Shown here one piece after another: positions 1 to 64,000 of a stretch of DNA of 64,000 nucleotides. Each line of letters begins with the position of its first letter. The stretch's first letter is position 1. The notes beneath the pieces are model-generated. The model saw only the letters and a program-made list of their open reading frames with translations. It did not search any database and was not told the origin of the DNA. This DNA is from Cytophagales bacterium (GTDB taxonomy: Bacteria > Bacteroidota > Bacteroidia > Cytophagales > Cyclobacteriaceae), in the NCBI GenBank assembly GCA_017303795.1, contig JAFLBR010000001.1:467185-531184 (forward strand), read 5' to 3'. Made by a program: the position numbers and the translations under genes.

Positions 1-1026
1 AAAGCTGCCAAAGTAATTATGGTAGATGCTGCGCTACATGCCGTAGATGAAATTTTAAAGACAGAGCCAACAGCGATATTTTATGGACAGGATGTAGGGG
101 GTAGGTTAGGAGGTGTGTTTCGCGAGGCGGCCACATTAGCACAGAAGTATGGCGATGAAAGAGTGTTTAATACACCGATACAGGAAGCGTACATTATTGG
201 TTCAACCGCAGGCATGTCTGCCGTAGGAGTGAAGCCAATAGTTGAAATTCAGTTTGCCGATTATATCTGGCCGGGTCTTAATCAACTGGTTGAAGAACTT
301 TCTAAAAGTTGTTATTTATCGAAAGGAAAATTTCCGGTGCAGGCTTTGATCCGCGTTCCGATTGGTGCCTATGGTGGTGGTGGGCCGTATCATTCCGGAA
401 GTATTGAATCTACGTTGCTAACCATTCGCGGAATTAAAGTAGTATATCCATCCAACGCAGCCGATATGAAAGGTTTGATGAAAGCCGCCTTTCATGATCC
501 TAATCCTGTGGTGATGTTAGAACATAAGGGTTTGTATTGGAGTAAACTACCGGGCACAGCCGATGCTAAAACCATTGAACCCGATGAAGATTATCTGCTA
601 CCCCTTGGTAAAGGAAACATTGTATTACACGCTTCCGCTGAAAAACTTGCTGCCTCGGAAACTGTCCTAATAATCACCTACGGTATGGGTGTGTATTGGG
701 CCCGCGAAGCAGCCACTGAATTTGCAGGACAGATTGAGATTATAGATTTGCGTACACTTAATCCAATTGATTGGGATTTAATTGCCGATCGCGTAAAGCA
801 ACACGGTCGTGTGTTGGTGCTTACGGAAGAGCCGGTTCTTAATTCATTTGCCGAATCGTTAGCCGGAAGAATTTCACAACGTTGTTTTACCGATCTCGAT
901 GCACCTGTTTCAGTTGTGGGTTCTGCTAACCTTCCGGCAGTACCGCTTAACATGGCATTGGAAAAAATGATGCTGCCCAATGCTGGTAAAGTAGTGGAAG
1001 AAATAGGTAAGTTGTTGAAGTGGTAA
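1..1026 (+). CDS. 2-oxo-acid dehydrogenase E1, beta (C-terminal) part, 5' partial
   Basis: Beta part of the thiamine-diphosphate E1 component of a 2-oxo-acid dehydrogenase complex, most like branched-chain 2-oxoisovalerate dehydrogenase, which decarboxylates the 2-oxo acid and passes the acyl group to lipoyl E2. The frame is already open at base 1, so the start given is the window edge; the first Met codon is at 19. Visible are the transketolase-like pyrimidine domain (NTPIQEAYIIGSTAGMS, FADYIWPGLNQLVEEL) and the C-terminal transketolase domain (LIITYGMGVYWA, IDLRTLNPID). In many Bacteroidota the alpha and beta parts are fused into one chain of about 660 residues. The open codons before the first Met are compatible with that but do not prove it. 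It converges on tamL. Confidence 0.88.
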   Translation, partial: KAAKVIMVDAALHAVDEILKTEPTAIFYGQDVGGRLGGVFREAATLAQKYGDERVFNTPIQEAYIIGSTAGMSAVGVKPIVEIQFADYIWPGLNQLVEELSKSCYLSKGKFPVQALIRVPIGAYGGGGPYHSGSIESTLLTIRGIKVVYPSNAADMKGLMKAAFHDPNPVVMLEHKGLYWSKLPGTADAKTIEPDEDYLLPLGKGNIVLHASAEKLAASETVLIITYGMGVYWAREAATEFAGQIEIIDLRTLNPIDWDLIADRVKQHGRVLVLTEEPVLNSFAESLAGRISQRCFTDLDAPVSVVGSANLPAVPLNMALEKMMLPNAGKVVEEIGKLLKW

Positions 1027-1054
1027 CTGCTGTTGCGCATACTTAAACAAGTAT

Positions 1055-1101
1055 AGGCGTCTGACGGCTGTTTACTTAAGGCTATAGCCGTCTTGACGCC
1101 T
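1055..1101. repeat. Interrupted long hairpin between convergent genes
   Basis: The two arms are AGGCGTC-t-GACGGCT and AGCCGTC-tt-GACGCCT around a loop of 16 bases. This gives two perfect 7-bp stems separated by a small bulge, and the outer stem extends by one more T-A pair. It sits in the 95-base gap between the E1 gene (plus strand) and tamL (minus strand). It may end transcription from both sides, although it has no T-tract, or it may be a small dispersed palindromic repeat. A weaker relative containing AGCCGTC lies in the next convergent gap, at 5153-5182. Confidence 0.7.
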
Positions 1102-1121
1102 AATACATCAGATGGTAAGTA

Positions 1122-3593
1122 TCAGAACGGATACCCGATACCAATATTAAAAATCACAGGCTCACGATCTACTCCAAACGGCCCAAAGAATTTCATCTTG
1201 TTCAAAACAAAACGCTCACCTTCTGGTCGGCCGGGATCAAGTACCTTCATACCCACATCCAATCGTAACACCAGAAAAGAGAAATCAAACCGGAAACCAA
1301 AACCGGTACCCACACCCAATTGTTTATAGAAGTTGCCATCAATTCTGGACGAACCATTCCACGAGGCTACATTAGAACCTTCGCGTATAATTTGAAGTTG
1401 CCGGAACGACCACACATTACCGGCATCAATAAAAATGGCACCGTTAACAAAGCCAAATAGTTTTCTGCGCAGTTCAATACTTCCTTCCAGCAAAACCTCA
1501 CCGGGTTTTTCAAAACTATAGTCAAACAAACCGTCTTTATCTGAATCGTTACTCAAGTTTGGCGGCACCGTTCCGATACCCAACCTTCGTGGCAACCAGG
1601 CCCGCACACTATTACTACCACCGACAAAAAAGTATTTTTCATAGGGCAATACTTTATTATCGGCATAGGCATAACCTACACCGGTATTAAGTCGATAGGC
1701 TAACACAGTTGATTTACTAATCACGATACTTTTGCGCAGGTCAAGATTAAAGCGCACATATTGATAAAGCTCTAATCCTTGCCGGGTAATGTAGCCCGGT
1801 TCGGCAAAGTTGAATAACGTGCCACCGGTTTCGGCTTGCGCGCGCATGAAGAACGAACTCTTTTCGGTGTTACCGTAGTTATTGGGGTTCCACGTAATGC
1901 CAAAAATAATACTGCTTACAAAAGAAGGATTGAACGAGTTCTTGAGATTGTTACCCTGATTGTTTTGTAAATCGGTAAGCAGCCTGTTAAAAGCTGAATC
2001 TAATTTTGATCGGATAATATTGAGGTTTATAAGCGTAAGCGAAAGCTGTGTGGTTTGTTTGTTCTGCCATGTGTACGTGTTGGAAACGGTAGTGATAGAG
2101 CGGGTGTACTCCGGGCGCTCGGTAAAAGTATAACCAGCCAATAATCGCGTGCGTGGATTGTATCTTGCAAACCGGGTAGCGGCCTTTTCGCTAAACGGAA
2201 AAAGAAATTGCGGAAAGGTGATGCTTCCATTTAAGCTGGCTTCGGTACTACGATAGAAGTTACTGCGATCAGTTGCTGAAGCCACACCTTCAAATCCAAA
2301 GCGACCATTGATTTCCAGAATCTCGAGTCCACGGAAAAGATTTCGCATTTTAAAATTCGTGCTGAAGTACGGCCCCGGAAAACCTTGTGTTACTGTAACC
2401 CCGGCTTCGTTCGACCAGGAGTAACGATCTAACGGACTGCAAAAGATATGGCCCACAAACTTACCGGCTGTAGAATCGCTGCCTGAGTTTACCTCTTCGT
2501 AGTTTACGTTAATGAATTTAAAAATGTCGAGGTTGGCCAGTTGGCGCTGACTGTTGAATGTATTACTGCGACTATACAAACTGTCTTTGCGAATAAAAAC
2601 CCTTCGCGAAAGAATCTTTTTGTTGTACTGATCCTTAAAATAATTGAAGGTGATAGAGTTGTATTCTTCCGAGGTTCGTTTCAAGGTATCGCGGGTGTTT
2701 ACGGCTGCATCGGTGGTAAACAAAACCGAGTCAACCCGAAACAACTTGTGCGAATCTCTGCGGGCCGGATTGACAATTTCAATACGCACAGCAACTTGTT
2801 GCGAGCCGCGGTAGGCAGTATCAATCGAGAACTCTATGAATTGCCGCGTAAAGTTAAAGTAGCCTTTGTCTTTCATCAACAAATCAATCCGCTCGCGTTC
2901 CTTGTTCAACGTTTGCTGTTTGTACCGATCGTTCTTACGAATCAGACTTTGGCTTCTGGTTTTCTGAATTATTTTTCGAATACTCGAATCGCCAATCTGA
3001 TAAAAGATGGTATCGAAAAAATAAGCTTTGCCAGGTTTAACCTGATAGGTAACACTTACTCTCTTTTTGTATTCTTTAATGGAAGAAGAAACCTGGTTTT
3101 GAAAGAAGCCTTCATTAAACAGGTAATCGGTCATCTTTTCTTCGGTGGCCAGCACATTGGCCGAATCGAATACGGCAGCAGGCTCGCCCCATTGCATAAA
3201 CAAATTGCCTTCTTCAATTTTTTTATTCAGTTCATCAACCTGATTTTGTTTGCGATATTGGTAGTTGGCCACGCGTTTAGCATTTTGGGTGGCGGCTATT
3301 TTTTTATCGAAGCGGGCTTCAACCTTGGCTTTTTTATCGATGAACTTTTGTTGCTTGTATCGCTTTTCGCCTTCGTGGTGCATCCACACCAGGCTGTTGA
3401 TGGGCAGTCCTAAAAACTTACGATTGGCTTTTTGTACATACAAATCGGCAAGCCCGCTTTTATTAATACCTTTAGGAGCCTCAATACTTTGTTTATCGAG
3501 TAACTTTTGGTTTTCCTGAAGGTACCGGGTACCCCGGCAGCCAGCCAGCAGCAAGAGCAACGTATAGAGAAGTATTTTTTTTGAACCGTTCAC
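1122..3593 (-). CDS. tamL: TamL-type outer-membrane BamA/TamA family lipoprotein
   Basis: Outer-membrane beta-barrel protein of the Omp85 (BamA/TamA) superfamily, in the lipid-anchored form that replaces TamA in Bacteroidota. It probably works with TamB in assembling or exporting outer-membrane components. After a short charged start there is a hydrophobic segment ending in the lipobox LLAGC, so the mature protein would be acylated on that Cys. The middle contains POTRA-like segments. The last roughly 380 residues are barrel strands with the C-terminal surface-antigen signature (YFFVGGSNSVRAW, final strand ending IGIGYPF). No ATG is available at the N-terminus. GTG at 3593 or TTG at 3605 are the plausible starts, and either lies head to head with the methyltransferase ATG at 3596. 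Full length is about 823-827 residues, normal for the family. Confidence 0.85.
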   Translation of the reverse strand: MNGSKKILLYTLLLLLAGCRGTRYLQENQKLLDKQSIEAPKGINKSGLADLYVQKANRKFLGLPINSLVWMHHEGEKRYKQQKFIDKKAKVEARFDKKIAATQNAKRVANYQYRKQNQVDELNKKIEEGNLFMQWGEPAAVFDSANVLATEEKMTDYLFNEGFFQNQVSSSIKEYKKRVSVTYQVKPGKAYFFDTIFYQIGDSSIRKIIQKTRSQSLIRKNDRYKQQTLNKERERIDLLMKDKGYFNFTRQFIEFSIDTAYRGSQQVAVRIEIVNPARRDSHKLFRVDSVLFTTDAAVNTRDTLKRTSEEYNSITFNYFKDQYNKKILSRRVFIRKDSLYSRSNTFNSQRQLANLDIFKFINVNYEEVNSGSDSTAGKFVGHIFCSPLDRYSWSNEAGVTVTQGFPGPYFSTNFKMRNLFRGLEILEINGRFGFEGVASATDRSNFYRSTEASLNGSITFPQFLFPFSEKAATRFARYNPRTRLLAGYTFTERPEYTRSITTVSNTYTWQNKQTTQLSLTLINLNIIRSKLDSAFNRLLTDLQNNQGNNLKNSFNPSFVSSIIFGITWNPNNYGNTEKSSFFMRAQAETGGTLFNFAEPGYITRQGLELYQYVRFNLDLRKSIVISKSTVLAYRLNTGVGYAYADNKVLPYEKYFFVGGSNSVRAWLPRRLGIGTVPPNLSNDSDKDGLFDYSFEKPGEVLLEGSIELRRKLFGFVNGAIFIDAGNVWSFRQLQIIREGSNVASWNGSSRIDGNFYKQLGVGTGFGFRFDFSFLVLRLDVGMKVLDPGRPEGERFVLNKMKFFGPFGVDREPVIFNIGIGYPF

Positions 3594-3595
3594 GT

Positions 3596-4336
3596 ATGAT
3601 ATCAAAGGCTAAAGTTAAGCATCTCAAAGCACTGCAAGTAAAAAAATACCGAAAAGAGGAGCAATGCTTTGTGATAGAAGGCACTAAAAGTGTAGTGGAG
3701 TTATTGAACTCGAACTTTGAGGTGCTTTGGGTGGCTGCCACCGATGCCTTTATAGCTACCGAACAAAAGTTGTTAACCAAACGCGGTGTGGAAGTGGCGC
3801 TCGCTACCGAGGCCGAGTTGGTAGCGGCTGGTTCGTTTCAGACTAATGATGGCGCACTGGCCATTGCACGCATTAAACAAAATACCGCGCCCGTGTTGCA
3901 ACCAAATGAGTTGGCGCTGGTGCTGGACGATATACGCGATCCGGGTAACCTCGGCACCATTATCCGCACAGCCGATTGGTATGGGGTTACACATATTATC
4001 GCTTCCGCAGAAACGGCCGATCTGTATAACGCAAAAGTGATTACCGCAACCATGGGTTCGTTTTGCCGGGTAGAAGTTTTTTATGCCAACTTGGTTGAAT
4101 TTTTAACTGCGTATAACGGTGCCGTTTATGGTGCCTTTATGGATGGCGCAGATGTACACACCATAAATTTTTCCAACGGTGGGTTGCTGGTTATTGGCAA
4201 CGAAGCAAACGGAATCTCGCAGGCCGTAGCACAACAGATAACGCAACGTATTACCATTCCACGCATTGGCAAAGCCGAATCGCTTAACGCAGCCATAGCC
4301 ACAGGGATAATGTTGGATGTGAGTAGGAGGGGATGA
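3596..4336 (+). CDS. TrmH/SpoU-family RNA 2'-O-methyltransferase
   Basis: SPOUT-class methyltransferase that puts a methyl group from S-adenosylmethionine on a ribose 2'-OH of tRNA or rRNA; which RNA cannot be told. The N-terminal roughly 95 residues are the substrate-binding domain (KYRKEEQCFVIEG). The C-terminal knot domain shows all three SpoU motifs: motif 1 with the conserved Asn and Arg (DDIRDPGNLGTIIRTADWYG), motif 2 (LLVIGNEANGIS) and motif 3 (IPRIGKAESLNAAIATGIM). The ATG at 3596 was chosen over a TTG at 3581 because it gives the usual N-terminus MISKAKVKHLKAL. It is divergent from tamL with essentially no gap between the two start codons. Confidence 0.92.
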   Translation: MISKAKVKHLKALQVKKYRKEEQCFVIEGTKSVVELLNSNFEVLWVAATDAFIATEQKLLTKRGVEVALATEAELVAAGSFQTNDGALAIARIKQNTAPVLQPNELALVLDDIRDPGNLGTIIRTADWYGVTHIIASAETADLYNAKVITATMGSFCRVEVFYANLVEFLTAYNGAVYGAFMDGADVHTINFSNGGLLVIGNEANGISQAVAQQITQRITIPRIGKAESLNAAIATGIMLDVSRRG

Positions 4337-4400
4337 TAAGGTTTAACTGAATAGGCAAACAGAAGTTTTAATAAAGCGCAGAAATGAAGTTGTATATACT

Positions 4401-4418
4401 CAATCGCCTAAGCGATTG
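4401..4418. other. Perfect small hairpin in the leader of the orphan secreted gene
   Basis: CAATCGC-CTAA-GCGATTG is a perfect 7-bp stem with a 4-base loop, about 30 bases before the preferred start at 4447. Its presence argues that the upstream ATG at 4384 is not the real start. Its role is unknown: leader structure, upstream terminator without a T-tract, or the edge of an inserted piece. Confidence 0.5.
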
Positions 4419-4446
4419 CGCTTCGGGCATGCAAAATCAAGTTATC

Positions 4447-5061
4447 ATGAAAGTAATTGGACTGCTATTGACAATCGTGACATCACATGTCTGGGGGCAA
4501 AATGTTGAAATTCCCAATGATCTCAATAAAGGAAATATATTGATAGAATTAAATACGTTTGAGAGAACTGTTGAACTACTAAACAAAGAGTTTGAACGGT
4601 CCAATGATAAGGAAAAGCGTGACATTAGAAAACAAGCGATAAGAGAGACAAAAATACCGCATAATAGAGATGACTTTGGGGACGGCTATGCAGTAGCAAT
4701 ACCATACAATATAGTTAGTTGGATAAATGAAACAATCACCAAAAGTTTCCAAAAAGACAAAGCGAAAAAATATACAATAGTAAATGAAAGTACTATTGAT
4801 AATTTTTCGGTTTCAGAATATAGATATGTATTAAAATATAAGTATGTTCTAAAAAATGGAGACCCCATAGAGACAATGCTTATTTTCTACTTCTTCGACA
4901 GACAGGAGAATAGAGAATTGATAAACTATGACTCGATAGACGCTTTGATTGAATTTAGACCTGTAATGTATTATACTGCTGAAAAGATGTATCCATTCTA
5001 TGACATGATAAGAATTTATGGAGTAAAGAAGGAGTTTGAAACCTTTTTTAAAGAGTTGTAG
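4447..5061 (+). CDS. Putative secreted protein, unknown family
   Basis: Not recognised as a known family. The start at 4447 gives a textbook signal peptide (MKVIGLLLTIVTSHVWGQ) with cleavage expected near the Gln; an ATG at 4384 would add 21 residues without a secretory pattern. The mature part is about 185 residues, rich in Lys, Glu, Asn, Ile and Tyr, with predicted mixed helix and strand and no visible catalytic motif. The codon use is clearly more AT-rich than the neighbours on both sides, and the gene stands alone between a housekeeping methyltransferase and a transporter on the other strand. This suggests a recently gained accessory gene. Periplasmic or surface location is inferred only from the signal peptide. 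Confidence 0.7.
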   Translation: MKVIGLLLTIVTSHVWGQNVEIPNDLNKGNILIELNTFERTVELLNKEFERSNDKEKRDIRKQAIRETKIPHNRDDFGDGYAVAIPYNIVSWINETITKSFQKDKAKKYTIVNESTIDNFSVSEYRYVLKYKYVLKNGDPIETMLIFYFFDRQENRELINYDSIDALIEFRPVMYYTAEKMYPFYDMIRIYGVKKEFETFFKEL

Positions 5062-5197
5062 CACGCACGCTAACAAAAATGCATATTCAATGGTGGGGTT
5101 CAGTGTAAATTTGTAGTTTAGTTTTTCAAATTACGTTTGGTCATGTGGTACGATGACGCACTTCGAAAGCCGTAGCCGTCATAAACTCAAACCTTAC

Positions 5198-5983
5198 TCA
5201 AAAAAACGACCTACTTCCTTCAGCGGCTTCTTCCGAGATTTTAGAAGCCTGATCTTTGCCGAGGTAGTTATCGATAAGATAATGCCCCAGGTAAATTAGT
5301 GGTGTAAGTAAAATGGCAATCAAAAATTTATAGATGTAGTTGGTAATGCCAATGGCAACAATTTGTTGGTTGGGGAAGATGCCATAGAAAGCAATGTAAA
5401 GCACCACAAAACTATCCAGCAACTGCGAGACCAGTGTAGAGCCTGTAGCGCGTAACCATAATTTTTTTGGGCCGGTAATTTTTCTCAGTTTTTGAAAAAC
5501 AAACACATCTACCAATTGGCCGATTAAAAAAGCGGTGAGCGAGCCAATGATAATGCGTAAACCCTGGCCCATTACTTTGTTGAATGCGAAATTGATATTA
5601 AAATAATTTCCGGCTGTGTCTATGGAGTTTGCATCGAGCCACCATTGTGCAGGTGGTAACTCAATCGTCATAAAAATAATGATGAAGGAATAGGCAATTA
5701 AGATAGCCGCCAGGTAGCTGATGCGCTTTACACCGGGCTTGCCAAAGTATTCGTTAATAAGATCGGAAGTAATAAACACGATGGGCCAGATAACCACACC
5801 GGCTGTCAGGTTAAAATCCATTACAAAGCCGAGTATGTTCAGGTGGGCAGGTTGTAAACCCAAGGTAGTTTCGGCTGAAAAAATTTTACCGCCAATAATC
5901 TCAGCTACAATAGCGTTGGTCAGGAAGATTCCCATCAACACCATAAAGAGCGTATGTTTTTTTTGCTCGGGTGTTTTACTCAT
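5198..5983 (-). CDS. Queuosine precursor transporter (YhhQ/VUT family)
   Basis: Integral inner-membrane protein of the YhhQ/DUF165 (vitamin uptake-like) family, which imports queuosine precursors such as preQ0 or preQ1 for tRNA modification. The 261 residues contain about six hydrophobic segments. Family hallmarks are the early acidic/Asn-rich stretch (TNAIVAEIIGGKIF), the segment FITSDLINEYFGK and the later glycine-rich helix LRIIIGSLTAFLIGQLVDVF. Its ATG overlaps the TGA of rnz by 4 bases, so the two are translated from one message, with rnz upstream. Both proteins act in tRNA metabolism (3'-end processing and modification), so the coupling makes functional sense. Confidence 0.88.
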   Translation of the reverse strand: MSKTPEQKKHTLFMVLMGIFLTNAIVAEIIGGKIFSAETTLGLQPAHLNILGFVMDFNLTAGVVIWPIVFITSDLINEYFGKPGVKRISYLAAILIAYSFIIIFMTIELPPAQWWLDANSIDTAGNYFNINFAFNKVMGQGLRIIIGSLTAFLIGQLVDVFVFQKLRKITGPKKLWLRATGSTLVSQLLDSFVVLYIAFYGIFPNQQIVAIGITNYIYKFLIAILLTPLIYLGHYLIDNYLGKDQASKISEEAAEGSRSFF

Positions 5984-6897
5984 ACGGAAAGTTCGAAAGT
6001 ATTTCCTTCAATCGCTAATTCAGTGTTTGCAAATATAGTGCGGGCTTCGGCCAGCGCGGGTTCCAGTTCGCGGTAGCGCGCAGAGAAATGCCCGATTAAT
6101 AATTTACCGGCATGGGTTTGTTGTGCCATGCGGGCGGCATCTAATGTGGTGCTGTGTTTGGTTTCAATGGCTTTGTTGCGCTCGTCTTCCATAAAAGTAG
6201 CTTCGTGGTAGAGCATGGTTACATTTTGCAATTGCGTAATCATGCTTTCATTCCATGCAGTATCAGAACAATAGGCATAGGAATAGGAGGGCGTGGGCGG
6301 CAATGTAAAATCTGAATTCCGATAGAGCAGATTCTGACGGTCATCATACACATCGGCCCCGGTTTTCAGCAACACGATATGTTGCAGCTTCATATCGGGC
6401 AGCAACTTTTGTTTATCAATTTTAAAAGGTTTCTGCTTTTCGCGAAACAGAAATCCCGCACACGGAAGTTTATGAATGAGAGGAATGGTTTCTACTGTCA
6501 GGGCCTCATCTTCAAATAACACAACGGGTTGGTCCGGTTCGAAGAGATGAAATTGAATGGTATAGTTTAAGGTGGATTTGGAATACTTGAGGTGCAGCAG
6601 AATAATTTCATCTAACCCTTTCTGGCTATAAAGGTGTAAGTCGGCCGTGCGTTTCTGCAAGTGCATAGAAAACAACAGGCCCACCAGCCCAAGGTAATGA
6701 TCGCCATGCAAATGGCTGATGAAAATATGATTGATGCGATGAACCGGAATCTGATATTTCATCAATTGCATCTGAGCGCCTTCGCCACAGTCAATCAGGA
6801 AATGCCGGTTTTGAATAGTTAAGTATTGTGAAGATGGAAATCGGCCATAGGCTGGCAGTGCTCCGCTTGATCCCAGTATGGTTAACGCAAAACTCAA
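5980..6897 (-). CDS. rnz: Ribonuclease Z
   Basis: Zinc-dependent endonuclease of the metallo-beta-lactamase superfamily that cuts tRNA precursors just after the discriminator base. This is needed because tRNAs such as the three in this window do not encode CCA. The zinc motif HLHGDH is at residues 62-67, with upstream LIDCGEGAQMQ, the later SDTAWN and HEATF motifs and a C-terminal HFSARY. The 305 residues match the short bacterial form. The start is TTG at 6897, giving the typical MSFALTILGSSGALP; no ATG is positioned to give this conserved N-terminus. It is followed by the queuosine-precursor transporter with a 4-base overlap. Confidence 0.93.
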   Translation of the reverse strand: MSFALTILGSSGALPAYGRFPSSQYLTIQNRHFLIDCGEGAQMQLMKYQIPVHRINHIFISHLHGDHYLGLVGLLFSMHLQKRTADLHLYSQKGLDEIILLHLKYSKSTLNYTIQFHLFEPDQPVVLFEDEALTVETIPLIHKLPCAGFLFREKQKPFKIDKQKLLPDMKLQHIVLLKTGADVYDDRQNLLYRNSDFTLPPTPSYSYAYCSDTAWNESMITQLQNVTMLYHEATFMEDERNKAIETKHSTTLDAARMAQQTHAGKLLIGHFSARYRELEPALAEARTIFANTELAIEGNTFELSV

Positions 6898-6987
6898 CCT
6901 AATTTGATGGTTTGAAATTTTGGCAATTTGAAAATGATCTGAATTTTATCTTCAAATTATCAAATCTTCAACTTGGCTAATTGACAA

Positions 6988-7362
6988 TTAATCTTCGTCT
7001 TTCATATCCTTCTCAATTTCGTGCATAAACACGGCATCAATACCTTCTTCTACGGTTGGTAAGATGTTGAGAACGCTATCTAACTGAGAAATTTTGATCA
7101 GCTTCATAGTGTGATCAGACAACTTGGTAAGTACAAAAATGCCATTGTCTTCCTGCAAAATCCGGTTGCCAACCAGCAGGGCACTCAGGCCCGATGAATC
7201 GGTATATTTTACTTCTGATAAATCTAAAACGATATTACGCACGCCCTCAGCATGTAACGTAACCATCTCCGACTTTAATTGCGGGGCAATATTCGAATCC
7301 AGTTTCTCCTCGTTAAGGCGGAGCAGGGTATATTTTTCTTGCTTATCGACAGAATACTTCAT
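6988..7362 (-). CDS. STAS-domain anti-sigma factor antagonist
   Basis: Small cytoplasmic STAS-domain protein of the SpoIIAA/RsbV type. Such proteins bind an anti-sigma or other partner-switching kinase unless phosphorylated on a conserved Ser. The phosphorylation loop is present as DLSEVKYTDSSGL, with the likely target Ser57. The 124 residues form the single domain followed by an acidic tail ending EKDMKDED. No anti-sigma kinase or PP2C phosphatase is encoded nearby, so the partner must be elsewhere. It lies between rnz and purC on the same strand, with a 90-base AT-rich gap on the rnz side and 26 bases on the purC side, so co-transcription with purC is likely. Confidence 0.9.
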   Translation of the reverse strand: MKYSVDKQEKYTLLRLNEEKLDSNIAPQLKSEMVTLHAEGVRNIVLDLSEVKYTDSSGLSALLVGNRILQEDNGIFVLTKLSDHTMKLIKISQLDSVLNILPTVEEGIDAVFMHEIEKDMKDED

Positions 7363-7388
7363 ACAGAATAATTAAGGGCTAAAAATAG

Positions 7389-8324
7389 TTAATTTATTGA
7401 TTTAACGATACTCTGCTCAATTCGTTCCAAAATTGAATTATAGCTGATGGGGGCCAGCGTTTCGCCTGTAACCTGCTGGTATAATTCCTGATAGCGTTCT
7501 GAAATTGATTTTACAATGGCCGGGGTCATCTCCGGAATTTTCTGTCCGTCTTTACCCTGAAAACCATTTTCAATTAACCACTGGCGCACAAACTCTTTAG
7601 AGAGTTGTTTTTGGGGTTCGTTCCGTTCTTGCCGCTGTGTATAACCTTCGTTATAAAAATACCGCGATGAGTCAGGCGTATGCACTTCGTCAATCAGGTA
7701 AATAGTTCCATTATGTTTCCCGAATTCGTATTTGGTATCGACCAGAATCAAACCACGGGCAGCAGCCATCTCGCAGCCTTTGGCGTAAAGTTTTAAGGTG
7801 TAGTCTTCCAATTGCTCGTAATCTTTTTGGGTTACGAGGCCGCGCTTTAAAATTTCTTCGCGTGAAATATCTTCATCGTGACCTACTTTAGCTTTGGTGG
7901 TAGGGGTAATGATAGGTGTAGGAAGTTTATCATTTTCTTTCAGCCCTTCTGGTAAGGTAACGCCACATATCGTTCTTCTGCCAGCTTTGTATTCGCGGGC
8001 AGCATGGCCGGCCAGATACCCACGCACTACCATTTCTACCGGGAAAGGTTCGCATTTAAACCCGATGGTTACGTTAGGATCTGGTGTGCTGATTACCCAA
8101 TTGGGTACCAGACTTTTGGTGGCTTCCAGATTTTTAGCCGCAATCTGATTGAGCACACGACCTTTATCGGGAATGGCTTCGGGCAGAATAACATCAAAAG
8201 CCGAAATGCGGTCGCTGGCAACCATAGCCATAGTATCGCCAAAGTAATAGACATCGCGCACTTTGCCGCGGTAAAATCCGGTTTGGCCTTTAAAGTTGAA
8301 GTGGGTTTCTTTTATGGATTGCAT
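7389..8324 (-). CDS. purC: Phosphoribosylaminoimidazole-succinocarboxamide synthase
   Basis: SAICAR synthetase, the purine-synthesis enzyme that joins aspartate to CAIR with ATP. The 311 residues correspond to the longer form seen in yeast and in Bacteroidota. Characteristic segments are [20 protein letters not shown] at the start (nucleotide-binding loop), [35 protein letters not shown] (first signature), the [11 protein letters not shown] region (second signature) and [15 protein letters not shown]. The gene is complete, begins with ATG at 8324 and is separated by 16 bases from the downstream end of the toxin gene on the same strand. Confidence 0.95.
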
Positions 8325-8340
8325 CGGGTAAAGATATAAT

Positions 8341-8724
8341 TTATTGATTCCAGGGATTGATAAGTTTAAGTTTATCTATTCTGGTAAAATCTTCTGTATT
8401 GCGGGTTACCAAGGTAAGGTCAAAGACTAGAGCTGTAGCAGCGATTATGGCATCAGCTAACTTTATGGAGTAGGTTCTTCGCAAGGTGGCAGCTGCACTT
8501 TTTATGGGTTGATCGAGTTCAAACACCCACGAATCATGAATGAAATTCTGAATAAGATTAAGATCGGTTTCTGTTGCCGTTTTCCAACTTAAAAGTTCAA
8601 TTTCGGTTATGGCAGAAACAGCAGGATTGGATTGCGTTATCAACTGATCGATAAAAACTTCTGCATGAGGAGGGAATTGCTGTTGCAGATAATAGATTAC
8701 TGTATTCGTATCCCAGAGATGCAT
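8341..8724 (-). CDS. VapC-like PIN-domain toxin
   Basis: PIN-domain ribonuclease of the VapC toxin type. The acidic catalytic set is visible: Asp5 in LWDTNT, the Glu pair in ITEIELLSW, the Asp in [12 protein letters not shown] and the late Asp in TRNTEDF. The ATG at 8724 shares one base with the antitoxin stop (TAATG), an arrangement typical for coupled translation of toxin after antitoxin. A second ATG three codons earlier (8733) is possible. With about 127 residues it is of normal VapC length. It probably cleaves tRNA or rRNA when freed from the antitoxin; the target cannot be predicted. Confidence 0.85.
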
Positions 8725-8927
8725 TATTCCCATTCCGAACGAAGGGTTTTAAGTTGTGCATCTATTTCTGAACGAGACTGGCGGGTCATTACGCCTTTGT
8801 ATTTTTTCGACCAGTCAATTTCTTTTTTGGAGATATCAGATCTTAACCGGATTAGCTTCTTCAACTCTAATTCCTGCAATAGTCTTAGTGCTTTATCATC
8901 CAGTATATCGATGGTCAAAGTCTTCAT
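8724..8927 (-). CDS. Putative antitoxin of the VapC-like toxin
   Basis: A 67-residue protein directly upstream of, and translationally coupled to, the PIN-domain toxin. It starts with a short strand-like stretch (MKTLTIDILDDKALRLLQEL) and continues with a very charged, Lys/Arg/Glu-rich helix-forming part that would bind the toxin. This layout resembles small Phd/AbrB/RHH-class antitoxins, but I cannot assign the family with confidence. The call rests on position, size, overlap and the partner. Autoregulation of the pair is expected from the general behaviour of such systems, not seen in the sequence. Confidence 0.7.
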   Translation of the reverse strand: MKTLTIDILDDKALRLLQELELKKLIRLRSDISKKEIDWSKKYKGVMTRQSRSEIDAQLKTLRSEWE

Positions 8928-8959
8928 GTGATCAAAAGTACAAAATTGCTGCTACCAAA

Positions 8960-10270
8960 TTATTTCTCCTCAACTAAAATCCCCGCCCGGAAAACATAGG
9001 TTTTTACCACATTACCCTCTTCGTCAAATTCTTTCCACTCTTTGTGTTTTTTATTGGCCACATATTCGCCTTGTTCTTTCATCTTTCCATTGGGAAAATA
9101 ACTGGTGTGCAAACCATGTTGCCTGTTACCGCGATATAAACATTCCGACAACAGCTTACCATCTTCGTAATAATTTTTAACTACTCCGGTTAGCAGATTA
9201 AACTTCCAGGTTTCTTCTGTGGATTTTTGACCGGTAGCATAATACAGTGTACGTAAACCATGCAGTTGCCCGGCTTCATAAGTTTCTTTCAGCTTTAAGT
9301 TCTTGCCATCATCGGCATAAAAAGTCCACGTGCCGTGCGGTTTACCTTGTCGGAATGATTTTTCGTAAATGGCTTTTCCCTCGGCCGTGTATTCAGTTAG
9401 TTTGCTATCTACGCCATTAGCAGCAAACTGCTCTTTGGCTTTCATGTTGCCATTGGCATAATAATCAACATTGGGTCCCACCTTGCTGCCATCTTTAAAT
9501 TGATACTTGTGGCGCACAGTTCCATCCGCATAATACCCGATGTTCTCACCATGCAGTCGTGCATTCATAAAATGGCCTTCCAATAATTTCTTTCCCTGCT
9601 GATCGTAATGTAAGAAGTCGCCCACTTTTTCGCCTTCTTTTATGGTGTACACCAATTCTAATTGCGAATTAGGATAATACAGTTTGTAGAAACCTGAAAT
9701 AAATCCATCGCGATACTTGGTTTCGCTTTCTAATACACCTGTTTCATAATAGGTTTTAGTAATGCCGTTTGGTTTCTGATTGGCATACATAATTTCTTTT
9801 TGAAGCTTACCTGACGGATAATATTCTTTCACCAGACCATCGGGTTTACCTTTTACAAAAACACCTTCTTGTTTTAATACACCATTTGCAAAAAATGATT
9901 TAATGCTATCAACCAGTTTATTGTTTTGATAATAGGCTGTTTGAATGCTGCGACCTTGTTCGTCATATACTTCAACAGATCCATGGCGCAATCCGTCTTC
10001 GTAATCAATTTTACGGATCAATGTTCCATTGGAATGATACTCGTAGAAAGTACCCCAGCGCACACCATTTTTAAAATTACCTTCAATTGAAATTTTACCA
10101 TTGGGAAAATACCTGCGATAGCGGCCTTCCATGGTTTTACCATCGGCAGCCGAAACCGTTATTTCCTCATCGACCTTAAGCTGCATGGGGTCGTGATAGG
10201 TTTTCACAATCTTTTGTGCAGCAGCCGGAAGCGCGCAGAAAAGTCCGATGATCAACACGAAACGAAGCAT
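8960..10270 (-). CDS. YwqK-family / MORN-like repeat secreted protein
   Basis: Exported protein built almost entirely of about 15 repeats of roughly 23-26 residues with the pattern G-x4-YY-x-NG-x-L (examples: FPNGKISIEGNFKNGVRWG, YYETGVLESETKYRDG). These are annotated as YwqK-type or MORN-variant repeats and form a long beta-solenoid-like surface. The ATG at 10270 gives a clean signal peptide (MLRFVLIIGLFCALPAAAQ); the longer frame would need a TTG at 10294. In databases this family is often labelled a toxin-antitoxin YwqK antitoxin, but nothing here indicates such a role. A cell-envelope or extracellular binding role is inferred from the signal peptide. It lies 50 bases downstream of the thiolase on the same strand. 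Confidence 0.85.
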   Translation of the reverse strand: MLRFVLIIGLFCALPAAAQKIVKTYHDPMQLKVDEEITVSAADGKTMEGRYRRYFPNGKISIEGNFKNGVRWGTFYEYHSNGTLIRKIDYEDGLRHGSVEVYDEQGRSIQTAYYQNNKLVDSIKSFFANGVLKQEGVFVKGKPDGLVKEYYPSGKLQKEIMYANQKPNGITKTYYETGVLESETKYRDGFISGFYKLYYPNSQLELVYTIKEGEKVGDFLHYDQQGKKLLEGHFMNARLHGENIGYYADGTVRHKYQFKDGSKVGPNVDYYANGNMKAKEQFAANGVDSKLTEYTAEGKAIYEKSFRQGKPHGTWTFYADDGKNLKLKETYEAGQLHGLRTLYYATGQKSTEETWKFNLLTGVVKNYYEDGKLLSECLYRGNRQHGLHTSYFPNGKMKEQGEYVANKKHKEWKEFDEEGNVVKTYVFRAGILVEEK

Positions 10271-10320
10271 AGAGTAGGAGTTATCGAATCTCAAACGCCC
10301 GGTTAGCCCGGATGTTGTTT

Positions 10321-11499
10321 TTACAAACGCTCAATTACAATAGCCGAAGCACCACCACCCCCATTACAAATTCCGGCCACACCAATGGATGCATTATTTT
10401 GTTTCAACACGTTGGCCAGTGTAATGGTAATACGCGCACCGGAAGCACCCAGTGGATGACCAAGGGCAACCGCACCACCGTTTACATTTACGTTGGATTC
10501 GTTCAGGCCAAGTTTAATATTGTTCGCCAGAGCTACAGCCGAGAAGGCTTCATTGATTTCATAAAAGCCAACATCTTTCGCATCCACTCCGGCAACTTTC
10601 AACGCTTTAGGAATGGCCAGCGAAGGCGTTGTAGTAAACCACATTGGGTCTTGCGATGCATCTGCGAAGCCTCTGATTTTAGCAATGGGAGTAAGTCCCA
10701 GTTCTTTTGCTTTTTCTTTGCTCACCAGAATAACAGCTGCTCCACCATCATTAATAGTAGAAGCATTGGCTGCGGTTACGGTACCTTCTTTGGTGAACAC
10801 CGGCTTTAATCCGGGTATCTTGTCGAAGTTTACATTTTTGTATTCTTCATCTTCGGTAAATACGGTTACTTCGCCTTTGCGGCCGGTAATTTCAACAGGA
10901 ATAACTTCATCTTTAAACTTACCCGCTGCCCATGCGGCTGCCGCGCGTTTGTAGGAGTTAATAGCATACGTATCCTGGCTTGCGCGACTGATGTTCATTT
11001 CTTTAGCGGTGTTATCGGCACACACACCCATCGCACAACGATTATACACATCGGTAAGTCCATCGAATGTTAAACCATCTAACACTTCGCCATTGCCATA
11101 CTTATAGCCATAGCGGGCTTTGGTTAAATAGTAGGGAATGTTGGACATACTTTCGGCACCAGCCGCCACAACCACATCGTTATGACCTAACATAATGGAT
11201 TGCGCACCCAACATAATAGCTTTCATACCCGATGCGCAAACTTTATTTACCAACGTACACGGAATCTCATAGCCTAAACCAGCACCAACCGCCACCTGCG
11301 TAGCAGGGGCCTGGCCCAATGCCGATGAAATTACATTGCCAAAAAATACTTCCTGTATCTGTTTAGGATCAAGTCCGATTTTTTGGATTGCACCTTTAAC
11401 GGCAAGTGATCCTAACTGCGTGGCCGATAAACCGGCAAGCGTTCCACCAAAACTACCGATGGGTGTGCGAACAGCTGATACGATATAAACTTCTTTCAT
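10321..11499 (-). CDS. Acetyl-CoA C-acetyltransferase (thiolase)
   Basis: Thiolase that condenses two acetyl-CoA, or cleaves 3-ketoacyl-CoA in the reverse direction. The nucleophilic Cys88 lies in NKVCASGMKA. The other catalytic residues are His in GGAVALGHPLGASGAR (near 348) and Cys in GICNGGGGAS (near 378). The complete 392-residue length and N-terminal VSAVRTPIGSFGG are typical of the acetoacetyl-CoA (biosynthetic) class, although degradative use cannot be excluded. No other beta-oxidation or polyhydroxyalkanoate gene is adjacent. It follows batC by 50 bases on the same strand and may be read from the bat message. Confidence 0.94.
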   Translation of the reverse strand: MKEVYIVSAVRTPIGSFGGTLAGLSATQLGSLAVKGAIQKIGLDPKQIQEVFFGNVISSALGQAPATQVAVGAGLGYEIPCTLVNKVCASGMKAIMLGAQSIMLGHNDVVVAAGAESMSNIPYYLTKARYGYKYGNGEVLDGLTFDGLTDVYNRCAMGVCADNTAKEMNISRASQDTYAINSYKRAAAAWAAGKFKDEVIPVEITGRKGEVTVFTEDEEYKNVNFDKIPGLKPVFTKEGTVTAANASTINDGGAAVILVSKEKAKELGLTPIAKIRGFADASQDPMWFTTTPSLAIPKALKVAGVDAKDVGFYEINEAFSAVALANNIKLGLNESNVNVNGGAVALGHPLGASGARITITLANVLKQNNASIGVAGICNGGGGASAIVIERL

Positions 11500-11549
11500 A
11501 TATTTAAAATTACGAAGTACGATTTAAGAGGTACAATTTTTAACTTCTT

Positions 11550-12365
11550 CTACCAATCCGGTTTACTTCTATCTTTCGGTTTAGTTGCCTTGCGTTTATT
11601 CTGTTGCAGGTATTGAATCTCCTGATTTTTCATCGCCTCCAGAATCATCTGCGCTTTTTCTTCACTCATCTCCATTTCCTTCAGTTTGTCTTTTACGGAC
11701 TGTGGAGTTTCTTTCTTCTCCTGCTCTTTTTTTTCTTCGCCTTCTTTCTGTTCCTGCTGCTTCTTTTCTTCTTCTTTCTTTTGCTGATCCTGTTGTTCTT
11801 TATTCTGTTGATCTTGTTTGTCTTTTTGATCCTTTTGATCTTTTTGGTCTTTATTCTCTTCTTTGTTCTGCTCTTGCTTGTCTTTATTTTCTTCTTTCTG
11901 GTTCGGATCGTTTTTCTTCTGCTCTTCTTCTTTCTTCTTTTGCTCTTCTAACTTCTTCTTCACCATTTCATAATTGTAGCGGGCATCTTCATTGGTAGGA
12001 TCTGCCTTCAATGCTTGTTTAAAACTGGCTAATGCTTCTTCATGTTTGTTTTCACGATTGGAAAGTACACCCAGTTGCTGATGGGCTACGGAACGAACTT
12101 TAGTGTTTGCACTTTGCGTTAATGGCTGATAAGCCATGGCCGTGTTGGCGGTATCCTTTGCTTCGAAATACGCATTGGCAAGGTTAAGCCGAACTTCATC
12201 TTCGGTAACGCCAAGTGAATCTACCAGCGTGCGATATTTAGAAATAGCAGTTGTGAAGTCTCCTTTCAGATAAGCGGCTTTCGCCTGCGACTTAAGAGAA
12301 TTAACCTGCCCGATCTTACCCGGATCAATTAACAATGCGATTAAAATCAGAATCCCAACTTTCAT
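11550..12365 (-). CDS. batC: BatC-like tetratricopeptide repeat protein
   Basis: TPR protein of the Bacteroidota Bat (aerotolerance) operon. A short hydrophobic N-terminus (MKVGILILIALLI) is followed by about three TPR units (residues roughly 25-135, for example AKAAYLKGDFTTAISKYRTL and DARYNYEMVKKKLEEQ). Then comes an extreme Lys/Glu/Gln/Asp low-complexity linker of about 80 residues. The conserved C-terminal tail has EMEMSEEKAQMILEAM and ends in KPKDRSKPDW. The combination with the VWA protein upstream on the same strand makes batC the best call. It probably scaffolds the membrane VWA proteins in the periplasm. The linker is encoded by a strongly purine-biased strand, which creates spurious long open frames on the other strand. 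Confidence 0.85.
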   Translation of the reverse strand: MKVGILILIALLIDPGKIGQVNSLKSQAKAAYLKGDFTTAISKYRTLVDSLGVTEDEVRLNLANAYFEAKDTANTAMAYQPLTQSANTKVRSVAHQQLGVLSNRENKHEEALASFKQALKADPTNEDARYNYEMVKKKLEEQKKKEEEQKKNDPNQKEENKDKQEQNKEENKDQKDQKDQKDKQDQQNKEQQDQQKKEEEKKQQEQKEGEEKKEQEKKETPQSVKDKLKEMEMSEEKAQMILEAMKNQEIQYLQQNKRKATKPKDRSKPDW

Positions 12366-12518
12366 CTTCGTTTAGTCTAAAAACTGTTACTGGTTACTAG
12401 TTATTATCGGCTTCAAGCTTAAGGCTTCTGGTTAATTCTCTCCCATGGACTCAAACTGATTACCGACCAGCGAATACTTAACCACAAACTCCTAATTCCC
12501 AATACCTAATTCCTATAA
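12366..12518. other. Intergenic region with degenerate word repeats
   Basis: This 153-base gap between batB and batC contains low-complexity near-repeats such as CCTAATTCC-CAATA-CCTAATTCC at its right end and gttactggttactagttattatc at the left. No open frame or tRNA is seen. Similar word-like AT-rich spacers occur before the STAS gene (6898-6987) and before the penicillin acylase gene (23241-23350). I see no clear promoter. Confidence 0.5.
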
Positions 12519-13478
12519 TTAAATCCTAACCGTCCGCACACTCACCATTACATCAAACACTAATAAAATCAGCGCAGCTAACAGAAAGTAAAAATAACGA
12601 TTCGAAGAAACATCTACCAACCGCGCATCGCGCATCTGGCCTTCAATTTTGTTAATCGCATTAATTAACCGGTTAACGTCATTTCTGGATTCGTTGATCT
12701 CAAAATACTGGCCATCGGTTTTGTTGGCTAAATCTTTAAGCGAAGCCGGATTTAACTTGGTTACTACCACATTTCCTTTCTGATCGGTTCTAAAACCTTT
12801 CGATGCGGCTATCTGGCTGCCTTGCTCGGTTCCTACTCCCAATGCAAAAAGTCTTATTCCATCATCTTCCACCTGCCGCGCAATCTCATCCGTTTCTTCG
12901 CCAAAGTCTTCGCCATCGCTAATCAATACAATTACTTTCGATTTTTGATTTCCCTCGTCACTTTCATCGGTCATTTTAGTAAGCGCCATTTTAAGTGGCG
13001 GGCCAAAATCTGTACCACTGGCGGGCACCAGGTTGGTGTTCATGGTTTCAATAAACAGATTCAGGGCATTCTGATCGTAGGTAAGCGGGCATTGCATAAA
13101 AGCTTCTGATGAGAAGATGACCAACCCCAGCCGATCGGAATTAAAAGCCGCCACAATTTTTTTGAGTTCGAATTTTATTTTTTCAAGTCGTGTGGGTTGA
13201 ATGTCAAACGCGTCCATCGACTTCGACAAATCCACACACATCATAATATCTTTACCAACCGATTTTATTTCTTTTTTGGAATCGCCATACGTGGGGCCAA
13301 GAATTGAGATGATGATGAGTGCAACGGCAATCGAACGTAAAGCAAGTTTGAAGATAATAGTGTAAGCCGGAGCGTGCAGGGCGCGGCTTATGCGAATGAT
13401 GCGCCAGAGATAAATGCCATACGCCACCACGAACAGACCTAGCAAGATCGCCTCAACCCAACCAAAGTTTCTAATCAT
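12519..13478 (-). CDS. batB: VWA-domain membrane protein BatB (BatA/BatB family)
   Basis: Membrane-anchored von Willebrand factor A protein of the Bat operon. Two N-terminal hydrophobic segments (about residues 9-25 and 45-62) are followed by the VWA domain with an intact MIDAS metal site (D83-x-S85-x-S87 in MCVDLSKSMDAFD, later Thr in ASGTDFGPP and the ISDGEDFGEE loop). A last transmembrane helix lies near the C-terminus (FYFFLLAALILLVFDVMV). The length of 319 residues and the helix pattern fit BatA/BatB; the place directly before batC favours batB. The usual moxR, DUF58 and batA genes are not in this window: the next gene upstream is a nagB homologue, so the bat set is reduced or split here. 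Confidence 0.85.
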   Translation of the reverse strand: MIRNFGWVEAILLGLFVVAYGIYLWRIIRISRALHAPAYTIIFKLALRSIAVALIIISILGPTYGDSKKEIKSVGKDIMMCVDLSKSMDAFDIQPTRLEKIKFELKKIVAAFNSDRLGLVIFSSEAFMQCPLTYDQNALNLFIETMNTNLVPASGTDFGPPLKMALTKMTDESDEGNQKSKVIVLISDGEDFGEETDEIARQVEDDGIRLFALGVGTEQGSQIAASKGFRTDQKGNVVVTKLNPASLKDLANKTDGQYFEINESRNDVNRLINAINKIEGQMRDARLVDVSSNRYFYFLLAALILLVFDVMVSVRTVRI

Positions 13479-13544
13479 TGAATCAGAAATTAAACCGCAA
13501 GTTAACTAATACGAGGTGAGCCTCAAAAGTGTTTTGATTGGCGG

Positions 13545-14267
13545 TTAAAGCAAACTGGCTGCCTCTTGATCTAACATAATCCACGCTTGCGGAATACGAT
13601 GGACAATACTTACCGGTATTTGTTCCGTGACTTCACCCTTTAATGCTTTTGCCAGTATGGCCGCTTTGCGCGAACCGTTAGCCATTACAATAGGTAACTT
13701 TGCTTGCCGCAGATGATTAAGGCCCAACGTTATACCTTGCGAAAGCGTTGTTGCAGTGGTAAAATATTTCTGGCCTACAGTCTTTGTTTCTTCGGCCAGT
13801 TCGCTTACGTGCGCAAACGAATCGAACGAAGTGCCCGGCTCATTCATGCCTACATGCCCGTTGGTACCTACGCCCACCAGCATTATATCCAGCCCACCAT
13901 TTTTTTCAATTAAATCATTTATGCGGTCGCATTCTTTATTTGGGTCGGCAGCCTGAACATTAAAGTATTGAGTCTGTTCGGGTTTAAGTTGCAGGGGAAT
14001 GAAACAATCGCGTTGCAGCATAGATAAACACGAGCCCGAATCAGCAGGATCAATACCCAACCACTCATCCAGACTTAAGAAAGTACAACTGCTTAAGTTT
14101 ACTTTTTTCTGCTCGATAGCCAATTTTAATTTCTGAAAAACACCGATGGGTGTATGGCCAGAAGCAATGCAGATTAATGAGGCTGGTTTTTGATTGATGT
14201 ATTGAATAATCAGATCGGCCGTGTGTGCCGATAACGTTTCGTAATCGGGATAAATTTTTACTTGCAT
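13545..14267 (-). CDS. nagB: Glucosamine-6-phosphate deaminase family protein
   Basis: Enzyme of the NagB/6-phosphogluconolactonase superfamily, most like glucosamine-6-phosphate deaminase, which converts glucosamine-6-phosphate to fructose-6-phosphate and ammonia. Family landmarks: ASGHTPIGVFQKL (phosphate loop, near residue 35), LSLDEWLGI (catalytic Asp region), VGVGTNGHVGMNEPGTS with the ring-opening His, and TLSQGITLGL. The 240 residues are slightly short for NagB. It is divergent from the GH5-like gene across a 134-base gap and transcribed towards batB. Amino-sugar catabolism or recycling is the likely role; a hexosaminidase is not seen nearby. Confidence 0.8.
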   Translation of the reverse strand: MQVKIYPDYETLSAHTADLIIQYINQKPASLICIASGHTPIGVFQKLKLAIEQKKVNLSSCTFLSLDEWLGIDPADSGSCLSMLQRDCFIPLQLKPEQTQYFNVQAADPNKECDRINDLIEKNGGLDIMLVGVGTNGHVGMNEPGTSFDSFAHVSELAEETKTVGQKYFTTATTLSQGITLGLNHLRQAKLPIVMANGSRKAAILAKALKGEVTEQIPVSIVHRIPQAWIMLDQEAASLL

Positions 14268-14401
14268 ACCGGTTGAAGGTTGTATTTTCCGGCTGGCAAT
14301 ATAGATTATAACCTTGTTTGTTTTAGTATTAATTTAATCGCCATTAGTGATACCCAATTTGTGGTTGAAACAATGATGTTCCATTACCCAAAAATTTAAA
14401 A
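14268..14401. other. Divergent intergenic region, nagB / GH5-like gene
   Basis: An AT-rich 134-base gap from which both flanking genes are transcribed outward, so it must hold at least two promoters. Stretches such as TTTGTTTTAGTATTAATTTAATC and TACCCAATTTGTGG are suggestive, but I find no convincing TTG-N19-TAnnTTTG match on either strand. Confidence 0.4.
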
Positions 14402-15475
14402 ATGAATATGCTCAGGATTAAGATGTTTGTTATTGCGCTTTTGTTAGGCTGCTTTGCGGAATTGCAGGCACAAGCACCCCGCTGGACAGAAAAACAAGCC
14501 AACGATTGGTATGCCAAACAAGGTTGGATTACAGGTTCTAATTTTCAGCCCAGCACCGCCATCAATCAATTGGAAATGTTTCAGAAAGAAACTTTTGATC
14601 TGGCCACAATTGATCGCGAACTGGGTTGGGCGGAAAACCTCGGCTTTAATGCGATGCGGGTTTACCTGCATCATATTTTATGGACTACCGATAAAGAAGG
14701 ATTTAAAAAACGATTGAATGATTACCTCGCGGTTTCTGCCAAACATAAAATCAAAACCATTTTGGTTTTCTTTGATGATTGCTGGAACGATACCTATGCA
14801 CCCGGCAAACAACCCGAGCCTAAACCGGGCATTCACAACAGTGGTTGGGTGCGCGATCCCGGCACGATGATTTACACCCATCCGGACACGATGAAAGTGC
14901 TGGAAGCGTATGTAAAAGATGTGATGACAACTTTTGCTAAAGATGAAAGGATATTGTTGTGGGATTTGTACAACGAACCCGGCAATAGCGGTCAGTTTAA
15001 TAAGAGCATGCCTTTATTGAAAAATGTATTTGCCTGGGCCCGGCAGGTTAATCCATCGCAACCCATCTCGGTAGGGGTTTGGCATGGCGGCAAAGAGTTT
15101 ACTGATCTGAATAAGTTTCAATTGGATAACTCGGATGTAGTTACCTATCATCAATATCAATACATCGACAAGCATCGGGCTACTATAGATTCACTTTCGA
15201 AACGTAACCGACCGATGATTTGTACCGAATACATGGCCAGAACCAATGCCAGTGTATTTCAAACTATTTTACCATTATTAAAGGAGAAGAAAGTGGGTGC
15301 CATTAACTGGGGTTTTGTATCGGGTAAAACAAATACAATTTTTGCATGGAGTACACCCATACCTTCCGGTGCCGAACCCGACTTGTGGTTTCATGATATT
15401 TTCAGAAAGGATGGAACTCCTTTTAGTAATGATGAGGTAATGGTAATTAAAAAGCTTACGGGGAAAAGTAAATAA
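14402..15475 (+). CDS. Secreted GH5-like (clan GH-A) glycoside hydrolase
   Basis: Exported glycosidase with a (beta/alpha)8 fold of clan GH-A, closest in pattern to the cellulase/GH5-like group. A signal peptide (about residues 1-23, ending ELQAQ) is followed directly by the catalytic domain. The general acid/base is Glu192 in WDLYNEPGNS, and the nucleophile is Glu276 in MICTEYMAR. The GFNAMRVYLHH strand and VTYHQYQ are also typical. Similar proteins are often labelled 1,4-beta-xylanase, but the substrate cannot be read from the sequence. It is followed after 4 bases by a GH43 lipoprotein, so the two probably act together on a plant or algal side-chained polysaccharide outside the cell or in the periplasm. 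Confidence 0.85.
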   Translation: MNMLRIKMFVIALLLGCFAELQAQAPRWTEKQANDWYAKQGWITGSNFQPSTAINQLEMFQKETFDLATIDRELGWAENLGFNAMRVYLHHILWTTDKEGFKKRLNDYLAVSAKHKIKTILVFFDDCWNDTYAPGKQPEPKPGIHNSGWVRDPGTMIYTHPDTMKVLEAYVKDVMTTFAKDERILLWDLYNEPGNSGQFNKSMPLLKNVFAWARQVNPSQPISVGVWHGGKEFTDLNKFQLDNSDVVTYHQYQYIDKHRATIDSLSKRNRPMICTEYMARTNASVFQTILPLLKEKKVGAINWGFVSGKTNTIFAWSTPIPSGAEPDLWFHDIFRKDGTPFSNDEVMVIKKLTGKSK

Positions 15476-15479
15476 TGCC

Positions 15480-16529
15480 ATGAACCTGAAATCGTTCTTT
15501 ATTCTTCTCTTTATTGTAACCCTTTTTGCCTGCAAGAAAAAGCAAGAGCCCGAAGTTTTACTTCCTGAAACGCAAACCTTTCAAAACCCACTGTTGCTGC
15601 ACGGACCCGATCCGTGGGTGTTTCAAAAAGGTGATACCTATTATCTTACCCATAGCACAGGCAATAGTTTAAAAATCTATTGCACCAAAAACATGAGTAA
15701 GTTGGGCGAAGCCGAATCGAAAGTTGTCTGGACGCCTCCGGCCACGGGAATGAACAGCAAGGAGATCTGGGCTCCGGAAATTCACTTCGTTAATAATAAA
15801 TGGTATGCTTACTATGCTGCCGATGATGGTAAGAATGACAACCACCGCATGTGGGTTTTGGAAAATGAGTCGGAAGATCCTTTTGAGGGCACATGGGTGG
15901 ATAAGGGAAAAATGAATCTGGCAGACGACCGGTGGGCAATTGATGGATCGGTGTTTGAACACAATGGCCAATTGTATTTCGTCTGGTCAGGTTGGGAGGG
16001 TAGCGTAAACAAACGACAAGACATCTATATCTCGAAGTTAAGCAACCCCTGGACTGCTGATGGTGCGCGGGTGTTGATTTCAAAACCAGAATTGGATTGG
16101 GAAATAAAAGGAACTTCCGATGAGTTACCGACTGTAAATGAAGGCCCGCAGTTCTTAAAGAAAGGTAATAAGTTATTTATAGTTTATTCGGCCAGTGGTT
16201 GTTGGACGGATGATTATACGCTTGGCATTTTAACAGCCAGTGCCGATGCCGATTTGATGAACCCGGCTTCGTGGGTTAAATCACAGCAGCCGGTGTTCTC
16301 AAAAAATCCGGAAGGCCATGTGTTTGGGCCGGGGCATAATAGTTTTTTCAAATCACCCGATGGTACCGAAGACTGGATTATTTATCATGCAAACCCGGAA
16401 GCAGGGCAGGGCTGTGGTAACAGCCGATCAGCCCGCATGCAACCTTTTATATGGAATGATGATGGGCCGGTATTTGGAATGCCAGTTTCATTGGATACGC
16501 CTTTACCTGTTCCGTCCGGTGAAAAGTAA
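15480..16529 (+). CDS. GH43-family glycoside hydrolase lipoprotein
   Basis: Five-bladed beta-propeller glycosidase of family GH43 (arabinofuranosidase, xylosidase or arabinanase activities are known in the family). The N-terminus is a lipoprotein signal with lipobox LFAC at Cys18, followed by Lys, so the enzyme would be anchored in the membrane. The three catalytic acidic residues are visible: Asp44 in GPDPWV (base), Asp155 in WAIDGSVF (orienting) and Glu221 in NEGPQF (acid). The C-terminal FGPGHNSFFKSPDG segment is typical. It follows the GH5-like gene by 4 bases and precedes galK by 85 bases. No SusC/SusD pair or sensor is adjacent, so this is not a classic polysaccharide-utilisation locus. 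Confidence 0.9.
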   Translation: MNLKSFFILLFIVTLFACKKKQEPEVLLPETQTFQNPLLLHGPDPWVFQKGDTYYLTHSTGNSLKIYCTKNMSKLGEAESKVVWTPPATGMNSKEIWAPEIHFVNNKWYAYYAADDGKNDNHRMWVLENESEDPFEGTWVDKGKMNLADDRWAIDGSVFEHNGQLYFVWSGWEGSVNKRQDIYISKLSNPWTADGARVLISKPELDWEIKGTSDELPTVNEGPQFLKKGNKLFIVYSASGCWTDDYTLGILTASADADLMNPASWVKSQQPVFSKNPEGHVFGPGHNSFFKSPDGTEDWIIYHANPEAGQGCGNSRSARMQPFIWNDDGPVFGMPVSLDTPLPVPSGEK

Positions 16530-16614
16530 ATGCATAGTTTAAAAATACTTCGATCAGATCAGAATCAATCCTGTTGTTTTTAAGATTAGATTCGCACAAA
16601 AAATGAAATAGTGA

Positions 16615-17772
16615 ATGGCGGATCATACTGTAAAATCAAAATTCAAAGAACTATATCAGGCAGAACCGTTGCTGATACATGCACCGGGGCGCATTAATTT
16701 AATTGGCGAACACACCGATTACAATAATGGTTTTGTAATGCCAGCGGCCATACACATGGGGGTTCAATTTGCATTTGCAAAGGCTGAAAAAAACACCTCT
16801 ATATATTCGTTAAAGTATAATCAATCTTATACGCCCAATCTTGCTAATCCGGTTAAAGTAGCGCAACCAGTCTGGGTTAATTATTTTCTGGGGATCATTA
16901 ATCAAATAAATGCGCGCGGATTAAAGTTGGACAATTTTAATTGCGTGTTTGATGGCGATTTACCAACCGGTGCCGGGCTCTCTTCATCGGCTGCTATGGA
17001 GTGTGGTTTTGTTTTTGGTTTGAATGAATTGTTTCAGTTGGGATTGACACAATTGGAAATGATTCACATAGCACAATGGTCGGAGCACAATTATGCCGGA
17101 GTGAAGTGCGGTATCATGGATCAGTTCAGCAGCATGATGGGCAAAGACAAGCATGCGTTTATGTTGGATTGCCGCTCGTTGGAGTTTGAATACTTGCCGC
17201 TTGATCTGGGTGACTATACTTTGTTGCTGTGTGATACCAACGTAAAGCATTCATTATCCTCATCCGAATACAACACCAGACGTAAGGAATGCCAGCAAGG
17301 TGTAACAATTATCAGTCATGAGTTTGCGAAAGTGAAATCGTTACGCGATGTAACACCGGCTATGCTTGAAGCATGCAAAGAAAAGTTGCCCGCCATAATT
17401 TATAACCGTTGCAAATTTGTAGTAGAAGAAAATAATAGGGTAGTAGAGGCCAGTGCTGATTTAAAACGAGGCGACCTTGTTGCGTTTGGTAAAAAAATGT
17501 ATGCAGCCCACGCGGGGCTTTCAAAATTATACGAAGTAAGTTGTGCTGAACTGGATTACCTGGTTGAATTGGCGAAAGCCGAACCTGAAATTTTAGGCGC
17601 GCGAATGATTGGCGGAGGCTTTGGAGGATGTACCTTAAATTTGATCCACCAGAATAGTATTGAACGCTTTCTTGTTTCTGCAAAAGCAGCTTATTATAAC
17701 AAGTTTGGAATTGAGATGAACTCGTACCGGGTTAAGCCTGGTAAGGGTACTTCGGTTGTTTCTTTCGGTTAG
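16615..17772 (+). CDS. galK: Galactokinase
   Basis: GHMP-family kinase that phosphorylates galactose at C1 in the Leloir pathway. The galactokinase signature APGRINLIGEHTD is at residues 23-35 and the ATP-binding PTGAGLSSSAAME at 116-128, with a C-terminal GARMIGGGFGGC. The length of 385 residues is normal. The gene follows the glycosidase pair in the same direction, so the sugars released by those enzymes may include galactose, or the gene may simply be adjacent. galT and galE are not in the window. The 85 bases upstream may contain a promoter, but I see no strong match. Confidence 0.95.
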   Translation: MADHTVKSKFKELYQAEPLLIHAPGRINLIGEHTDYNNGFVMPAAIHMGVQFAFAKAEKNTSIYSLKYNQSYTPNLANPVKVAQPVWVNYFLGIINQINARGLKLDNFNCVFDGDLPTGAGLSSSAAMECGFVFGLNELFQLGLTQLEMIHIAQWSEHNYAGVKCGIMDQFSSMMGKDKHAFMLDCRSLEFEYLPLDLGDYTLLLCDTNVKHSLSSSEYNTRRKECQQGVTIISHEFAKVKSLRDVTPAMLEACKEKLPAIIYNRCKFVVEENNRVVEASADLKRGDLVAFGKKMYAAHAGLSKLYEVSCAELDYLVELAKAEPEILGARMIGGGFGGCTLNLIHQNSIERFLVSAKAAYYNKFGIEMNSYRVKPGKGTSVVSFG

Positions 17773-17831
17773 TTCTTTTTATTCAAGATAAAAAACGATT
17801 AGAAACGGCTTTAAAAAGTGTATTTGACCGT

Positions 17832-17839
17832 TATATTTG
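17832..17839 (+). promoter_or_regulatory. -7 promoter element of tRNA-Ser
   Basis: TATATTTG matches the Bacteroidota -7 consensus TAnnTTTG exactly. About 20 bases upstream is CTTTA, a weak match to the -33 TTTG element. Transcription would begin near 17846, about 20 bases before the mature tRNA, a usual leader length. Confidence 0.7.
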
Positions 17840-17865
17840 CACTCCCTTTTGCAGAAAAGGGTTAT

Positions 17866-17954
17866 GGAGAGGTGGGTGAGAGGCTTAAACCAGCAGTTTG
17901 CTAAACTGTCGTACGGGTTAAACCGTACCGGGGGTTCGAATCCCCCCCCCTCCG
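17866..17954 (+). tRNA. tRNA-Ser (anticodon GCT)
   Basis: Class II tRNA with a long variable arm (GTACGGGTTAAACCGTAC). The anticodon stem GCAGT/ACTGT encloses the loop TTGCTAA with anticodon GCT at 17900-17902. The T stem is GGGGG/CCCCC with loop TTCGAAT. The acceptor stem GGAGAGG pairs with CCCCTCC with one A-C mismatch, and the discriminator is G. CCA is not encoded. It reads AGC and AGU serine codons. Confidence 0.95.
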
Positions 17955-18027
17955 CTTAACTACGCTAAAGCTTCGTTAAGCAGGCTCGTGACGTCTGTTA
18001 AACGCTTTATTTCAAACCCTTGTCGAT

Positions 18028-18285
18028 ATGTGGTTTGTGTACGTTCTTAAAAGTATTAGTAATGATTTCATTTATATTGGATCTACCAATAACTTGAATA
18101 GAAGGCTTTTGGAGCATAATGAAGGGCAAGTTCCTTCTACAAAACATTATGCTCCATATGAAATTGAGGCCTACGTTGCTGTCAAAACAGAAAAGCGTGC
18201 GCGGGAGTTAGAAAAATATTTCAAAACTGGTTCAGGAAAAGCCATTTTGAAGAAGAGAATTTTGGCCAGCCAAACGAAGCCATAG
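18028..18285 (+). CDS. GIY-YIG nuclease family protein
   Basis: A stand-alone GIY-YIG domain of 85 residues (UPF0213/YhbQ-like class). The two strands carry FVYVLKS and FIYIGSTNNLNRRLLEHN with the conserved Tyr, Arg and the later catalytic Glu region (KRARELEKYFKTGSGKAIL). Such small proteins are widespread in Bacteroidota; single-domain members are thought to act on DNA ends or be remnants of mobile endonucleases, but the cellular role is not settled. The gene lies between tRNA-Ser and tRNA-Arg in the same direction, only 73 and 29 bases from them, an odd place for a protein gene and a reason to suspect insertion. Confidence 0.88.
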   Translation: MWFVYVLKSISNDFIYIGSTNNLNRRLLEHNEGQVPSTKHYAPYEIEAYVAVKTEKRARELEKYFKTGSGKAILKKRILASQTKP

Positions 18286-18314
18286 AAGGGCATGAGTGGC
18301 GGCTGGCGAAGTTT

Positions 18315-18388
18315 GGTCTCATAGCTCAACTGGATAGAGCAGCTGCCTTCTAAGCAGCAGGTTGCTGGTTCGACTCCAGCTGGGATCA
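18315..18388 (+). tRNA. tRNA-Arg (anticodon TCT)
   Basis: The acceptor stem GGTCTCA pairs with TGGGATC with two G-T wobbles, and the discriminator is A. The D arm is AGCTCAACTGGATAGAGC. The anticodon stem GCTGC/GCAGC encloses CTTCTAA with anticodon TCT at 18349-18351. The T arm is GCTGG-TTCGACT-CCAGC. CCA is not encoded. It reads AGA/AGG arginine codons. Confidence 0.95.
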
Positions 18389-18398
18389 CAAAAGAAAG

Positions 18399-18428
18399 TT
18401 GGGGGTTAAGATTGTTTTTATATCTTCG
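18399..18428 (+). promoter_or_regulatory. Promoter upstream of tRNA-Pro
   Basis: TTG at 18399-18401, exactly 19 bases, then TATCTTCG at 18421-18428. This is the Bacteroidota -33/-7 layout with one mismatch in the -7 box (TAnnTTTG). The start of transcription would fall near 18435. That is a few bases before the first copy of the tRNA-Pro 5' sequence (18444), but about 125 bases before the functional tRNA gene. Confidence 0.65.
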
Positions 18429-18443
18429 CGCCTCAATTAATAA

Positions 18444-18456
18444 TCGGGGCGTAGCG
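18444..18456 (+). repeat. Partial copy of the tRNA-Pro 5' end (direct repeat 1)
   Basis: TCGGGGCGTAGCG here is identical to 18561-18573, the beginning of tRNA-Pro. The 104 bases between the two copies hold several small hairpins. The arrangement suggests that something inserted at the tRNA 5' end and duplicated or carried 13 bases. Confidence 0.75.
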
Positions 18457-18560
18457 CCTTCCTTCGCTAAGCTCCGGAAGATGGATAGCCCGGCCTGCCG
18501 GGCGAAGCTTACAAAATTTCAATTGAAAAATTGTAAGATGTAATTAAAGGGATTTAAAAT
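18457..18560. other. Hairpin-rich 104-base segment between direct repeats
   Basis: It contains CTTCC...GGAAG, then a perfect 7-bp hairpin GCCCGGC-CT-GCCGGGC (18488-18503), then an almost symmetrical 30-base palindrome from CTTACAA to TTGTAAG (18508-18537). No open frame. It is bounded on both sides by the same 13 bases of the tRNA-Pro gene. It could be a small non-autonomous palindromic element. Confidence 0.55.
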
Positions 18561-18561
18561 T

Positions 18562-18635
18562 CGGGGCGTAGCGTAGCCCGGTATCGCGCCTGGTTTGGGA
18601 CCAGGAGGTCGTCAGTTCGAATCTGGCCGCCCCGA
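18562..18635 (+). tRNA. tRNA-Pro (anticodon TGG)
   Basis: The acceptor stem CGGGGCG pairs perfectly with CGCCCCG and the discriminator is A. The anticodon stem CCTGG/CCAGG encloses TTTGGGA with anticodon TGG at 18596-18598. The T arm reads GTCAG-TTCGAAT-CTGGC. CCA is not encoded. It is the functional copy, as opposed to the 13-base fragment at 18444. Confidence 0.95.
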
Positions 18636-18640
18636 CAAAA

Positions 18641-18667
18641 AACCTCTCCAAATGGAGAGGTTTTTTT
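18641..18667. terminator. Bidirectional intrinsic terminator
   Basis: AACCTCTCC-AAAT-GGAGAGGTT forms a 9-bp stem, followed by a T-run on the plus strand and preceded by an A-run, which acts as a T-run for the minus strand. It ends the tRNA-Pro transcript and, from the other side, the MORN-repeat gene that ends at 18681. Confidence 0.9.
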
Positions 18668-18680
18668 GTTTGATGATGAT

Positions 18681-19550
18681 TTAACGGCCGCCTTTAAATT
18701 TATCCTTCACCCACTGGCCATCCAGTACAACCGTACCAGCTTCGTTATAAAGTGTGCCTTTGCCTTCGCGAAGATTCGCTTTCCAGTTACCGGAATATTT
18801 TTCTCCGGATGGAAAAGTATAGGTGCCAAAGCCTTCAATTCTTCCCTCAGTAAAATCGCCTTCGTAAACATGGCCGTTACGCCAGGTGTATTTGCCTTTG
18901 CCGTGGCGTCTGTTGTTTTTCCATTCGCCCTCATAAACCCCGCCCGATGCTATAATTCCGTAACCGAAACCATTGGCCTTATTGTCTTTAATGGGACCGA
19001 GATAATAAATCTTAACACTGTCATCCACTATAAACTGTCTGAACTGCCTGCTTGTTCTCCACGTGTTAAGCGAATCAACCAGCGAGGATTCTCTAACGCC
19101 TGCTTCAAGAAGCTGATCTTGAAAATGAGCCAGCTTATTAAACATAGAGTCTAATTTGATTCGAAATGTATCGGTAGTGTTTTGCGCCTGCATTAACTTT
19201 TCAAATTCTTTTCGCAACTCGCGCTTCAAAGTAAAATTAAGATTGAATAAGCTATCGGCTTTTCTGTTCTGGACTTGAATCAGGTTGATAATATAAGCTG
19301 CATGTTGTTGGGTTAAATTACTTCCGCGGCTGCTATCCACTTGCGCATAATAGAATAATGCGTCTTCATAAGCATTGGTGTCCAATAGTGAATCGGCCTT
19401 GGCCCTAAGGTGTCGGCTTTGCTCCTGCTGGGTATAGGCCTGTTGCAAATCCATGCGTAGCTGTTTCTCTTGTTGGAGTTCATAGCCCAGAAAAATGCTG
19501 ATACCTGCAAGCGGTATAAGGATTGCACCAAATAGTATTCTCAACTTCAT
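18681..19550 (-). CDS. MORN-repeat membrane-anchored protein
   Basis: One N-terminal hydrophobic segment (about residues 5-22, ILFGAILIPLAGISIFLGY) anchors or exports the protein. Residues about 25-170 are predicted to be long helices, possibly coiled coil, with many Gln, Leu and Asp. The C-terminal third has four MORN repeats (YEGEWKNNRRHGKGKYTW, YEGDFTEGRIEGFGTYTF, YSGNWKANLREGKGTLY and LDGQWVKDKFKGG). MORN repeats in other proteins mediate membrane or protein contacts. No enzymatic domain is visible. The gene lies 5 bases downstream of the DUF2490 gene on the same strand, so the two are probably one transcript. Confidence 0.85.
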   Translation of the reverse strand: MKLRILFGAILIPLAGISIFLGYELQQEKQLRMDLQQAYTQQEQSRHLRAKADSLLDTNAYEDALFYYAQVDSSRGSNLTQQHAAYIINLIQVQNRKADSLFNLNFTLKRELRKEFEKLMQAQNTTDTFRIKLDSMFNKLAHFQDQLLEAGVRESSLVDSLNTWRTSRQFRQFIVDDSVKIYYLGPIKDNKANGFGYGIIASGGVYEGEWKNNRRHGKGKYTWRNGHVYEGDFTEGRIEGFGTYTFPSGEKYSGNWKANLREGKGTLYNEAGTVVLDGQWVKDKFKGGR

Positions 19551-19555
19551 AAAAA

Positions 19556-20344
19556 TTAATAGCCTATGTTTATTTTAGGAATGTTGCCTTTGTTCCCTCT
19601 GAAATCGAACCCGATAAATACGTTAAGCCGGATGATGTGAGTTTCGTTAAACTCGAAACCGGATGCCGCCTGGCCGAGCGTCCACATATGGCCGGCAAAA
19701 AAAGTAACATTGCGATTTAGAATATACCCTAATCCATTATAGGTTCTGAAATCTTCAAAAGGATTATAAACAATAGACTTACCCTGCTGCATAAAAATTT
19801 CCGCACTGGGTGAAAAAAATAAGGTGCCCACGGTAATCTCTTTTTTGTTGAGTGGGATGTACATAAAAAGCTTATACCTGAAACGGTTGGTATAGTTGAA
19901 AGGCGATTCTACTTCATTCGATCTTTTCCAGCGATGCTCAAACCGGAACTGATGATAGATTTTAACATGCGCAATGGGTGGCATAATAAACAACCATTGG
20001 TGCCAGATGCGGGGTTCGTACGTTACCTTTTCATAAGCTGGATTTCCGGGTTGTGGTGTGTAATTGAAAACCAATGTTGGCCCAACTACAACTTCAAAAT
20101 GTTTATTGATAAGAAAGTTTACACCAAAGCGGTTGTAGACCTGACGGGTGCGCCCCACAAACGAGGTTAAGTCGTTCTGGCTATTGCGAAAGCGAAGGTG
20201 ATGCTCTCCGTAATAACCAATCTTATCTGAAAAGTTTCCTTTCAGATACAAACCATTCCACAAACCGGTTTCAGCTAATTGAGTTTGGGCTTTGCTATAA
20301 AAGGTTGTGGCAAGAAGAAGTACAAGTGGGGTAAAATAACGCAT
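19556..20344 (-). CDS. DUF2490 outer-membrane beta-barrel protein
   Basis: Exported protein with a signal peptide (about residues 1-19, ending YSKAQ) and then alternating strands rich in Tyr, Phe, Trp and His, as in outer-membrane barrels. It matches the DUF2490 pattern: WNGLYLKGNFSDKIGYYGEHHLRFRN style opening (given here only in outline), HQWLFIMPP, HQFRFEHRW, NYTNRFRYKLFM and the last strand IRLNVFIGFDFRG. The function of the family is unknown. It is upstream of, and probably co-transcribed with, the MORN protein, so a joint envelope role is possible but unproven. Confidence 0.82.
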   Translation of the reverse strand: MRYFTPLVLLLATTFYSKAQTQLAETGLWNGLYLKGNFSDKIGYYGEHHLRFRNSQNDLTSFVGRTRQVYNRFGVNFLINKHFEVVVGPTLVFNYTPQPGNPAYEKVTYEPRIWHQWLFIMPPIAHVKIYHQFRFEHRWKRSNEVESPFNYTNRFRYKLFMYIPLNKKEITVGTLFFSPSAEIFMQQGKSIVYNPFEDFRTYNGLGYILNRNVTFFAGHMWTLGQAASGFEFNETHIIRLNVFIGFDFRGNKGNIPKINIGY

Positions 20345-20487
20345 ATCAAACTGATTACCTCAAATTGGATTACAATTTCAGGCCAGTTTGCAAGCCATGT
20401 TCATTCGTGGCTGGTTAAGCGATTTGGTCGGCAAAAAATTACGTATGTGAGTAATTTATCCCCAAGGGTGTTGAAATTTTCTACACA

Positions 20488-20814
20488 TCACTTCCGTTTA
20501 AAAAGTGCCCCCGTTAGTGCCGCAAAACCACCCACCAGCGCACCTACCAATGCAGTTAATAGAAAAGCATTAACCGGCAACAGTTGATTTACTTTTGCAG
20601 TAAGAATGGAATCTGTTTTAAAGTCTAAGTAAAACGCAAACACACTCCACAACAAAGCAATTGAAATGAACCCGGCCAGAAAGGAAATGAAACTCTTATT
20701 CCCTGTAAAGTAGGCAACGCCAAATGCGCCAAGGGCCATACTCCACCACGGCAAAAACAATTGCAGAACAAGACAAACTATAACGGTAGCTATTACTTGA
20801 ATAAAGAACTTCAT
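20488..20814 (-). CDS. Small hydrophobic membrane protein, unknown
   Basis: A 108-residue protein with four hydrophobic segments (about 5-20, 24-36, 42-63 and 82-104) and a short basic C-terminus (LFKRK). I do not recognise a family. Its ATG overlaps the stop of the penicillin-acylase gene by 4 bases, so it is translated with that enzyme. It could be a membrane partner or simply a co-transcribed unknown. Confidence 0.75.
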   Translation of the reverse strand: MKFFIQVIATVIVCLVLQLFLPWWSMALGAFGVAYFTGNKSFISFLAGFISIALLWSVFAFYLDFKTDSILTAKVNQLLPVNAFLLTALVGALVGGFAALTGALFKRK

Positions 20815-23240
20815 GGTGCAACAGGTTTAAGGGTAAGCGTAGCTAAGGCTGACTTCAGGTTTGCATCAGGGCTAAACTGAAACGGGTAATGATTGCCATT
20901 GGCCCAGGTGTTCAACATATTGTTGTAATACGGACTGCCCGGATTACCCGATTGTCCGCCCGGATAAACACCCCAGGCTCGCACGCCCGTCTTTTCCAGA
21001 CTTACCACCATGCGCCAACTGGGACCATGCCTGCGCGATGATGCATTAACAATATCATGGTTGCCGCCATGCTGAACGTGAAAACTGAAGGCGGGCAACC
21101 CTTGCAACAAGTGCCCGACAAAAGTGTCTTTAAAATCGGCCCAACGCGGTTCTTTTTTCTGATCCACTTTCCATTTTTCTATGGCATCCACACCAGTTAT
21201 AAAAGCTTGTTGAATTACCTCCCGCGCGGTTTCCCTTGTGGGAGTATCGGTTATATCAAAGAAACTCAAATCGGGTTTTTCTTTGATGAGTTTGATAGTA
21301 GTATAGGCAGTGGGGTAGTCCAATGCTACTTTAGCGTTTTTGATTTCATCCCATACCAATGGAAAGAGTGCATCCCACCAGGCTTCATAGTAAGATGCAC
21401 CTTCGGAATTCACATCGTTTTCGTAATCCCAGGCTTTAAGAATGGTGTACGCACTTTTTTGTGCTTGCGTAAATTGTGTGGTGTCTAAGTAATTCAAAAA
21501 GGTGGGTAAACTTTCTTCGGCTTTCAGATTATAATTATCAAACTGTAGTTCCATCATATCCCTTGGGGTGATGTCGCTCATCTCACTCAACAGTTTGTTA
21601 ATTCTTCGGTTGCGGTAAGCTTCGTAGCTGGTAGCATTGATGTAATACGGATAGGTATTATCAACCGGATATTGATTGGCCGAACTTACAAAACCCCGCG
21701 CAGGATTTTTATACATCACGTTCTGCTCGTTAGGGATAAACGCCTGCCATTCGTTTCGCATAAGCGTGCCATCTAAAATATATTTACCTTCTTCTTTTCG
21801 CCTTACCGGAAACCGGCCCTGAATGCGCATGGCTATATCTCCGCTTACGCTGGCAAACACAAAGTTTTGCGCAGGCGAAGCATAATGGTTTAACGCATCC
21901 ATATACTCCGCGTGGTTCTTCGCCCGATTCATTTTAAAGAAGGTGAGAATCTCTTCGGAAGGATCGTGGGCAATCCAGCGCAAGGCGAAATGTTTCATCT
22001 CATTATCGCCTTTAAAACGTTCATCATACAAAACCGGACCATGATGGGTAAAGGTGATGGTATCGTAAAAATCAGGTTTACCTTTTACCTTGAACGTTTC
22101 AACTACTTGTCGGGTGGCCTTCCACACATCATCGCTTTTGTATTCGCGTTTCGATTTGTCTTTGAATTCAATTTTATACCAATCAATCAGATCGCGCTGC
22201 GCATTGGTTACGCCCCAGGCAATAGAATCGTTAAAGCCACTGATAACCGCAGGTGCACCCGGCAACGATGCGCCCATTACATTTACACCCGGTGCCTGTA
22301 AATGAATAACATACCAGATGGATGGAAGCGAAAGACTTAGGTGTGGATCGTTACTTAAAATGGGTGACCCGCTATGGGTTTTCTTGCCACTCACTGCCCA
22401 ATTGTTACTGCCCACATCCGGGGGCGATTTCTCTAACGGTTTCACATCAACTAACTCATTGGGCAAAGCCAGTGTTAAACTGTCGATGGTAATAGGCGTG
22501 AAGTTCCAGTTGCCGGTGTTATCTACAATCGGGTCGCCCACGTTTTCATTATCAGGCCATACCAGATCAATCAAGGCTTTATCAAAAAGTTTCAGCGCGT
22601 TGGTCATCTCCAGATCTTTGTCGCCACTATTCAGCGTAAGCGCCATATTCTTCAGCAGCAAACCACATTTCAAATTTGTCCAGAGTTCAGGTTCATAGCC
22701 TAATAGCTTATACTCAAGGGGCAAGTCTTTGTAGCGAAGCGATTGAATGTATTGGTTGATTCCCTGCGTGTAGCTGCTCACCATACGGGCGGCAACCGGG
22801 TCGGCCTCCATAGCCTTTAAAGCATTTTCGGCTGCGTAAACCATACCGCGTCTGCGTTGCGTACGGTCGTAGTCCAACGCTGCATCGCCAATTATTTCTG
22901 AGATTCTTCCGGCCGCAGCATGTGTTTGAAACTCCATCTGCCACAGGCGGTTACGGGCCGTAATGTAGCCTTGCGCCAGGTACAGATCGTCATCGTTTTG
23001 GGCATAGATGTGGGGGATGAGCAGACTATCGTAGCGGATAATAACTTCGGCTTTCAGTCCGGTAAGATTCAGGGTTTCGTCTGGGATTTTTTTGGTTTCG
23101 GCATTTTGCCAGAATCCCCCGAAAGGGTTTAAGAATTTACCCAGCGGTGGAACAGGCGAACCAAAATTCCAGCCTCGATTAAGGCAATACACCAATCCGA
23201 CAGTTATAATAAGCGAGACACCGACCTTTACGAGTTTCAT
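20811..23240 (-). CDS. Penicillin acylase family Ntn-hydrolase
   Basis: Exported Ntn-hydrolase of the penicillin G/AHL acylase family, which cuts amide bonds of acylated substrates. An N-terminal signal or anchor (residues about 3-20) precedes the alpha-chain region (HIYAQNDDDLYLAQGYITARNRLWQME). After a linker the autocatalytic site occurs at GSNNWAVSG, with Ser278 as the new N-terminal nucleophile of the beta chain, followed by SGSPILSNDPHL and SIWYVIHLQAP. The C-terminal HGGNHDIVNAS and RHGPSWRMVV motifs carry further active-site residues. The 809 residues are normal. The substrate is unknown: family members include beta-lactam and acyl-homoserine-lactone acylases. Confidence 0.92.
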   Translation of the reverse strand: MKLVKVGVSLIITVGLVYCLNRGWNFGSPVPPLGKFLNPFGGFWQNAETKKIPDETLNLTGLKAEVIIRYDSLLIPHIYAQNDDDLYLAQGYITARNRLWQMEFQTHAAAGRISEIIGDAALDYDRTQRRRGMVYAAENALKAMEADPVAARMVSSYTQGINQYIQSLRYKDLPLEYKLLGYEPELWTNLKCGLLLKNMALTLNSGDKDLEMTNALKLFDKALIDLVWPDNENVGDPIVDNTGNWNFTPITIDSLTLALPNELVDVKPLEKSPPDVGSNNWAVSGKKTHSGSPILSNDPHLSLSLPSIWYVIHLQAPGVNVMGASLPGAPAVISGFNDSIAWGVTNAQRDLIDWYKIEFKDKSKREYKSDDVWKATRQVVETFKVKGKPDFYDTITFTHHGPVLYDERFKGDNEMKHFALRWIAHDPSEEILTFFKMNRAKNHAEYMDALNHYASPAQNFVFASVSGDIAMRIQGRFPVRRKEEGKYILDGTLMRNEWQAFIPNEQNVMYKNPARGFVSSANQYPVDNTYPYYINATSYEAYRNRRINKLLSEMSDITPRDMMELQFDNYNLKAEESLPTFLNYLDTTQFTQAQKSAYTILKAWDYENDVNSEGASYYEAWWDALFPLVWDEIKNAKVALDYPTAYTTIKLIKEKPDLSFFDITDTPTRETAREVIQQAFITGVDAIEKWKVDQKKEPRWADFKDTFVGHLLQGLPAFSFHVQHGGNHDIVNASSRRHGPSWRMVVSLEKTGVRAWGVYPGGQSGNPGSPYYNNMLNTWANGNHYPFQFSPDANLKSALATLTLKPVAP

Positions 23241-23350
23241 AGTTGAGGAGAGTAATGAGTAATAATCTGTAATTCAATGTGAATTGTCAATTATCGAAGT
23301 CAATTGTTTTTGCTTAATTTTAGGCCTTTATTGAGAATTCACGCAGCGAA

Positions 23351-23893
23351 ATGGCGGTAAAAGAAGTGCTTGGCAAGTACAGCAAGGAGCAGATTAAGAA
23401 GGCGGCCCAGATAAAGGCCCTTTTTTTTGATGTAGATGGCGTGCTTACCGATGGGGGAATCATTTACGATGATACCGGTCGCGAAACCAAACGCTTCAAT
23501 GTAAAGGATGGTTATATCATCAATCACCTGAAGCGAGCCGGAATCTTAGTTGGGATTATTACGGGCCGAGATTCGAAAATTGTAAGCAACCGTGCGGCTG
23601 AGTTGAAGTTGGATTTTTGCCATCAGGGTATAATGGATAAGTATAGTGTGTTTGAAAAACTGATGGAGTTTCACAAACTAAAGCGCAAGCAAGTGGCTTA
23701 TATTGGCGATGACATCAACGACTTGCAGGTGCTGCAAAACTGTGGCCTTTCAGCTTGCCCGGCCGATGCATTGGGTTATGTTAAAACCAGAGTTGATTTG
23801 GTTACCGATGCCCGTGGGGGCGAAGGCGCAGTTCGAGAATTGAGTGATTTGATTCTGGCCGCGCAAGGGTTGTTGGATAAGGTGTTGAAGTAG
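23351..23893 (+). CDS. kdsC: KDO 8-phosphate phosphatase-like HAD hydrolase (KdsC)
   Basis: HAD-superfamily phosphatase of the C0-cap class that removes phosphate from 3-deoxy-D-manno-octulosonate 8-phosphate in lipopolysaccharide core synthesis. The nucleophile Asp27 and acid Asp29 are in FFDVDGVLTDGG. GIITGRDS is motif II, and the metal-binding IGDDINDLQVL is motif IV. The length of 180 residues is typical of KdsC. kdsA, kdsB and kdsD are not present in the window. It stands just before the polysaccharide cluster in the same direction but separated by 151 bases, and is best seen as a neighbour rather than part of that operon. Confidence 0.9.
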   Translation: MAVKEVLGKYSKEQIKKAAQIKALFFDVDGVLTDGGIIYDDTGRETKRFNVKDGYIINHLKRAGILVGIITGRDSKIVSNRAAELKLDFCHQGIMDKYSVFEKLMEFHKLKRKQVAYIGDDINDLQVLQNCGLSACPADALGYVKTRVDLVTDARGGEGAVRELSDLILAAQGLLDKVLK

Positions 23894-24044
23894 GAATTAG
23901 ATAATGGTGGAGCTTTTTAAAGCAAAGACTCGATTTTTTTCTAATAAACAAATTGCATAAATGTAATTCAATCTAACCTCTCAAAACCTAAGAAGTGGGA
24001 GCAGGTGTTTTTTGGCATTTTCACTAAACATAAATTTTACCCTT

Positions 24045-24542
24045 GTGAAAAACTGGTTTGTTTTTTACACCAAAAGTAGGCAGGAAAGAAAAGTTCGTGA
24101 GTTGTTATTAAGACGAGGTTATGAAGTTTTTCTGCCGATGCAGAAAGTAATGCGTCAATGGAGTGATCGGAAAAAGAAAGTTGACACTCCTCTATTCAAC
24201 TCATACATTTTTGTTCATGACACTGAGGATAAAATTCCATTAATTGTTCAAACACCTGGTATTGCGTGGAATATCCGACACAACGATAAGCCAGCAGTTT
24301 TGCAGACTAGAGAGTTAGAGATAATTCAGCGTTTTTTAAACTCTGGGTTATTATTGGAAATTCAAGCTGTTCAAAACCTGGAAGTTGGAAATCCTGTCCA
24401 GGTAATTGATGGTGCATTAAAAGGCATGGTAGGCACCTTACTCAAAACAAGTGACGGAGAAAGATTTACGGTCGCTCTAGAATCGATAGGGCAAACCATG
24501 CTTGTGCGAATTGATAGGCAATTGCTTAAAATTAAAAAGTAA
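24045..24542 (+). CDS. UpxY-family NusG-like transcription antiterminator
   Basis: Specialised NusG paralogue of the UpxY/RfaH type that lets RNA polymerase read through a long polysaccharide operon. The NGN domain begins directly at the start (VKNWFVFYTKSRQERKV) and contains EVFLPMQK and PLFNSYIFVH. A C-terminal KOW domain shows GNPVQVIDGALKGMVG. The GTG at 24045 gives the normal N-terminus; a TTG 33 bases earlier would add residues absent from the family. It is the first gene of the cluster and is followed immediately by a terminator-like hairpin, fitting a role in cis. In Bacteroides each UpxY acts on its own capsule locus; the same is inferred here. Confidence 0.93.
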   Translation: MKNWFVFYTKSRQERKVRELLLRRGYEVFLPMQKVMRQWSDRKKKVDTPLFNSYIFVHDTEDKIPLIVQTPGIAWNIRHNDKPAVLQTRELEIIQRFLNSGLLLEIQAVQNLEVGNPVQVIDGALKGMVGTLLKTSDGERFTVALESIGQTMLVRIDRQLLKIKK

Positions 24543-24549
24543 AGATTTT

Positions 24550-24580
24550 GCGAGTAAATTTATTACTCGCGGTACTTTTT
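24550..24580 (+). terminator. Terminator-like hairpin after the upxY homologue
   Basis: GCGAGTAA-ATTTA-TTACTCGC is a perfect 8-bp stem with a 5-base loop, followed after five bases (GGTAC) by seven T. It begins 7 bases after the antiterminator stop and ends shortly before the regulator start. It can work as an intrinsic terminator or as an attenuator that the UpxY protein overrides. Confidence 0.7.
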
Positions 24581-24597
24581 TTAGTTAATTTTGAGCA

Positions 24598-25122
24598 GTG
24601 CTTGATACATTAATTACATCCAAGACTCGCATTCGCATGTTGTTGAAATTCTTCACCAACAGTACATCTACAGCCTATTTGCGTGGATTGGCAGAAGAAT
24701 TTGGTGAATCCACAAATTCAATTCGACATGAGTTAAATAATCTTTCAAGAGCGGGTTATCTGGTTTCCACAGAAGAGGGCCGTACTATTCAATATCGGGT
24801 TAACACACATCATCCGCTTTATAACGAGGTCAAAAGTCTTGTTCATAAATATTTAGGCCTCGACAAAATTATAGAAAACATTGTTTCAAAACTTGGTGAT
24901 TTAAGAGCGGCCTACATAATAGGAGATTATGCACATGGAAAGGACACTGGAACAATAGAACTTTTACTAGTTGGTGAAATTGATAGGAATTATTTGACTA
25001 ATCTGGTTAACAAAGCCTCTGGCTTGATTAGTCGAAACATAAAAGTTATTCAAATGACTGAAGCAGACTTTGCTAAAGAAAAATATCAAAGCGCTTTACT
25101 GGTTTGGGGAAATAAGGATTAA
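24598..25122 (+). CDS. Winged-helix regulator with degenerate nucleotidyltransferase-like domain
   Basis: Two-domain protein of 174 residues. The first about 75 residues are a winged helix of ArsR-like pattern (LRGLAEEFGESTNSIRHELN as recognition region, LSRAGYLVSTEEGRTIQYRVN as the wing). The second half resembles the minimal nucleotidyltransferase fold: IGDYAHGKDTGTIELLLVGE corresponds to the G-S-x-A-R-G-x-D-x-D region, but the Ser and the metal-binding Asp pair are not conserved, so it is probably inactive and used for sensing or dimerisation. The start is GTG at 24598. The position after the antiterminator suggests control of the cluster. Its ligand and operator are unknown. Confidence 0.75.
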   Translation: MLDTLITSKTRIRMLLKFFTNSTSTAYLRGLAEEFGESTNSIRHELNNLSRAGYLVSTEEGRTIQYRVNTHHPLYNEVKSLVHKYLGLDKIIENIVSKLGDLRAAYIIGDYAHGKDTGTIELLLVGEIDRNYLTNLVNKASGLISRNIKVIQMTEADFAKEKYQSALLVWGNKD

Positions 25123-25206
25123 ACTATTTAGTTGATCCATTTTTTTTTAAACTCACTGGGACTGAGGAGGCGGAGCTGTAAGAGATAAACAAGATTTTTT
25201 GAAAAA

Positions 25207-26151
25207 ATGAAGGTTTTTATTGCTGGTCATAATGGAATGGTGGGCTCAGCTATTTGGAGGAAACTGGCAAGCACAGGTAATTTTAATTTGATTGGTAAAA
25301 CCCGATCAGAGTTGAATCTATTAGATCAAGCTGCTGTATCTGATTTTGTGATGAGAGAACACCCTGATGTGATTGTAGATGCTGCAGCAAGGGTTGGCGG
25401 TATTTTGGCAAATGCAACATACCCATATCAGTTTCTGATGGAAAATCTTATTATTCAAAACAATCTAATATCAGGTGCCTTTGAGACTGGAGTTAAAAAA
25501 TTTGTCTTTCTGGGGAGCTCCTGTATTTATCCTAAACTCGCACCGCAGCCTCTTAAAGAAGAATATATGCTTACCGGGCCATTGGAATCAACCAACGAGT
25601 GGTATGCCATTGCTAAAATTGCGGGCGTTAAATCAATTGAAGCCTTAAGAAAGCAATACCAATCCGACTATGTAAGTTTAATGCCCACCAATCTTTATGG
25701 CCCATTTGATAATTTTGATTTAGCAACATCTCATGTTTTGCCCGCATTAATCAGAAAATTTCATGAAGCTAAAATGAACAACAATGCGACTGTAACACTT
25801 TGGGGCTCGGGTACACCACTACGCGAATTTCTTCACGTTGACGATTTAGCTTCAGCGGTTTTGCTTGCTATTAATTCTAAATTGAGCGACCATCTATATA
25901 ACGTGGGTGTTGGAGTGGATCATTCCATTTCTTCTATCGCAAAGCTTATTCAAAAGGTAATAGGCCACGAAGGTGAAATTATATGGGATACTGAAAAGCC
26001 AGATGGAACACCGCGAAAATTGTTGGATGTAAGTAAGTTAAACCAAGCCGGCTGGCAGCCAAAGATTACTCTAGAAGCTGGACTAAAATCAACGTATCAA
26101 TGGTTCCTTGAAAATATTAGTCACTTGAAAGAAGTAAAGATCAATTTATAA
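25207..26151 (+). CDS. fcl: GDP-L-fucose synthase
   Basis: Short-chain (extended SDR) epimerase-reductase that turns GDP-4-keto-6-deoxymannose into GDP-L-fucose with NADPH. The nucleotide loop GHNGMVGSAI is at residues 7-16. The catalytic Tyr133 and Lys137 lie in YAIAKIAG, with FLGSSCIYP before them as in characterised Fcl. The length of 314 residues is normal. The usual order gmd-fcl is reversed: gmd follows 18 bases later. Together they supply fucose to the polysaccharide. The mannose-1-phosphate steps (manB/manC) are not in the window. Confidence 0.95.
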   Translation: MKVFIAGHNGMVGSAIWRKLASTGNFNLIGKTRSELNLLDQAAVSDFVMREHPDVIVDAAARVGGILANATYPYQFLMENLIIQNNLISGAFETGVKKFVFLGSSCIYPKLAPQPLKEEYMLTGPLESTNEWYAIAKIAGVKSIEALRKQYQSDYVSLMPTNLYGPFDNFDLATSHVLPALIRKFHEAKMNNNATVTLWGSGTPLREFLHVDDLASAVLLAINSKLSDHLYNVGVGVDHSISSIAKLIQKVIGHEGEIIWDTEKPDGTPRKLLDVSKLNQAGWQPKITLEAGLKSTYQWFLENISHLKEVKINL

Positions 26152-26169
26152 ATAGTTTCTAAAGTAAAC

Positions 26170-27288
26170 ATGAAAGTTGCATTAATTACTGGAGTAACAG
26201 GTCAGGATGGTGCCTACTTGGCTGAACTTTTATTAAGTAAAGGCTACATGGTGCATGGTATCAAAAGGAGATCTTCCCTGTTTAATACTGAAAGATTAGA
26301 TCATCTGTATCAAGATCCACACGAATTGGCTCCTAAATTTAAACTTCATTATGGAGATTTAACTGATTCAATGAATGTTACTCGTATCATTCAAGAAACT
26401 CAACCAGACGAAATCTATAATCTTGGTGCCATGAGTCATGTGCGTGTAAGTTTTGAAATGCCTGAGTATGTTGCCAACACAGATGGAATTGGGACATTAA
26501 GAATTTTAGAGTCAGTAAGATTACTTGGCCTTAGTAAGCGTACGCGTATCTATCAGGCTTCAACCTCTGAGTTATACGGTAAAGTAATGGAAACACCTCA
26601 AAAGGAAACTACTCCATTTTATCCAAGATCGCCCTATGGTGTGGCAAAATTGTATGCCTATTGGATTACCATAAATTATCGCGAGGCATATAATTTATAT
26701 GCCTGCAATGGTATTTTATTTAATCATGAATCTCCATTACGAGGAGAAACATTTGTTTCTAGAAAAATTACAAGGGGAGTTGCTCGCATTGTTCTTGGCT
26801 TTCAGAAAAAAATATACCTGGGAAATTTAGATTCTAAACGAGATTGGGGCCACGCAAAGGATTATGTAGAGGCTATGTATTTGGTTTTGCAACAAGATCA
26901 ACCCGAGGACTACGTAATAGCAACAGGGGTTACAACTTCAGTACGTGATTTTCTTATAGCAGCTTTTGAACATCTTGGTATTGAAATCTCTTTTAAGGGT
27001 ACGGGACTTGACGAGGTAGGATTTGTTTCGAAAATAAATGAAGTCATAGACGGGTGTGTTTTAAAACAAGGGGATGAGGTAGTTAATATTGATAGCCGCT
27101 ATTTCAGGCCAACTGAAGTTGATTTGTTGCTTGGGGATGCTGCAAAGGCTAGAATAAAATTAAAGTGGCGGCCGAAGTATAATTTAACCGATCTTATTAA
27201 TGAAATGGTAGATGCTGATTTGACAATAGTTAGGAAAGAGAAACATCAGCAACTTGGTGGTTTTAAAGTATTTAGAAGTCACGAATAA
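26170..27288 (+). CDS. gmd: GDP-mannose 4,6-dehydratase
   Basis: Extended SDR enzyme making GDP-4-keto-6-deoxymannose, the substrate of Fcl. It shows [15 protein letters not shown] (NADP loop, residues 8-22), [16 protein letters not shown], and the catalytic Tyr156/Lys160 pair in [12 protein letters not shown]. The Gmd-specific [17 protein letters not shown] is also present, as is [14 protein letters not shown] near the end. The 372 residues are complete. It directly follows fcl and precedes the export genes. Confidence 0.96.
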
Positions 27289-27325
27289 AAATCAGATGCT
27301 TTTCTCTATTTTTGAAAAGAAAAAA

Positions 27326-28111
27326 ATGATAAAGTTTTACTTACGGATTAGTTGCCTCGTAATAATTTTATTCGGGCTATTCTCTTGTGTGCCTAACAGA
27401 AGGATTCAGTTTTTACAAAAGGCAGAGGCTACCAATTTGAAACTTGATACAGTAATTAGAACATATGACATTGCTTTATCTGAGTATAGGCTGCAATCCG
27501 ATGATCAAATTTCTGTTCAGTTTGAGAGTCTAACCCCTAAAGAATTTGATTTTCTGAATGGTGAATCAACTGCAAGTATTTCTGCGTCTGGCACTTCTTT
27601 GCAAGCGGGTGGTAAGTTTATTGATCAAAATGGAGAAATTCCATTTCCATTTATTGGTAAGGTTAAACTTGGCGGAAAAACAATTTTTGAAGCGCAGGAA
27701 TACTTACAACAGATTTCTGATAAATATCTAGACTCTCCTATTGTAAAAGTGAGTTTACTAAATTTCAGAGTAACATTTTTAGGCGAAGTTTTAAAAGAAG
27801 GTACTGTAACGCTAAATAATAGCAAGGTTTCTTTGTTGGAGGCTATTGGATGGGTGGGTGGCTTAACTGATTTCGGAGATCGGCAGAAAGTTAAGATTAT
27901 AAGGACCTGGGGTAATAAAACGCAGGTACAGTATGTCAATCTTTTAGATGAGGATTTTATTAATTCCCCATATTACTTTGTTCACCCCCACGATGTAATT
28001 ATTGTAGCTCCAGCCAAAATAAGACCAATCATGAAGTACTCGTCACAAAACCTTGTGCTGCTGGCAACTGTAGCCAACCTTTTAATTCTAGTGGTTAACT
28101 TAAGCAGATAG
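27326..28111 (+). CDS. Wza-like polysaccharide export outer-membrane lipoprotein
   Basis: Outer-membrane polysaccharide export (OPX) protein. The ATG at 27326 gives a lipoprotein signal (ISCLVIILFGLFSC), with lipidation at that last Cys. An in-frame frame extends upstream into gmd but without plausible function. The Poly_export domain (YRLQSDDQISVQF and the GEIPFPFIGKVKLGGKT segment) is followed by one SLBB-like domain (VTFLGEVLKEGTVTLNNSKVSLLEAI). A C-terminal hydrophobic helix of about 20 residues (VLLATVANLLILVVN) would span the outer membrane, as the Wza helix does. It precedes the tyrosine autokinase by 2 bases, the usual pairing for capsule export. Confidence 0.92.
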   Translation: MIKFYLRISCLVIILFGLFSCVPNRRIQFLQKAEATNLKLDTVIRTYDIALSEYRLQSDDQISVQFESLTPKEFDFLNGESTASISASGTSLQAGGKFIDQNGEIPFPFIGKVKLGGKTIFEAQEYLQQISDKYLDSPIVKVSLLNFRVTFLGEVLKEGTVTLNNSKVSLLEAIGWVGGLTDFGDRQKVKIIRTWGNKTQVQYVNLLDEDFINSPYYFVHPHDVIIVAPAKIRPIMKYSSQNLVLLATVANLLILVVNLSR

Positions 28112-28113
28112 AC

Positions 28114-30495
28114 GTGGATCCTAATCTAAAGGCAAATCAGGATTTTTGGAAAGCAAATGAACCTGCTTCGCAAGGTTTTTCAATAGATTTTAAGAGAGTT
28201 AGTTATAGATCTTTGCGTTATTGGTATGTGGTTATTGGCATTCTGGCCGTATCCTTAACCTTTGCCTGGTACAAAACGAGATATGCAACCAGAATTTACC
28301 CGGTTTCAGCATCAATTATTATTCGCGAGCGTGAAGAAATTAGTGGCGGTGAGTTACTTTACAAAAATGCAATTGTAGATCCTTACCGAAATTATCTAAA
28401 CGAACCTTATATATTAAAATCAATTCCCTTGATAAAGCGGGTGGTTGAAAATCATCACTTTCAAGTCTCTTTTTTAGAAGAAGGCTATGTAACATCCAGT
28501 GAGATTTATGAGCAATTACCGGTTGATTGTGAGGTTCTCTCCGCGGTTCAAAATGGTGTATCATTTGGATTTGTGGTACTCGATCAGGAACATTACCAGT
28601 TAGGCAACTCTGCGGAAGATCAGGGCGGAGTATCCAAATTCAGATTTAATGATTCAATTTTTTTTAGAGGGATGAGTCTTAGGATAACCAGAGTAGTAAA
28701 TCGGAACATTGAAAAGTGGTTTGGTAGAAAGTATCAGTTAAATATAGGGTTGCCTGAACGGATTTCTGAATCGTATTCCGGGCGACTGCAGGTTAGCTGG
28801 GCAGAACAGGGTGCAGGAGTTATGAACCTGTCGATGTCGGGGCCAAATCCAAAAAAAGATATAGATTTTTTAATAGCCTTAGTAGATGAATATCAACGCT
28901 ACGACTTAGAAAAAAAGAATCTTGCTGCCGAACGAACTATTACCTTCATCAATCGTCAGTTAGATGAAATAAGTGATTCCTTGCAACTGGTTTCAGGTAT
29001 TATGCAAAAATATAATCGTGAATTATCCGTGCAGGAAAATCAGGGTCAGGCTCAACTTCTCTTCGAAAAACTTTCTGATCTGGAAAAGCAAAAATTAGAA
29101 TTCGACTTAAAATCAAAATACTACGCTTACATTGAAGATTATTTATCATCAACGGACTCTCTCAATCAGGTACTTCTACCTGCTGCGATGGGAATTACTG
29201 ACCCCATTCTTAACGGCCTGGTTACCCGCATGATTGAACTTCAGGCTACCGTTAGACTGAATCGCACGAAAAGCAATATAGAAAACCCTCTTTATCAAAA
29301 TTCGGTAAAGCAGGTATTGCGAACTCAGCAAGATATTTTGGAAGGCATCCGGTCGCAACGGGCGACCGATGGTATAAGAACAGCATCTTTAAAAAATCAA
29401 ATTCAGTTGCTGGAAAAGCAACTAAGATTATTGCCTGTTACGGAACAGGAAAAATTAGAGATAAGGAGGAATTATACGTTGTTAGAAAATCTTTATGTGT
29501 TCTTACTCCAGAAAAGGTCTGAAGCAGCAATATCCAAAGCTGCCAATACATCTGATATTGTTCCAATAAATTCCCCGGTAGCTGGTGGTGCCACCTCCCC
29601 CAGGCCATTTCAAAATTATGTTATTGCTCTTGTTGTGGGTATTGTGCTACCGATAATACTTTTTGTACTATTAGAGATACTAAATAACAGGGTTCAGTCT
29701 CGCGAGGATATTCATAAGTACACCAGTATTCCTTTTATGGGTGGCATTGGTCATAATGATACCGATTTAAGTCTTGTGGTGAAGGGTAAGCCTAAGTCAG
29801 GAATCTCCGAATCCTTTCGTGCTTTAAGATCTAACCTCAATTTCTTTGTTCAAAATCAAACTGGCAAAGTTTTTATGATAACCAGTTCTATTAGTGGGGA
29901 GGGTAAAACCTTTACTACAATTAATCTGGCGTCTGTTTTTGCCTTATCGGGTAGAAAAACTTTAATAGTTGGGGCAGACATGCGCAGGCCAAAAATCTTT
30001 TCCGATTTCGGCCTTAGCAACGATAAAGGACTAAGTACTTACTTATCAGGCATGCATAGGTTAGAAGAAGTAATTCAACAAACTGAAATCCCAAACTTGT
30101 TTCTTGTTTCGGGTGGGCCAGTACCTCCCAATCCATCTGAATTACTTATGACAGAGAGACTTAATCAATTTAAAGGCGAGGCGCTAAGTCAGTTTGATTA
30201 TGTGATTTTTGACACACCTCCGCTGGCGCTAGTGACGGATGCTTTCGTTATTTCTAATCAAGTAGATCATACAGTATTTGTAGTCCGTCAGAATTATACT
30301 TCCCGCGATTTTTTGAAATCCATCCAAGATTACTACGCGGAAGGTAAACTCAAAAACATGAGTGTTCTGTTAAATGATATCGTTAAGTCGGGCTTGGGCT
30401 ATGGCTACGGCTACGGCTATCAATATGGCTATTCTTATCAATATGGTTATGGTATTCGCAAGCGAAAAAGCGGAAGTGGTTACTACGAAGAGTAG
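28114..30495 (+). CDS. Wzc-like polysaccharide co-polymerase / tyrosine autokinase
   Basis: Inner-membrane protein that sets chain length and drives export, with a fused BY-kinase. An N-terminal transmembrane helix (about residues 30-53), a large periplasmic Wzz part with a long helical region (about 265-420) and a second helix (about 500-522) precede the cytoplasmic kinase. Walker A is SSISGEGKT (591-599), Walker A' is VGADMRRP (near 620) and Walker B is VIFDTPP (near 697). The last 30 residues form a Tyr cluster (about 11 Tyr, mostly Gly-Tyr pairs) as the autophosphorylation tail. The start is GTG at 28114. The next gene begins at the base after its stop. Confidence 0.93.
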   Translation: MDPNLKANQDFWKANEPASQGFSIDFKRVSYRSLRYWYVVIGILAVSLTFAWYKTRYATRIYPVSASIIIREREEISGGELLYKNAIVDPYRNYLNEPYILKSIPLIKRVVENHHFQVSFLEEGYVTSSEIYEQLPVDCEVLSAVQNGVSFGFVVLDQEHYQLGNSAEDQGGVSKFRFNDSIFFRGMSLRITRVVNRNIEKWFGRKYQLNIGLPERISESYSGRLQVSWAEQGAGVMNLSMSGPNPKKDIDFLIALVDEYQRYDLEKKNLAAERTITFINRQLDEISDSLQLVSGIMQKYNRELSVQENQGQAQLLFEKLSDLEKQKLEFDLKSKYYAYIEDYLSSTDSLNQVLLPAAMGITDPILNGLVTRMIELQATVRLNRTKSNIENPLYQNSVKQVLRTQQDILEGIRSQRATDGIRTASLKNQIQLLEKQLRLLPVTEQEKLEIRRNYTLLENLYVFLLQKRSEAAISKAANTSDIVPINSPVAGGATSPRPFQNYVIALVVGIVLPIILFVLLEILNNRVQSREDIHKYTSIPFMGGIGHNDTDLSLVVKGKPKSGISESFRALRSNLNFFVQNQTGKVFMITSSISGEGKTFTTINLASVFALSGRKTLIVGADMRRPKIFSDFGLSNDKGLSTYLSGMHRLEEVIQQTEIPNLFLVSGGPVPPNPSELLMTERLNQFKGEALSQFDYVIFDTPPLALVTDAFVISNQVDHTVFVVRQNYTSRDFLKSIQDYYAEGKLKNMSVLLNDIVKSGLGYGYGYGYQYGYSYQYGYGIRKRKSGSGYYEE

Positions 30496-31320
30496 ATGAG
30501 TGTAATGGAAACCATTATTAAAAAGAAAACTGGCTGGATTGGTATTAATTGGGCTGAGTTATTTCGATATAAAGATTTGTTATGGTTTCTTACTGTTCGA
30601 AGTATTAAAGCCAAGTATGCTCAGTCCGTATTAGGCGTAAGTTGGGCGGTCATTCAGCCACTATTTTCAACCTTGGTTTATACTATTGTATTTGGAAATC
30701 TTGCCCGTATTGATTCGAATGGTGTACCTTATTTTCTATTCAGTCTGGTGGCCCTAGTACCTTGGACTTTCTTTTCCAATACACTTAGCGAGTCGGCTAA
30801 CAGTTTAATCAATAATGCCAATCTTGTTACTAAAGTCTACTTCCCTCGCCTGGTTTTACCATTATCTTCGGTGTTTTCGAAAGGCATCGATTTTTTAATT
30901 GGATTTATATTGCTGGTGGTTGTGCTAATTATTTACAAACAGACACCCGACTACACCATCATCTTCCTTCCCTGGTTATTATTAGTATTGTTAATGACTT
31001 CTCTTGGAACAGGTATGCTGTTATCGGCATTGGCAGTGCAATATCGGGATGTAAAGTATGCGCTGGTTTTTATGGTGCAATTACTGATGTATGCCGCCCC
31101 AGTTGTTTACCCAACAACCAATGTGCCAGAAGCTTATCGCAGTGGTTATGCCCTTAACCCAATGGTTGGTGTTATTGAGGGGTTTCGTTCTATTTTTTTA
31201 AAAACATTACCATTTCCGTATTTCTGGGTTGTGCTTGGTAGTTTTGTTTCATTGGTACTTTTCTTGGGTGGTCTGTTTTTCTTTCGCAAAATGGAACGGG
31301 TATTTTCAGATGTAGCGTAG
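30496..31320 (+). CDS. ABC-2 type polysaccharide export permease (Wzm-like)
   Basis: Permease of the polysaccharide ABC transporter that carries undecaprenyl-linked glycans across the inner membrane. The 274 residues contain six hydrophobic segments. Typical features are the N-terminal amphipathic RYKDLLWFLTVRSIKAKYAQS, followed by LGVSWAVIQPLFSTLVY, and the motif ALNPMVGVIEGFRSIFL near the end. It starts directly after the Wzc stop and is followed 18 bases later by its ATPase. Its presence together with a Wzc-type kinase is a mixture of two classical assembly systems. Confidence 0.93.
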   Translation: MSVMETIIKKKTGWIGINWAELFRYKDLLWFLTVRSIKAKYAQSVLGVSWAVIQPLFSTLVYTIVFGNLARIDSNGVPYFLFSLVALVPWTFFSNTLSESANSLINNANLVTKVYFPRLVLPLSSVFSKGIDFLIGFILLVVVLIIYKQTPDYTIIFLPWLLLVLLMTSLGTGMLLSALAVQYRDVKYALVFMVQLLMYAAPVVYPTTNVPEAYRSGYALNPMVGVIEGFRSIFLKTLPFPYFWVVLGSFVSLVLFLGGLFFFRKMERVFSDVA

Positions 31321-31338
31321 TAAATTCAATACTAAATT

Positions 31339-32622
31339 TTGAGCAGGGTTATCGAAGTAAAAGGCATAAGCAAAAAGTATCGCTTAGGCACGCAGGAAAT
31401 GGAACATGAAACATTTGTTGCATCCATTTGGCACGGCATAAAAGCTCCAATTAGAAACTTCCAACGTATTCGCAACCTTTCAGCACTTGACCGAGAGCGT
31501 GATTCTGTTTTTTGGGCATTAAATGATGTTTCATTTAATTTGGAACATGGGCAGGTGCTTGGCATAATTGGCCATAATGGGGCAGGCAAGAGCACATTAT
31601 TGAAAATCTTAAGTCAGATAACGGAGCCAAGTGCAGGCGAAATTATTATCCGTGGTCGCGTAGCATCATTATTAGAAGTGGGTACTGGGTTCCATCCTGA
31701 ATTATCAGGTCGCGATAATGTATATATGAATGGCACGATTCTCGGAATGACAAAAAAGGAAATTAGTAGAAAGTTTGATGAGATTGTTGATTTCAGTGGA
31801 GTTGAAAAACATATCGATACCCCGGTTAAGTTTTATTCTAGCGGAATGAAAGTTAGGTTAGGGTTTGCAGTGGCAGCCCATTTAGAACCTGAGATTTTAA
31901 TTATAGATGAGGTATTGGCCGTAGGGGATATCGGTTTTCAGCGAAAGTGTCTAGGAAAGATGGGTGAAGTGGCTGGCAACGGTCGAACTATTTTATTTGT
32001 AAGCCATAACATGGCAGCGGTGCAAGCACTTTGTACGCATGGCTTAATGTTACACAATGGGCAAGTAGCGTATCAAGGTTTGGTATCGGAAGCTACCCAG
32101 CATTATCTGGCTGAATTTCAAAGTGAGTCTGGCGACTTTTTTTCAGGTAACATTCAAAGAAGTGGGTCTGGTAAAGTGTTAATCAACTCCTTTCAGGTGC
32201 ATAACTTATTGGGCGAGCCAATGACTAGTGTGCATACCGGAGCCGACATTGTACTTTCATTTAAGCTTCATACAGAAGAGAGGCAGGTTTTAGAAGGTAT
32301 AGACATCGGCTTTTCAATTCATAGCACCGAGGATGATAGTCTGTTAACTATTCTTTATAGTTCATATATGGGAAAAGTTTTTACGATAACATCAAAAGAT
32401 GCTACACTTCAATGTGTATTAAAAAGTTTACCCTTGCCAGAAGGAAGATATTTAATAAAGGCACAAATTATGCAACGAGGCGAGGTGTTAGATTTTCCTA
32501 CAAGGGGTGTAGGCTATCTGGAGGTTATAGATGGTGATTTTTACGGAACTGGAATAAAAAGTACACGCCTCACCCGAAACAAGCCTGATTTTTTAATTAC
32601 CGGAAATTGGAAACAACTATGA
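31339..32622 (+). CDS. ABC transporter ATPase with C-terminal sugar-binding domain (Wzt-like)
   Basis: ATP-binding partner of the permease. Walker A is GHNGAGKST (residues 78-86), the signature is YSSGMKVRLGF (from 166) and Walker B is LIIDEVLAVGD (about 188-198). After the nucleotide-binding domain a further roughly 160 residues form a beta-rich Wzt_C domain (GKVLINSFQVHNLLG onward). In characterised O-antigen transporters this domain recognises the modified non-reducing end of the chain. The start is TTG at 31339, giving SRVIEVKGISKKYRLG, the expected beginning. The TGA overlaps the next ATG by 4 bases, and that next gene is a methyltransferase, a plausible chain-end modifier. Confidence 0.92.
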   Translation: MSRVIEVKGISKKYRLGTQEMEHETFVASIWHGIKAPIRNFQRIRNLSALDRERDSVFWALNDVSFNLEHGQVLGIIGHNGAGKSTLLKILSQITEPSAGEIIIRGRVASLLEVGTGFHPELSGRDNVYMNGTILGMTKKEISRKFDEIVDFSGVEKHIDTPVKFYSSGMKVRLGFAVAAHLEPEILIIDEVLAVGDIGFQRKCLGKMGEVAGNGRTILFVSHNMAAVQALCTHGLMLHNGQVAYQGLVSEATQHYLAEFQSESGDFFSGNIQRSGSGKVLINSFQVHNLLGEPMTSVHTGADIVLSFKLHTEERQVLEGIDIGFSIHSTEDDSLLTILYSSYMGKVFTITSKDATLQCVLKSLPLPEGRYLIKAQIMQRGEVLDFPTRGVGYLEVIDGDFYGTGIKSTRLTRNKPDFLITGNWKQL

Positions 32623-33251
32623 GTATTAAGAATAAATTAAAAAAGGTTTCACAAAAGTGGTGGGATAAATGGGATCGCGATCTACGGGATTTCAAGAAGG
32701 TATATCCATTAATTGAACCAGTGCCTGGTTTTTTGAAGTCGCCACAACAAGAACAGTGGTTTTTTAAGGCAGCCCGTAAAGCCCCTGAGAATGCAGTAAT
32801 TGTTGAGATTGGATCGTTTCAAGGAAGAAGTACGGTGAGTTTCGGATTGGGTTGCTCAGGTTCAAACAAACACATCTATGCTATAGACTTGTTTGAGGGT
32901 GATAATGACATGTATGGAGCTGGAGATTTTCAGGAAAGATTTAAGAAGCATGTAAAGGATTGCGGTGTGGAGGCATATGTTACTCCAATTAAGCAGCATT
33001 CTTTAAAAGTGGCTACCACATGGGATAAACCAATTGATGTTTTGTTTATTGATGGCTCACATGAATATGAAGATGTTAAAGCAGACTTTGAAGCATTTTA
33101 TCCATTTGTGAAGAAAGATGGAGTAGTAGCTTTTCATGATATTAAAGGAAAGTGGGAGGGCGTAATTAGGTTTTGGAGGGAAGTAAAAGAAGCTGGGTTG
33201 CTAAAAAATACTGGAGCTGTTAGTAGTCTTGGCTACGGAGTAAAAGTTTAA
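32619..33251 (+). CDS. Class I SAM-dependent methyltransferase (Methyltransf_24 type)
   Basis: Methyltransferase with a Rossmann fold. Motif I is IVEIGSFQGRSTV, motif post-I is YAIDLFEGDND, and the acidic strand is VLFIDGSHEYEDVKADF, where the Asp and His could bind a metal as in catechol-type enzymes; AFHDIKG follows. The start at 32619 makes an ATGA overlap with the Wzt gene. Placement right after Wzt, whose C-terminal domain recognises chain ends, suggests a capping or sugar-O-methylating role, but the acceptor is unknown. Confidence 0.85.
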   Translation: MSIKNKLKKVSQKWWDKWDRDLRDFKKVYPLIEPVPGFLKSPQQEQWFFKAARKAPENAVIVEIGSFQGRSTVSFGLGCSGSNKHIYAIDLFEGDNDMYGAGDFQERFKKHVKDCGVEAYVTPIKQHSLKVATTWDKPIDVLFIDGSHEYEDVKADFEAFYPFVKKDGVVAFHDIKGKWEGVIRFWREVKEAGLLKNTGAVSSLGYGVKV

Positions 33252-33260
33252 TCCCACTTT

Positions 33261-34220
33261 ATGCCACTGGTTTCAGTAGTTATGCCGGTATATAATGGAA
33301 TGCCTTATTTACCATTGGCTGTAGAAAGTATTTTAAATCAAACATTTACTGACTTTGAGCTAATTCTTGTAGAGGATTGTTCCACTGACGAATCTCTCAG
33401 TTATTTAATGACAGTAAGTGATACTAGAATTGTTCTGATTCAGCATGAAACCAATAAAGGTGTCACCAAGGCTCTTCAGACGGGAATGTTGAGCGCAAAA
33501 GGTGAGTTTATTGCTCGTTTGGATGCAGATGATATAGCTAAACCTGATCGATTCGAGTATCAAGTGTTATTTTTAAAGCAACATCCTAAGATAGGTTTAC
33601 TAGCATCTTCAGTTGAGTATATTAATGAAATAGGTGATCATGTTAGATTTTCAGAACAGAGAAAGAACGAAATTGAACTTCGTTGGTCACTATTATTTAA
33701 AAACCCGATTATTCATTCATCTGTTATGATTCGAAGTGCATTACTTAAAAAATATGCACTTGGCTTTGAACTCCCGCATTCCGAGGATTATGACTTGTGG
33801 ACACGGTTACTTCAATTTACTCAAGGCTGTATTATTAATAAACACTTGACGAGCTATAGGATTAATCCTGTAAGTTGGACTTACACAAAATCTTTTGAAC
33901 AAAAAGAGTCAGGATTAAAGATCTCGTTACGAGAATTAAGACGTTACTCTTGTGGCACCGAGCAAGAGTTAACTGAGATTTCTGTATGGGTACGAAAGGG
34001 AGGTGATATTTCTAATTCATCATTTAGATTAGTTATTCAACTTTTAAAAAATTTTATCCAAGCAAATAGAGATCACGCCCATTTTAGTTTTGTAGTAAGT
34101 AAAATTTATTGGATAGCAAAGCGTGTTAGGTGGTCCCACTTGTTATCGCTAAGAATTATGAGTTTGCTATTTTCTATTTGTTCAATTTCTATTTTTAAAA
34201 AGCAAACTAATTCAGCTTGA
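33261..34220 (+). CDS. Family 2 glycosyltransferase
   Basis: GT-A fold family 2 glycosyltransferase of 319 residues. The N-terminal VSVVMPVYNGMPYL and ILVEDCSTDES form the nucleotide-sugar site. The metal-binding D-x-D region reads ARLDADDIAKPDRFE (near residue 90). HSEDYDLWTRL (ED motif with the likely catalytic base) is near 175. The C-terminal part is helical and basic. Donor and acceptor are unknown. Its TGA overlaps the TTG start of the next gene by 4 bases. Confidence 0.9.
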   Translation: MPLVSVVMPVYNGMPYLPLAVESILNQTFTDFELILVEDCSTDESLSYLMTVSDTRIVLIQHETNKGVTKALQTGMLSAKGEFIARLDADDIAKPDRFEYQVLFLKQHPKIGLLASSVEYINEIGDHVRFSEQRKNEIELRWSLLFKNPIIHSSVMIRSALLKKYALGFELPHSEDYDLWTRLLQFTQGCIINKHLTSYRINPVSWTYTKSFEQKESGLKISLRELRRYSCGTEQELTEISVWVRKGGDISNSSFRLVIQLLKNFIQANRDHAHFSFVVSKIYWIAKRVRWSHLLSLRIMSLLFSICSISIFKKQTNSA

Positions 34221-35590
34221 GAATATTGCAAGTAAATATTTCTGATACCCGAGGAGGTGCCAGTGTAGTTGCATGGAATTTACACCAAGGTTTTAAGCAA
34301 GCTGGCCTTAAATCTTACATGGCCGTAAAAATATCATTAAAACATGATGAAAATATAATTACACTTGATAATGAAAGTGAAAGAACCTTTTGGTATAAGA
34401 AAAATTTTGCTTTAGCTAAATGGTTCGATACGTTATCGTTTCCAGGTAAGTCTAAGATAGCAGCTTTGCTACGATGGATAGCTTCTCCGGAATATTACCT
34501 CAAAGACTATTTGGGGATGGAGTATTTTAATTTTCCGGCTTCACGGGCTATATCTTTAAGTGAGTATGATATAATTCACTGTCACGTTTTACATGGTGAA
34601 TATTTTGATTTGAGATTGTTAGCCACATGGTCGCGTAAATTACCAGTTGTTATAACACTGCACGATGCATGGTTATTGGCTGGACATTGCGCTCATTCAT
34701 TTGATTGTACTAAATGGAAAACTGGATGCATGGGTTGTCCTGATCTTACAATACCCGTACCTATTAAGCGTGATAATGCTCATTTCAATTGGAAACAAAA
34801 GAAGAATATTTTTGAAAGTAGCAACCTGTACATAACAACACCATGTAAATGGTTACAAGATAAGGCTTTGAGTTCAATACTGGCGAAAGGTATAAAACGA
34901 TCTAAAGTAATTCATAATGGGGTTAATCAAACAATGTTTAGGCCAGGAGATAGAGCATCACTACGAAGCAAATTAGAAATAGCGGATGATGAATTTGTAA
35001 TGATGTTTGTTGCGAATGGAATAAGGAAAAACAGATGGAAGGATTTCTATACGCTAAATCAGACGATGGCAGAACTTAGTAAAGAGTTTTTGGATGGTCG
35101 GTTTTTGCTTTTAGCTGTTGGAGAGGAGGGTGACTCGTACGATGTAGGCAATGGAAGAATTGTATTTATTCCTTATCAAGATGATCCCTTAGCCGTAGCT
35201 GAATTGTATGGTGTTAGCGATGTTTATTTGCATTCAGCTAAAGCTGACACATTTCCAAATGCAGTCTTGGAGGCTTTATCATGTGGGGTTCCAGTAGTGG
35301 CTTCGGCTATTGGTGGAATTGTAGAACAAATAAAAGGGTTGAACTTAGTAGGTGGGCCACAATTCAATAACTATCCGATTGAAGAAGCAACGGGTATTTT
35401 GGTTGAAAGTAATAATTCAAAAAGTTTTGCAGAGAGCATTAAATGGATTAAAGAACATCCAATGGAGCGTAAAGTTATGGGGTATAATGCTGCTGCTGAT
35501 GCTAAAGTAAGGTTTGGGTGGGAGTCACATCTAGCGAGTTACATTGGTTGGTATAAAGAGATATTGTCTGATTTTAAACACGCATTATGA
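34217..35590 (+). CDS. Family 4 (group 1) glycosyltransferase
   Basis: GT-B fold glycosyltransferase of 457 residues. The N-terminal domain starts LQVNISDTRGGASVVAWNLH and includes VITLHDAWLLAGHCAHSFDC with several Cys (the WLLAGHCA...CTKWKTGCMGCP pattern), common in this subgroup. The C-terminal nucleotide-binding domain has ADTFPNAVLEALSCGVPVVA with the E-x7-E signature. The start is TTG at 34217 within the previous stop. It overlaps the following, frameshifted gene by 4 bases. Sugar specificity cannot be predicted. Confidence 0.9.
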   Translation: MRILQVNISDTRGGASVVAWNLHQGFKQAGLKSYMAVKISLKHDENIITLDNESERTFWYKKNFALAKWFDTLSFPGKSKIAALLRWIASPEYYLKDYLGMEYFNFPASRAISLSEYDIIHCHVLHGEYFDLRLLATWSRKLPVVITLHDAWLLAGHCAHSFDCTKWKTGCMGCPDLTIPVPIKRDNAHFNWKQKKNIFESSNLYITTPCKWLQDKALSSILAKGIKRSKVIHNGVNQTMFRPGDRASLRSKLEIADDEFVMMFVANGIRKNRWKDFYTLNQTMAELSKEFLDGRFLLLAVGEEGDSYDVGNGRIVFIPYQDDPLAVAELYGVSDVYLHSAKADTFPNAVLEALSCGVPVVASAIGGIVEQIKGLNLVGGPQFNNYPIEEATGILVESNNSKSFAESIKWIKEHPMERKVMGYNAAADAKVRFGWESHLASYIGWYKEILSDFKHAL

Positions 35591-36496
35591 GTAAGGTTGC
35601 ATTAATAATTATATTCAATCATAAATTTGAAAAGAATTTACCTGCCTTAAAAAATATATATCAAGAAAGATTTGAAGATATATATTTTGTTATTCCGTTT
35701 TATGCTGGTAGCGAAACTAACGTGATACCTGTGTACGATCATTCCTATTATTTTCAAGGCTATATAGCGCAAGCTCTTAAATTCATTTCGCATAAATTTG
35801 ATCATTATCTTTTTATAGCAGATGATTTATTTTTAAACCCTGCAATAAATCAATCGAACTATAGCAATTTTTTTAAGGGTTGATGAGACCACAAGTTTTA
35901 TAACTGACTCATTTAGTTTGCACACTCGTGCAAAATCAAAGTATTGGAAATGGATGAGGGTGGCCTATCAATTTAGGTTTCCTCAAAAAGGTTTGGAGGT
36001 GAGTGGGGAAATTCCATCTGAACAAGATGCACTTAAAATCCTTGAAGGCAAAGGATTTTCATTTAGATCAGTCAAGTACGAACAACTTTATGGTGTTATT
36101 CAATGGTCATTGTCCAAAGCCAACGTAGTAAACGTACTGCGATATTTAAAGCATAAGCTTTTGGGTATCTCAGCGTATAACCTTTCATATCCAATGGTGG
36201 CAGGATACTCAGATGTTATACGCGTACCAGCAGGATGCGTGCAGTTGTTTGGTCACTATTGCGGTGTATTTGCATCTGCTAATTTATTCGTAGAGCTAGC
36301 TATCCCAACAGCCTTAAATTTGGCGAGCAATAAAGTTGTTACAGAGGCGGATACTGATTTAAAAGGTATTGCTCTATGGCTTTCTGAAGACTTTGAATTG
36401 CTGAATAAATATCAGTTCTCGTTAAAAAAATTGCAAAGTGATTTTCCAAGTACCCATCTGTTCATTCACCCAATTAAATTATCCAAATGGAAATAG
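35587..36496 (+). pseudogene. Glycosyltransferase-like gene interrupted by a frameshift in a T7 run
   Basis: Two adjacent open parts (35587-35883 and the frame continuing to 36496) make one protein of about 302 residues if one T is removed from the seven T at 35868-35874. The joined reading is N-F-L-R-V-D-E-T-T-S-F-I-T-D-S and continues smoothly into the second part, with no other stop. The first part resembles a GT-A nucleotide-sugar domain (FDHYLFIADDLFLNP with the acidic pair). I do not recognise the exact family. The start overlaps the upstream gene by ATGA, and the end overlaps the next gene by 10 bases, so the frame was part of an intact operon. Either a real inactivation, a switch by slippage, or a base-calling error. 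Confidence 0.75.
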
Positions 36497-37467
36497 ACTC
36501 GGCATACATTGTTATCACAACAATTAACTATCCAACTGAAGCTGTTAAGAAATTTTCGACTATGCAGGCTTATAACCTTGTTGTTGTTGGCGATAAGAAA
36601 ACTCCAACGGACTGGAGTTGGAAGAATGTGAACTATTTAAGCTTGGATATCCAAAATACTGAGCAACCTCAATTTAGCAAAATGTTGCCGGTTAATCACG
36701 ATGGCAGAAAAATGCTAGGTTATCTACATGCTATTAAGAGGGGTGCCAACATAATAATTGATACAGATGACGACAATATTCCATATGATTTCTGGCGTTT
36801 CCCTTCTTTTGAAAGTGATTATGATCTTTGTATTGATAAAGGCTTTATAAATGTATATAAAGAATTTAGCGAGGAGTACGTTTGGCCTCGTGGACTTCCG
36901 CTTGCTTGTATTCGATCTGCCTCAGGTTTAAAAATTTTGAAAGGTGAAACTTCGATGGTCGGTGTTTGGCAAGGTCTGGCTAATGATGATCCAGACGTAG
37001 ATGCTATTTATAGATTAGTTTTCGATAAGCCTGTTGTTTTTAAAAGACGATCGCCTGTAATTTTAGAGAATGGCTGTATTTCTCCTTTTAATTCTCAAAA
37101 TACGGCATTCCGTAAAGAACTATTTCCACTACTCTACTTACCAAGTTTTGTTACTTTTAGGTTTACTGATATTTTGCGTGGGCTGGTGGCTCAGCCAATA
37201 ATGTGGTTATATGGATATAAGTTAGGCTTTACTGAAGCCACCGTTCTCCAGAGACGAAATCCGCATGATTATGTTAAAGATTTTATCTCCGAAATACCGA
37301 TGTATGAAAATTCTCAAAAAATTATTGAAATAATTACTCCCCGATTATCAACTAAACAATCAGTATCCAGTAACCTGTACGAGTCCTACGAAGCATTATA
37401 TGAAAAAAATATTGTACCAAAACAGGAATTAGAATTGCTCCAATCCTGGCTTTCCTTAATTCCTTAA
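36487..37467 (+). CDS. STELLO/DUF288-like glycosyltransferase
   Basis: Protein of 326 residues resembling the STELLO (DUF288) glycosyltransferase family, better known from plants and animals but also found in bacteria. The opening YIVITTINYPTEAVKKF and LVVVGDKKTPTDW are the nucleotide-sugar region. The metal-binding acidic run DTDDDN is at residues 92-97. CISPFNSQNTAFRK carries another conserved segment, and LRGLVAQPIMW precedes the basic C-terminus. It overlaps the frameshifted gene by 10 bases. The natural substrate in bacteria is not known. Confidence 0.75.
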   Translation: MEIDSAYIVITTINYPTEAVKKFSTMQAYNLVVVGDKKTPTDWSWKNVNYLSLDIQNTEQPQFSKMLPVNHDGRKMLGYLHAIKRGANIIIDTDDDNIPYDFWRFPSFESDYDLCIDKGFINVYKEFSEEYVWPRGLPLACIRSASGLKILKGETSMVGVWQGLANDDPDVDAIYRLVFDKPVVFKRRSPVILENGCISPFNSQNTAFRKELFPLLYLPSFVTFRFTDILRGLVAQPIMWLYGYKLGFTEATVLQRRNPHDYVKDFISEIPMYENSQKIIEIITPRLSTKQSVSSNLYESYEALYEKNIVPKQELELLQSWLSLIP

Positions 37468-37518
37468 TTGATTATCAAGTGTCAAACCTTTGATGCGAAT
37501 TTAAAACTCTGAGTAACT

Positions 37519-38448
37519 ATGAGTGTAAGTGACTCACTTTGGATGTGGCGAGAAGATCCTATCGTAATTTCTGAGAATATGCTCAATGGTAAATTATGGC
37601 CTAAAGTTTCTATTGTAACTCCTTCTTATAATCAAGGTAAGTACATCGAAGAAACGATCCGCTCGGTCATTATGCAGGGCTATCCAAACTTAGAATTCAT
37701 TATTATAGATGGCGGGAGTACCGATAACTCTGTTGAGATCATCAAGAAATATGAAAAACATATTACTTATTGGGTTAGCGAAAAAGATAAGGGGCAAACT
37801 CATGCCATTAATAAAGGGTTTGAAAAGGCAACCGGAGATATATTGGCTTACTTAAATAGTGATGATGTATATATGCCTTATACCTTACGTCTTGTAGCTG
37901 AATTGTTTGATCGGTATAATGTAAACTGGCTTACCGGATTGCGATCTCATTTAGTGGATAATGTTGTGATTTCACCGTTACCAGCTGCAACAACTAAATT
38001 TAATTCGAAATTATATAAAAAGGGATTTCATGTTCCGTGGGTGTTGGGATGGAATCAACAACCCTCTACCTTTTGGAGTGCCAGCCTGTTTAATAAAGCA
38101 GGGAGACTTTTTGACGAGTCCATGCAATGTTCATTTGATGTAGATATGTGGATACGGTTTTCTAGCTTTAGTGAGCTGGTGTATGTGCGTGCAGTATTAG
38201 CTATGATGCGCCAGCATTCCGAACAAAAAAGTCGAACGCTGAGATTAGATTTTGCTGAGATTGAAGGGCAAGCTGGCACTAAGTATCAATTCTATTCTCT
38301 TTGGTTCCGAAAGTTACTTATGAAGAGTTTTCGTTTTCCCGTACTAAGAAAAATAGCCAGGATTTATTTGGGCCATCCACGCTTTACCCGCATTGATTGG
38401 GATCCGGTAGCGAACGATTGGAAGATGATTATTAAGCCTTTTTTTTAG
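37519..38448 (+). CDS. Family 2 glycosyltransferase
   Basis: GT-A family 2 enzyme of 309 residues with a short N-terminal extension (about 28 residues) before VSIVTPSYNQGKYIEETIRS. The donor site is FIIIDGGSTDNS, and the metal site lies in AYLNSDDVYMP (Asp-Asp). Further on are NQQPSTFWSASLF and CSFDVDMWIRFS (catalytic D-x-D-x-W pattern). This subgroup often adds a sugar in O-antigen assembly. The TAG stop overlaps the GTG start of the next gene by one base. Confidence 0.9.
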   Translation: MSVSDSLWMWREDPIVISENMLNGKLWPKVSIVTPSYNQGKYIEETIRSVIMQGYPNLEFIIIDGGSTDNSVEIIKKYEKHITYWVSEKDKGQTHAINKGFEKATGDILAYLNSDDVYMPYTLRLVAELFDRYNVNWLTGLRSHLVDNVVISPLPAATTKFNSKLYKKGFHVPWVLGWNQQPSTFWSASLFNKAGRLFDESMQCSFDVDMWIRFSSFSELVYVRAVLAMMRQHSEQKSRTLRLDFAEIEGQAGTKYQFYSLWFRKLLMKSFRFPVLRKIARIYLGHPRFTRIDWDPVANDWKMIIKPFF

Positions 38449-39428
38449 TGTTGTTAATCTCTGTTATCCTTCCGTGTTACAATACTGAAGATTTAATAGG
38501 ATATGCTATTGAAAGCATTCTGAAACAGAGTACCAAAAACATAGAACTTATTGTGGTAGATGATGCTTCCTCAGATAACTCATTAAAAATTATCCGTTCT
38601 TTTCAAGATGATAGAATTAAGGTTCTTCAACTTAATGTTAACAGCGGCTATCCCACAGCCATGAATGCCGGTATTGCAGTTGCTCAAGGAAAATACATTG
38701 CTCGTATGGATGCAGATGATGTGTGTTTGCCTACTCGCTTGGAAGAACAACTCAAGGCCCTTGAGCTCCATCCGAAGGCAGCTTTTTGCGGGCTTAACCG
38801 GTATCGCATCACTCCGGGTAATAAATTGTATTGCGACCGGAATCTACCCAACGAAAAATATAAGCTAGAGACATGGGAGAACCTGATCAATAACCAACGC
38901 CTGTTTACCGATCCTTCTGTGATGGTGGAAAAGGAAAAAGTGTTGGCTGTAGGTGGATACCGTACATTTCAGCGTTCCGGAATGGATGTGGACTTATGGT
39001 TACGGTTAATGGAGCACTTCGGGCCGTGTGTCACTATAACTACTCCCTTATTTGGTAAGCGTTTGGAACCCGGCTCATTAATATTTAAGCCAGAAACAAC
39101 ACTCATCAATCAGGTGCCGCGTGTTTTGGCTCAACAACGTAAACAGTCGGGAAGTGATGCCATTGCGCGCGGTGAAAAAATTGATTTGAAGGCTTGGTTG
39201 AAAATGGGCTTGCTTACGCCAACAGATGCACGCAATAAACGTTCGTTGTTTGTAGGTACAGCGGTGGCTTGTGCAAGTTTTATGGATTGGCGAGGTTTTA
39301 GGATTTACTTCTACCATGCCTGGCGCTTTTCCACAACTATTAAAGACAAGATAACGCTGTTGCTGGAGTTAGGGAGTAAGTTAATTAAGCGCATTCGTTA
39401 TAATCCGTACAAAGAGTTTAGTATTTAA
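38448..39428 (+). CDS. Family 2 glycosyltransferase
   Basis: GT-A family 2 glycosyltransferase, 326 residues, start GTG at 38448. The N-terminal ISVILPCYNTEDLIGYAIES and IVVDDASSDNS bind the nucleotide sugar. The D-x-D is in ARMDADDVCLPTRLE, and RSGMDVDLWLRLMEHFG is the later acidic motif. The C-terminal 100 residues are helical (possible acceptor recognition or membrane contact). Unlike the previous gene, GC-richer codons are used here. It is followed by the asparagine-synthase-like gene after 1 base. Confidence 0.9.
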   Translation: MLLISVILPCYNTEDLIGYAIESILKQSTKNIELIVVDDASSDNSLKIIRSFQDDRIKVLQLNVNSGYPTAMNAGIAVAQGKYIARMDADDVCLPTRLEEQLKALELHPKAAFCGLNRYRITPGNKLYCDRNLPNEKYKLETWENLINNQRLFTDPSVMVEKEKVLAVGGYRTFQRSGMDVDLWLRLMEHFGPCVTITTPLFGKRLEPGSLIFKPETTLINQVPRVLAQQRKQSGSDAIARGEKIDLKAWLKMGLLTPTDARNKRSLFVGTAVACASFMDWRGFRIYFYHAWRFSTTIKDKITLLLELGSKLIKRIRYNPYKEFSI

Positions 39429-39429
39429 G

Positions 39430-40842
39430 ATGTTGACTTATAGTAATCAAACAGTTAAAATACCCATTGTACCTCCTGTGGTTTCTTACTATACTCTGCC
39501 AGGTGAAAGCAAATTGGATTACCCAGCTATCTGCTGTTTTGCGGCTCTGGGTTTTTTTCTGAATGATGATACGTATTACACCAATCGGAAAGCGTTTCGG
39601 CCTGCTACGGAGTACCAGTTTGATGCTTTCGGTAATGTGGTATCCAGAAATCGGTACTTTAATTGGCAGTATCAACCACGTGAGATTTCGTTTGAGCAAG
39701 CATTGGATGAGTTTTCAAATCTGATTGAGGGTGTCATTGAACGGGAAACTGAAACAAAAAAAATTGTATTGCCTATTTCTGGAGGATTAGATAGTCGCAC
39801 CTTAGCGGCTGCTGTGGCCCATCGCCAAGATGTATTTGGTTATAGTTATCAGTTTGAAAACGGTGTATCAGAGAATTTTTACGGAGGTGCAGTAGCTAAA
39901 GCATTATCCTTTCCGTACCAGAGTTTTACGCTTCCAAGGGGTTATTTATGGAATGTGATAGACCAGTTGGCGCAACTGAATGGTTGTTATGCAGAATTTT
40001 TGAATCCGCGACAAATGGCAGTGTATGGGCAGTTTGCTAATAAAGGAGATGTTTTTTTATTGGGTCATGGTGGCGATTTGTTCTTTGATAGTATGGGCGT
40101 GGCGGATAACCTGACAGAAAAAGAACAACATGAATACCTGATTAAAAAATTGATCAAGCCGGCAGGCTGGCAATTGGGTGAAAGCTTGTGGAAAGCCTGG
40201 GGTGTTAATGGTGATTTTAGAGAATACATTAGTGCGCGAATACTGGAGTTGCTTCGCGGAATAGAAATTGAAAATGCCAATGCACGCCTGCGGGCTTTTA
40301 AAACAGAGTATTATGTGGCACGCTGGACAGCGGTGAACCTCGAACTTTTTAAACAGCAGTTACCGGTTTCTGTACCCTTCTTTCATGATGACATGTGTCG
40401 GTGGATTTGCACTTTACCAGAAACTCATTTGAGTGGTCGCAAATTGGAAATCGAATACCTGAAGAAGAAAAGTCCATCACTCGCCAAGATCCCCTGGCAA
40501 AAGGTCTATCCCTGCAACTTGTTTAATTACCATGAATTTGACTCACTATCGATGAAAATTCACCGTGCCTGGGTTAAGGGTAAACGCGAAGTAAAGAAGC
40601 ACCTGCTGGATAGGCGAACGGATACAGGCAATTGGGAGTTGCAGCTCCTCGGTGAAAAAAACACCAAATACTTGAAAGAATATCTTATTAATAAATGGAC
40701 TGAAGAATTTATCTCCAAAGAAATTTCAATTGACTACTTTTCTAAATTTCAACAGCAGGGAAAGGTTTATGTTCATGCCGTTACGATGTTGTTGACTCTG
40801 TCGCTTTTTGGTCAGAAATTTTATAGAAATGGAAAGCCTTAA
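39430..40842 (+). CDS. Asparagine-synthase-like protein without a glutaminase active site
   Basis: 470 residues with the C-terminal AsnB-type ATP-pyrophosphatase domain. The PP-loop PISGGLDSRTLAA is at residues 115-127, and LLGHGGDLFFDSMG is the later conserved loop. The first about 100 residues recall the second half of the class II glutamine amidotransferase domain (AALGFFLNDDTYY), but the N-terminal catalytic Cys2 is missing, so ammonia from glutamine is not expected. Such proteins are frequent in polysaccharide clusters, where they may amidate or adenylate a sugar acid or a peptide. The substrate is unknown. Confidence 0.85.
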   Translation: MLTYSNQTVKIPIVPPVVSYYTLPGESKLDYPAICCFAALGFFLNDDTYYTNRKAFRPATEYQFDAFGNVVSRNRYFNWQYQPREISFEQALDEFSNLIEGVIERETETKKIVLPISGGLDSRTLAAAVAHRQDVFGYSYQFENGVSENFYGGAVAKALSFPYQSFTLPRGYLWNVIDQLAQLNGCYAEFLNPRQMAVYGQFANKGDVFLLGHGGDLFFDSMGVADNLTEKEQHEYLIKKLIKPAGWQLGESLWKAWGVNGDFREYISARILELLRGIEIENANARLRAFKTEYYVARWTAVNLELFKQQLPVSVPFFHDDMCRWICTLPETHLSGRKLEIEYLKKKSPSLAKIPWQKVYPCNLFNYHEFDSLSMKIHRAWVKGKREVKKHLLDRRTDTGNWELQLLGEKNTKYLKEYLINKWTEEFISKEISIDYFSKFQQQGKVYVHAVTMLLTLSLFGQKFYRNGKP

Positions 40843-40880
40843 GATTGAACTAGGTAAGTATTCATCCGCATATAGGTACA

Positions 40881-42209
40881 ATGGAAGATAAGAAGGAATT
40901 TAAGTTTGTGTTAGCGTATGGAGTGCTTCTGGGTGGTTTAACCCTGGTAATCGCGTTATTACTTAATCCTGCAGTTTTAAGAACTTTTTCAACAGACGGA
41001 GAAATTGATCCATCGAATGTATTTCGAATCTATGCTACACGAAAAGTTCTTTTTATTGCGGGTGGTTTGTTGATGGCACTTTCATTAATGGCCATGAAAT
41101 CCTTTTTGGGTCGCTTAAAAATAGCACCCGAAAAACCCTTGTTAATAATCACACTGGTGTGGTTAATAACGTTAATTGAGTTAGGGCTTCGTCTTAATCC
41201 TCACTACACTACCCGGGAGACATACGATTCTTCTCCTTCCTATTTGCCATCACCTGTTTCACAGCATAGATTGGATCCTCATCAGCAAGCTATTTTATCC
41301 CGTAAAGGAAAAGATACAATCAGGAATCTGGCAAATGGATTTTCTGCAAGCGAATTTAATATAACGAAAAAGGAAGGAGAGATTCGGATTTTTGTACTGG
41401 GTGGTTCGCATGTGTTTGACCTAAATGCTGTAAATGGCAGCGATTGGCCATCTCTTGCACAAAAAGGATTGCATGCTGAAGGTTATGAGAATATCACTAT
41501 AATAAATGCAGGCGTACCGGGCTGGAGAACATTTGATATGATTGGCAGGGTAATGGCAGAATTGCATTACTACAATCCTGACTATATTATTTTATGTGAA
41601 ACCTATAACGATTTAAAATACTTTTCATGGGCTGCATCTACAGCAACACCGTTTCATAAGCTTCCTAAATTAGGTGAGCCAACACATAAAGAAATCAGTC
41701 TCCTTGTTCGGGTTTTGGAGAAATCTCAAATTTATCTTTATACTCGTGATGCAGTTTTAAATTTCAAAAGCAAACCACAACTTCAGCAGGATCAGGATTA
41801 TTTATATGACACTACGTTTTCAAACCGAATCAGACCGGAGGCCTTGGAACAGTTTCGAATTAATATTGATGTCTTTATTTCTGCTTGTTTAGCAGCAGGC
41901 ATAACACCGATTGTCGCTACAGAGCCTCGTTTGTTAACATCGGAAAATGTTGAAGCCTTAAGTAAATCGGAAAAGTTTACAACTTCAACCGGATTAACAC
42001 TATCAGCATTGTTGCAAGCGTCACTTAAATGCGATTCTATTCTTGCTTTAGAAGCATCCAGGTTTAAAGTGCCATTCTTTGATTTAGCCTCAACTTGTTC
42101 GGGGCAAGAAACAGCATTTAGAGATCTTATTCATTATACAAAAGGAGGAGGAGAGTGCGCGGGTGATAAATTAAAGGATGAGCTAAAAGCACTATTAAGT
42201 CTGAAGTAA
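40881..42209 (+). CDS. Membrane-anchored SGNH/GDSL-hydrolase-like protein
   Basis: 442 residues. Three N-terminal hydrophobic segments (about 8-30, 52-68 and 80-100) are followed by an extracytoplasmic SGNH hydrolase domain. The nucleophile Ser176 lies in VLGGSHVFD, the oxyanion Gly in NAGVPGW, and the Asn region in CETYNDLKYF. The C-terminal Asp415-x-x-His418 (RDLIHYTKGGG) completes the classical triad. Enzymes of this build add or remove O-acyl groups on polysaccharides on the periplasmic side. An acyltransferase partner of the MBOAT type is not present in the window. Confidence 0.82.
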   Translation: MEDKKEFKFVLAYGVLLGGLTLVIALLLNPAVLRTFSTDGEIDPSNVFRIYATRKVLFIAGGLLMALSLMAMKSFLGRLKIAPEKPLLIITLVWLITLIELGLRLNPHYTTRETYDSSPSYLPSPVSQHRLDPHQQAILSRKGKDTIRNLANGFSASEFNITKKEGEIRIFVLGGSHVFDLNAVNGSDWPSLAQKGLHAEGYENITIINAGVPGWRTFDMIGRVMAELHYYNPDYIILCETYNDLKYFSWAASTATPFHKLPKLGEPTHKEISLLVRVLEKSQIYLYTRDAVLNFKSKPQLQQDQDYLYDTTFSNRIRPEALEQFRINIDVFISACLAAGITPIVATEPRLLTSENVEALSKSEKFTTSTGLTLSALLQASLKCDSILALEASRFKVPFFDLASTCSGQETAFRDLIHYTKGGGECAGDKLKDELKALLSLK

Positions 42210-42302
42210 GTCGTGAATCCTGAAATTATTAAGGAAAATTTTATGAGTTTGTAACAATTGAATTGCAGAAGTTTTGTTTTTTCTTGTCTATAAATAAGCT
42301 GT

Positions 42303-43493
42303 TTGAAAGCAACAAGTGACTTTGTTCGTATTGGATTGGTACTGTCATCGGTACCAGCATACTCTGAAACGTTTTTTACATCCAAAATTAATGGTCTATC
42401 TAAGCGAGGTTACCGCATTGTTGTTTTTGCCCGGGGAAACAGGAAAACTGATTTAAAATGTTCTGTTGTTCAGCCCTATCCGGTTTATAAAAGCGGTCTT
42501 GTTAGGTTGCTATGCATGTGTGTAGTACTTCCGCTTGTGTTTACTCGGGCTCCGCTCGCAAGTTTGCGGTTATGGCGACTTGAAAAGAGGGATGGGTTAA
42601 GTCATACACAGATTCTTAAGAGTCTTTACCTGAACGCTCATATTCTTCCATACACGCTTCATTGGCTTCATCTTGGATTTGCTGCAGTTGGTATAGGCCG
42701 GGAAAATGTTGCAAAGGCAATTGGAAGCCAGTTAGCAGTTAGCTTTCGCGGTTACGATATTAACGTTTATCCACTCAAGCACCATGGATGTTATGATAGG
42801 TTGTGGACAAAAGTTGATAAGGTACATGCTATATCTCACTATTTGGTAAATCAATCCCGTGCGTTAGGTCTTGCAGATTCGACCCCATTCCAAATTATTA
42901 CTCCAGCCGTCAGCAATTACTTGCCTGTAAAAAATGACTTTGAAATAAAGAAGCCTATACAATTACTAACCGTGGCTCGACTGACCTGGGTAAAAGGATT
43001 ATCGATTGCCTTACAGGCAGTATCCCAGCTCAAAAGTACGGGAGTTGAAGTTCATTATACTATAATTGGCGATGGACCTGATCATGAATATCTGCTTCAT
43101 GAAATTTATGCGCTGGAATTAACTAAGTGGGTTACATTAACCGGAAAGCTTTCACATGCCGACACCCTAAACCGGATACAACAATCAGATATTTATCTGC
43201 AGCCCAGTTTGAATGAAGGTTTCTGCAATGCGGTTTTGGAAGCTCAGGCGATGGGTTGTTTATGTTTGGCCAGTAGGGTAGGTGGACTTACCGAAAATAT
43301 AGAGCATGGTGTTACTGGTTGGCTTTTTGAACCGCGCAACTCGGGTGCTTGTGCAGAGGCGATAGTGAGACTCATAAATCTCTCCTTGGAAGAAAGAACT
43401 ACTATTTCCTCGCAAGCTCGTCAACGTGTTGCAGCGCACTTTCAAATGGATAAACAAGTGTTGCAATGGAAATTATTTTACGAATCAAATTAA
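42303..43493 (+). CDS. Family 4 glycosyltransferase
   Basis: GT-B glycosyltransferase of 396 residues, with start TTG at 42303 followed by FVRIGLVLSSVPAYSETF. The C-terminal nucleotide-binding domain contains LLTVARLTWVKGLSIALQA, then IIGDGPDHEYL and ISLNEGFCNAVLEAQ-like sequence (QPSLNEGFCNAVLEAQAMG), the E-x7-E signature. This group often transfers hexoses with retention. It is separated by 93 bases from the upstream gene, and an internal promoter there is possible but not identified. Confidence 0.9.
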   Translation: MKATSDFVRIGLVLSSVPAYSETFFTSKINGLSKRGYRIVVFARGNRKTDLKCSVVQPYPVYKSGLVRLLCMCVVLPLVFTRAPLASLRLWRLEKRDGLSHTQILKSLYLNAHILPYTLHWLHLGFAAVGIGRENVAKAIGSQLAVSFRGYDINVYPLKHHGCYDRLWTKVDKVHAISHYLVNQSRALGLADSTPFQIITPAVSNYLPVKNDFEIKKPIQLLTVARLTWVKGLSIALQAVSQLKSTGVEVHYTIIGDGPDHEYLLHEIYALELTKWVTLTGKLSHADTLNRIQQSDIYLQPSLNEGFCNAVLEAQAMGCLCLASRVGGLTENIEHGVTGWLFEPRNSGACAEAIVRLINLSLEERTTISSQARQRVAAHFQMDKQVLQWKLFYESN

Positions 43494-43508
43494 TAACCAA
43501 TAACTATT

Positions 43509-44333
43509 TTGAAGAAAGTTTTTAAAGAAATTGCAAAAAGCTTACTCCGCAAGCTTGGACTCTTAAAATGGATTAGGAAAGTAATGTACAGCAGAAGTAA
43601 AAATAAGTTTGTAACTGCCTTTGAAGGAGTATCTCATTACGAATACAAAATCCGAAACCGTGTTGTAAAATTTTCAGTGGAAGACCCCTACTCAGCATCT
43701 TTTGTGGGATACTATCTGAATAATAAGGTATATGAGCCAGAAGCTGTTGAGTTACTCATGCAACAACTAACTCCGCAGGATGTATTTGTGGATGTAGGGG
43801 CTAACATCGGCTACTTCACTGCTGTTATGGGAGTTTGTTTGCCGGGCATTAAATTAGTTGCCTTTGAAATGGGGCATGAAAATTTTCGGATACTGGGGAG
43901 GAATATTGAATTGAACGGCCTAGCAAATGTGCAGACTTTTGAAGGTGCTGTTTCTGATCGTTCAGGCACATTGTTTCATCAAGATTCTGCCGTAGGGAAT
44001 GCTGTATTAAAAATTATGGAGGACAATAAGGATAATAATCCCGATATAGTAAAAGTAAAATCTGTTGCGCTGGATGAATTCTTCTCAGCGCTGAAGGAGA
44101 AACCAACTTTTGTAAAGATTGATGTAGAAGGCGCTGAAATGAAAGTGCTACAGGGAATGAAAGGGTTACTTGAGATGCAACTGAAGTTGTTGATTGAAAT
44201 TCATCCAAAGGACTTAATCGGGTTTGGTTCCAGCCGCGAGGAAGTATTGGAGTACCTTAAGTTTTTTTCCTTTACCATACAGCCAGTGCCGAATAACGAT
44301 CGTAAAAATGAATTGGTGTTTGCATGGAAGTAA
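43509..44333 (+). CDS. FkbM-family methyltransferase
   Basis: SAM-dependent methyltransferase of the FkbM type, 274 residues. Motif I is FVDVGANIGYFTAVMG, followed by KLVAFEMGHENFRIL, ELNGLANVQTFEGAVSD and PTFVKIDVEGAEMKVLQGM, the typical FkbM signature. It begins with TTG at 43509 (MKKVFKEIAKSLL). Enzymes of this family O-methylate sugars or polyketides. Here sugar methylation is the natural inference. The ORF overlaps the next gene by 10 bases. Confidence 0.92.
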   Translation: MKKVFKEIAKSLLRKLGLLKWIRKVMYSRSKNKFVTAFEGVSHYEYKIRNRVVKFSVEDPYSASFVGYYLNNKVYEPEAVELLMQQLTPQDVFVDVGANIGYFTAVMGVCLPGIKLVAFEMGHENFRILGRNIELNGLANVQTFEGAVSDRSGTLFHQDSAVGNAVLKIMEDNKDNNPDIVKVKSVALDEFFSALKEKPTFVKIDVEGAEMKVLQGMKGLLEMQLKLLIEIHPKDLIGFGSSREEVLEYLKFFSFTIQPVPNNDRKNELVFAWK

Positions 44334-45196
44334 AACAGAAATCATGGGGATACATCTATATCGCCATTGGCGAGATGTTTCGGCATGAAGCGGAGCAATC
44401 CTGTCGTTCACTGAAACGCTTTACAAAGCACCCGGTAGTACTCATAACTGATGATGAGAATTATAAGCCGGTTTATTTTGATGAAGTTATACAAGCAAAT
44501 GACCTGGGCCGTAGTTTTGAAGTAAAAATTACTGGTATGATGCGCTCACCCTTTCAGCGCACGGTTTTTCTGGATACCGACACCTTTGTATGCGCCAGTA
44601 TAGATCCTGTTTTTGACTTTCTTGATTATTTTGATTTCGCCATGACCCTTGATATGCACGGTCATAGCACTTCATTTTGGCGACAGTACCAGCCGGATTA
44701 TCATTTGATATTGAAAGATACCTTACATGAATTCAATACCGGAGTTGTTGGATTTGTTCGAAGTAAAGAGGTTGATGAGTTTTTTGACATCTGGCTTCAA
44801 ACCCATCGTGAACTGGGTATGTATGCGGATATGCCAACTTTTCGGGAAGCATTTTTGAAAAAGCCGGTGAGCGTTGGCATCCTCCCGCATGAATATAACT
44901 TTACCGGCATCAAGAGTATGGTAATGGCGTATACCACGGTACGCGTAATCCACGACCGGTTGGGAGAGAAATGGAACAACCTGCGTCCCCACATGGCTGA
45001 TTTCGTGTATATGGACAAACTAGCCAGGCGAATAAATCGCAAAACGTATAAGCGGCTGATCATTCCTTATCTAGGTGTTATTCCATTTACCTGGAATCCG
45101 TTTAATTTGAAAAGAAAAATCAAGTCATGGCTCGGTATTAAGGCAAGGAAAAAGCGCGAGTCATATTTTGTAAAAATAGAACAGAAGGCGAAATGA
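44324..45196 (+). CDS. Putative glycosyltransferase (GT8-like nucleotide-diphospho-sugar fold)
   Basis: 290 residues with a GT-A pattern: an N-terminal strand (WGYIYIAIGEMFRHEA), VVLITDD, then the D-x-D motif in RTVFLDTDTFVCASIDPVF. After that come HEFNTGVVGF and DMPTFREAFLK, similar to the acceptor side of glycogenin-like or GT8 enzymes. The C-terminal 60 residues are very basic and would contact the membrane. The specific family is not certain. Codon use is less AT-rich than in the genes before 43,500. ATGA overlap with the next gene. Confidence 0.75.
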   Translation: MEVKQKSWGYIYIAIGEMFRHEAEQSCRSLKRFTKHPVVLITDDENYKPVYFDEVIQANDLGRSFEVKITGMMRSPFQRTVFLDTDTFVCASIDPVFDFLDYFDFAMTLDMHGHSTSFWRQYQPDYHLILKDTLHEFNTGVVGFVRSKEVDEFFDIWLQTHRELGMYADMPTFREAFLKKPVSVGILPHEYNFTGIKSMVMAYTTVRVIHDRLGEKWNNLRPHMADFVYMDKLARRINRKTYKRLIIPYLGVIPFTWNPFNLKRKIKSWLGIKARKKRESYFVKIEQKAK

Positions 45197-46776
45197 CGAT
45201 TGATCTGATAGCGGATGCGTCTTGGCAGGGCGAGTGGCCGTGGGGAAAGGTTTATAAAAGTGATTTTTCTATACTTGCATTACAGCAAGTGGTAGAACAA
45301 ATTCTTGATCAATCGTCTGTAGGATACCTTTACTTTTACAAGGGAGATGTTTTACCGGAAGGAATAAATTGTATAGGGGAATGTGCGGTGAAACCTAACC
45401 GGATTTATACTGGCCACTACATAGCCTTTCCTGATTTGTTAAGCTACTCGGTTCCGTTGTCTTTTTTTAACTTTAAACCATTTGATAGTAAAAAGGAATA
45501 TTCAACATGGTTGGTTTCTCTGGAAAATTGCCTGATCGATAAAGCTTTACTAAAATCTTATTTTCTGGATGCGCGATTTGATTCGTTAGCCGGGGCTGGA
45601 GCCTGGTGGACTTTTCAACAATTGTTTTCAGGTGCTATAATTCGCTACACGCCACGGCTGAAGTATCAACAAGAAATCCAACCTATCCCGGTTAGCGATC
45701 AAATGCGTATAATTCAATATTTCATGGGGTTAAAATGGGGATTATGGACATGCATCCGCCTGTTAATAACCGGCAAGTTCTTCTCTGGGTTTAAGGGTAC
45801 GCGAATCTTGCTAAGATTAAAGTCGCAACAACCTTTGCCGGTTAACGCAATCGATTATAAAGGCTGGCGCCAGGCAACCTTGCCGGCAAACCCGAAGGTG
45901 TCTGTTCTTATACCAACCGTTGATCGTTATCCGTATTTATTCAAGATGTTGGAGCAGCTAAAGCTGCAAACGCTCAAACCGCTGGAAATATTGGTGATCG
46001 ACCAAACGCAGGAGGAATCCAGAAGGGCTATTACTATGGAGGGATTGCCTTTACGGGTGTTCACTATGCTTGAGGCAGGCCAGTGCCGGTCGCGCAACCT
46101 GGGGTTGCAACACACTACTGGAGACTACATTCTTTTTTTGGATGACGATGATGAAGTTTATCCTGAATTAATAGAAGATCACTTACGAAATCTGGCGTAT
46201 TTCGATGCCGATGTTTCATGTGGGTTATGCCAGGAGCCTGGCCAGGGGGAAGCACCAAAACATTTCCGCATGATTCGCATGGCGGATATCTTTTCTACCA
46301 ACAATGGAATGCTGAAGCGCAAGTTACTGGAGCAGGCTGGGAACTTTGATATGGTGTATGATCGCGGGCAAAAAGCCGATGGCGATCTGGGAGCCCGTTT
46401 GTACCGGTCGGGTGCATTGTTGGTGATGAACCCTGAAATAAAAGTGATTCATCATCGTGCGCCCAGTGGGGGCTTGCGAAAACATAATGTGCGCAAGGTA
46501 ACGTATGCCAGCAGTCGCAATACGGTTACGCATTTCCGGTTGCCTCATGTCACCGAACTTTACTTTAATCTGAAAAATCTGACTAAAGTACAGCAGCGCG
46601 AATACCGGTGGCACAGTATAGTAGGAACCTTTAGCATTCGCGGAAATATGCTAAAGAAGTTGTTGAAAATAGGGTGGGCACTGGTGTGTTTATCAGGTAA
46701 CCTGCTAGAGCTACGTAGGCGCTCTAACATGGCCTCCCGAATTTATACGGAGACATTTACCAAAGCAACTTCCTGA
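45193..46776 (+). CDS. Family 2 glycosyltransferase with long N-terminal domain
   Basis: 527 residues in two parts. The first about 230 have no recognisable domain but include a possible glycan-related or acceptor region (WPWGKVYKSDFSILALQQ). The second part is a GT-A domain: VSVLIPTVDRYPYLFKMLEQ, ILVIDQTQEES, AGQCRSRNLGLQHTTGDYI, and LFLDDDDEVYPELIE as the metal site. The N-terminal part may be a degenerate second transferase domain. ATGA overlap with the upstream gene. Confidence 0.85.
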   Translation: MTIDLIADASWQGEWPWGKVYKSDFSILALQQVVEQILDQSSVGYLYFYKGDVLPEGINCIGECAVKPNRIYTGHYIAFPDLLSYSVPLSFFNFKPFDSKKEYSTWLVSLENCLIDKALLKSYFLDARFDSLAGAGAWWTFQQLFSGAIIRYTPRLKYQQEIQPIPVSDQMRIIQYFMGLKWGLWTCIRLLITGKFFSGFKGTRILLRLKSQQPLPVNAIDYKGWRQATLPANPKVSVLIPTVDRYPYLFKMLEQLKLQTLKPLEILVIDQTQEESRRAITMEGLPLRVFTMLEAGQCRSRNLGLQHTTGDYILFLDDDDEVYPELIEDHLRNLAYFDADVSCGLCQEPGQGEAPKHFRMIRMADIFSTNNGMLKRKLLEQAGNFDMVYDRGQKADGDLGARLYRSGALLVMNPEIKVIHHRAPSGGLRKHNVRKVTYASSRNTVTHFRLPHVTELYFNLKNLTKVQQREYRWHSIVGTFSIRGNMLKKLLKIGWALVCLSGNLLELRRRSNMASRIYTETFTKATS

Positions 46777-46785
46777 TAGCAACGT

Positions 46786-47868
46786 ATGCGGATTTTACAT
46801 GTGATTAGTAACCTCGAAGTAGGCGGAGCTGAAAAAATGGTAGTAACCATTGCCAATGCTTCGGTTAACACAGGGCATACAGTAGGGGTGTGTTTGCTGG
46901 TAAACAGGGGGCCATTGGTCAGTGAATTAGATAAACGTGTTGAGTTGCATGAATTGAATCGCCAGTGGAGATTCGATTGGAAAGCGCTGAAAACGTTTGC
47001 CTCCCTGGCAAAGCAGTATGATCTGCTACACGTGCACCTGAAACATAATGTAAAGTATGTGTATGTGGTAAATCTTCTTTTTGGTATTCCGGTGCCGGTG
47101 CTCTTGCACGATCATTCGGCTGAAGTATTGGTGACGGGGGTACCTAAAACAAAACTTCCTTTTTTTGTGGTTTGGTGGTTGCGCAAGCAGCACTACCTGG
47201 CCGTAAGTGAACAATTGCTGCACTGGGCGGTTGTAAATTTTGGACTTAACCCGGCCAGGGCTACTTGGTTAGGCAATGCCATAGCATGCAAGCCGGTGGC
47301 GGAAGTAAAAAAAGAAGAATCGGATGTAATCAAAATATTGCTTGTCAGTAACTTCAGACGTATCAAAAATATTGAGTTTGCAGTGGAGCTTGTGGCTAAA
47401 ATGATGAAGCGGGAGATGAAGGTAACATTAGATATTGTAGGGAAGCCGCTGGACAGAGCGTACTATGATGAAATTAAAAATACAATTCAGGTACGTGGTC
47501 TTTCCGATAAAATTCAGATCCGCGAGGATGTATCTGATATAAGCATGATCATTCCGGCCTATACCCTGGGAATCCATTGTTCAAAGGCAGAAACGGGACC
47601 TTTAGTTTTGTTGGAGTTTATGTGCGGTGGGTTGCCTTTTGTTGCTTATTCAAGTGGAGACGTATCTATCGATGTAATTAAAAAGTACCCTAAGTTAATA
47701 GCTAAAGAATTTGATGTGAATGATTGGATTAATCGAATAAGATATTTATTTCTTAATTTGAAAAAGTATCATGGAGAGCTGAGAACTTTTGTTCAAATGA
47801 CATATTCGCATAGAAGATATAATTATAGACTTAATGACATTTATAAGTTAATACTTGATGCTGGCTAA
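46786..47868 (+). CDS. Family 4 glycosyltransferase
   Basis: GT-B glycosyltransferase of 360 residues. The N-terminal HVISNLEVGGAEKMVVTIANA is the classical glycine-rich opening. The second domain has IKILLVSNFRRIKNIEFAVELV, LDIVGKPLD and KAETGPLVLLEFMCGGLPFVA with the E-x7-E-type signature in modified form. The last about 70 codons are strikingly more AT-rich than the rest, matching the following GNAT gene and suggesting a recombination joint inside the gene. It overlaps the next gene by 11 bases. Confidence 0.88.
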   Translation: MRILHVISNLEVGGAEKMVVTIANASVNTGHTVGVCLLVNRGPLVSELDKRVELHELNRQWRFDWKALKTFASLAKQYDLLHVHLKHNVKYVYVVNLLFGIPVPVLLHDHSAEVLVTGVPKTKLPFFVVWWLRKQHYLAVSEQLLHWAVVNFGLNPARATWLGNAIACKPVAEVKKEESDVIKILLVSNFRRIKNIEFAVELVAKMMKREMKVTLDIVGKPLDRAYYDEIKNTIQVRGLSDKIQIREDVSDISMIIPAYTLGIHCSKAETGPLVLLEFMCGGLPFVAYSSGDVSIDVIKKYPKLIAKEFDVNDWINRIRYLFLNLKKYHGELRTFVQMTYSHRRYNYRLNDIYKLILDAG

Positions 47869-48292
47869 ATTTGAGATTGCTGATCTTGAAAAAAAATTAC
47901 TTCTTGGTCAGATGAGTGATTTTCTTAAAATTGACGAAGTAATTGGACAAGAGTTGTGGAGTGAATCGAACTTTTTATCCGATTTGCCAAATAAATGGAA
48001 TTTGTCGTTGATAGCTACGTCAAACAAGAAATTGATTGGATTTCTTATTGCATCGAGAAAAGAATTATCAATTCATATTCATCGCTTGGCAATTGAGCAA
48101 CAATTTCAATCTGATGGAATTGGAAAAACAATGGTTCTTCGATTAATCGAAAAAGGTGAATCATACAAACTGCCAATAACGCTGAAGGTTCATCAAGAAA
48201 ATATTCGGGCATTAAAGTTTTATAAAAAACTGGATTTTAAAAGCATGAGAAAATCGGGAACAAATATTGAAATGCAATTTATCAAAGGTTAA
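47858..48292 (+). CDS. GNAT-family N-acetyltransferase
   Basis: A 144-residue GNAT protein. The core acetyl-CoA site is IHRLAIEQQFQSDGIGKTMV (with the Q-x-x-G-x-G/A-like loop), and ENIRALKFYKKLDFK is the last conserved motif. The ATG at 47858 was chosen; a TTG three bases before is possible. In a polysaccharide cluster it may acetylate an amino sugar. The neighbouring deacetylase and WbqC genes fit amino-sugar chemistry, but the substrate is unknown. Codon use is strongly AT-rich. Confidence 0.85.
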   Translation: MLAKFEIADLEKKLLLGQMSDFLKIDEVIGQELWSESNFLSDLPNKWNLSLIATSNKKLIGFLIASRKELSIHIHRLAIEQQFQSDGIGKTMVLRLIEKGESYKLPITLKVHQENIRALKFYKKLDFKSMRKSGTNIEMQFIKG

Positions 48293-48302
48293 CAGTTAAT
48301 TT

Positions 48303-48923
48303 ATGTTTGAATTCAAAAACAAAACCATTTTTGCCATAGCCCCACACGTAGATGATGTTGAACTGGGTGCGGGTGGCACTATTTATCAGTTGGGTAAAAC
48401 AAATGAAGTTTATTATATCGGGTTATCATTACCTCCTTTGGTTAACAACGATACATTGTTGAGCGAGTTTCATAATAGCGCGGCCATACTGGGTATTAAG
48501 CCCGATCATGTTATTCTAAAGTCATACGATCCGCGCAATTTGTTCGATGTCCGCATGGAGATACTTCAGTTTTTCTACGACCTGAACAAACAATACAAAC
48601 CAGATTTGGTTTTTATACCGAACAGTAAGGACATTCACCAATCGCACGAAGTGGTATTTGCAGAAGGCAGGCGTGCGTTCAAGTATTCTTCTATATTGGG
48701 TTATGAGTTACCGTGGAATAGCTTTGATTTTAAAATGGATGTGTTTATAGAGTTAAATAAAGAATCTGTTGAAGCGAAGGTAAAAGCCATTAACGCCTAC
48801 GAAACACAAAAGAGCCGCATGTTCTTCTCTAACGATATTGTTGGTGATTTGGCACGTGTGCGCGGCAAGCAAATCGGTAAAGAATTTGCCGAATGTTTCG
48901 AGGTAATCCGGATGATTCTATGA
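48303..48923 (+). CDS. PIG-L (LmbE-like) family deacetylase
   Basis: Zinc-dependent N-deacetylase of the PIG-L/LmbE family, 206 residues. The N-terminal metal motif is APHVDDVELG (His15, Asp17/18, Glu20), and the second metal ligand group is the HQSHEVVFAE segment near residue 110. Family members remove acetyl from N-acetylglucosamine or related sugars, including lipid-linked sugars. The next gene (WbqC) overlaps by 4 bases (ATGA). A free amine made here could be re-acylated by the GNAT product upstream. Confidence 0.9.
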   Translation: MFEFKNKTIFAIAPHVDDVELGAGGTIYQLGKTNEVYYIGLSLPPLVNNDTLLSEFHNSAAILGIKPDHVILKSYDPRNLFDVRMEILQFFYDLNKQYKPDLVFIPNSKDIHQSHEVVFAEGRRAFKYSSILGYELPWNSFDFKMDVFIELNKESVEAKVKAINAYETQKSRMFFSNDIVGDLARVRGKQIGKEFAECFEVIRMIL

Positions 48924-49627
48924 TAGTAAGCATTCACCAACCACACTTTCTGCCTTGGCTGGGTTATTTCAATAAAGTATGGAACAGTGATGTATTTGTG
49001 TGGCTGCACAATGTACAGTATCGTAAAAACTATTTTCAAAGTCGTACAAAACTTAAAAACCCACATACTCAACAGGAATTTTGGTTAACAGTACCTGTGC
49101 GGGCCTCGTTGGGTATGCGTATTGATGAAGTGGTGGAGGTAAACGATCGTTGGCGAAAGCCCATGACAAAAACACTGGAACAGTTTTATAAGAAAACCCC
49201 TTACTTTAATGAACTGGGTCCTGAGTTAATCAATCTGATTCTTACCTGCGATTCCACCCTGGATAAACTCAACTATCAGTTTTTCGATTTGATTTTAAAA
49301 GCGCTAAAGTATCCGGGTAAACTGGTACGGGTTGAAGAACTTTTGCCCTTGAGTGAAGAGCCGAATCAACGCCTTATTGAAATTTGCAAGAAGGTAAATA
49401 CCTCCCATTACCTTGCCGGTAAGGGCGGTAAGAATTACTTAGATCCGATTCAGTGGAACGCTTCCGGTATTGAAGTTGTGTGGCAGGATTTTCAACCGGC
49501 CCATACGGTGTATCCGCAACAAGGTGAAAATTTTATTCCGGGGCTATCGGTTATAGACTGCCTTTTTAATACAGGCATTGATGAAACCCGCAGGTTAATA
49601 GCAACGGCATGGCAAGCGAACAAGTAA
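48920..49627 (+). CDS. WbqC-family protein
   Basis: A 235-residue protein of the WbqC family, named from an O-antigen cluster and of unestablished biochemistry. The hallmark N-terminus is IHQPHFLPWLGYFNKV (HQP-x3-PW). Other family stretches are VQYRKNYFQSRTKLK, HYLAGKGGKNYL and a final GLSVIDCLFNTG. The ATG at 48920 makes an ATGA overlap with the deacetylase; a longer frame starting at 48893 would overlap it more. The adjacent deacetylase makes amine acylation or aminoacylation an attractive but untested function. Confidence 0.9.
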   Translation: MIVSIHQPHFLPWLGYFNKVWNSDVFVWLHNVQYRKNYFQSRTKLKNPHTQQEFWLTVPVRASLGMRIDEVVEVNDRWRKPMTKTLEQFYKKTPYFNELGPELINLILTCDSTLDKLNYQFFDLILKALKYPGKLVRVEELLPLSEEPNQRLIEICKKVNTSHYLAGKGGKNYLDPIQWNASGIEVVWQDFQPAHTVYPQQGENFIPGLSVIDCLFNTGIDETRRLIATAWQANK

Positions 49628-50790
49628 ATAGCCCGGTATTTAAAGCCCGGTTGGGTACGATTACGCAAACCAATCATTGGCTGGAAACGGGAGGAGAGGT
49701 AATTGCATACGAACCGTATGTTCGAGAAATGCGCGTTTGGGCGGATTTATTTAATGATGTAGAAATTTTTACTCCAATAACAACATCACCCAAAAAGGGA
49801 AGCCTATGCACGTATGAGCGCGCTAATGTCTCCTTTCGCTTCGCCCGCTATGACACGCGTATTTTTAGTTGGGGTTTTCTGGTGCGCTTTTTTCAACTCC
49901 CGGTTGTGTTTTTTCAAATGGCCGCTTTTATTTGGCGCCACGACTTTTTGCTTATTCGAAGTCCGGGACATTTTTCATTTATGGCGCACATATTGGTCGT
50001 TCTGTTTCGCAAAAAAAGCATAACCAAATTTGCCGGATATTTTGGCTATTTTAATGGTGAACGAATTCCATCTATCCTTGAACGGTATTTCATACGGAAT
50101 TTTCTAGGGAAGCGTAACCTGGTGTTGGTTTACGGTAAAAGTTTTAAGCCAAATTTTATCAGCTACTTTCCACTATTACTTTCAAAACATGAAATTCAGC
50201 AACTAGAAATGCTAAATAAAGACCGTGCTACTCGTGATATCTTTCGGTTCTATTCGTTAGGTCGGCTTACAACAGTAAAGGGCTTTGATCTTGCTATAAG
50301 CGGCCTGGGCGAATTATACAAGGTACAACCAGAATTAGCATGGCATTACCACCTCATTGGTGATGGCCCTGAACAAGAGAAACTTAAAATGTTAGCACAA
50401 AGTTTGGGTATTGGTGATAGAATAACATTTGAAGGTAGACAGCCCTATTTTACAGCCATGCAAATGATAAAATGTGCAGATGCTGTTCTAATGCCGGGAG
50501 TGATGGAGGGTTGGCCAAAAGTTGTAGTTGAGGCATGGATTGCAGGTACAGTTCCTGTATGTGCAAATGCCGGATTATTACCACAAGTGATTAATAATGA
50601 AAGAAACGGATACCTCTTTAATCCTGATCCAAAGTCGATGGCCTCAGTTTGCCAGCAGGTTTTTCAATTAGGTACAGAAGAACGTAAGGAAATAGTAAAT
50701 AGAGGACGAGCACTTGCTCTTGAATTAAGTTCAGATTCTTTTAAGCGGGGAATTCAAGATTTATGCAATCAACGTTTAGCTATAAAATAA
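49609..50790 (+). CDS. Family 4 glycosyltransferase
   Basis: GT-B glycosyltransferase of 393 residues, overlapping WbqC by 19 bases. The N-terminal domain contains the hydrophobic FFQMAAFIWRHDFLLIRS. The nucleotide-binding domain has LGRLTTVKGFDLAISGL, IGDGPEQEKLKMLAQ and MPGVMEGWPKVVVEAWIAG (E-x7-E). Specificity unknown. The gene starts with GC-richer codons and turns AT-rich after about 50,200. Confidence 0.9.
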   Translation: MASEQVNSPVFKARLGTITQTNHWLETGGEVIAYEPYVREMRVWADLFNDVEIFTPITTSPKKGSLCTYERANVSFRFARYDTRIFSWGFLVRFFQLPVVFFQMAAFIWRHDFLLIRSPGHFSFMAHILVVLFRKKSITKFAGYFGYFNGERIPSILERYFIRNFLGKRNLVLVYGKSFKPNFISYFPLLLSKHEIQQLEMLNKDRATRDIFRFYSLGRLTTVKGFDLAISGLGELYKVQPELAWHYHLIGDGPEQEKLKMLAQSLGIGDRITFEGRQPYFTAMQMIKCADAVLMPGVMEGWPKVVVEAWIAGTVPVCANAGLLPQVINNERNGYLFNPDPKSMASVCQQVFQLGTEERKEIVNRGRALALELSSDSFKRGIQDLCNQRLAIK

Positions 50791-50800
50791 TTTTACGGTT

Positions 50801-52120
50801 TTGAAGAAATACTTAACGCTTACAGTTCTACATATCCTTTTGGGGATTATGATTGCCAATTACCGTGATCTTTCCTTTCCTTTTGGATTGATAGTTCTAA
50901 CAGTAGCAACCTTTCACATCTTATATTCCCGTAATCAGAACAATCAGGCAGCCTTTTGGGCAGCTTATATGGTTGGGCTTGAAATATTGCTACGCATGAC
51001 GGGAGGATTTTTAGTGTATGAAGCAGGCAAATATTCAGTTGTATTTTTCCTTGCTTTAGGGTTGCTGACTGAAAAAGCACCACGCCCTCAACCGTTGCCA
51101 ATTTTTTTTTATGCTTTTTTGTTAATCCCGTCAATTGCTGTTGTAGATTTTCCGGACTTCTTGCATTTCCGCAAGGATGTTTCTTTTAACCTATCAGGTC
51201 CGCTATCCTTGATAATCTGCACCATCTACTTTTATAAGCGTTTGCAAAACCTCGAATCGTTGATTTCCATTTTAAGGCTTGTTGTTTTGCCATTGATCAG
51301 TGTTATAGTATACCTGACTTTGGTCACTCCAGAACTGTCAGAAATAGAATACGGAACGCAGTCTAATTTCAAAGCGAGTGCTGGCTTTGGCCCGAATCAA
51401 ATTTCAATTATCATGGGTTTGGGCATTCTTATTACTGGTTTAGCTTTGTACTTTGGCAAAACTATAACGGGTATGTTTATAGGAGATTTACTTCTTATGG
51501 CTTCCCTTTTAGTTCGAGGTTTAGCAACCTTTTCAAGAGGCGGTATGATTGGTGGCGTGGCCGCTCTGGGTATTCTTGTTCTTTTTAGTTTTCTTTTCTC
51601 AAACCGGGTTATCCCATTGCCAAAAGCCATAGCGTATTCTTTGGGGGCTTTTATGATTGTATTACTCTCATGGAACTATGTAAATGAGATATCAGAAAAC
51701 CGACTCCAGTACCGATACCAGGGAATAAATTACCGCACTGGGCAAGCTAAGGATATTACATCTGGTAGATTATTAATACTTGAACATGAGTTAAATCTGT
51801 TTTACGAAAATCCTTTGATGGGCATTGGTCCTGGCATGATTCGCGAAATTGCCTTGCGAGGTAATTACGTGGCTAATACCCATTCTGAATACTCAAGAAC
51901 TTTAGCTGAACATGGATTGCTGGGATTGCTGGGTGTATTAATACTTTTAATTTTTCCAATAAAATATATCTTACAACAACCCAAAGAACTCTACCCAATT
52001 TCATTTGCCATTATCTTTTTAGTTTTTTTTACAATGTTTCATTCCGCCATGAGACTAGCCATGCCAGGCTTTTTATTTGGACTAATTTTTTTTAGTTCAA
52101 CAAAACAAACCAGACCTTGA
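50801..52120 (+). CDS. O-antigen ligase / polymerase family membrane protein (Wzy/WaaL-like)
   Basis: Polytopic inner-membrane protein of 439 residues with about 10-12 hydrophobic segments. The Wzy_C region near the end shows ENPLMGIGPGMIREIALR and NTHSEYSRTLAEHGLLG, the periplasmic loop that contains the catalytic His of this family. Such enzymes either polymerise repeat units or ligate chains onto a lipid or protein acceptor. The start is TTG at 50801 (LKKYLTLTVLHILLG). In a locus with an exosortase, ligation to a protein or lipid is worth considering, but the sequence alone cannot tell ligase from polymerase. Confidence 0.9.
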   Translation: MKKYLTLTVLHILLGIMIANYRDLSFPFGLIVLTVATFHILYSRNQNNQAAFWAAYMVGLEILLRMTGGFLVYEAGKYSVVFFLALGLLTEKAPRPQPLPIFFYAFLLIPSIAVVDFPDFLHFRKDVSFNLSGPLSLIICTIYFYKRLQNLESLISILRLVVLPLISVIVYLTLVTPELSEIEYGTQSNFKASAGFGPNQISIIMGLGILITGLALYFGKTITGMFIGDLLLMASLLVRGLATFSRGGMIGGVAALGILVLFSFLFSNRVIPLPKAIAYSLGAFMIVLLSWNYVNEISENRLQYRYQGINYRTGQAKDITSGRLLILEHELNLFYENPLMGIGPGMIREIALRGNYVANTHSEYSRTLAEHGLLGLLGVLILLIFPIKYILQQPKELYPISFAIIFLVFFTMFHSAMRLAMPGFLFGLIFFSSTKQTRP

Positions 52121-52145
52121 TTTTACTTACCTTAAAAGTAGCAGT

Positions 52146-53117
52146 ATGCGTGTGTTGGTTATAACCACCGAGTGGCCAACACCCCAACAACCTTTTAGAG
52201 TTCCTTTTCTGACAAGGCAAATAGAGTTGTTACAGAACAGGGGTATAGAACTTGAAATTTTTCATTTTGAAGGAAAGAAAAATCCAATCAATTATCTCAA
52301 AGCATATTTTGCATTTCTAAAAAAAATCCGAAAGAAAAAGTATGATTTGGTACATGCACAATGGGGTCAATCGGCTTTGCCTGCTTTGTTTTCTGACCTT
52401 CCTTTGATAATTACTTTTAGAGGAAGTGATTTGCAGGGTATAACTAATTCCAAAGGAACTTATTCAGTACTTGGAAAAATTCTCTATAAGATTAGTTGCT
52501 TTGGTGCAGGAAAGGCGCATGCTGTTATGTTGGTTTCGGCTAGTATGCGAAAATTATTACCTGATATAAACGATGCAAAAATTAAAATTGTGCCATCGGG
52601 AGTAAACCTAAATTTGTTTTCTCCATTGAATTCGCTCGATTGTCGTTTAAAATTAGGTTTTGATGCCCAGAAGAAAATAATACTTTTTGGAGGTGATCCT
52701 GAGCGAACTGATAAGCGGTACTACCTGGCCAACGAAGCGTTGAGCTATATTGACAAAAGATTTGATATTGAATTATTAACTGTTAAAAACATTGAACAAG
52801 TTAATATGCCACTTTATATAAATGCGGCTAATCTTGTATTACTTACCTCTAAACATGAAGGTTCTCCTAATATTATAAAAGAAGCACTCGCATGCAATAA
52901 ACCAGTTGTATCTGTAAATGTTGGCGATGTGGCTGAGCGAATAAGGAATGTGCGTGGATCTTGGGTAGTGGAGGATACCCCACAATCAATAGCCGCGGCA
53001 ATAACACGTGTGTTAGATTCGAAGGACGAATATGAATCCAGGAGCAGTGTTTTGGAATTAGATGAGAATTTGATAACAGATCAAATAATTAATATTTATA
53101 AGCAACTATTAAAATGA
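52146..53117 (+). CDS. Family 4 glycosyltransferase
   Basis: GT-B glycosyltransferase of 323 residues. The N-terminal VLVITTEWPTPQQPFRVPFL and DLVHAQWGQSALPALF form the acceptor side. The second domain has IILFGGDPERTDKRY, LVLLTSKHEGSPNIIKEAL (E-x7-E signature) and PVVSVNVGDVAERI. Relatively short for the family but complete. ATGA overlap with the next gene. AT-rich codons. Confidence 0.9.
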   Translation: MRVLVITTEWPTPQQPFRVPFLTRQIELLQNRGIELEIFHFEGKKNPINYLKAYFAFLKKIRKKKYDLVHAQWGQSALPALFSDLPLIITFRGSDLQGITNSKGTYSVLGKILYKISCFGAGKAHAVMLVSASMRKLLPDINDAKIKIVPSGVNLNLFSPLNSLDCRLKLGFDAQKKIILFGGDPERTDKRYYLANEALSYIDKRFDIELLTVKNIEQVNMPLYINAANLVLLTSKHEGSPNIIKEALACNKPVVSVNVGDVAERIRNVRGSWVVEDTPQSIAAAITRVLDSKDEYESRSSVLELDENLITDQIINIYKQLLK

Positions 53118-54058
53118 TAAGTATTGTCTGCCCAACTTTAAATGAAGATCAATACATTGCTCCGTTGCTCGACTTTTTTCTATTGATTGAGCCTCGCGAA
53201 AAAGAAATTTGGATTGCAGACGGTGGCTCAACAGATCAAACCCGAAATATTGTTAACCGGTATGCAACTCTGAATAAAAATATTTTTTTAGTTGATAATC
53301 CGAAGAAATTTGTGCCATTTGCACTTAACCTGCTTATTCCAAAATGCAAAGGCGAAATAATTGTGCGATGGGATGCTCACACCACCTATGCTCCTGATTA
53401 TCTTCTTCAGATCGTTTCAACGTTTAATAAAACAAAAGCAAGCATAGTGGGTGGCCCCATGCGGGCTATTGGGAATTCACCGTTTCAAATTGCTGTGGCA
53501 CATGCTACTTCCACAGCTTTTGGAGTAGGAAATAGCAGTTTCCATTTTGAAAATTTCGAGGGTGCAACAGATTCAGTTTATTTAGGGGCTTGGAAAAGAG
53601 AAATTTTTGAATCAATAGGACTCTTTGATGAACTAATGTTGCGGAATCAGGATGATGAATTTCATTATAGAGCACGTCAGGCAGGTTTATTAATTTATCA
53701 AAATCCCGACATTAAATCTTATTACTATCCTAGACAGTCTGTTGGATCTTTGGCTCGTCAATACTTTGGGTATGGTAATTTTAAACCGCTAGTGTTAAGG
53801 AAGAATAACAAGGAGTGGAAATTAAGACATTTTGTCCCAGCTTTTTTTTTGGTCTACCTTGTTATGCTATCAGTTTTAGGGTGGATTTTTCCTGTAGTTT
53901 TAGTCCCTCTCTTTCTATATGCAATTCTTAATGTTTACTTTTCTTTTTTTTGTCGTGAAACTCCTAGAATAAAATTTTTCTGTTTACTTATTTTTCCTGT
54001 TTTACATATCTCTTACGGATTTGGGTTTTGCTTAGGACTATTTAAAAGAAAGAAATGA
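53114..54058 (+). CDS. Family 2 glycosyltransferase with C-terminal membrane helices (ExoA-like)
   Basis: 314 residues. The GT-A domain begins ISIVCPTLNEDQYIAPLLDF and contains IWIADGGSTDQTRNIV and IIVRWDAHTTYAPDYL (D-x-H variant of the metal site). DELMLRNQDDEFHYRAR (Q-D-D-E-x-x-x-R) is the catalytic region and RQYFGYGNFKPLV follows. The last about 70 residues are two or three hydrophobic helices. The layout resembles ExoA of succinoglycan synthesis. ATGA overlaps on both sides. Confidence 0.9.
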   Translation: MISIVCPTLNEDQYIAPLLDFFLLIEPREKEIWIADGGSTDQTRNIVNRYATLNKNIFLVDNPKKFVPFALNLLIPKCKGEIIVRWDAHTTYAPDYLLQIVSTFNKTKASIVGGPMRAIGNSPFQIAVAHATSTAFGVGNSSFHFENFEGATDSVYLGAWKREIFESIGLFDELMLRNQDDEFHYRARQAGLLIYQNPDIKSYYYPRQSVGSLARQYFGYGNFKPLVLRKNNKEWKLRHFVPAFFLVYLVMLSVLGWIFPVVLVPLFLYAILNVYFSFFCRETPRIKFFCLLIFPVLHISYGFGFCLGLFKRKK

Positions 54059-54897
54059 GGCATACAGTAAAAACACAAATCTTCAAGCTATTAGAGAAAC
54101 TGCCGAAACCGGTTGGAAACCGTTTTTACCATTTGTTACAAAGTATTAAAGAAAAGCCTGTATTAAGGGAGTATGAATTTCAACTCCAAACCATCAATCG
54201 CTTTAATACTTTGCTTCAAAATCTGAATCTTACTTTTTATGAAAAAATAATTATTGAAGTTGGCTCTGGCTGGCTTCCAATACTTCCGTACGAACTTCTT
54301 TACCAGCATCACTCGAGAGAGATTTGGACATTTGACATAAACAAGCATTATCAGAAGTCAAAAATTAATAAGTTCAATAGATTTTATTCGAAAGAAAAGG
54401 CGTTCGATTATTTTGAAGACTTACCGCCTGCCGTTCGGTATTTTCCCAATACTAATATTCTGGATTTTGACTTTATGAGCAATAGCGCTGATGTGCTGAT
54501 CAGTAGAAATGTATTAGAACACGTGCTTCCAAACGATATTTATGATATCCACAGGCAAGCTTATAGTTATTTAAGGAATGATTCATTCATAATCCATCAA
54601 ATTTCACCAAGTGATCATAGATCCTATACAGATAGTTCTCTATCACTTTGGGATTTTCTTCAATATTCGGCTGAGGAATGGAATCAGGTACAAACAAGAT
54701 TCGACTACCATAATAGATTAAGATTACCACAATATTTGCAAATATTTGAAAGTTGCGGATTCAAGCCAATGCATGTTACTTATAAGTCGGCTAAGCCTAA
54801 TCAAAAGTTGCCTCCAAAAGTCCATAGCGACTTTCAAAACTTTTCAATTGAAGAATTAACTGCTGGAAGTATTTTAATTGTATTGAAGAAAAAATGA
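54055..54897 (+). CDS. Putative SAM-dependent methyltransferase
   Basis: 280 residues. A loose class I methyltransferase pattern is seen: IIIEVGSGWLPILPYELL as motif I, EIWTFDINKHYQKS as the acidic strand, and DVLISRNVLEHVLPNDIYD as the motif IV region. The C-terminal part (DFLQYSAEEWNQVQTRFDYHNRLR) is typical of sugar O-methyltransferase-like proteins in surface polysaccharide clusters. Specificity unknown. Both neighbours are overlapped by ATGA. Confidence 0.78.
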   Translation: MRHTVKTQIFKLLEKLPKPVGNRFYHLLQSIKEKPVLREYEFQLQTINRFNTLLQNLNLTFYEKIIIEVGSGWLPILPYELLYQHHSREIWTFDINKHYQKSKINKFNRFYSKEKAFDYFEDLPPAVRYFPNTNILDFDFMSNSADVLISRNVLEHVLPNDIYDIHRQAYSYLRNDSFIIHQISPSDHRSYTDSSLSLWDFLQYSAEEWNQVQTRFDYHNRLRLPQYLQIFESCGFKPMHVTYKSAKPNQKLPPKVHSDFQNFSIEELTAGSILIVLKKK

Positions 54898-56105
54898 AAA
54901 TCCCCTTCTCACCACCCTACATTGACGAAGATGTTAAGCAGGAAGTACTGAGCGCACTCGAAAGCGGCTGGATTACCTCCGGCCCTAAAGTGTTGGAGTT
55001 AGAACGCTTGGTGGCAGAACAAACTGGAGTTTCGCATGTGGCGTGTTGTAATTCAGCAACCTCAGGTTTAATGTTGCTGCTGCATTGGTATGGTGTTACT
55101 AAAGGCGATGAAGTAATTATTCCGGCTTACACGTATGCGGCCACTGCGTTGGTTGTTGTTCATTTAGGAGCCAGGCCGGTAATGGTAGATTGCAACGAGG
55201 ATTTTAATATTGATCTTGAAGAGATAAGAAAGAAGATTACTCCAAAAACGAAAGCGGTTATTCCAGTCGATATAGCGGGCTGGCCTTGCGACTATAACCA
55301 GTTGAACGCACTGGTTAAGTCGCCAGAGATTAAGGCTAAGTTTAATGCAACAACCGAAGTTCAGAAAATGCTAGGTCGCATTTTAGTACTGTCTGATGCT
55401 GCTCACTCGCTAGGTGCTTTGTATAATGGTTTGCCCATGGGGCAATGGGCAGATTTCACGGTATTCTCATTTCATGCAGTAAAAAATGTTACAACAGCAG
55501 AAGGAGGAGCTATGGTAGTCAACTTGCCAGAAGTATTTAATCATGCCGATGTTTATCGTACTTTAAAACTTTGGTCATTAAATGGTCAAACAAAAGACGC
55601 CTTGGCTAAAACCAACGGTGCCGGTTGGAAGTATGATATTGTTTACCCCGGCTTTAAAATGAATATGCCCGATATTTGCGCAGCCATTGGCGTAGCTCAA
55701 CTAAAAAAATACAAAGAGCAGATTCTGCCAGCCAGAAAAAAAGTATTTGATAACTATGTTGAGCGTTTAAGAGAATATAATTGGGTGCAGTTGCCACCGC
55801 TTGATTCAGTTAATAAAATATCTTCTTATCATTTATTTGCTTTGCGCATAAATGCAATCTCAGAATCTGCGCGCGATAAAATGATTGAAAGTATTTCAGC
55901 AAAAGGTGTTTCGGTTAATGTTCATTTCCAACCGTTGCCGTTATTAACTGTATTTAAGAATATGGGCTATTCTATTCATGGTTATCCCCAAGCCTACGAT
56001 AATTATTCCCGCGAAATCTCATTACCCATATATCCGGGATTGGATTCAAAAACGGATTACATAATTGATTCAATTGTTGAAGCCTATAATGAAGTAAATG
56101 GCTAA
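54894..56105 (+). CDS. DegT/DnrJ/EryC1/StrS aminotransferase
   Basis: PLP-dependent sugar aminotransferase of 403 residues that converts a nucleotide-linked keto sugar to an amino sugar. The N-terminal FSPPYIDEDVKQEVLSALES and GWITSGPKVLELE are typical. The PLP Lys is Lys197 in FSFHAVKNVTTAEGG, and the SDAAHSLGALY region precedes it. The long middle part includes an insertion (residues about 140-175). It is followed with an 8-base overlap by a PglC-like transferase, so the pair may be part of a diamino-sugar route (PglE/PglC style). The matching 4,6-dehydratase is not seen in the window. Confidence 0.92.
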   Translation: MKIPFSPPYIDEDVKQEVLSALESGWITSGPKVLELERLVAEQTGVSHVACCNSATSGLMLLLHWYGVTKGDEVIIPAYTYAATALVVVHLGARPVMVDCNEDFNIDLEEIRKKITPKTKAVIPVDIAGWPCDYNQLNALVKSPEIKAKFNATTEVQKMLGRILVLSDAAHSLGALYNGLPMGQWADFTVFSFHAVKNVTTAEGGAMVVNLPEVFNHADVYRTLKLWSLNGQTKDALAKTNGAGWKYDIVYPGFKMNMPDICAAIGVAQLKKYKEQILPARKKVFDNYVERLREYNWVQLPPLDSVNKISSYHLFALRINAISESARDKMIESISAKGVSVNVHFQPLPLLTVFKNMGYSIHGYPQAYDNYSREISLPIYPGLDSKTDYIIDSIVEAYNEVNG

Positions 56106-56691
56106 GCGATTTTTTGATATTGTAGCGGCTACTCTTGGGCTTTTGATTTTGCTTCCATTTTTATTGGTGGTTGCTATCATTATTAAATTAGACTCTCAAG
56201 GCTCAATACTTTTTTTACAACAACGCATTGGTAAAGGCGGTGAACCTTTTTTTCTATTTAAATTTAGAACCATGCATGTAGGTGCCGATAAAGGCACTGC
56301 TATAACCGTAGGTAACCGCGATCCCAGAATAACAACAATAGGTTATTACTTGCGTAAATTTAAAATGGATGAGCTGCCGCAATTAATTAATGTTCTAAAA
56401 GGAGAAATGAGTTTTGTAGGCCCTCGTCCGGAGGTAAAAAAGTTTGTTGATTTATATACGCCTGAGCAACGAAGGGTGTTGGATGTTGCACCAGGTATGA
56501 CCGATTATGCTTCTATTTTGTTTCGAAACGAGAATGAGTTATTGAATGGAAAAAGCGACCCTGTTGCTTTTTATGTGGATCATATCATGCCCCAGAAGCT
56601 TCAATTGAATTTAAAATATATCGATACAAATAATTTATGGATAGATATAAAGATTTTATTTAAAACCTTGGTTGTTCTCTTTAGAAAGTGA
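56098..56691 (+). CDS. Initiating sugar-phosphate transferase (PglC/WcaJ-like)
   Basis: Monotopic phosphoglycosyl transferase of 197 residues that moves sugar-1-phosphate to undecaprenyl phosphate to start a repeat unit. The N-terminal reentrant hydrophobic helix (about residues 9-28) is followed by [41 protein letters not shown] with the catalytic Asp-Glu pair, and SFVGPRPEV. This is the short PglC-type form. The downstream neighbour is a second enzyme of the same family beginning at the next base after its stop (GTG at 56692). Confidence 0.93.
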
Positions 56692-57276
56692 GTGAAAACT
56701 ATTTATATACGATATCTTAAACGATTGGGAGACTTATTTTTTAGTCTTTTCTTTTTTGTATTTTTTGTAGGAGTGTTCCTGGTTCTGATTTTATTTTTCT
56801 TAGTCACGTTAAACTTGCCAATCTTTTACGTTTCAAAGCGAATTGGTAAAACAGGGAAAGTTTTTGAAATGTATAAGTTTCGCACATTGTCAACAGATTT
56901 AAATCTGGATTTAATTGAACGGCAATTTCCTTTAGGTCGATTTCTACGGTTTACAAATCTGGACGAACTCCCTCAACTTTGGAATGTGTTAAAAGGTGAG
57001 ATGTCATTGGTGGGGCCTCGGCCATTACCTGTTGAATACGCGAATTTATTTTCAGGTGAGCAGAATAACCGCCATAAAATTTTACCGGGTATTACCGGGT
57101 TAGCGCAAGTAAATGGCAAGAATGATCTTTCCTGGAATGAAAAATTCAAACTCGATCTTGAATACGTGAATAAAGTCTCTTTTAGTCTTGACATCCAGAT
57201 CTTATTCAAAACACTTATTTTAGCGTTAAGCTTCAAAAAGGATACTTCCTTAGCTGAGAAAAAATTTGCCGGATGA
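56692..57276 (+). CDS. Second initiating sugar-phosphate transferase (PglC/WcaJ-like)
   Basis: Paralogue of the gene just upstream, 194 residues, start GTG at 56692. The N-terminal hydrophobic stretch (about 15-40) is longer and more Phe-rich. The core has KRIGKTGKVFEMYKFRTL, then FTNLDELPQLWNVLKGEM with the Asp-Glu pair, SLVGPRPLPVEY and ITGLAQVNGKN. The region between KFRTL and the Asp-Glu motif is several residues shorter than in the upstream enzyme. The two may start different glycans or use different sugars. The ATGA overlap with the PglD-like gene suggests it uses the sugar made by that enzyme. Confidence 0.92.
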   Translation: MKTIYIRYLKRLGDLFFSLFFFVFFVGVFLVLILFFLVTLNLPIFYVSKRIGKTGKVFEMYKFRTLSTDLNLDLIERQFPLGRFLRFTNLDELPQLWNVLKGEMSLVGPRPLPVEYANLFSGEQNNRHKILPGITGLAQVNGKNDLSWNEKFKLDLEYVNKVSFSLDIQILFKTLILALSFKKDTSLAEKKFAG

Positions 57277-57911
57277 GTTTAAAGAATATTGCCATTGTGG
57301 GAGCCGGAGGTTTGGGTAAAGAAATTGCCGTACTCATTCATCAGATCAATCAACAAGAATTAACCTGGAACGTGGTGGGTTTTTATGATGATACTTGTTC
57401 TGTTGGAAGACGAATCGCCACTCACTTAGTGTTAGGTAAAGTAGCTGAATTAAATAAAGTCGATTATCCGCTTGATGTTATTATTGCAATTGGAGATCCA
57501 TCTACAAAATCTGAAGTAGTAAGTAAAATTAAAAACCAGAATGTTACGCACCCGATTTTGATTCATCCGGCATCAACAATCGGTATGGCGGTGCAACTTG
57601 GAGCCGGTTCGATCATCACCGCTGGTTGTCATCTAACAGTAGATATTGAAATTGGTGAGCATGTACTTATTAACTTGAACTCCACGATTGGTCACGATGC
57701 ACGGATTGGAAGTTATTCATCTATTATGCCTGGTGTTCATATTTCAGGATTTGTACAAATTGAGAAATCTGTTTTGATAGGCACAGGTGCATCAATATTG
57801 CAACATATACAAATAGGTGCCGGAGCACGAATTGGAGCAGGATCAATTGTAACAAAATCTGTTGCAGCGCAAATAACAGTAATGGGCGTGCCTGCACGAG
57901 TTAAAGAATGA
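57273..57911 (+). CDS. NeuD/PglD-like sugar O/N-acyltransferase
   Basis: Left-handed beta-helix acyltransferase of 212 residues. The N-terminal Rossmann-like IAIVGAGGLGKEIAVLI binds the nucleotide sugar. The C-terminal hexapeptide repeat region from about residue 90 (QLGAGSIITAGCHLTVDIEIGEHVLINLNS as outline, with His in TIGHDARIGSYS likely catalytic) ends in MGVPARV. Family members acetylate UDP-4-amino sugars (PglD) or sialic-acid precursors (NeuD). With the DegT aminotransferases and PglC-like enzymes it suggests a 4-acetamido sugar in the repeat unit. It is followed after one base by xrtF. Confidence 0.9.
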   Translation: MSLKNIAIVGAGGLGKEIAVLIHQINQQELTWNVVGFYDDTCSVGRRIATHLVLGKVAELNKVDYPLDVIIAIGDPSTKSEVVSKIKNQNVTHPILIHPASTIGMAVQLGAGSIITAGCHLTVDIEIGEHVLINLNSTIGHDARIGSYSSIMPGVHISGFVQIEKSVLIGTGASILQHIQIGAGARIGAGSIVTKSVAAQITVMGVPARVKE

Positions 57912-57912
57912 T

Positions 57913-58461
57913 ATGAAAGAATTTAAACCTGCTTTTTGGTTTCTGGCGATTTTCCTTGGTCTTTACCTAGGGCTTAATATCATTTACGGAGTTTGGGTTT
58001 CATCCTTTGGTAAACAAGCAGATTCTGCAACGCTGTTAATTACAAGACAAACCTCGCATATCTTAAATCTGTTCGGAGAAGAAACACACACCCAGCCAAA
58101 AGAAAGCTCACCAACGGTGGCAATAGTAAAAGATGCTCGTGTTGCATTAAGTGTTTTCGAAGGTTGTAACAGCATCAATGTAATGATTGTGTTTGTTTCA
58201 TTCTTATTTGCTTTTAAAGGGAATTGGAAAAAGTTAACATGGTTTCTCCCGCTTGGTTTAGTGTTGATATATATCGCCAACCTGTTGCGAATAATTGCCC
58301 TCTTTTATGTTGCTGAATACTGGCGACAGTACTTTTATTACATTCATAAGTACATGTTTACTGCCGTTATTTATCTTATAGTATTTATGCTTTGGTGGTG
58401 GTGGATTGAAAAGGTTAGTGGGGTTTCGGTTAAGGCACTAATCAAATCGCGGCAACCATGA
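57913..58461 (+). CDS. xrtF: Exosortase family protein XrtF
   Basis: Integral membrane cysteine protease/transpeptidase of the exosortase family, 182 residues with about five hydrophobic segments. The catalytic triad is complete: Cys85 in FEGCNSINVMIV, Arg126 in YIANLLRIIALF and His145 in YYIHKYMFTAV. This compact form and the partner gene downstream match XrtF of Bacteroidota, for which I know of no characterised substrate. By analogy with the PEP-CTERM exosortase it would cut a C-terminal tripartite sorting signal and pass the protein to an envelope acceptor. Its place inside a polysaccharide cluster fits the general exosortase association with exopolysaccharide. ATGA overlap with the partner gene. 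Confidence 0.9.
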   Translation: MKEFKPAFWFLAIFLGLYLGLNIIYGVWVSSFGKQADSATLLITRQTSHILNLFGEETHTQPKESSPTVAIVKDARVALSVFEGCNSINVMIVFVSFLFAFKGNWKKLTWFLPLGLVLIYIANLLRIIALFYVAEYWRQYFYYIHKYMFTAVIYLIVFMLWWWWIEKVSGVSVKALIKSRQP

Positions 58462-58886
58462 AGCGCTATGCTCTTATAACTTTAGCGATGCTCATTCTGC
58501 TGATCGTTTACCTATTTCAAAAAGTAAGCTATGCTGGAATGATTAATTTCATTCTTCCAGAAAGTCTCACAATCAATCATCCATATGGCGTGTTTATTTT
58601 TAATCGTATAATCCGGTTGATCATTAATGATGCTGCATGCATGCTGTTAATCTGGAGCCTGTTTGGACAAATAAAATACCTGAAAGCAGCTTTTGTAGTT
58701 TTTCTGATCGAGTTGTTTATACTGCTTCCGCTCTATTTTGTAATTAAATTAAACCTGGAGGGCGCTTCAGAAATTTCCTCCCCGTTGTTATCTCAGATTC
58801 ACCGCATCATAGTAAATCCGTTGTTGATGCTTATTTTAATTCTTGGATTTTATTATCAGAAAGTAACTTCAAGCACCCGTGCATAA
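58458..58886 (+). CDS. Exosortase F system-associated membrane protein
   Basis: 142-residue membrane protein with four hydrophobic segments (about 5-20, 45-67, 75-95 and 113-132). It fits the family found adjacent to XrtF: conserved features are the N-terminal short helix followed by a periplasmic loop, NRIIRLIINDAACMLLIWSLF in the middle and HRIIVNPLLMLILILGFYYQK at the end (the last FYYQK is typical). Function unknown; it is thought to be part of the XrtF system because the two genes stay together. ATGA overlap with xrtF upstream and 8-base overlap with the DegT gene downstream. Confidence 0.88.
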   Translation: MKRYALITLAMLILLIVYLFQKVSYAGMINFILPESLTINHPYGVFIFNRIIRLIINDAACMLLIWSLFGQIKYLKAAFVVFLIELFILLPLYFVIKLNLEGASEISSPLLSQIHRIIVNPLLMLILILGFYYQKVTSSTRA

Positions 58887-59970
58887 ACATCCATTATCTT
58901 ATAATCAAATAGATGCACAAGGTCTTCATGAGGTTTTGTTGAAGTACCAACATCGCAATCATGAAGAACTTGTTCATGATTTTGAAAAAGCAGCATCGTC
59001 ACACCTTTTAAATAACCCGGTAGTAGGGGTATCATCAGGTACAGCAGCGTTACATCTAGCCTTAGCTACATTGAATATAGGGCCCGGTGATTTGGTAGCA
59101 GTACCAACATTTTCCTATGTAGCTTCTGTTAACCCTGTACTTTATACAGGAGCCAAACCTGTATGGATTGATAGTGAAGAAACAACCTGGAATCTATGTC
59201 CGGAGTTACTTTCACAAGCTTTGAAAAAATTCAATACCCGATCCAAACGAATTAAAGCAATTATTGTAGTGCACAATTATGGAGTGCCTGCCAACATGAA
59301 AGAAATAATGAAACTGGCAAAGTTGTATCGTGTACCAGTAATAGAAGATGCTGCCGAAGCCTGGGGTGCTACGGTAAATGGAAAACCTTGTGGCACGGTA
59401 GGGGATATTGGTGGGGTCTTTTCCTTTAACAATAACAAAACGGTAACCGCCTTTGGAGGTGGATTACTCGTAACAACAAATTCCAAATGGGAAAAGCGGG
59501 CCCGATTTCTGGCTTCACAGGCCCGGTTGCCGAAGTCATTTTATCTTTTTAATGAAGTTGGGTTCAACTACCGTATAAGTCCGTTGATAGCAGCCTATGG
59601 CTTATTGCAAATGCAACAAACTTCAATATTGGTATCTCAACGTCAGGAAATTTTCAGCAGCTATTGCGAGGCTTTTAAGAGTCACCCCAGTATCAGTTGG
59701 GCTAAAACCCTTCCGGGCGATATGGCAAGTCGCTGGTTGTCTGCCTTTCGGTTTAGTTCGCCCTTAAACCCTCAAAAACTCCTTCAGAAACTGGAAAAAG
59801 AAGGGTTAGAGGTTCGCAGGGGTTGGAATCCACTCCACACCATGAAGCACCTGAAGGCCTTCCCGGCCATCAAATCAAAGAACTCAGAGCACCTTTTTAA
59901 AGAAGTAATTTGTTTACCCAGCGGTACCGGAGCCCACCTATGTATCGATACGATTAAGGAATTAATTTAA
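58879..59970 (+). CDS. DegT/DnrJ/EryC1/StrS aminotransferase
   Basis: A second PLP-dependent sugar aminotransferase, 363 residues, start GTG at 58879. Conserved are SSGTAALHLALATLNIGPGD, VAVPTFSYVASVNPVLYTGA, VIEDAAEAWGATVNGKPCG (PLP Asp) and the PLP Lys187 in FSFNNNKTVTAFGGG. It uses Asn-Asn-Asn-Lys where the upstream paralogue has His-Ala-Val-Lys, which places it in another subgroup, nearer to PglE/LegC-type enzymes. It is the last gene of the co-directional cluster. The sugar precursor and the dehydratase that makes it are not in the window. Confidence 0.92.
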   Translation: MHKHPLSYNQIDAQGLHEVLLKYQHRNHEELVHDFEKAASSHLLNNPVVGVSSGTAALHLALATLNIGPGDLVAVPTFSYVASVNPVLYTGAKPVWIDSEETTWNLCPELLSQALKKFNTRSKRIKAIIVVHNYGVPANMKEIMKLAKLYRVPVIEDAAEAWGATVNGKPCGTVGDIGGVFSFNNNKTVTAFGGGLLVTTNSKWEKRARFLASQARLPKSFYLFNEVGFNYRISPLIAAYGLLQMQQTSILVSQRQEIFSSYCEAFKSHPSISWAKTLPGDMASRWLSAFRFSSPLNPQKLLQKLEKEGLEVRRGWNPLHTMKHLKAFPAIKSKNSEHLFKEVICLPSGTGAHLCIDTIKELI

Positions 59971-60348
59971 AGATTGTTGTTCGTTGGTTGAACATTACAC
60001 CTCAAAGGTGTGGTCTTAAATATTTGAAGGTTTTAATTGTATCTTTAAATTATTGATTTACATTTAGTTATGTATTAATTCCCTTTATTCCCAGCCAAAT
60101 GATTCTTTAATCATAATGTCTGGATTCTTCCCAACTTAAAGGATTGTATTTAATGGTCGGTTTTTTAAAAGGATTCGGGTTACTTATTCATAGCAAAAGT
60201 TTATTTAAATTGTGAAGTTTTTTAATGGAAACTTGCACGTAATGTGTTCAAAGTACATTCTGACAAACCAAGGTAGGAAGCAGGGTTTGAATGTATTTTG
60301 ATAAGGAAACTTGTAAAAACAGTATTTTTTAAAGTCAAAACGGGTTTT
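59971..60348. other. 378-base intergenic region before the giant repeat protein
   Basis: No open frame or RNA gene is seen. At 59997-60011 a small hairpin ACACCT-CAA-AGGTGT may slow transcription after the last cluster gene, but it lacks a T-tract. The rest is AT-rich, and the stretch near 60,290 (TGAATGTATTTTGATAAGG) is the best -7-like spot, short of a full TAnnTTTG match. The following gene probably has its own promoter here because of the distance. Confidence 0.5.
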
Positions 60349-63300
60349 ATGTCTAAAAAAATGGTAGTTTTTTATCGCTCGTTCATAGGGATTATAGTTT
60401 TCTTATTTGCGTGCCTGGGCGCTAACGCTCAAACCACTTACTTTACACGAGCTTCAACGGCCTGGAACCTCACGACTACGTGGTCAACAGTTGGTTATGG
60501 TGGGGCAGCTGCCTCGGCCGTACCCGTTGCCGGGGATATTGTAAATATTGGAAACGGAAATACGGTTACCGTAACTGCTGCAACTGCCTGTGCAACCCTA
60601 ACCATCGATAATGGGGCGATCTTAAATCTAAATAATACCATTGTTGTATCATCCACTACCACAGTAAATGGTTCGTTGTCAATTAATTCGACTGCGGGTA
60701 CAAAAACATTCACAGGGTTGGTTACTATTGGTGTAGGTGGTACCTGGAATGAAACAGTTAACGAACCTATTACCTTTCAAGGTGGCATTACCAATAATGG
60801 AACATTTACATCTAATACAGGTGTACATACTTTCAATACGAATTCGCAGGTTTTAACGGGTACACTCACCATTCCAAGTGTTACAGTAACGGGTGGTACA
60901 GTAGTTCTTACCAACACCAATTCATTAACGGTTAACACGGCTTTGAGTGGTACAGGACGCATCACCCAAGGTGCGGGAGCTACGTTGAATATTGGCGGTT
61001 CCTCGGGTATCACCAACATGACAGCCACGGCTAATGGCAACACGGTAAACTACACGGGCACTGGCCAAACCATTCACAACAATGCCTATGTAAATTTAGG
61101 TATGTCGGGAAGCGGGGTGAAAAACCTTCAGGCTGGTATAACTTCAATTACAGGAAATCTTACTTTAGGTGGTTCTGCGAGTGCTACGGCTGTGGCAGCG
61201 CTAACGATTGGAGGGAACGTGACCTTAGGAAATGGTACAAGTTTTACAGCCGGAGCATTCACGCATAATGTAGCAGGCGACTGGATCAACAATGGTAGTA
61301 CTTTCACTGGAACGGGAAGCGTAATAAATCTCAATGGTGCGGCTCAAAACATTGGTGGATCAGCCACAACCACCTTTGACGATCTGCAATTAAGCGGTAG
61401 CGGAACAAAAAACTTTGCAGTAAATACTACAATTAGTGATGAGTTGTCTATTGATAGCGGAGTAATAGCGGGGCTGAATAACATTAATACCCATTCAGCC
61501 AATACGTTAATTCTGGGCGGTGCATTGCAAGGCACCGGCACATGGGGTAGCACAGCCTCCTCACCAGCCGCGGTTAATCAAAACGATACATTTTTTAGCG
61601 GAAACGGTCTCATCACAGTAAATGCTGGAGGTTTTACCTTCTATTCTATCGCAAGTAGCGATTGGAGTTTAACCTCTACCTGGTCTACCATTGGATTTGG
61701 CGGGGCAGCGGCATCTTCTACGCCAGGAGCAGGAGATTATGTGGTTATTGGTGATGGGCAGAGTGTTACCATAACCGATGATGAAACATGCGAGGTGTTG
61801 TTATTTGATGCAAGCACTGCACAAACTAATTCTTTAATTATTAATTCGGGAAGCTTAACAGTTGCCACAGATATCACCATTCCTCAAACCATAACATCAG
61901 GATCCAACATTCTTAGTGTGGTATCAGGAAGCCTGCTGGCTGAAAATGTGAATTTCACAGCTTCGGGTGGTGGAGCAGGTCATCAGTTAACGATTTCAAC
62001 AGGTACTGTTTCAATCAATGGAGATATTACCGGTATAGGAGCAAGCAGCACGATCCAGTTTACGGGAGCAGGTTTGCTTGAAGTTGGCGGTTCCATGTTT
62101 TCATCAGCAAATGGTACATTAACTTCTGTTGCAGGAAGCACAGTAGCGTATACCGGAGCGGCCCAAACCGTTCAGGCACTCGGTTATAATAACCTGACTT
62201 TATCTGGCAGTGGCACTAAAACCCTTGCGGGAACAACAGCTTTGGGTGGCAACCTGGTTATTAGTGATGATGTAACATTTACTATCGGAGCCTTTACATT
62301 TTCAGTTGCCGGAACCACCACAGTGGGAACAGGCACAAGTGGAACGTTATCCATCACCTCGGCTACAGGTACTAAAACTTTTACTGGTTTAGTAACGGTT
62401 GCTACAGGTGGTACATGGACCAATACCACAGAAGCTGTAACCTTTCAGGGTGGTATAACCAACAATGGTACGTTTACAGCAGGTACAGGAGTACACACTT
62501 TCAATACGAATTCACAGGCATTAACGGGTACATTTACATTTACGAGTGTAACGGTAACGGGTGCAGCCGTAGTGCTTACCAATACCAATTCATTAACGGT
62601 TAACACAGCGTTGAGTGGCACGGGCCGGATCACGCAAGGTGCAGGTGCAACCTTAAACATTGGTGGTGCCTCCGCAATCACCAACATGACTGCAACAGCA
62701 AGTGGTAATACAGTAAATTATACTGGAGCGGCACAGACGGTAAAGAATGTGAACTATGCAAACTTAGGGTTGTCCGGCAGTGGAGTAAAGACACTTCAGG
62801 TTGGAACAACAGCGATAACGGGTGATCTTACTTTGAGTGGTACGGTAACCACAACTGGAGTAATAGGCCTTACGATTGGAGGTACAGTTGACATTGGTTC
62901 AGGAACAACATTCACTGCTGGTGCTTTTACGCATGCTGTTGGAGGTGATTGGATTAATGATGGAACATTTACAGGCACAGGCAGTGTGATTAACTTCAAT
63001 GGTGCTGCCCAGAGCATTACAGGCGGATCAACTACGTTCAATGATTTGATCTTATCTGGATCTGGAACCAAGACTTTAGGCATAAGTACAACGGCATCAG
63101 GAATTTTATCAATTGCGAGTGGCGTGGTAGTAAATTTAAATAACGCGAATACCTATACTTCTAATTCGCTTATTCTTGGTAATACAATTCAACAATCTGG
63201 CACATGGGGTAGCACAAGTTCTGCAGCCACAAATCAAAATGATACTTTTTTCAGTGGGAATGGTTTGATTACAGTAGTTACGGGAGGTAATACTTACTAT

Positions 63301-64000
63301 TCGATTGCTAGCACAGCATGGAACGTAAACACTACTTGGTCCAACACTGGATTTGGTGGTCCGGCAGCCGCAGGTACTCCTGGTCCGAATGATTTTGTGT
63401 ACATTGGTGATAGTTTTTCAGTTACCGTTACAGGCCCAGAGTCTTGTAGTGAATTATTTTTTGATGCAGGCACAAGTGTTACTAATACGCTTGCTATAAA
63501 TCCAGGTGGTAGCCTTGCGGTTTCTGGTATAGTTACCATTCCCCAGACAGTAACTTCTGGCTCAAACATATTAAGCGTTGGTGCAGGCACGCTAACAGCA
63601 AATAGAATTGATTTCACAGCTTCGGGAGGCGGAGCAGGTCATCAGTTAACAATTTCAACAGGTACTGTTTCAGTCAATGGAGATATTACTGGTATAGGAG
63701 CAAGCAGCACGATCCAGTTTACGGGAGCAGGTTTGCTTGAAGTTGGCGGTTCCATGTTTTCATCAGCAAATGGTACATTAACTTCTGTTGCCGGAAGCAC
63801 AGTAGCGTATACCGGAGCGGCCCAAACCGTTCAGGCACTCGGTTATAATAACCTGACTTTATCTGGCAGCGGTACTAAAACCCTTGCGGGAACAACAGCT
63901 TTGGGTGGCAACCTGGTTATTAGTGATGATGTAACATTTACTATCGGAGCCTTTACATTTTCAGTTGCCGGAACCACCACAGTGGGAACAGGCACAAGTG
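60349..64000 (+). CDS. Giant repetitive secreted surface protein, 3' partial
   Basis: Starts at ATG 60349 with a signal peptide (FIGIIVFLFACLGANAQ) and stays open to the window end, so more than 1,217 residues. The rest is an almost pure beta-type sequence rich in Thr, Ser, Gly, Asn, Val and Ile, with repeating short units such as TLTIGGNVTLGNGTSFTAGAF-like (outline), NNGTFT, FNGAAQ and LSGSGTKTL. These look like a long beta-helix or adhesin stalk. Three larger modules each open with W-x3-TTWS-x-x-G-[FY]-GG (Trp codons at 60463, 61663 and 63319; spacing 1,200 and 1,656 bases). The C-terminus is outside the window, so a sorting signal (T9SS or exosortase type) cannot be checked. It lies just after the XrtF-bearing cluster. 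Confidence 0.85.
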   Translation, partial: MSKKMVVFYRSFIGIIVFLFACLGANAQTTYFTRASTAWNLTTTWSTVGYGGAAASAVPVAGDIVNIGNGNTVTVTAATACATLTIDNGAILNLNNTIVVSSTTTVNGSLSINSTAGTKTFTGLVTIGVGGTWNETVNEPITFQGGITNNGTFTSNTGVHTFNTNSQVLTGTLTIPSVTVTGGTVVLTNTNSLTVNTALSGTGRITQGAGATLNIGGSSGITNMTATANGNTVNYTGTGQTIHNNAYVNLGMSGSGVKNLQAGITSITGNLTLGGSASATAVAALTIGGNVTLGNGTSFTAGAFTHNVAGDWINNGSTFTGTGSVINLNGAAQNIGGSATTTFDDLQLSGSGTKNFAVNTTISDELSIDSGVIAGLNNINTHSANTLILGGALQGTGTWGSTASSPAAVNQNDTFFSGNGLITVNAGGFTFYSIASSDWSLTSTWSTIGFGGAAASSTPGAGDYVVIGDGQSVTITDDETCEVLLFDASTAQTNSLIINSGSLTVATDITIPQTITSGSNILSVVSGSLLAENVNFTASGGGAGHQLTISTGTVSINGDITGIGASSTIQFTGAGLLEVGGSMFSSANGTLTSVAGSTVAYTGAAQTVQALGYNNLTLSGSGTKTLAGTTALGGNLVISDDVTFTIGAFTFSVAGTTTVGTGTSGTLSITSATGTKTFTGLVTVATGGTWTNTTEAVTFQGGITNNGTFTAGTGVHTFNTNSQALTGTFTFTSVTVTGAAVVLTNTNSLTVNTALSGTGRITQGAGATLNIGGASAITNMTATASGNTVNYTGAAQTVKNVNYANLGLSGSGVKTLQVGTTAITGDLTLSGTVTTTGVIGLTIGGTVDIGSGTTFTAGAFTHAVGGDWINDGTFTGTGSVINFNGAAQSITGGSTTFNDLILSGSGTKTLGISTTASGILSIASGVVVNLNNANTYTSNSLILGNTIQQSGTWGSTSSAATNQNDTFFSGNGLITVVTGGNTYYSIASTAWNVNTTWSNTGFGGPAAAGTPGPNDFVYIGDSFSVTVTGPESCSELFFDAGTSVTNTLAINPGGSLAVSGIVTIPQTVTSGSNILSVGAGTLTANRIDFTASGGGAGHQLTISTGTVSVNGDITGIGASSTIQFTGAGLLEVGGSMFSSANGTLTSVAGSTVAYTGAAQTVQALGYNNLTLSGSGTKTLAGTTALGGNLVISDDVTFTIGAFTFSVAGTTTVGTGTS
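61952..62341 (+). repeat. 390-base near-identical repeat, copy 1
   Basis: This segment matches 63611-64000 with about eight differences counted by eye, all but one silent (one Ile/Val change). The copies are 1,659 bases apart and lie in the same frame inside the surface protein. The second copy runs to the window edge, so the real length may be greater. Confidence 0.9.
63611..64000 (+). repeat. 390-base near-identical repeat, copy 2 (runs off window)
   Basis: Second copy of 61952-62341. The match begins at the ATTTCACAG box and continues to the last base of the window. The high DNA identity, compared with the looser similarity of other modules (for example 60,785-61,020 with 62,455-62,690), points to recent duplication or gene conversion. 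Confidence 0.9.

Follow-up and report, generated by a model that had tools for sequence, protein, structure and literature searches.

The xrtF locus

The window, a 64,000-nt stretch of a Cytophagales bacterium genome, carried toward its 3′ end an exosortase gene, xrtF, and the gene for its associated membrane protein, flanked by sugar genes and followed by a giant repeat-protein gene, which we followed past the window in a longer locus record (L002, whose position 1 is window position 59816). Its score, its Cys/Arg/His residues and the adjoining TIGR04127 protein, which contained four hydrophobic segments, identify the enzyme as a member of the XrtF family (TIGR04128). The catalytic residues Cys85, Arg126 and His145 were each present as numbered and were invariant in 12 and again in 40 aligned homologues (our own and 39 from 80 loci), which corroborates a first-pass annotation of this DNA that had described a complete XrtF with these residues and its membrane partner next door. 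An AlphaFold model of XrtF had a mean pLDDT of 87.8, and a PDB sequence search with the protein returned no relatives at E ≤ 1. The same annotation had placed the pair in a polysaccharide cluster, joined by 4- to 8-base overlaps to a PglD-like acyltransferase gene and a degT gene; the cluster and its flanking genes were confirmed, as were overlaps of 4 bases between xrtF and the partner gene and 8 bases between the partner gene and degT, whereas pglD and xrtF are separated by a 1-base gap.

Table 1 Genes and features of the xrtF locus, in window coordinates or, where prefixed, in those of record L002
Feature	Position	Strand	Basis
Sugar transferase	56098..56691	+	PF02397
PglC-like phosphoglycosyltransferase	56692..57276	+	PF02397; best PDB match PglC 8g1n, E 8.8e-43
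PglD/NeuD-type sugar N-acetyltransferase	57273..57911	+	TIGR03570, 184.1 bits (cut-off 160.8)
xrtF, exosortase	57913..58461	+	NCBIfam TIGR04128, 141.7 bits (cut-off 90)
Exosortase F system-associated membrane protein	58458..58886	+	TIGR04127, 39.3 bits (cut-off 35)
DegT sugar aminotransferase, PglE/LegC-like	58879..59970	+	PF01041; PDB sugar aminotransferases 7b0m, 1o61, 4ztc
Giant repeat protein, part in window	60298..64000	+	TTG start listed
100-N scaffold gap within giant gene	L002:4186-4285	+	
Giant protein after gap, Ig_7 and T9SS type A domains	L002:4316-8686	+	TIGR04183, 40.3 bits; PF19081, 46.4 bits
64-aa mini-protein, candidate XrtF substrate, beyond window	L002:8683-8877	+	Sequence, hydropathy
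PglF/CapD-type dehydratase, beyond window	L002:8881-10782	+	PF02719, 396.8 bits; best PDB match WlaL 5bju, E 1.1e-94

Profile scans around the locus, which took in 18 proteins, together with PDB sequence matches revealed proteins resembling all four of PglF, PglE, PglD and PglC of the Campylobacter Pgl bacillosamine pathway, the PglD-like protein also exceeding the TIGR03570 cut-off. This protein matched VioB (7txp) best in the PDB, and also a pilin glycosylation protein (4m98) and PglD (3bss). The DegT protein scored under the cut-offs of the LegC and PseC models, and the dehydratase under that of the PseB model. Judged from sequence, the operon probably holds bacillosamine-type sugar genes of the PglC/D/E/F kind. 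The two sugar transferases at the 5′ end of the annotated region (56098..64000) were absent from the first-pass annotation.

The giant repeat protein carries a type IX sorting domain

The next gene encodes, as had been noted before, a secreted repeat protein, with an in-frame ATG 17 codons after the listed TTG that is a better fit to a signal peptide. The end of the window coincided exactly with a scaffold gap inside this gene, and the C-terminus read beyond it was a type A sorting domain of the type IX secretion system (T9SS), over the cut-offs of both TIGR04183 (40.3 against 23) and PF18962 (32.9 against 27). A motif-helix-basic tail was looked for at the C-terminus of this protein and was not found. 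The first-pass annotation had put the giant forward as the nearest candidate for an XrtF substrate and proposed reading its C-terminus past base 64000; that reading gave the very outcome named there as counting against the proposal.

The giant was a neighbor of xrtF in 28 of 38 Cytophagales loci, a conserved proximity that would suit a substrate. However, the T9SS type A domain was over cut-off in 12/12 Cytophagales giants tested (our own and 11 from the 28 loci with a giant), and in two Marivirga genomes the giant lay side by side with the small protein described below, apart from xrtF. Because its own C-terminus carries a T9SS sorting domain, we rejected the giant as the XrtF substrate, a reading that we now regard as extremely improbable.

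A 64-residue candidate precursor follows the giant

The gene after the giant, outside the window, encodes a protein of 64 residues, hereafter the mini-protein, whose start overlaps the giant stop by 4 bases and which is followed by the pglF/capD-like gene. From sequence and hydropathy, it comprises a signal peptide, ~14 Pro/Gly/Asp-rich residues, a VPITG motif, one helix and a basic tail. Residues Q26, P37, G40, E42, G48 and G52 were invariant in 24 mini-proteins, and the linker between signal peptide and tail spanned 14–25 residues with nearly no other mature domain. Among the 38 Cytophagales loci, the order giant-mini-capD on one strand held in all 24 that had both giant and capD (23 distinct mini-protein sequences), with a giant-to-mini spacing of −4 to +18 bases and the 4-base overlap in 11/24; these 24 loci also contained genes for a sugar transferase (24), a DegT protein (23), a PglD-type protein (22) and a PglF-type protein (24). 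The idea that a candidate sorting substrate is encoded nearby thus survives, with the mini-protein in the place of the giant.

The search of the genome for exosortase-like tails that had been proposed was carried out with a model of the mini-protein itself and returned one clear copy (E 6e-26), the next match lying at E 0.03. A weak match (C12:280730, E 0.04) was dropped as a second mini-protein, being a 106-aa ORF lacking the motif; its surroundings are presumably conjugation genes.

Mini-proteins track XrtF across genomes

Co-occurrence of tailed proteins with xrtF, also raised in the first-pass annotation, was borne out. Of 199 Flavobacterium-family genomes, 128 had XrtF and 126 a mini-protein (E ≤ 1e-4); both were present in 125, XrtF only in 3, the mini-protein only in 1 and neither in 70 (Fisher p 6.5e-49, which overstates independence because related genera have inherited their states in common). 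When the 7 seed genomes were set aside, a set from which L209 was left out as doubtful, the counts were 118 with both, 3 with XrtF only and 1 with the mini-protein only. Across 192 genomes of the order (mini-protein threshold E ≤ 1e-3), 70 had an exosortase-family match and 64 a mini-protein, with 62 having both, 2 the mini-protein only, 8 the exosortase only and 120 neither. The exceptions included three genomes of family f6 that had XrtF and no clear mini-protein (no match, E 0.034 and E 0.025); a Chryseobacterium gleum MAG encoded a 50-aa mini-protein at E 5.4e-4.

XrtF and the mini-protein might instead co-occur as parts of a T9SS and adhesion lifestyle set, with no enzyme-substrate relation between them, and XrtF also co-occurred strongly with the T9SS sortase PorU (121 of the 199 genomes with both, 7 with XrtF only, 9 with PorU only and 62 with neither). 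Where the two parted, however, the mini-protein stayed with XrtF (6/7 genomes with XrtF and no PorU, against 1/9 with PorU and no XrtF), and in the order at least 29 genomes had it adjacent to an exosortase-family gene, at a distance of no more than 724 bases, making a mere lifestyle set very unlikely. Mini-proteins thus track XrtF more closely than PorU. In a phylum sample, all 46 genomes over the XrtF cut-off had a PorU match (compared by eye; PorU was over cut-off in 269/392); strict PorU-dependence of XrtF was nevertheless dropped because 7/128 XrtF-containing genomes of the Flavobacterium family had no PorU over cut-off. SprA was dropped as a marker of T9SS presence, since it was found in 23/23 chosen genomes and did not discriminate.

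The large proteins beside mini-proteins elsewhere carried a T9SS domain over cut-off in 10/10 tested. In the Flavobacterium family, the mini-protein lay by ribE/pdxA in 27/37 locus records, away from T9SS cargo and glycan genes, a placement that speaks against the reading proposed below (42 records were read, 5 of them lacking a mini-protein by the script rule, and L228 yielded a wrong ORF).

Comparison with known sorting systems

The mini-protein resembles PID-CTERM proteins (NF046080), which are likewise tiny secreted proteins with a Pro-rich linker, P-I-x-G, a helix with a G..G pattern and a basic end, and whose genes also stand next to exosortase genes in the order, here beside XrtX-like exosortases. 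Our mini-protein shares this layout of signal peptide, motif, helix and basic tail; it gave no match to the PID-CTERM model. By contrast with PID-CTERM, it and its Cytophagales XrtF-linked relatives read VPI[TSG]G[IVL]E, stay under the model cut-off of 26 (best of 8 tested, 15.8 bits; Marivirga L252, 23.9) and pair with XrtF and a T9SS cargo gene.

Adjacency and co-occurrence would fit equally well a mini-protein that stays uncleaved and, as a subunit or regulator with one membrane pass, serves as a scaffold for XrtF, for the XrtF partner or for the export machinery. We consider such a role improbable, as the tail motif, helix and basic cluster resemble known exosortase signals, 3/9 relatives tested (L159, L161 and L218) pass the PID-CTERM model, the 14–25-residue linker leaves almost no mature domain, and 3/9 Flavobacterium genomes searched encode 3–4 mini-proteins each (E ≤ 1e-5), unlike a stoichiometric subunit. 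As a substrate of XrtF, the mini-protein is well supported by its architecture, linkage and co-occurrence, cleavage being putative.

The PEP-CTERM/XrtA (EpsH) system combines an exosortase, a tripartite C-terminal tail and polysaccharide genes, as does the XrtF system. Unlike the many larger proteins of PEP-CTERM, the XrtF locus offers one 64-aa substrate candidate and a TIGR04127 partner; PEP-CTERM models gave no match to 8 mini-proteins at E ≤ 1, our own motif being VPITG, not PEP.

In Porphyromonas gingivalis, as described in one study, T9SS sorting by PorU joins the C-terminus of cargo to A-LPS, an amino-sugar-containing glycan, and requires amino-sugar pathway genes (PMC7468200); joining of a C-terminus to an amino-sugar glycan is what we propose for XrtF, although PorU belongs to the gingipain family of enzymes and to the surface attachment complex, whereas XrtF is a membrane exosortase. 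Deletions of porU and xrtF also share a phenotype in Flavobacterium johnsoniae: deletions of xrtF, its partner Fjoh_1449 and Fjoh_0651 were identical in all seven columns of a published table, a row common to porU, porZ and Fjoh_0334 deletions (PMC10936215, Table 2). Fjoh_0651 is a very small gene, fitting with its promoter into 434 bp, and by synteny is plausible, though unproven, as a candidate F. johnsoniae mini-protein. Literature searches for PID-CTERM by name, for exosortase together with bacillosamine, and for Fjoh_0648–0650 and Fjoh_0652–0654 found nothing, while Fjoh_0651 does appear, in one paper.

A proposed mechanism

Taking these observations together, we think it likely that XrtF and its membrane partner process the dedicated 64-residue precursor, not the giant, that the resulting peptide goes to the operon glycan, and that the giant acts with it at the surface. 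The precursor would be exported by Sec and cut by signal peptidase before Gln26, with the tail helix and basic end keeping it in the inner membrane. There, we infer, Cys85 of XrtF, with Arg126 and His145, would cut near VPI-T-G and pass a peptide of ~14–15 residues (QPGDPSSDPDVPIT) to a nucleophile, most likely an amino sugar on a polyprenyl-linked glycan begun by the PglC/D/E/F-type enzymes. The giant would exit by the T9SS and might join the peptide or its conjugate in adhesion and biofilm.

XrtF could also merely cleave the mini-protein, releasing a short signal or matrix peptide, and the predicted product, at 14–25 residues, is indeed peptide-sized. Such release with no glycan transfer seems to us an improbable endpoint: the mini-protein is embedded among sugar transferase, PglD, DegT and PglF genes, therefore suggesting a glycan partner, this operon neighborhood recurs in the 24 Cytophagales loci, and exosortases are proposed, in the study cited above (PMC7468200), to attach the C-terminus they create to some as yet unidentified compound. 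The operon glycan is thus a plausible acceptor of the XrtF-processed peptide. More tentatively, and on balance unlikely, a relay might operate in which XrtF places the ~15-residue peptide on a bacillosamine-primed glycan to which PorU, in a second ligation, then anchors or attaches the giant T9SS cargo; if so, the pairing of T9SS-cargo and mini-protein genes that recurs across Cytophagales and Flavobacteriia would be the mark this relay has left in the genomes.

The targets of XrtF are not yet known according to a 2025 paper (PMC12188702), and the F. johnsoniae study leaves their identification to future work (PMC10936215). The mini-protein provides a substrate candidate for this exosortase without known targets and, because the candidate is single and tiny and a genetic model has been built in F. 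johnsoniae, the question becomes directly testable. The recurrent gene pairs tie exosortase sorting to T9SS export, and the finding suggests that an exosortase can yield a short peptide in place of a surface protein.

Exosortase F and the giant repeat protein

XrtF (exosortase F) and its partner, the exosortase F system-associated membrane protein, both scored above their model cut-offs, confirming the identities given in the first-pass annotation, whose gene calls in the window were upheld with small corrections. The residues it named, Cys85, Arg126 and His145, were correct and are invariant in an alignment of 40 sequences. The AlphaFold model of XrtF has a mean pLDDT of 87.8, and a PDB sequence search returned no solved structure related to XrtF at E ≤ 1. 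The overlaps of 4 to 8 bases described from pglD to degT hold for xrtF and the partner gene (4 bases) and for the partner gene and degT (8 bases), but pglD and xrtF are separated by a 1-base gap.

Features of the XrtF region (window numbering; L002, the stretch running past the window end)
Feature	Position	Remark
Wza/Wzc-type pair	27254-30495	
Apparent ATPase gene, after the ABC-2 transporter gene	31339-32622	with the pair, stretch 27254-32622
GNAT, PIG-L, WbqC-family genes	47855-49627	
xrtF	57913-58461	TIGR04128 141.7 bits, cut-off 90
XrtF partner gene	58458-58886	TIGR04127 39.3 bits, cut-off 35
Scaffold gap, 100 N	L002:4186-4285	
Mini, 64 aa	L002:8683-8877	68498-68692, extrapolated past the window end

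The annotation had named the giant, a secreted repeat protein starting at 60298, as the nearest candidate substrate. The scaffold gap begins immediately beyond the window end (64000), within the giant's repeat region, and downstream of the gap the frame contains an Ig_7 domain followed by a terminal T9SS type A domain (TIGR04183, 40.3 bits, cut-off 23). By the annotation's own test, this C-terminus rules out the giant as an exosortase substrate. The halves on either side of the gap are presumably one frame; in 24 loci each homologue is encoded by an uninterrupted ORF of 843-2038 aa. All 12 Cytophagales giants tested scored above the TIGR04183 cut-off (this one, that of locus L064 and ten others represented by their C-terminal 300 aa), the giant being present in 28 loci.

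A mini-protein encoded after the giant

Clustering the neighbours of the best 80 xrtF loci from named genomes revealed, in the Cytophagales loci, a protein of ~65 aa, here called the mini, whose gene follows that of the giant. In the source genome, its gene overlaps the giant's stop by 4 bases and is followed after 3 bases by a pglF/capD-like dehydratase gene. Of 38 loci counted as Cytophagales, all 24 holding both giant and capD place the mini between the two on one strand throughout; as L074 and L080 have identical minis, these amount to 23 different sequences. In the remainder, the contig stops within the giant gene (L067, L075, L083 and L096) or the giant is absent from the examined stretch (ten loci). 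Giant and mini are spaced by −4 to +18 bases, with the 4-base overlap in 11 of 24.

Residues Q26, P37, G40, E42, G48 and G52 are invariant across 24 aligned minis, that of the source genome and 23 more, and the segment that begins at the Gln following the predicted signal peptide and reaches the motif Gly spans 14-25 residues (25 sequences, two of them with the start set 2-4 residues too early). None of eight minis tested passed any Pfam or NCBIfam model; three scored below cut-off with PID-CTERM (NF046080; 13.2-15.8 bits against 26) and one with the LPXTG model (14.5 against 15.9). A search with a model of the mini gave one confident copy in the source genome.

Minis co-occur with exosortases

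Among 28 chosen genomes searched with a mixed mini model, minis occurred in most XrtF-bearing genomes of f7, a family-level set taken for Flavobacteriaceae, and none was convincing in the 11 genomes without XrtF. With a mini model from 11 seeds, a survey of 199 f7 genomes (185 genera, related by descent and so not independent events) found XrtF above cut-off in 128 and the mini at E ≤ 1e-4 in 126, both in 125 and neither in 70. The exceptions were G574, G592 and G710 (XrtF without mini) and G736 (mini without XrtF; a 2.0-Mb assembly in 120 contigs). At E ≤ 0.01, a mini match was present in 128 of 128 XrtF genomes and in 18 without XrtF, the latter weak (3e-4 or worse) except in G736; one of these, in G644, is among the matches listed and aligns to model positions 4-48 inside a 956-aa frame, as expected of a signal peptide.

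PorU, the T9SS sortase, was above cut-off in 130 f7 genomes, 121 of them with XrtF; seven had XrtF only and nine PorU only. The mini was kept in 6/7 XrtF-only genomes versus 1/9 PorU-only genomes, and therefore tracks XrtF. Full-length SprA, the translocon protein, was present in all four genomes tested that lack both PorU and XrtF (G134, G182, G583 and G584).

Running counter to the mini tracking XrtF, three XrtF-bearing genomes of a second family-level set, f6, gave no clear mini in the mixed-model search; an XrtF-bearing MAG named Chryseobacterium gleum does encode a 50-aa protein with the C-terminus PTPIGG-helix-KKLYDKK (E 5.4e-4).

Across 192 genomes of the order, likewise related by descent, 70 had an exosortase-family match (TIGR04128 at E ≤ 1e-3, including XrtX-like enzymes; 18 above the XrtF cut-off) and 64 a mini (E ≤ 1e-3, the source mini among the seeds), with both in 62 and neither in 120. 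At least 33 mini-exosortase pairs in at least 29 genomes lie ≤724 bases apart, a lower bound with candidates picked by eye; the two occur together at E ≤ 0.01 in 66 genomes. Among the matches listed, minis outside the source family mostly carry P[IVLM]DGG; the two such minis tested (L159 and L161) passed the PID-CTERM cut-off and are among the three of nine minis tested that did so; the other six fell below it. The PID-CTERM model shows that a tail related to the mini's is already familiar to NCBI curators. In G456, G489 and G481, four to six mini matches each lie on contigs other than that of the exosortase match, raising the possibility that XrtX-type enzymes each act on several mini substrates.

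Minis beside T9SS cargo genes

Two Marivirga xrtF loci (L085 and L091) lack giant and mini within 10 kb on each side, and the same genomes encode a VPITGIE mini elsewhere, after a 1554- or 1538-aa T9SS protein. A T9SS signal was above cut-off in 10 of 10 big proteins adjoining minis, in Marivirga and other genomes (last 450 aa, or 599 aa for L297; type A, TIGR04183, in five and type C, NF033708, in the other five), a count that describes the neighbour type rather than its frequency among minis, as the loci were chosen for a large adjoining gene. In one f7 genome, two T9SS type C cargo genes (1074 and 1295 aa), each with a mini gene behind it, form a tandem (L268:4768-12526). In four Flavobacterium genomes (L297-L301), the mini lies upstream of a ~600-aa protein, with a T9SS type A signal in L297, the one tested, and of a ~500-aa protein whose start is of the IGIGT type. 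The L271 mini may belong to a second exosortase gene, which lies 4 kb away.

The genes ribE and pdxA lie downstream in 27 of 37 locus records with a mini, some records being the same place twice; minis before ribE-pdxA are 79-90 aa as listed in six Flavobacterium genomes (G751-G755 and G758). In F. tagetis the mini lies 46 ORFs from porZ (PF21544, 94.0 and 89.0 bits, cut-off 27), and in Flavobacterium sp. LPB0248 the interval is 65 ORFs; in F. johnsoniae, 56 tags separate Fjoh_0651 from porZ (Fjoh_0707). By this position, Fjoh_0651 is a fairly likely candidate for the mini gene, our certainty being held there because other small genes occupy the same range, including four tandem paralogues of 96-98 aa. 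In Table 2 of the F. johnsoniae study, the row of seven entries is the same for strains lacking xrtF, Fjoh_1449 or the hypothetical gene Fjoh_0651 and for those lacking porU, porZ or the aminotransferase gene Fjoh_0334; the complementation insert for Fjoh_0651, promoter included, is given as 434 bp (PMC10936215).

Glycan genes and a model for the mini

PDB sequence matches indicate that the operon encodes proteins like all four bacillosamine synthesis and loading enzymes: a PglC-like protein (best match 8g1n), a PglD-like protein (TIGR03570 above cut-off), a DegT protein (7b0m, 1o61 and 4ztc, the latter two presumably C. jejuni PglE) and a PglF-like protein (5bju, WlaL, which we take to be PglF). 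Each of the 24 complete Cytophagales loci contains the sugar-transferase cluster and capD; degT is present in 23, the pglD cluster in 22 and the partner gene in 21. Gene order upstream of xrtF differs between loci. The cluster of the Wza/Wzc-type pair also contains an ABC-2 transporter gene and an apparent ATPase gene, and two export routes in one polysaccharide cluster are, to our knowledge, unusual. Elsewhere, consecutive genes for a GNAT acetyltransferase, a PIG-L deacetylase and a WbqC-family protein could possibly serve sugar de- and re-acylation, resembling Vim genes.

Among the papers listed by literature searches, whose coverage leaves out most subscription journals, none dealt with an XrtF substrate or with the mini protein. 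The XrtF pair, the mini precursor, their linkage and their co-occurrence are matters of observation, and the mini is very probably the XrtF substrate, with cleavage predicted at VPI-T-G. T9SS proteins of P. gingivalis are attached to a glycan through the Wbp/Vim amino-sugar pathway, according to PMC7468200.

4-Amino sugars are natural nucleophiles for transpeptidases, and XrtF may use the one expected from the operon. Transfer of the mini product to a bacillosamine-type glycan is a tentative proposal that we regard as somewhat less likely than not; the mini would act jointly with T9SS cargo.
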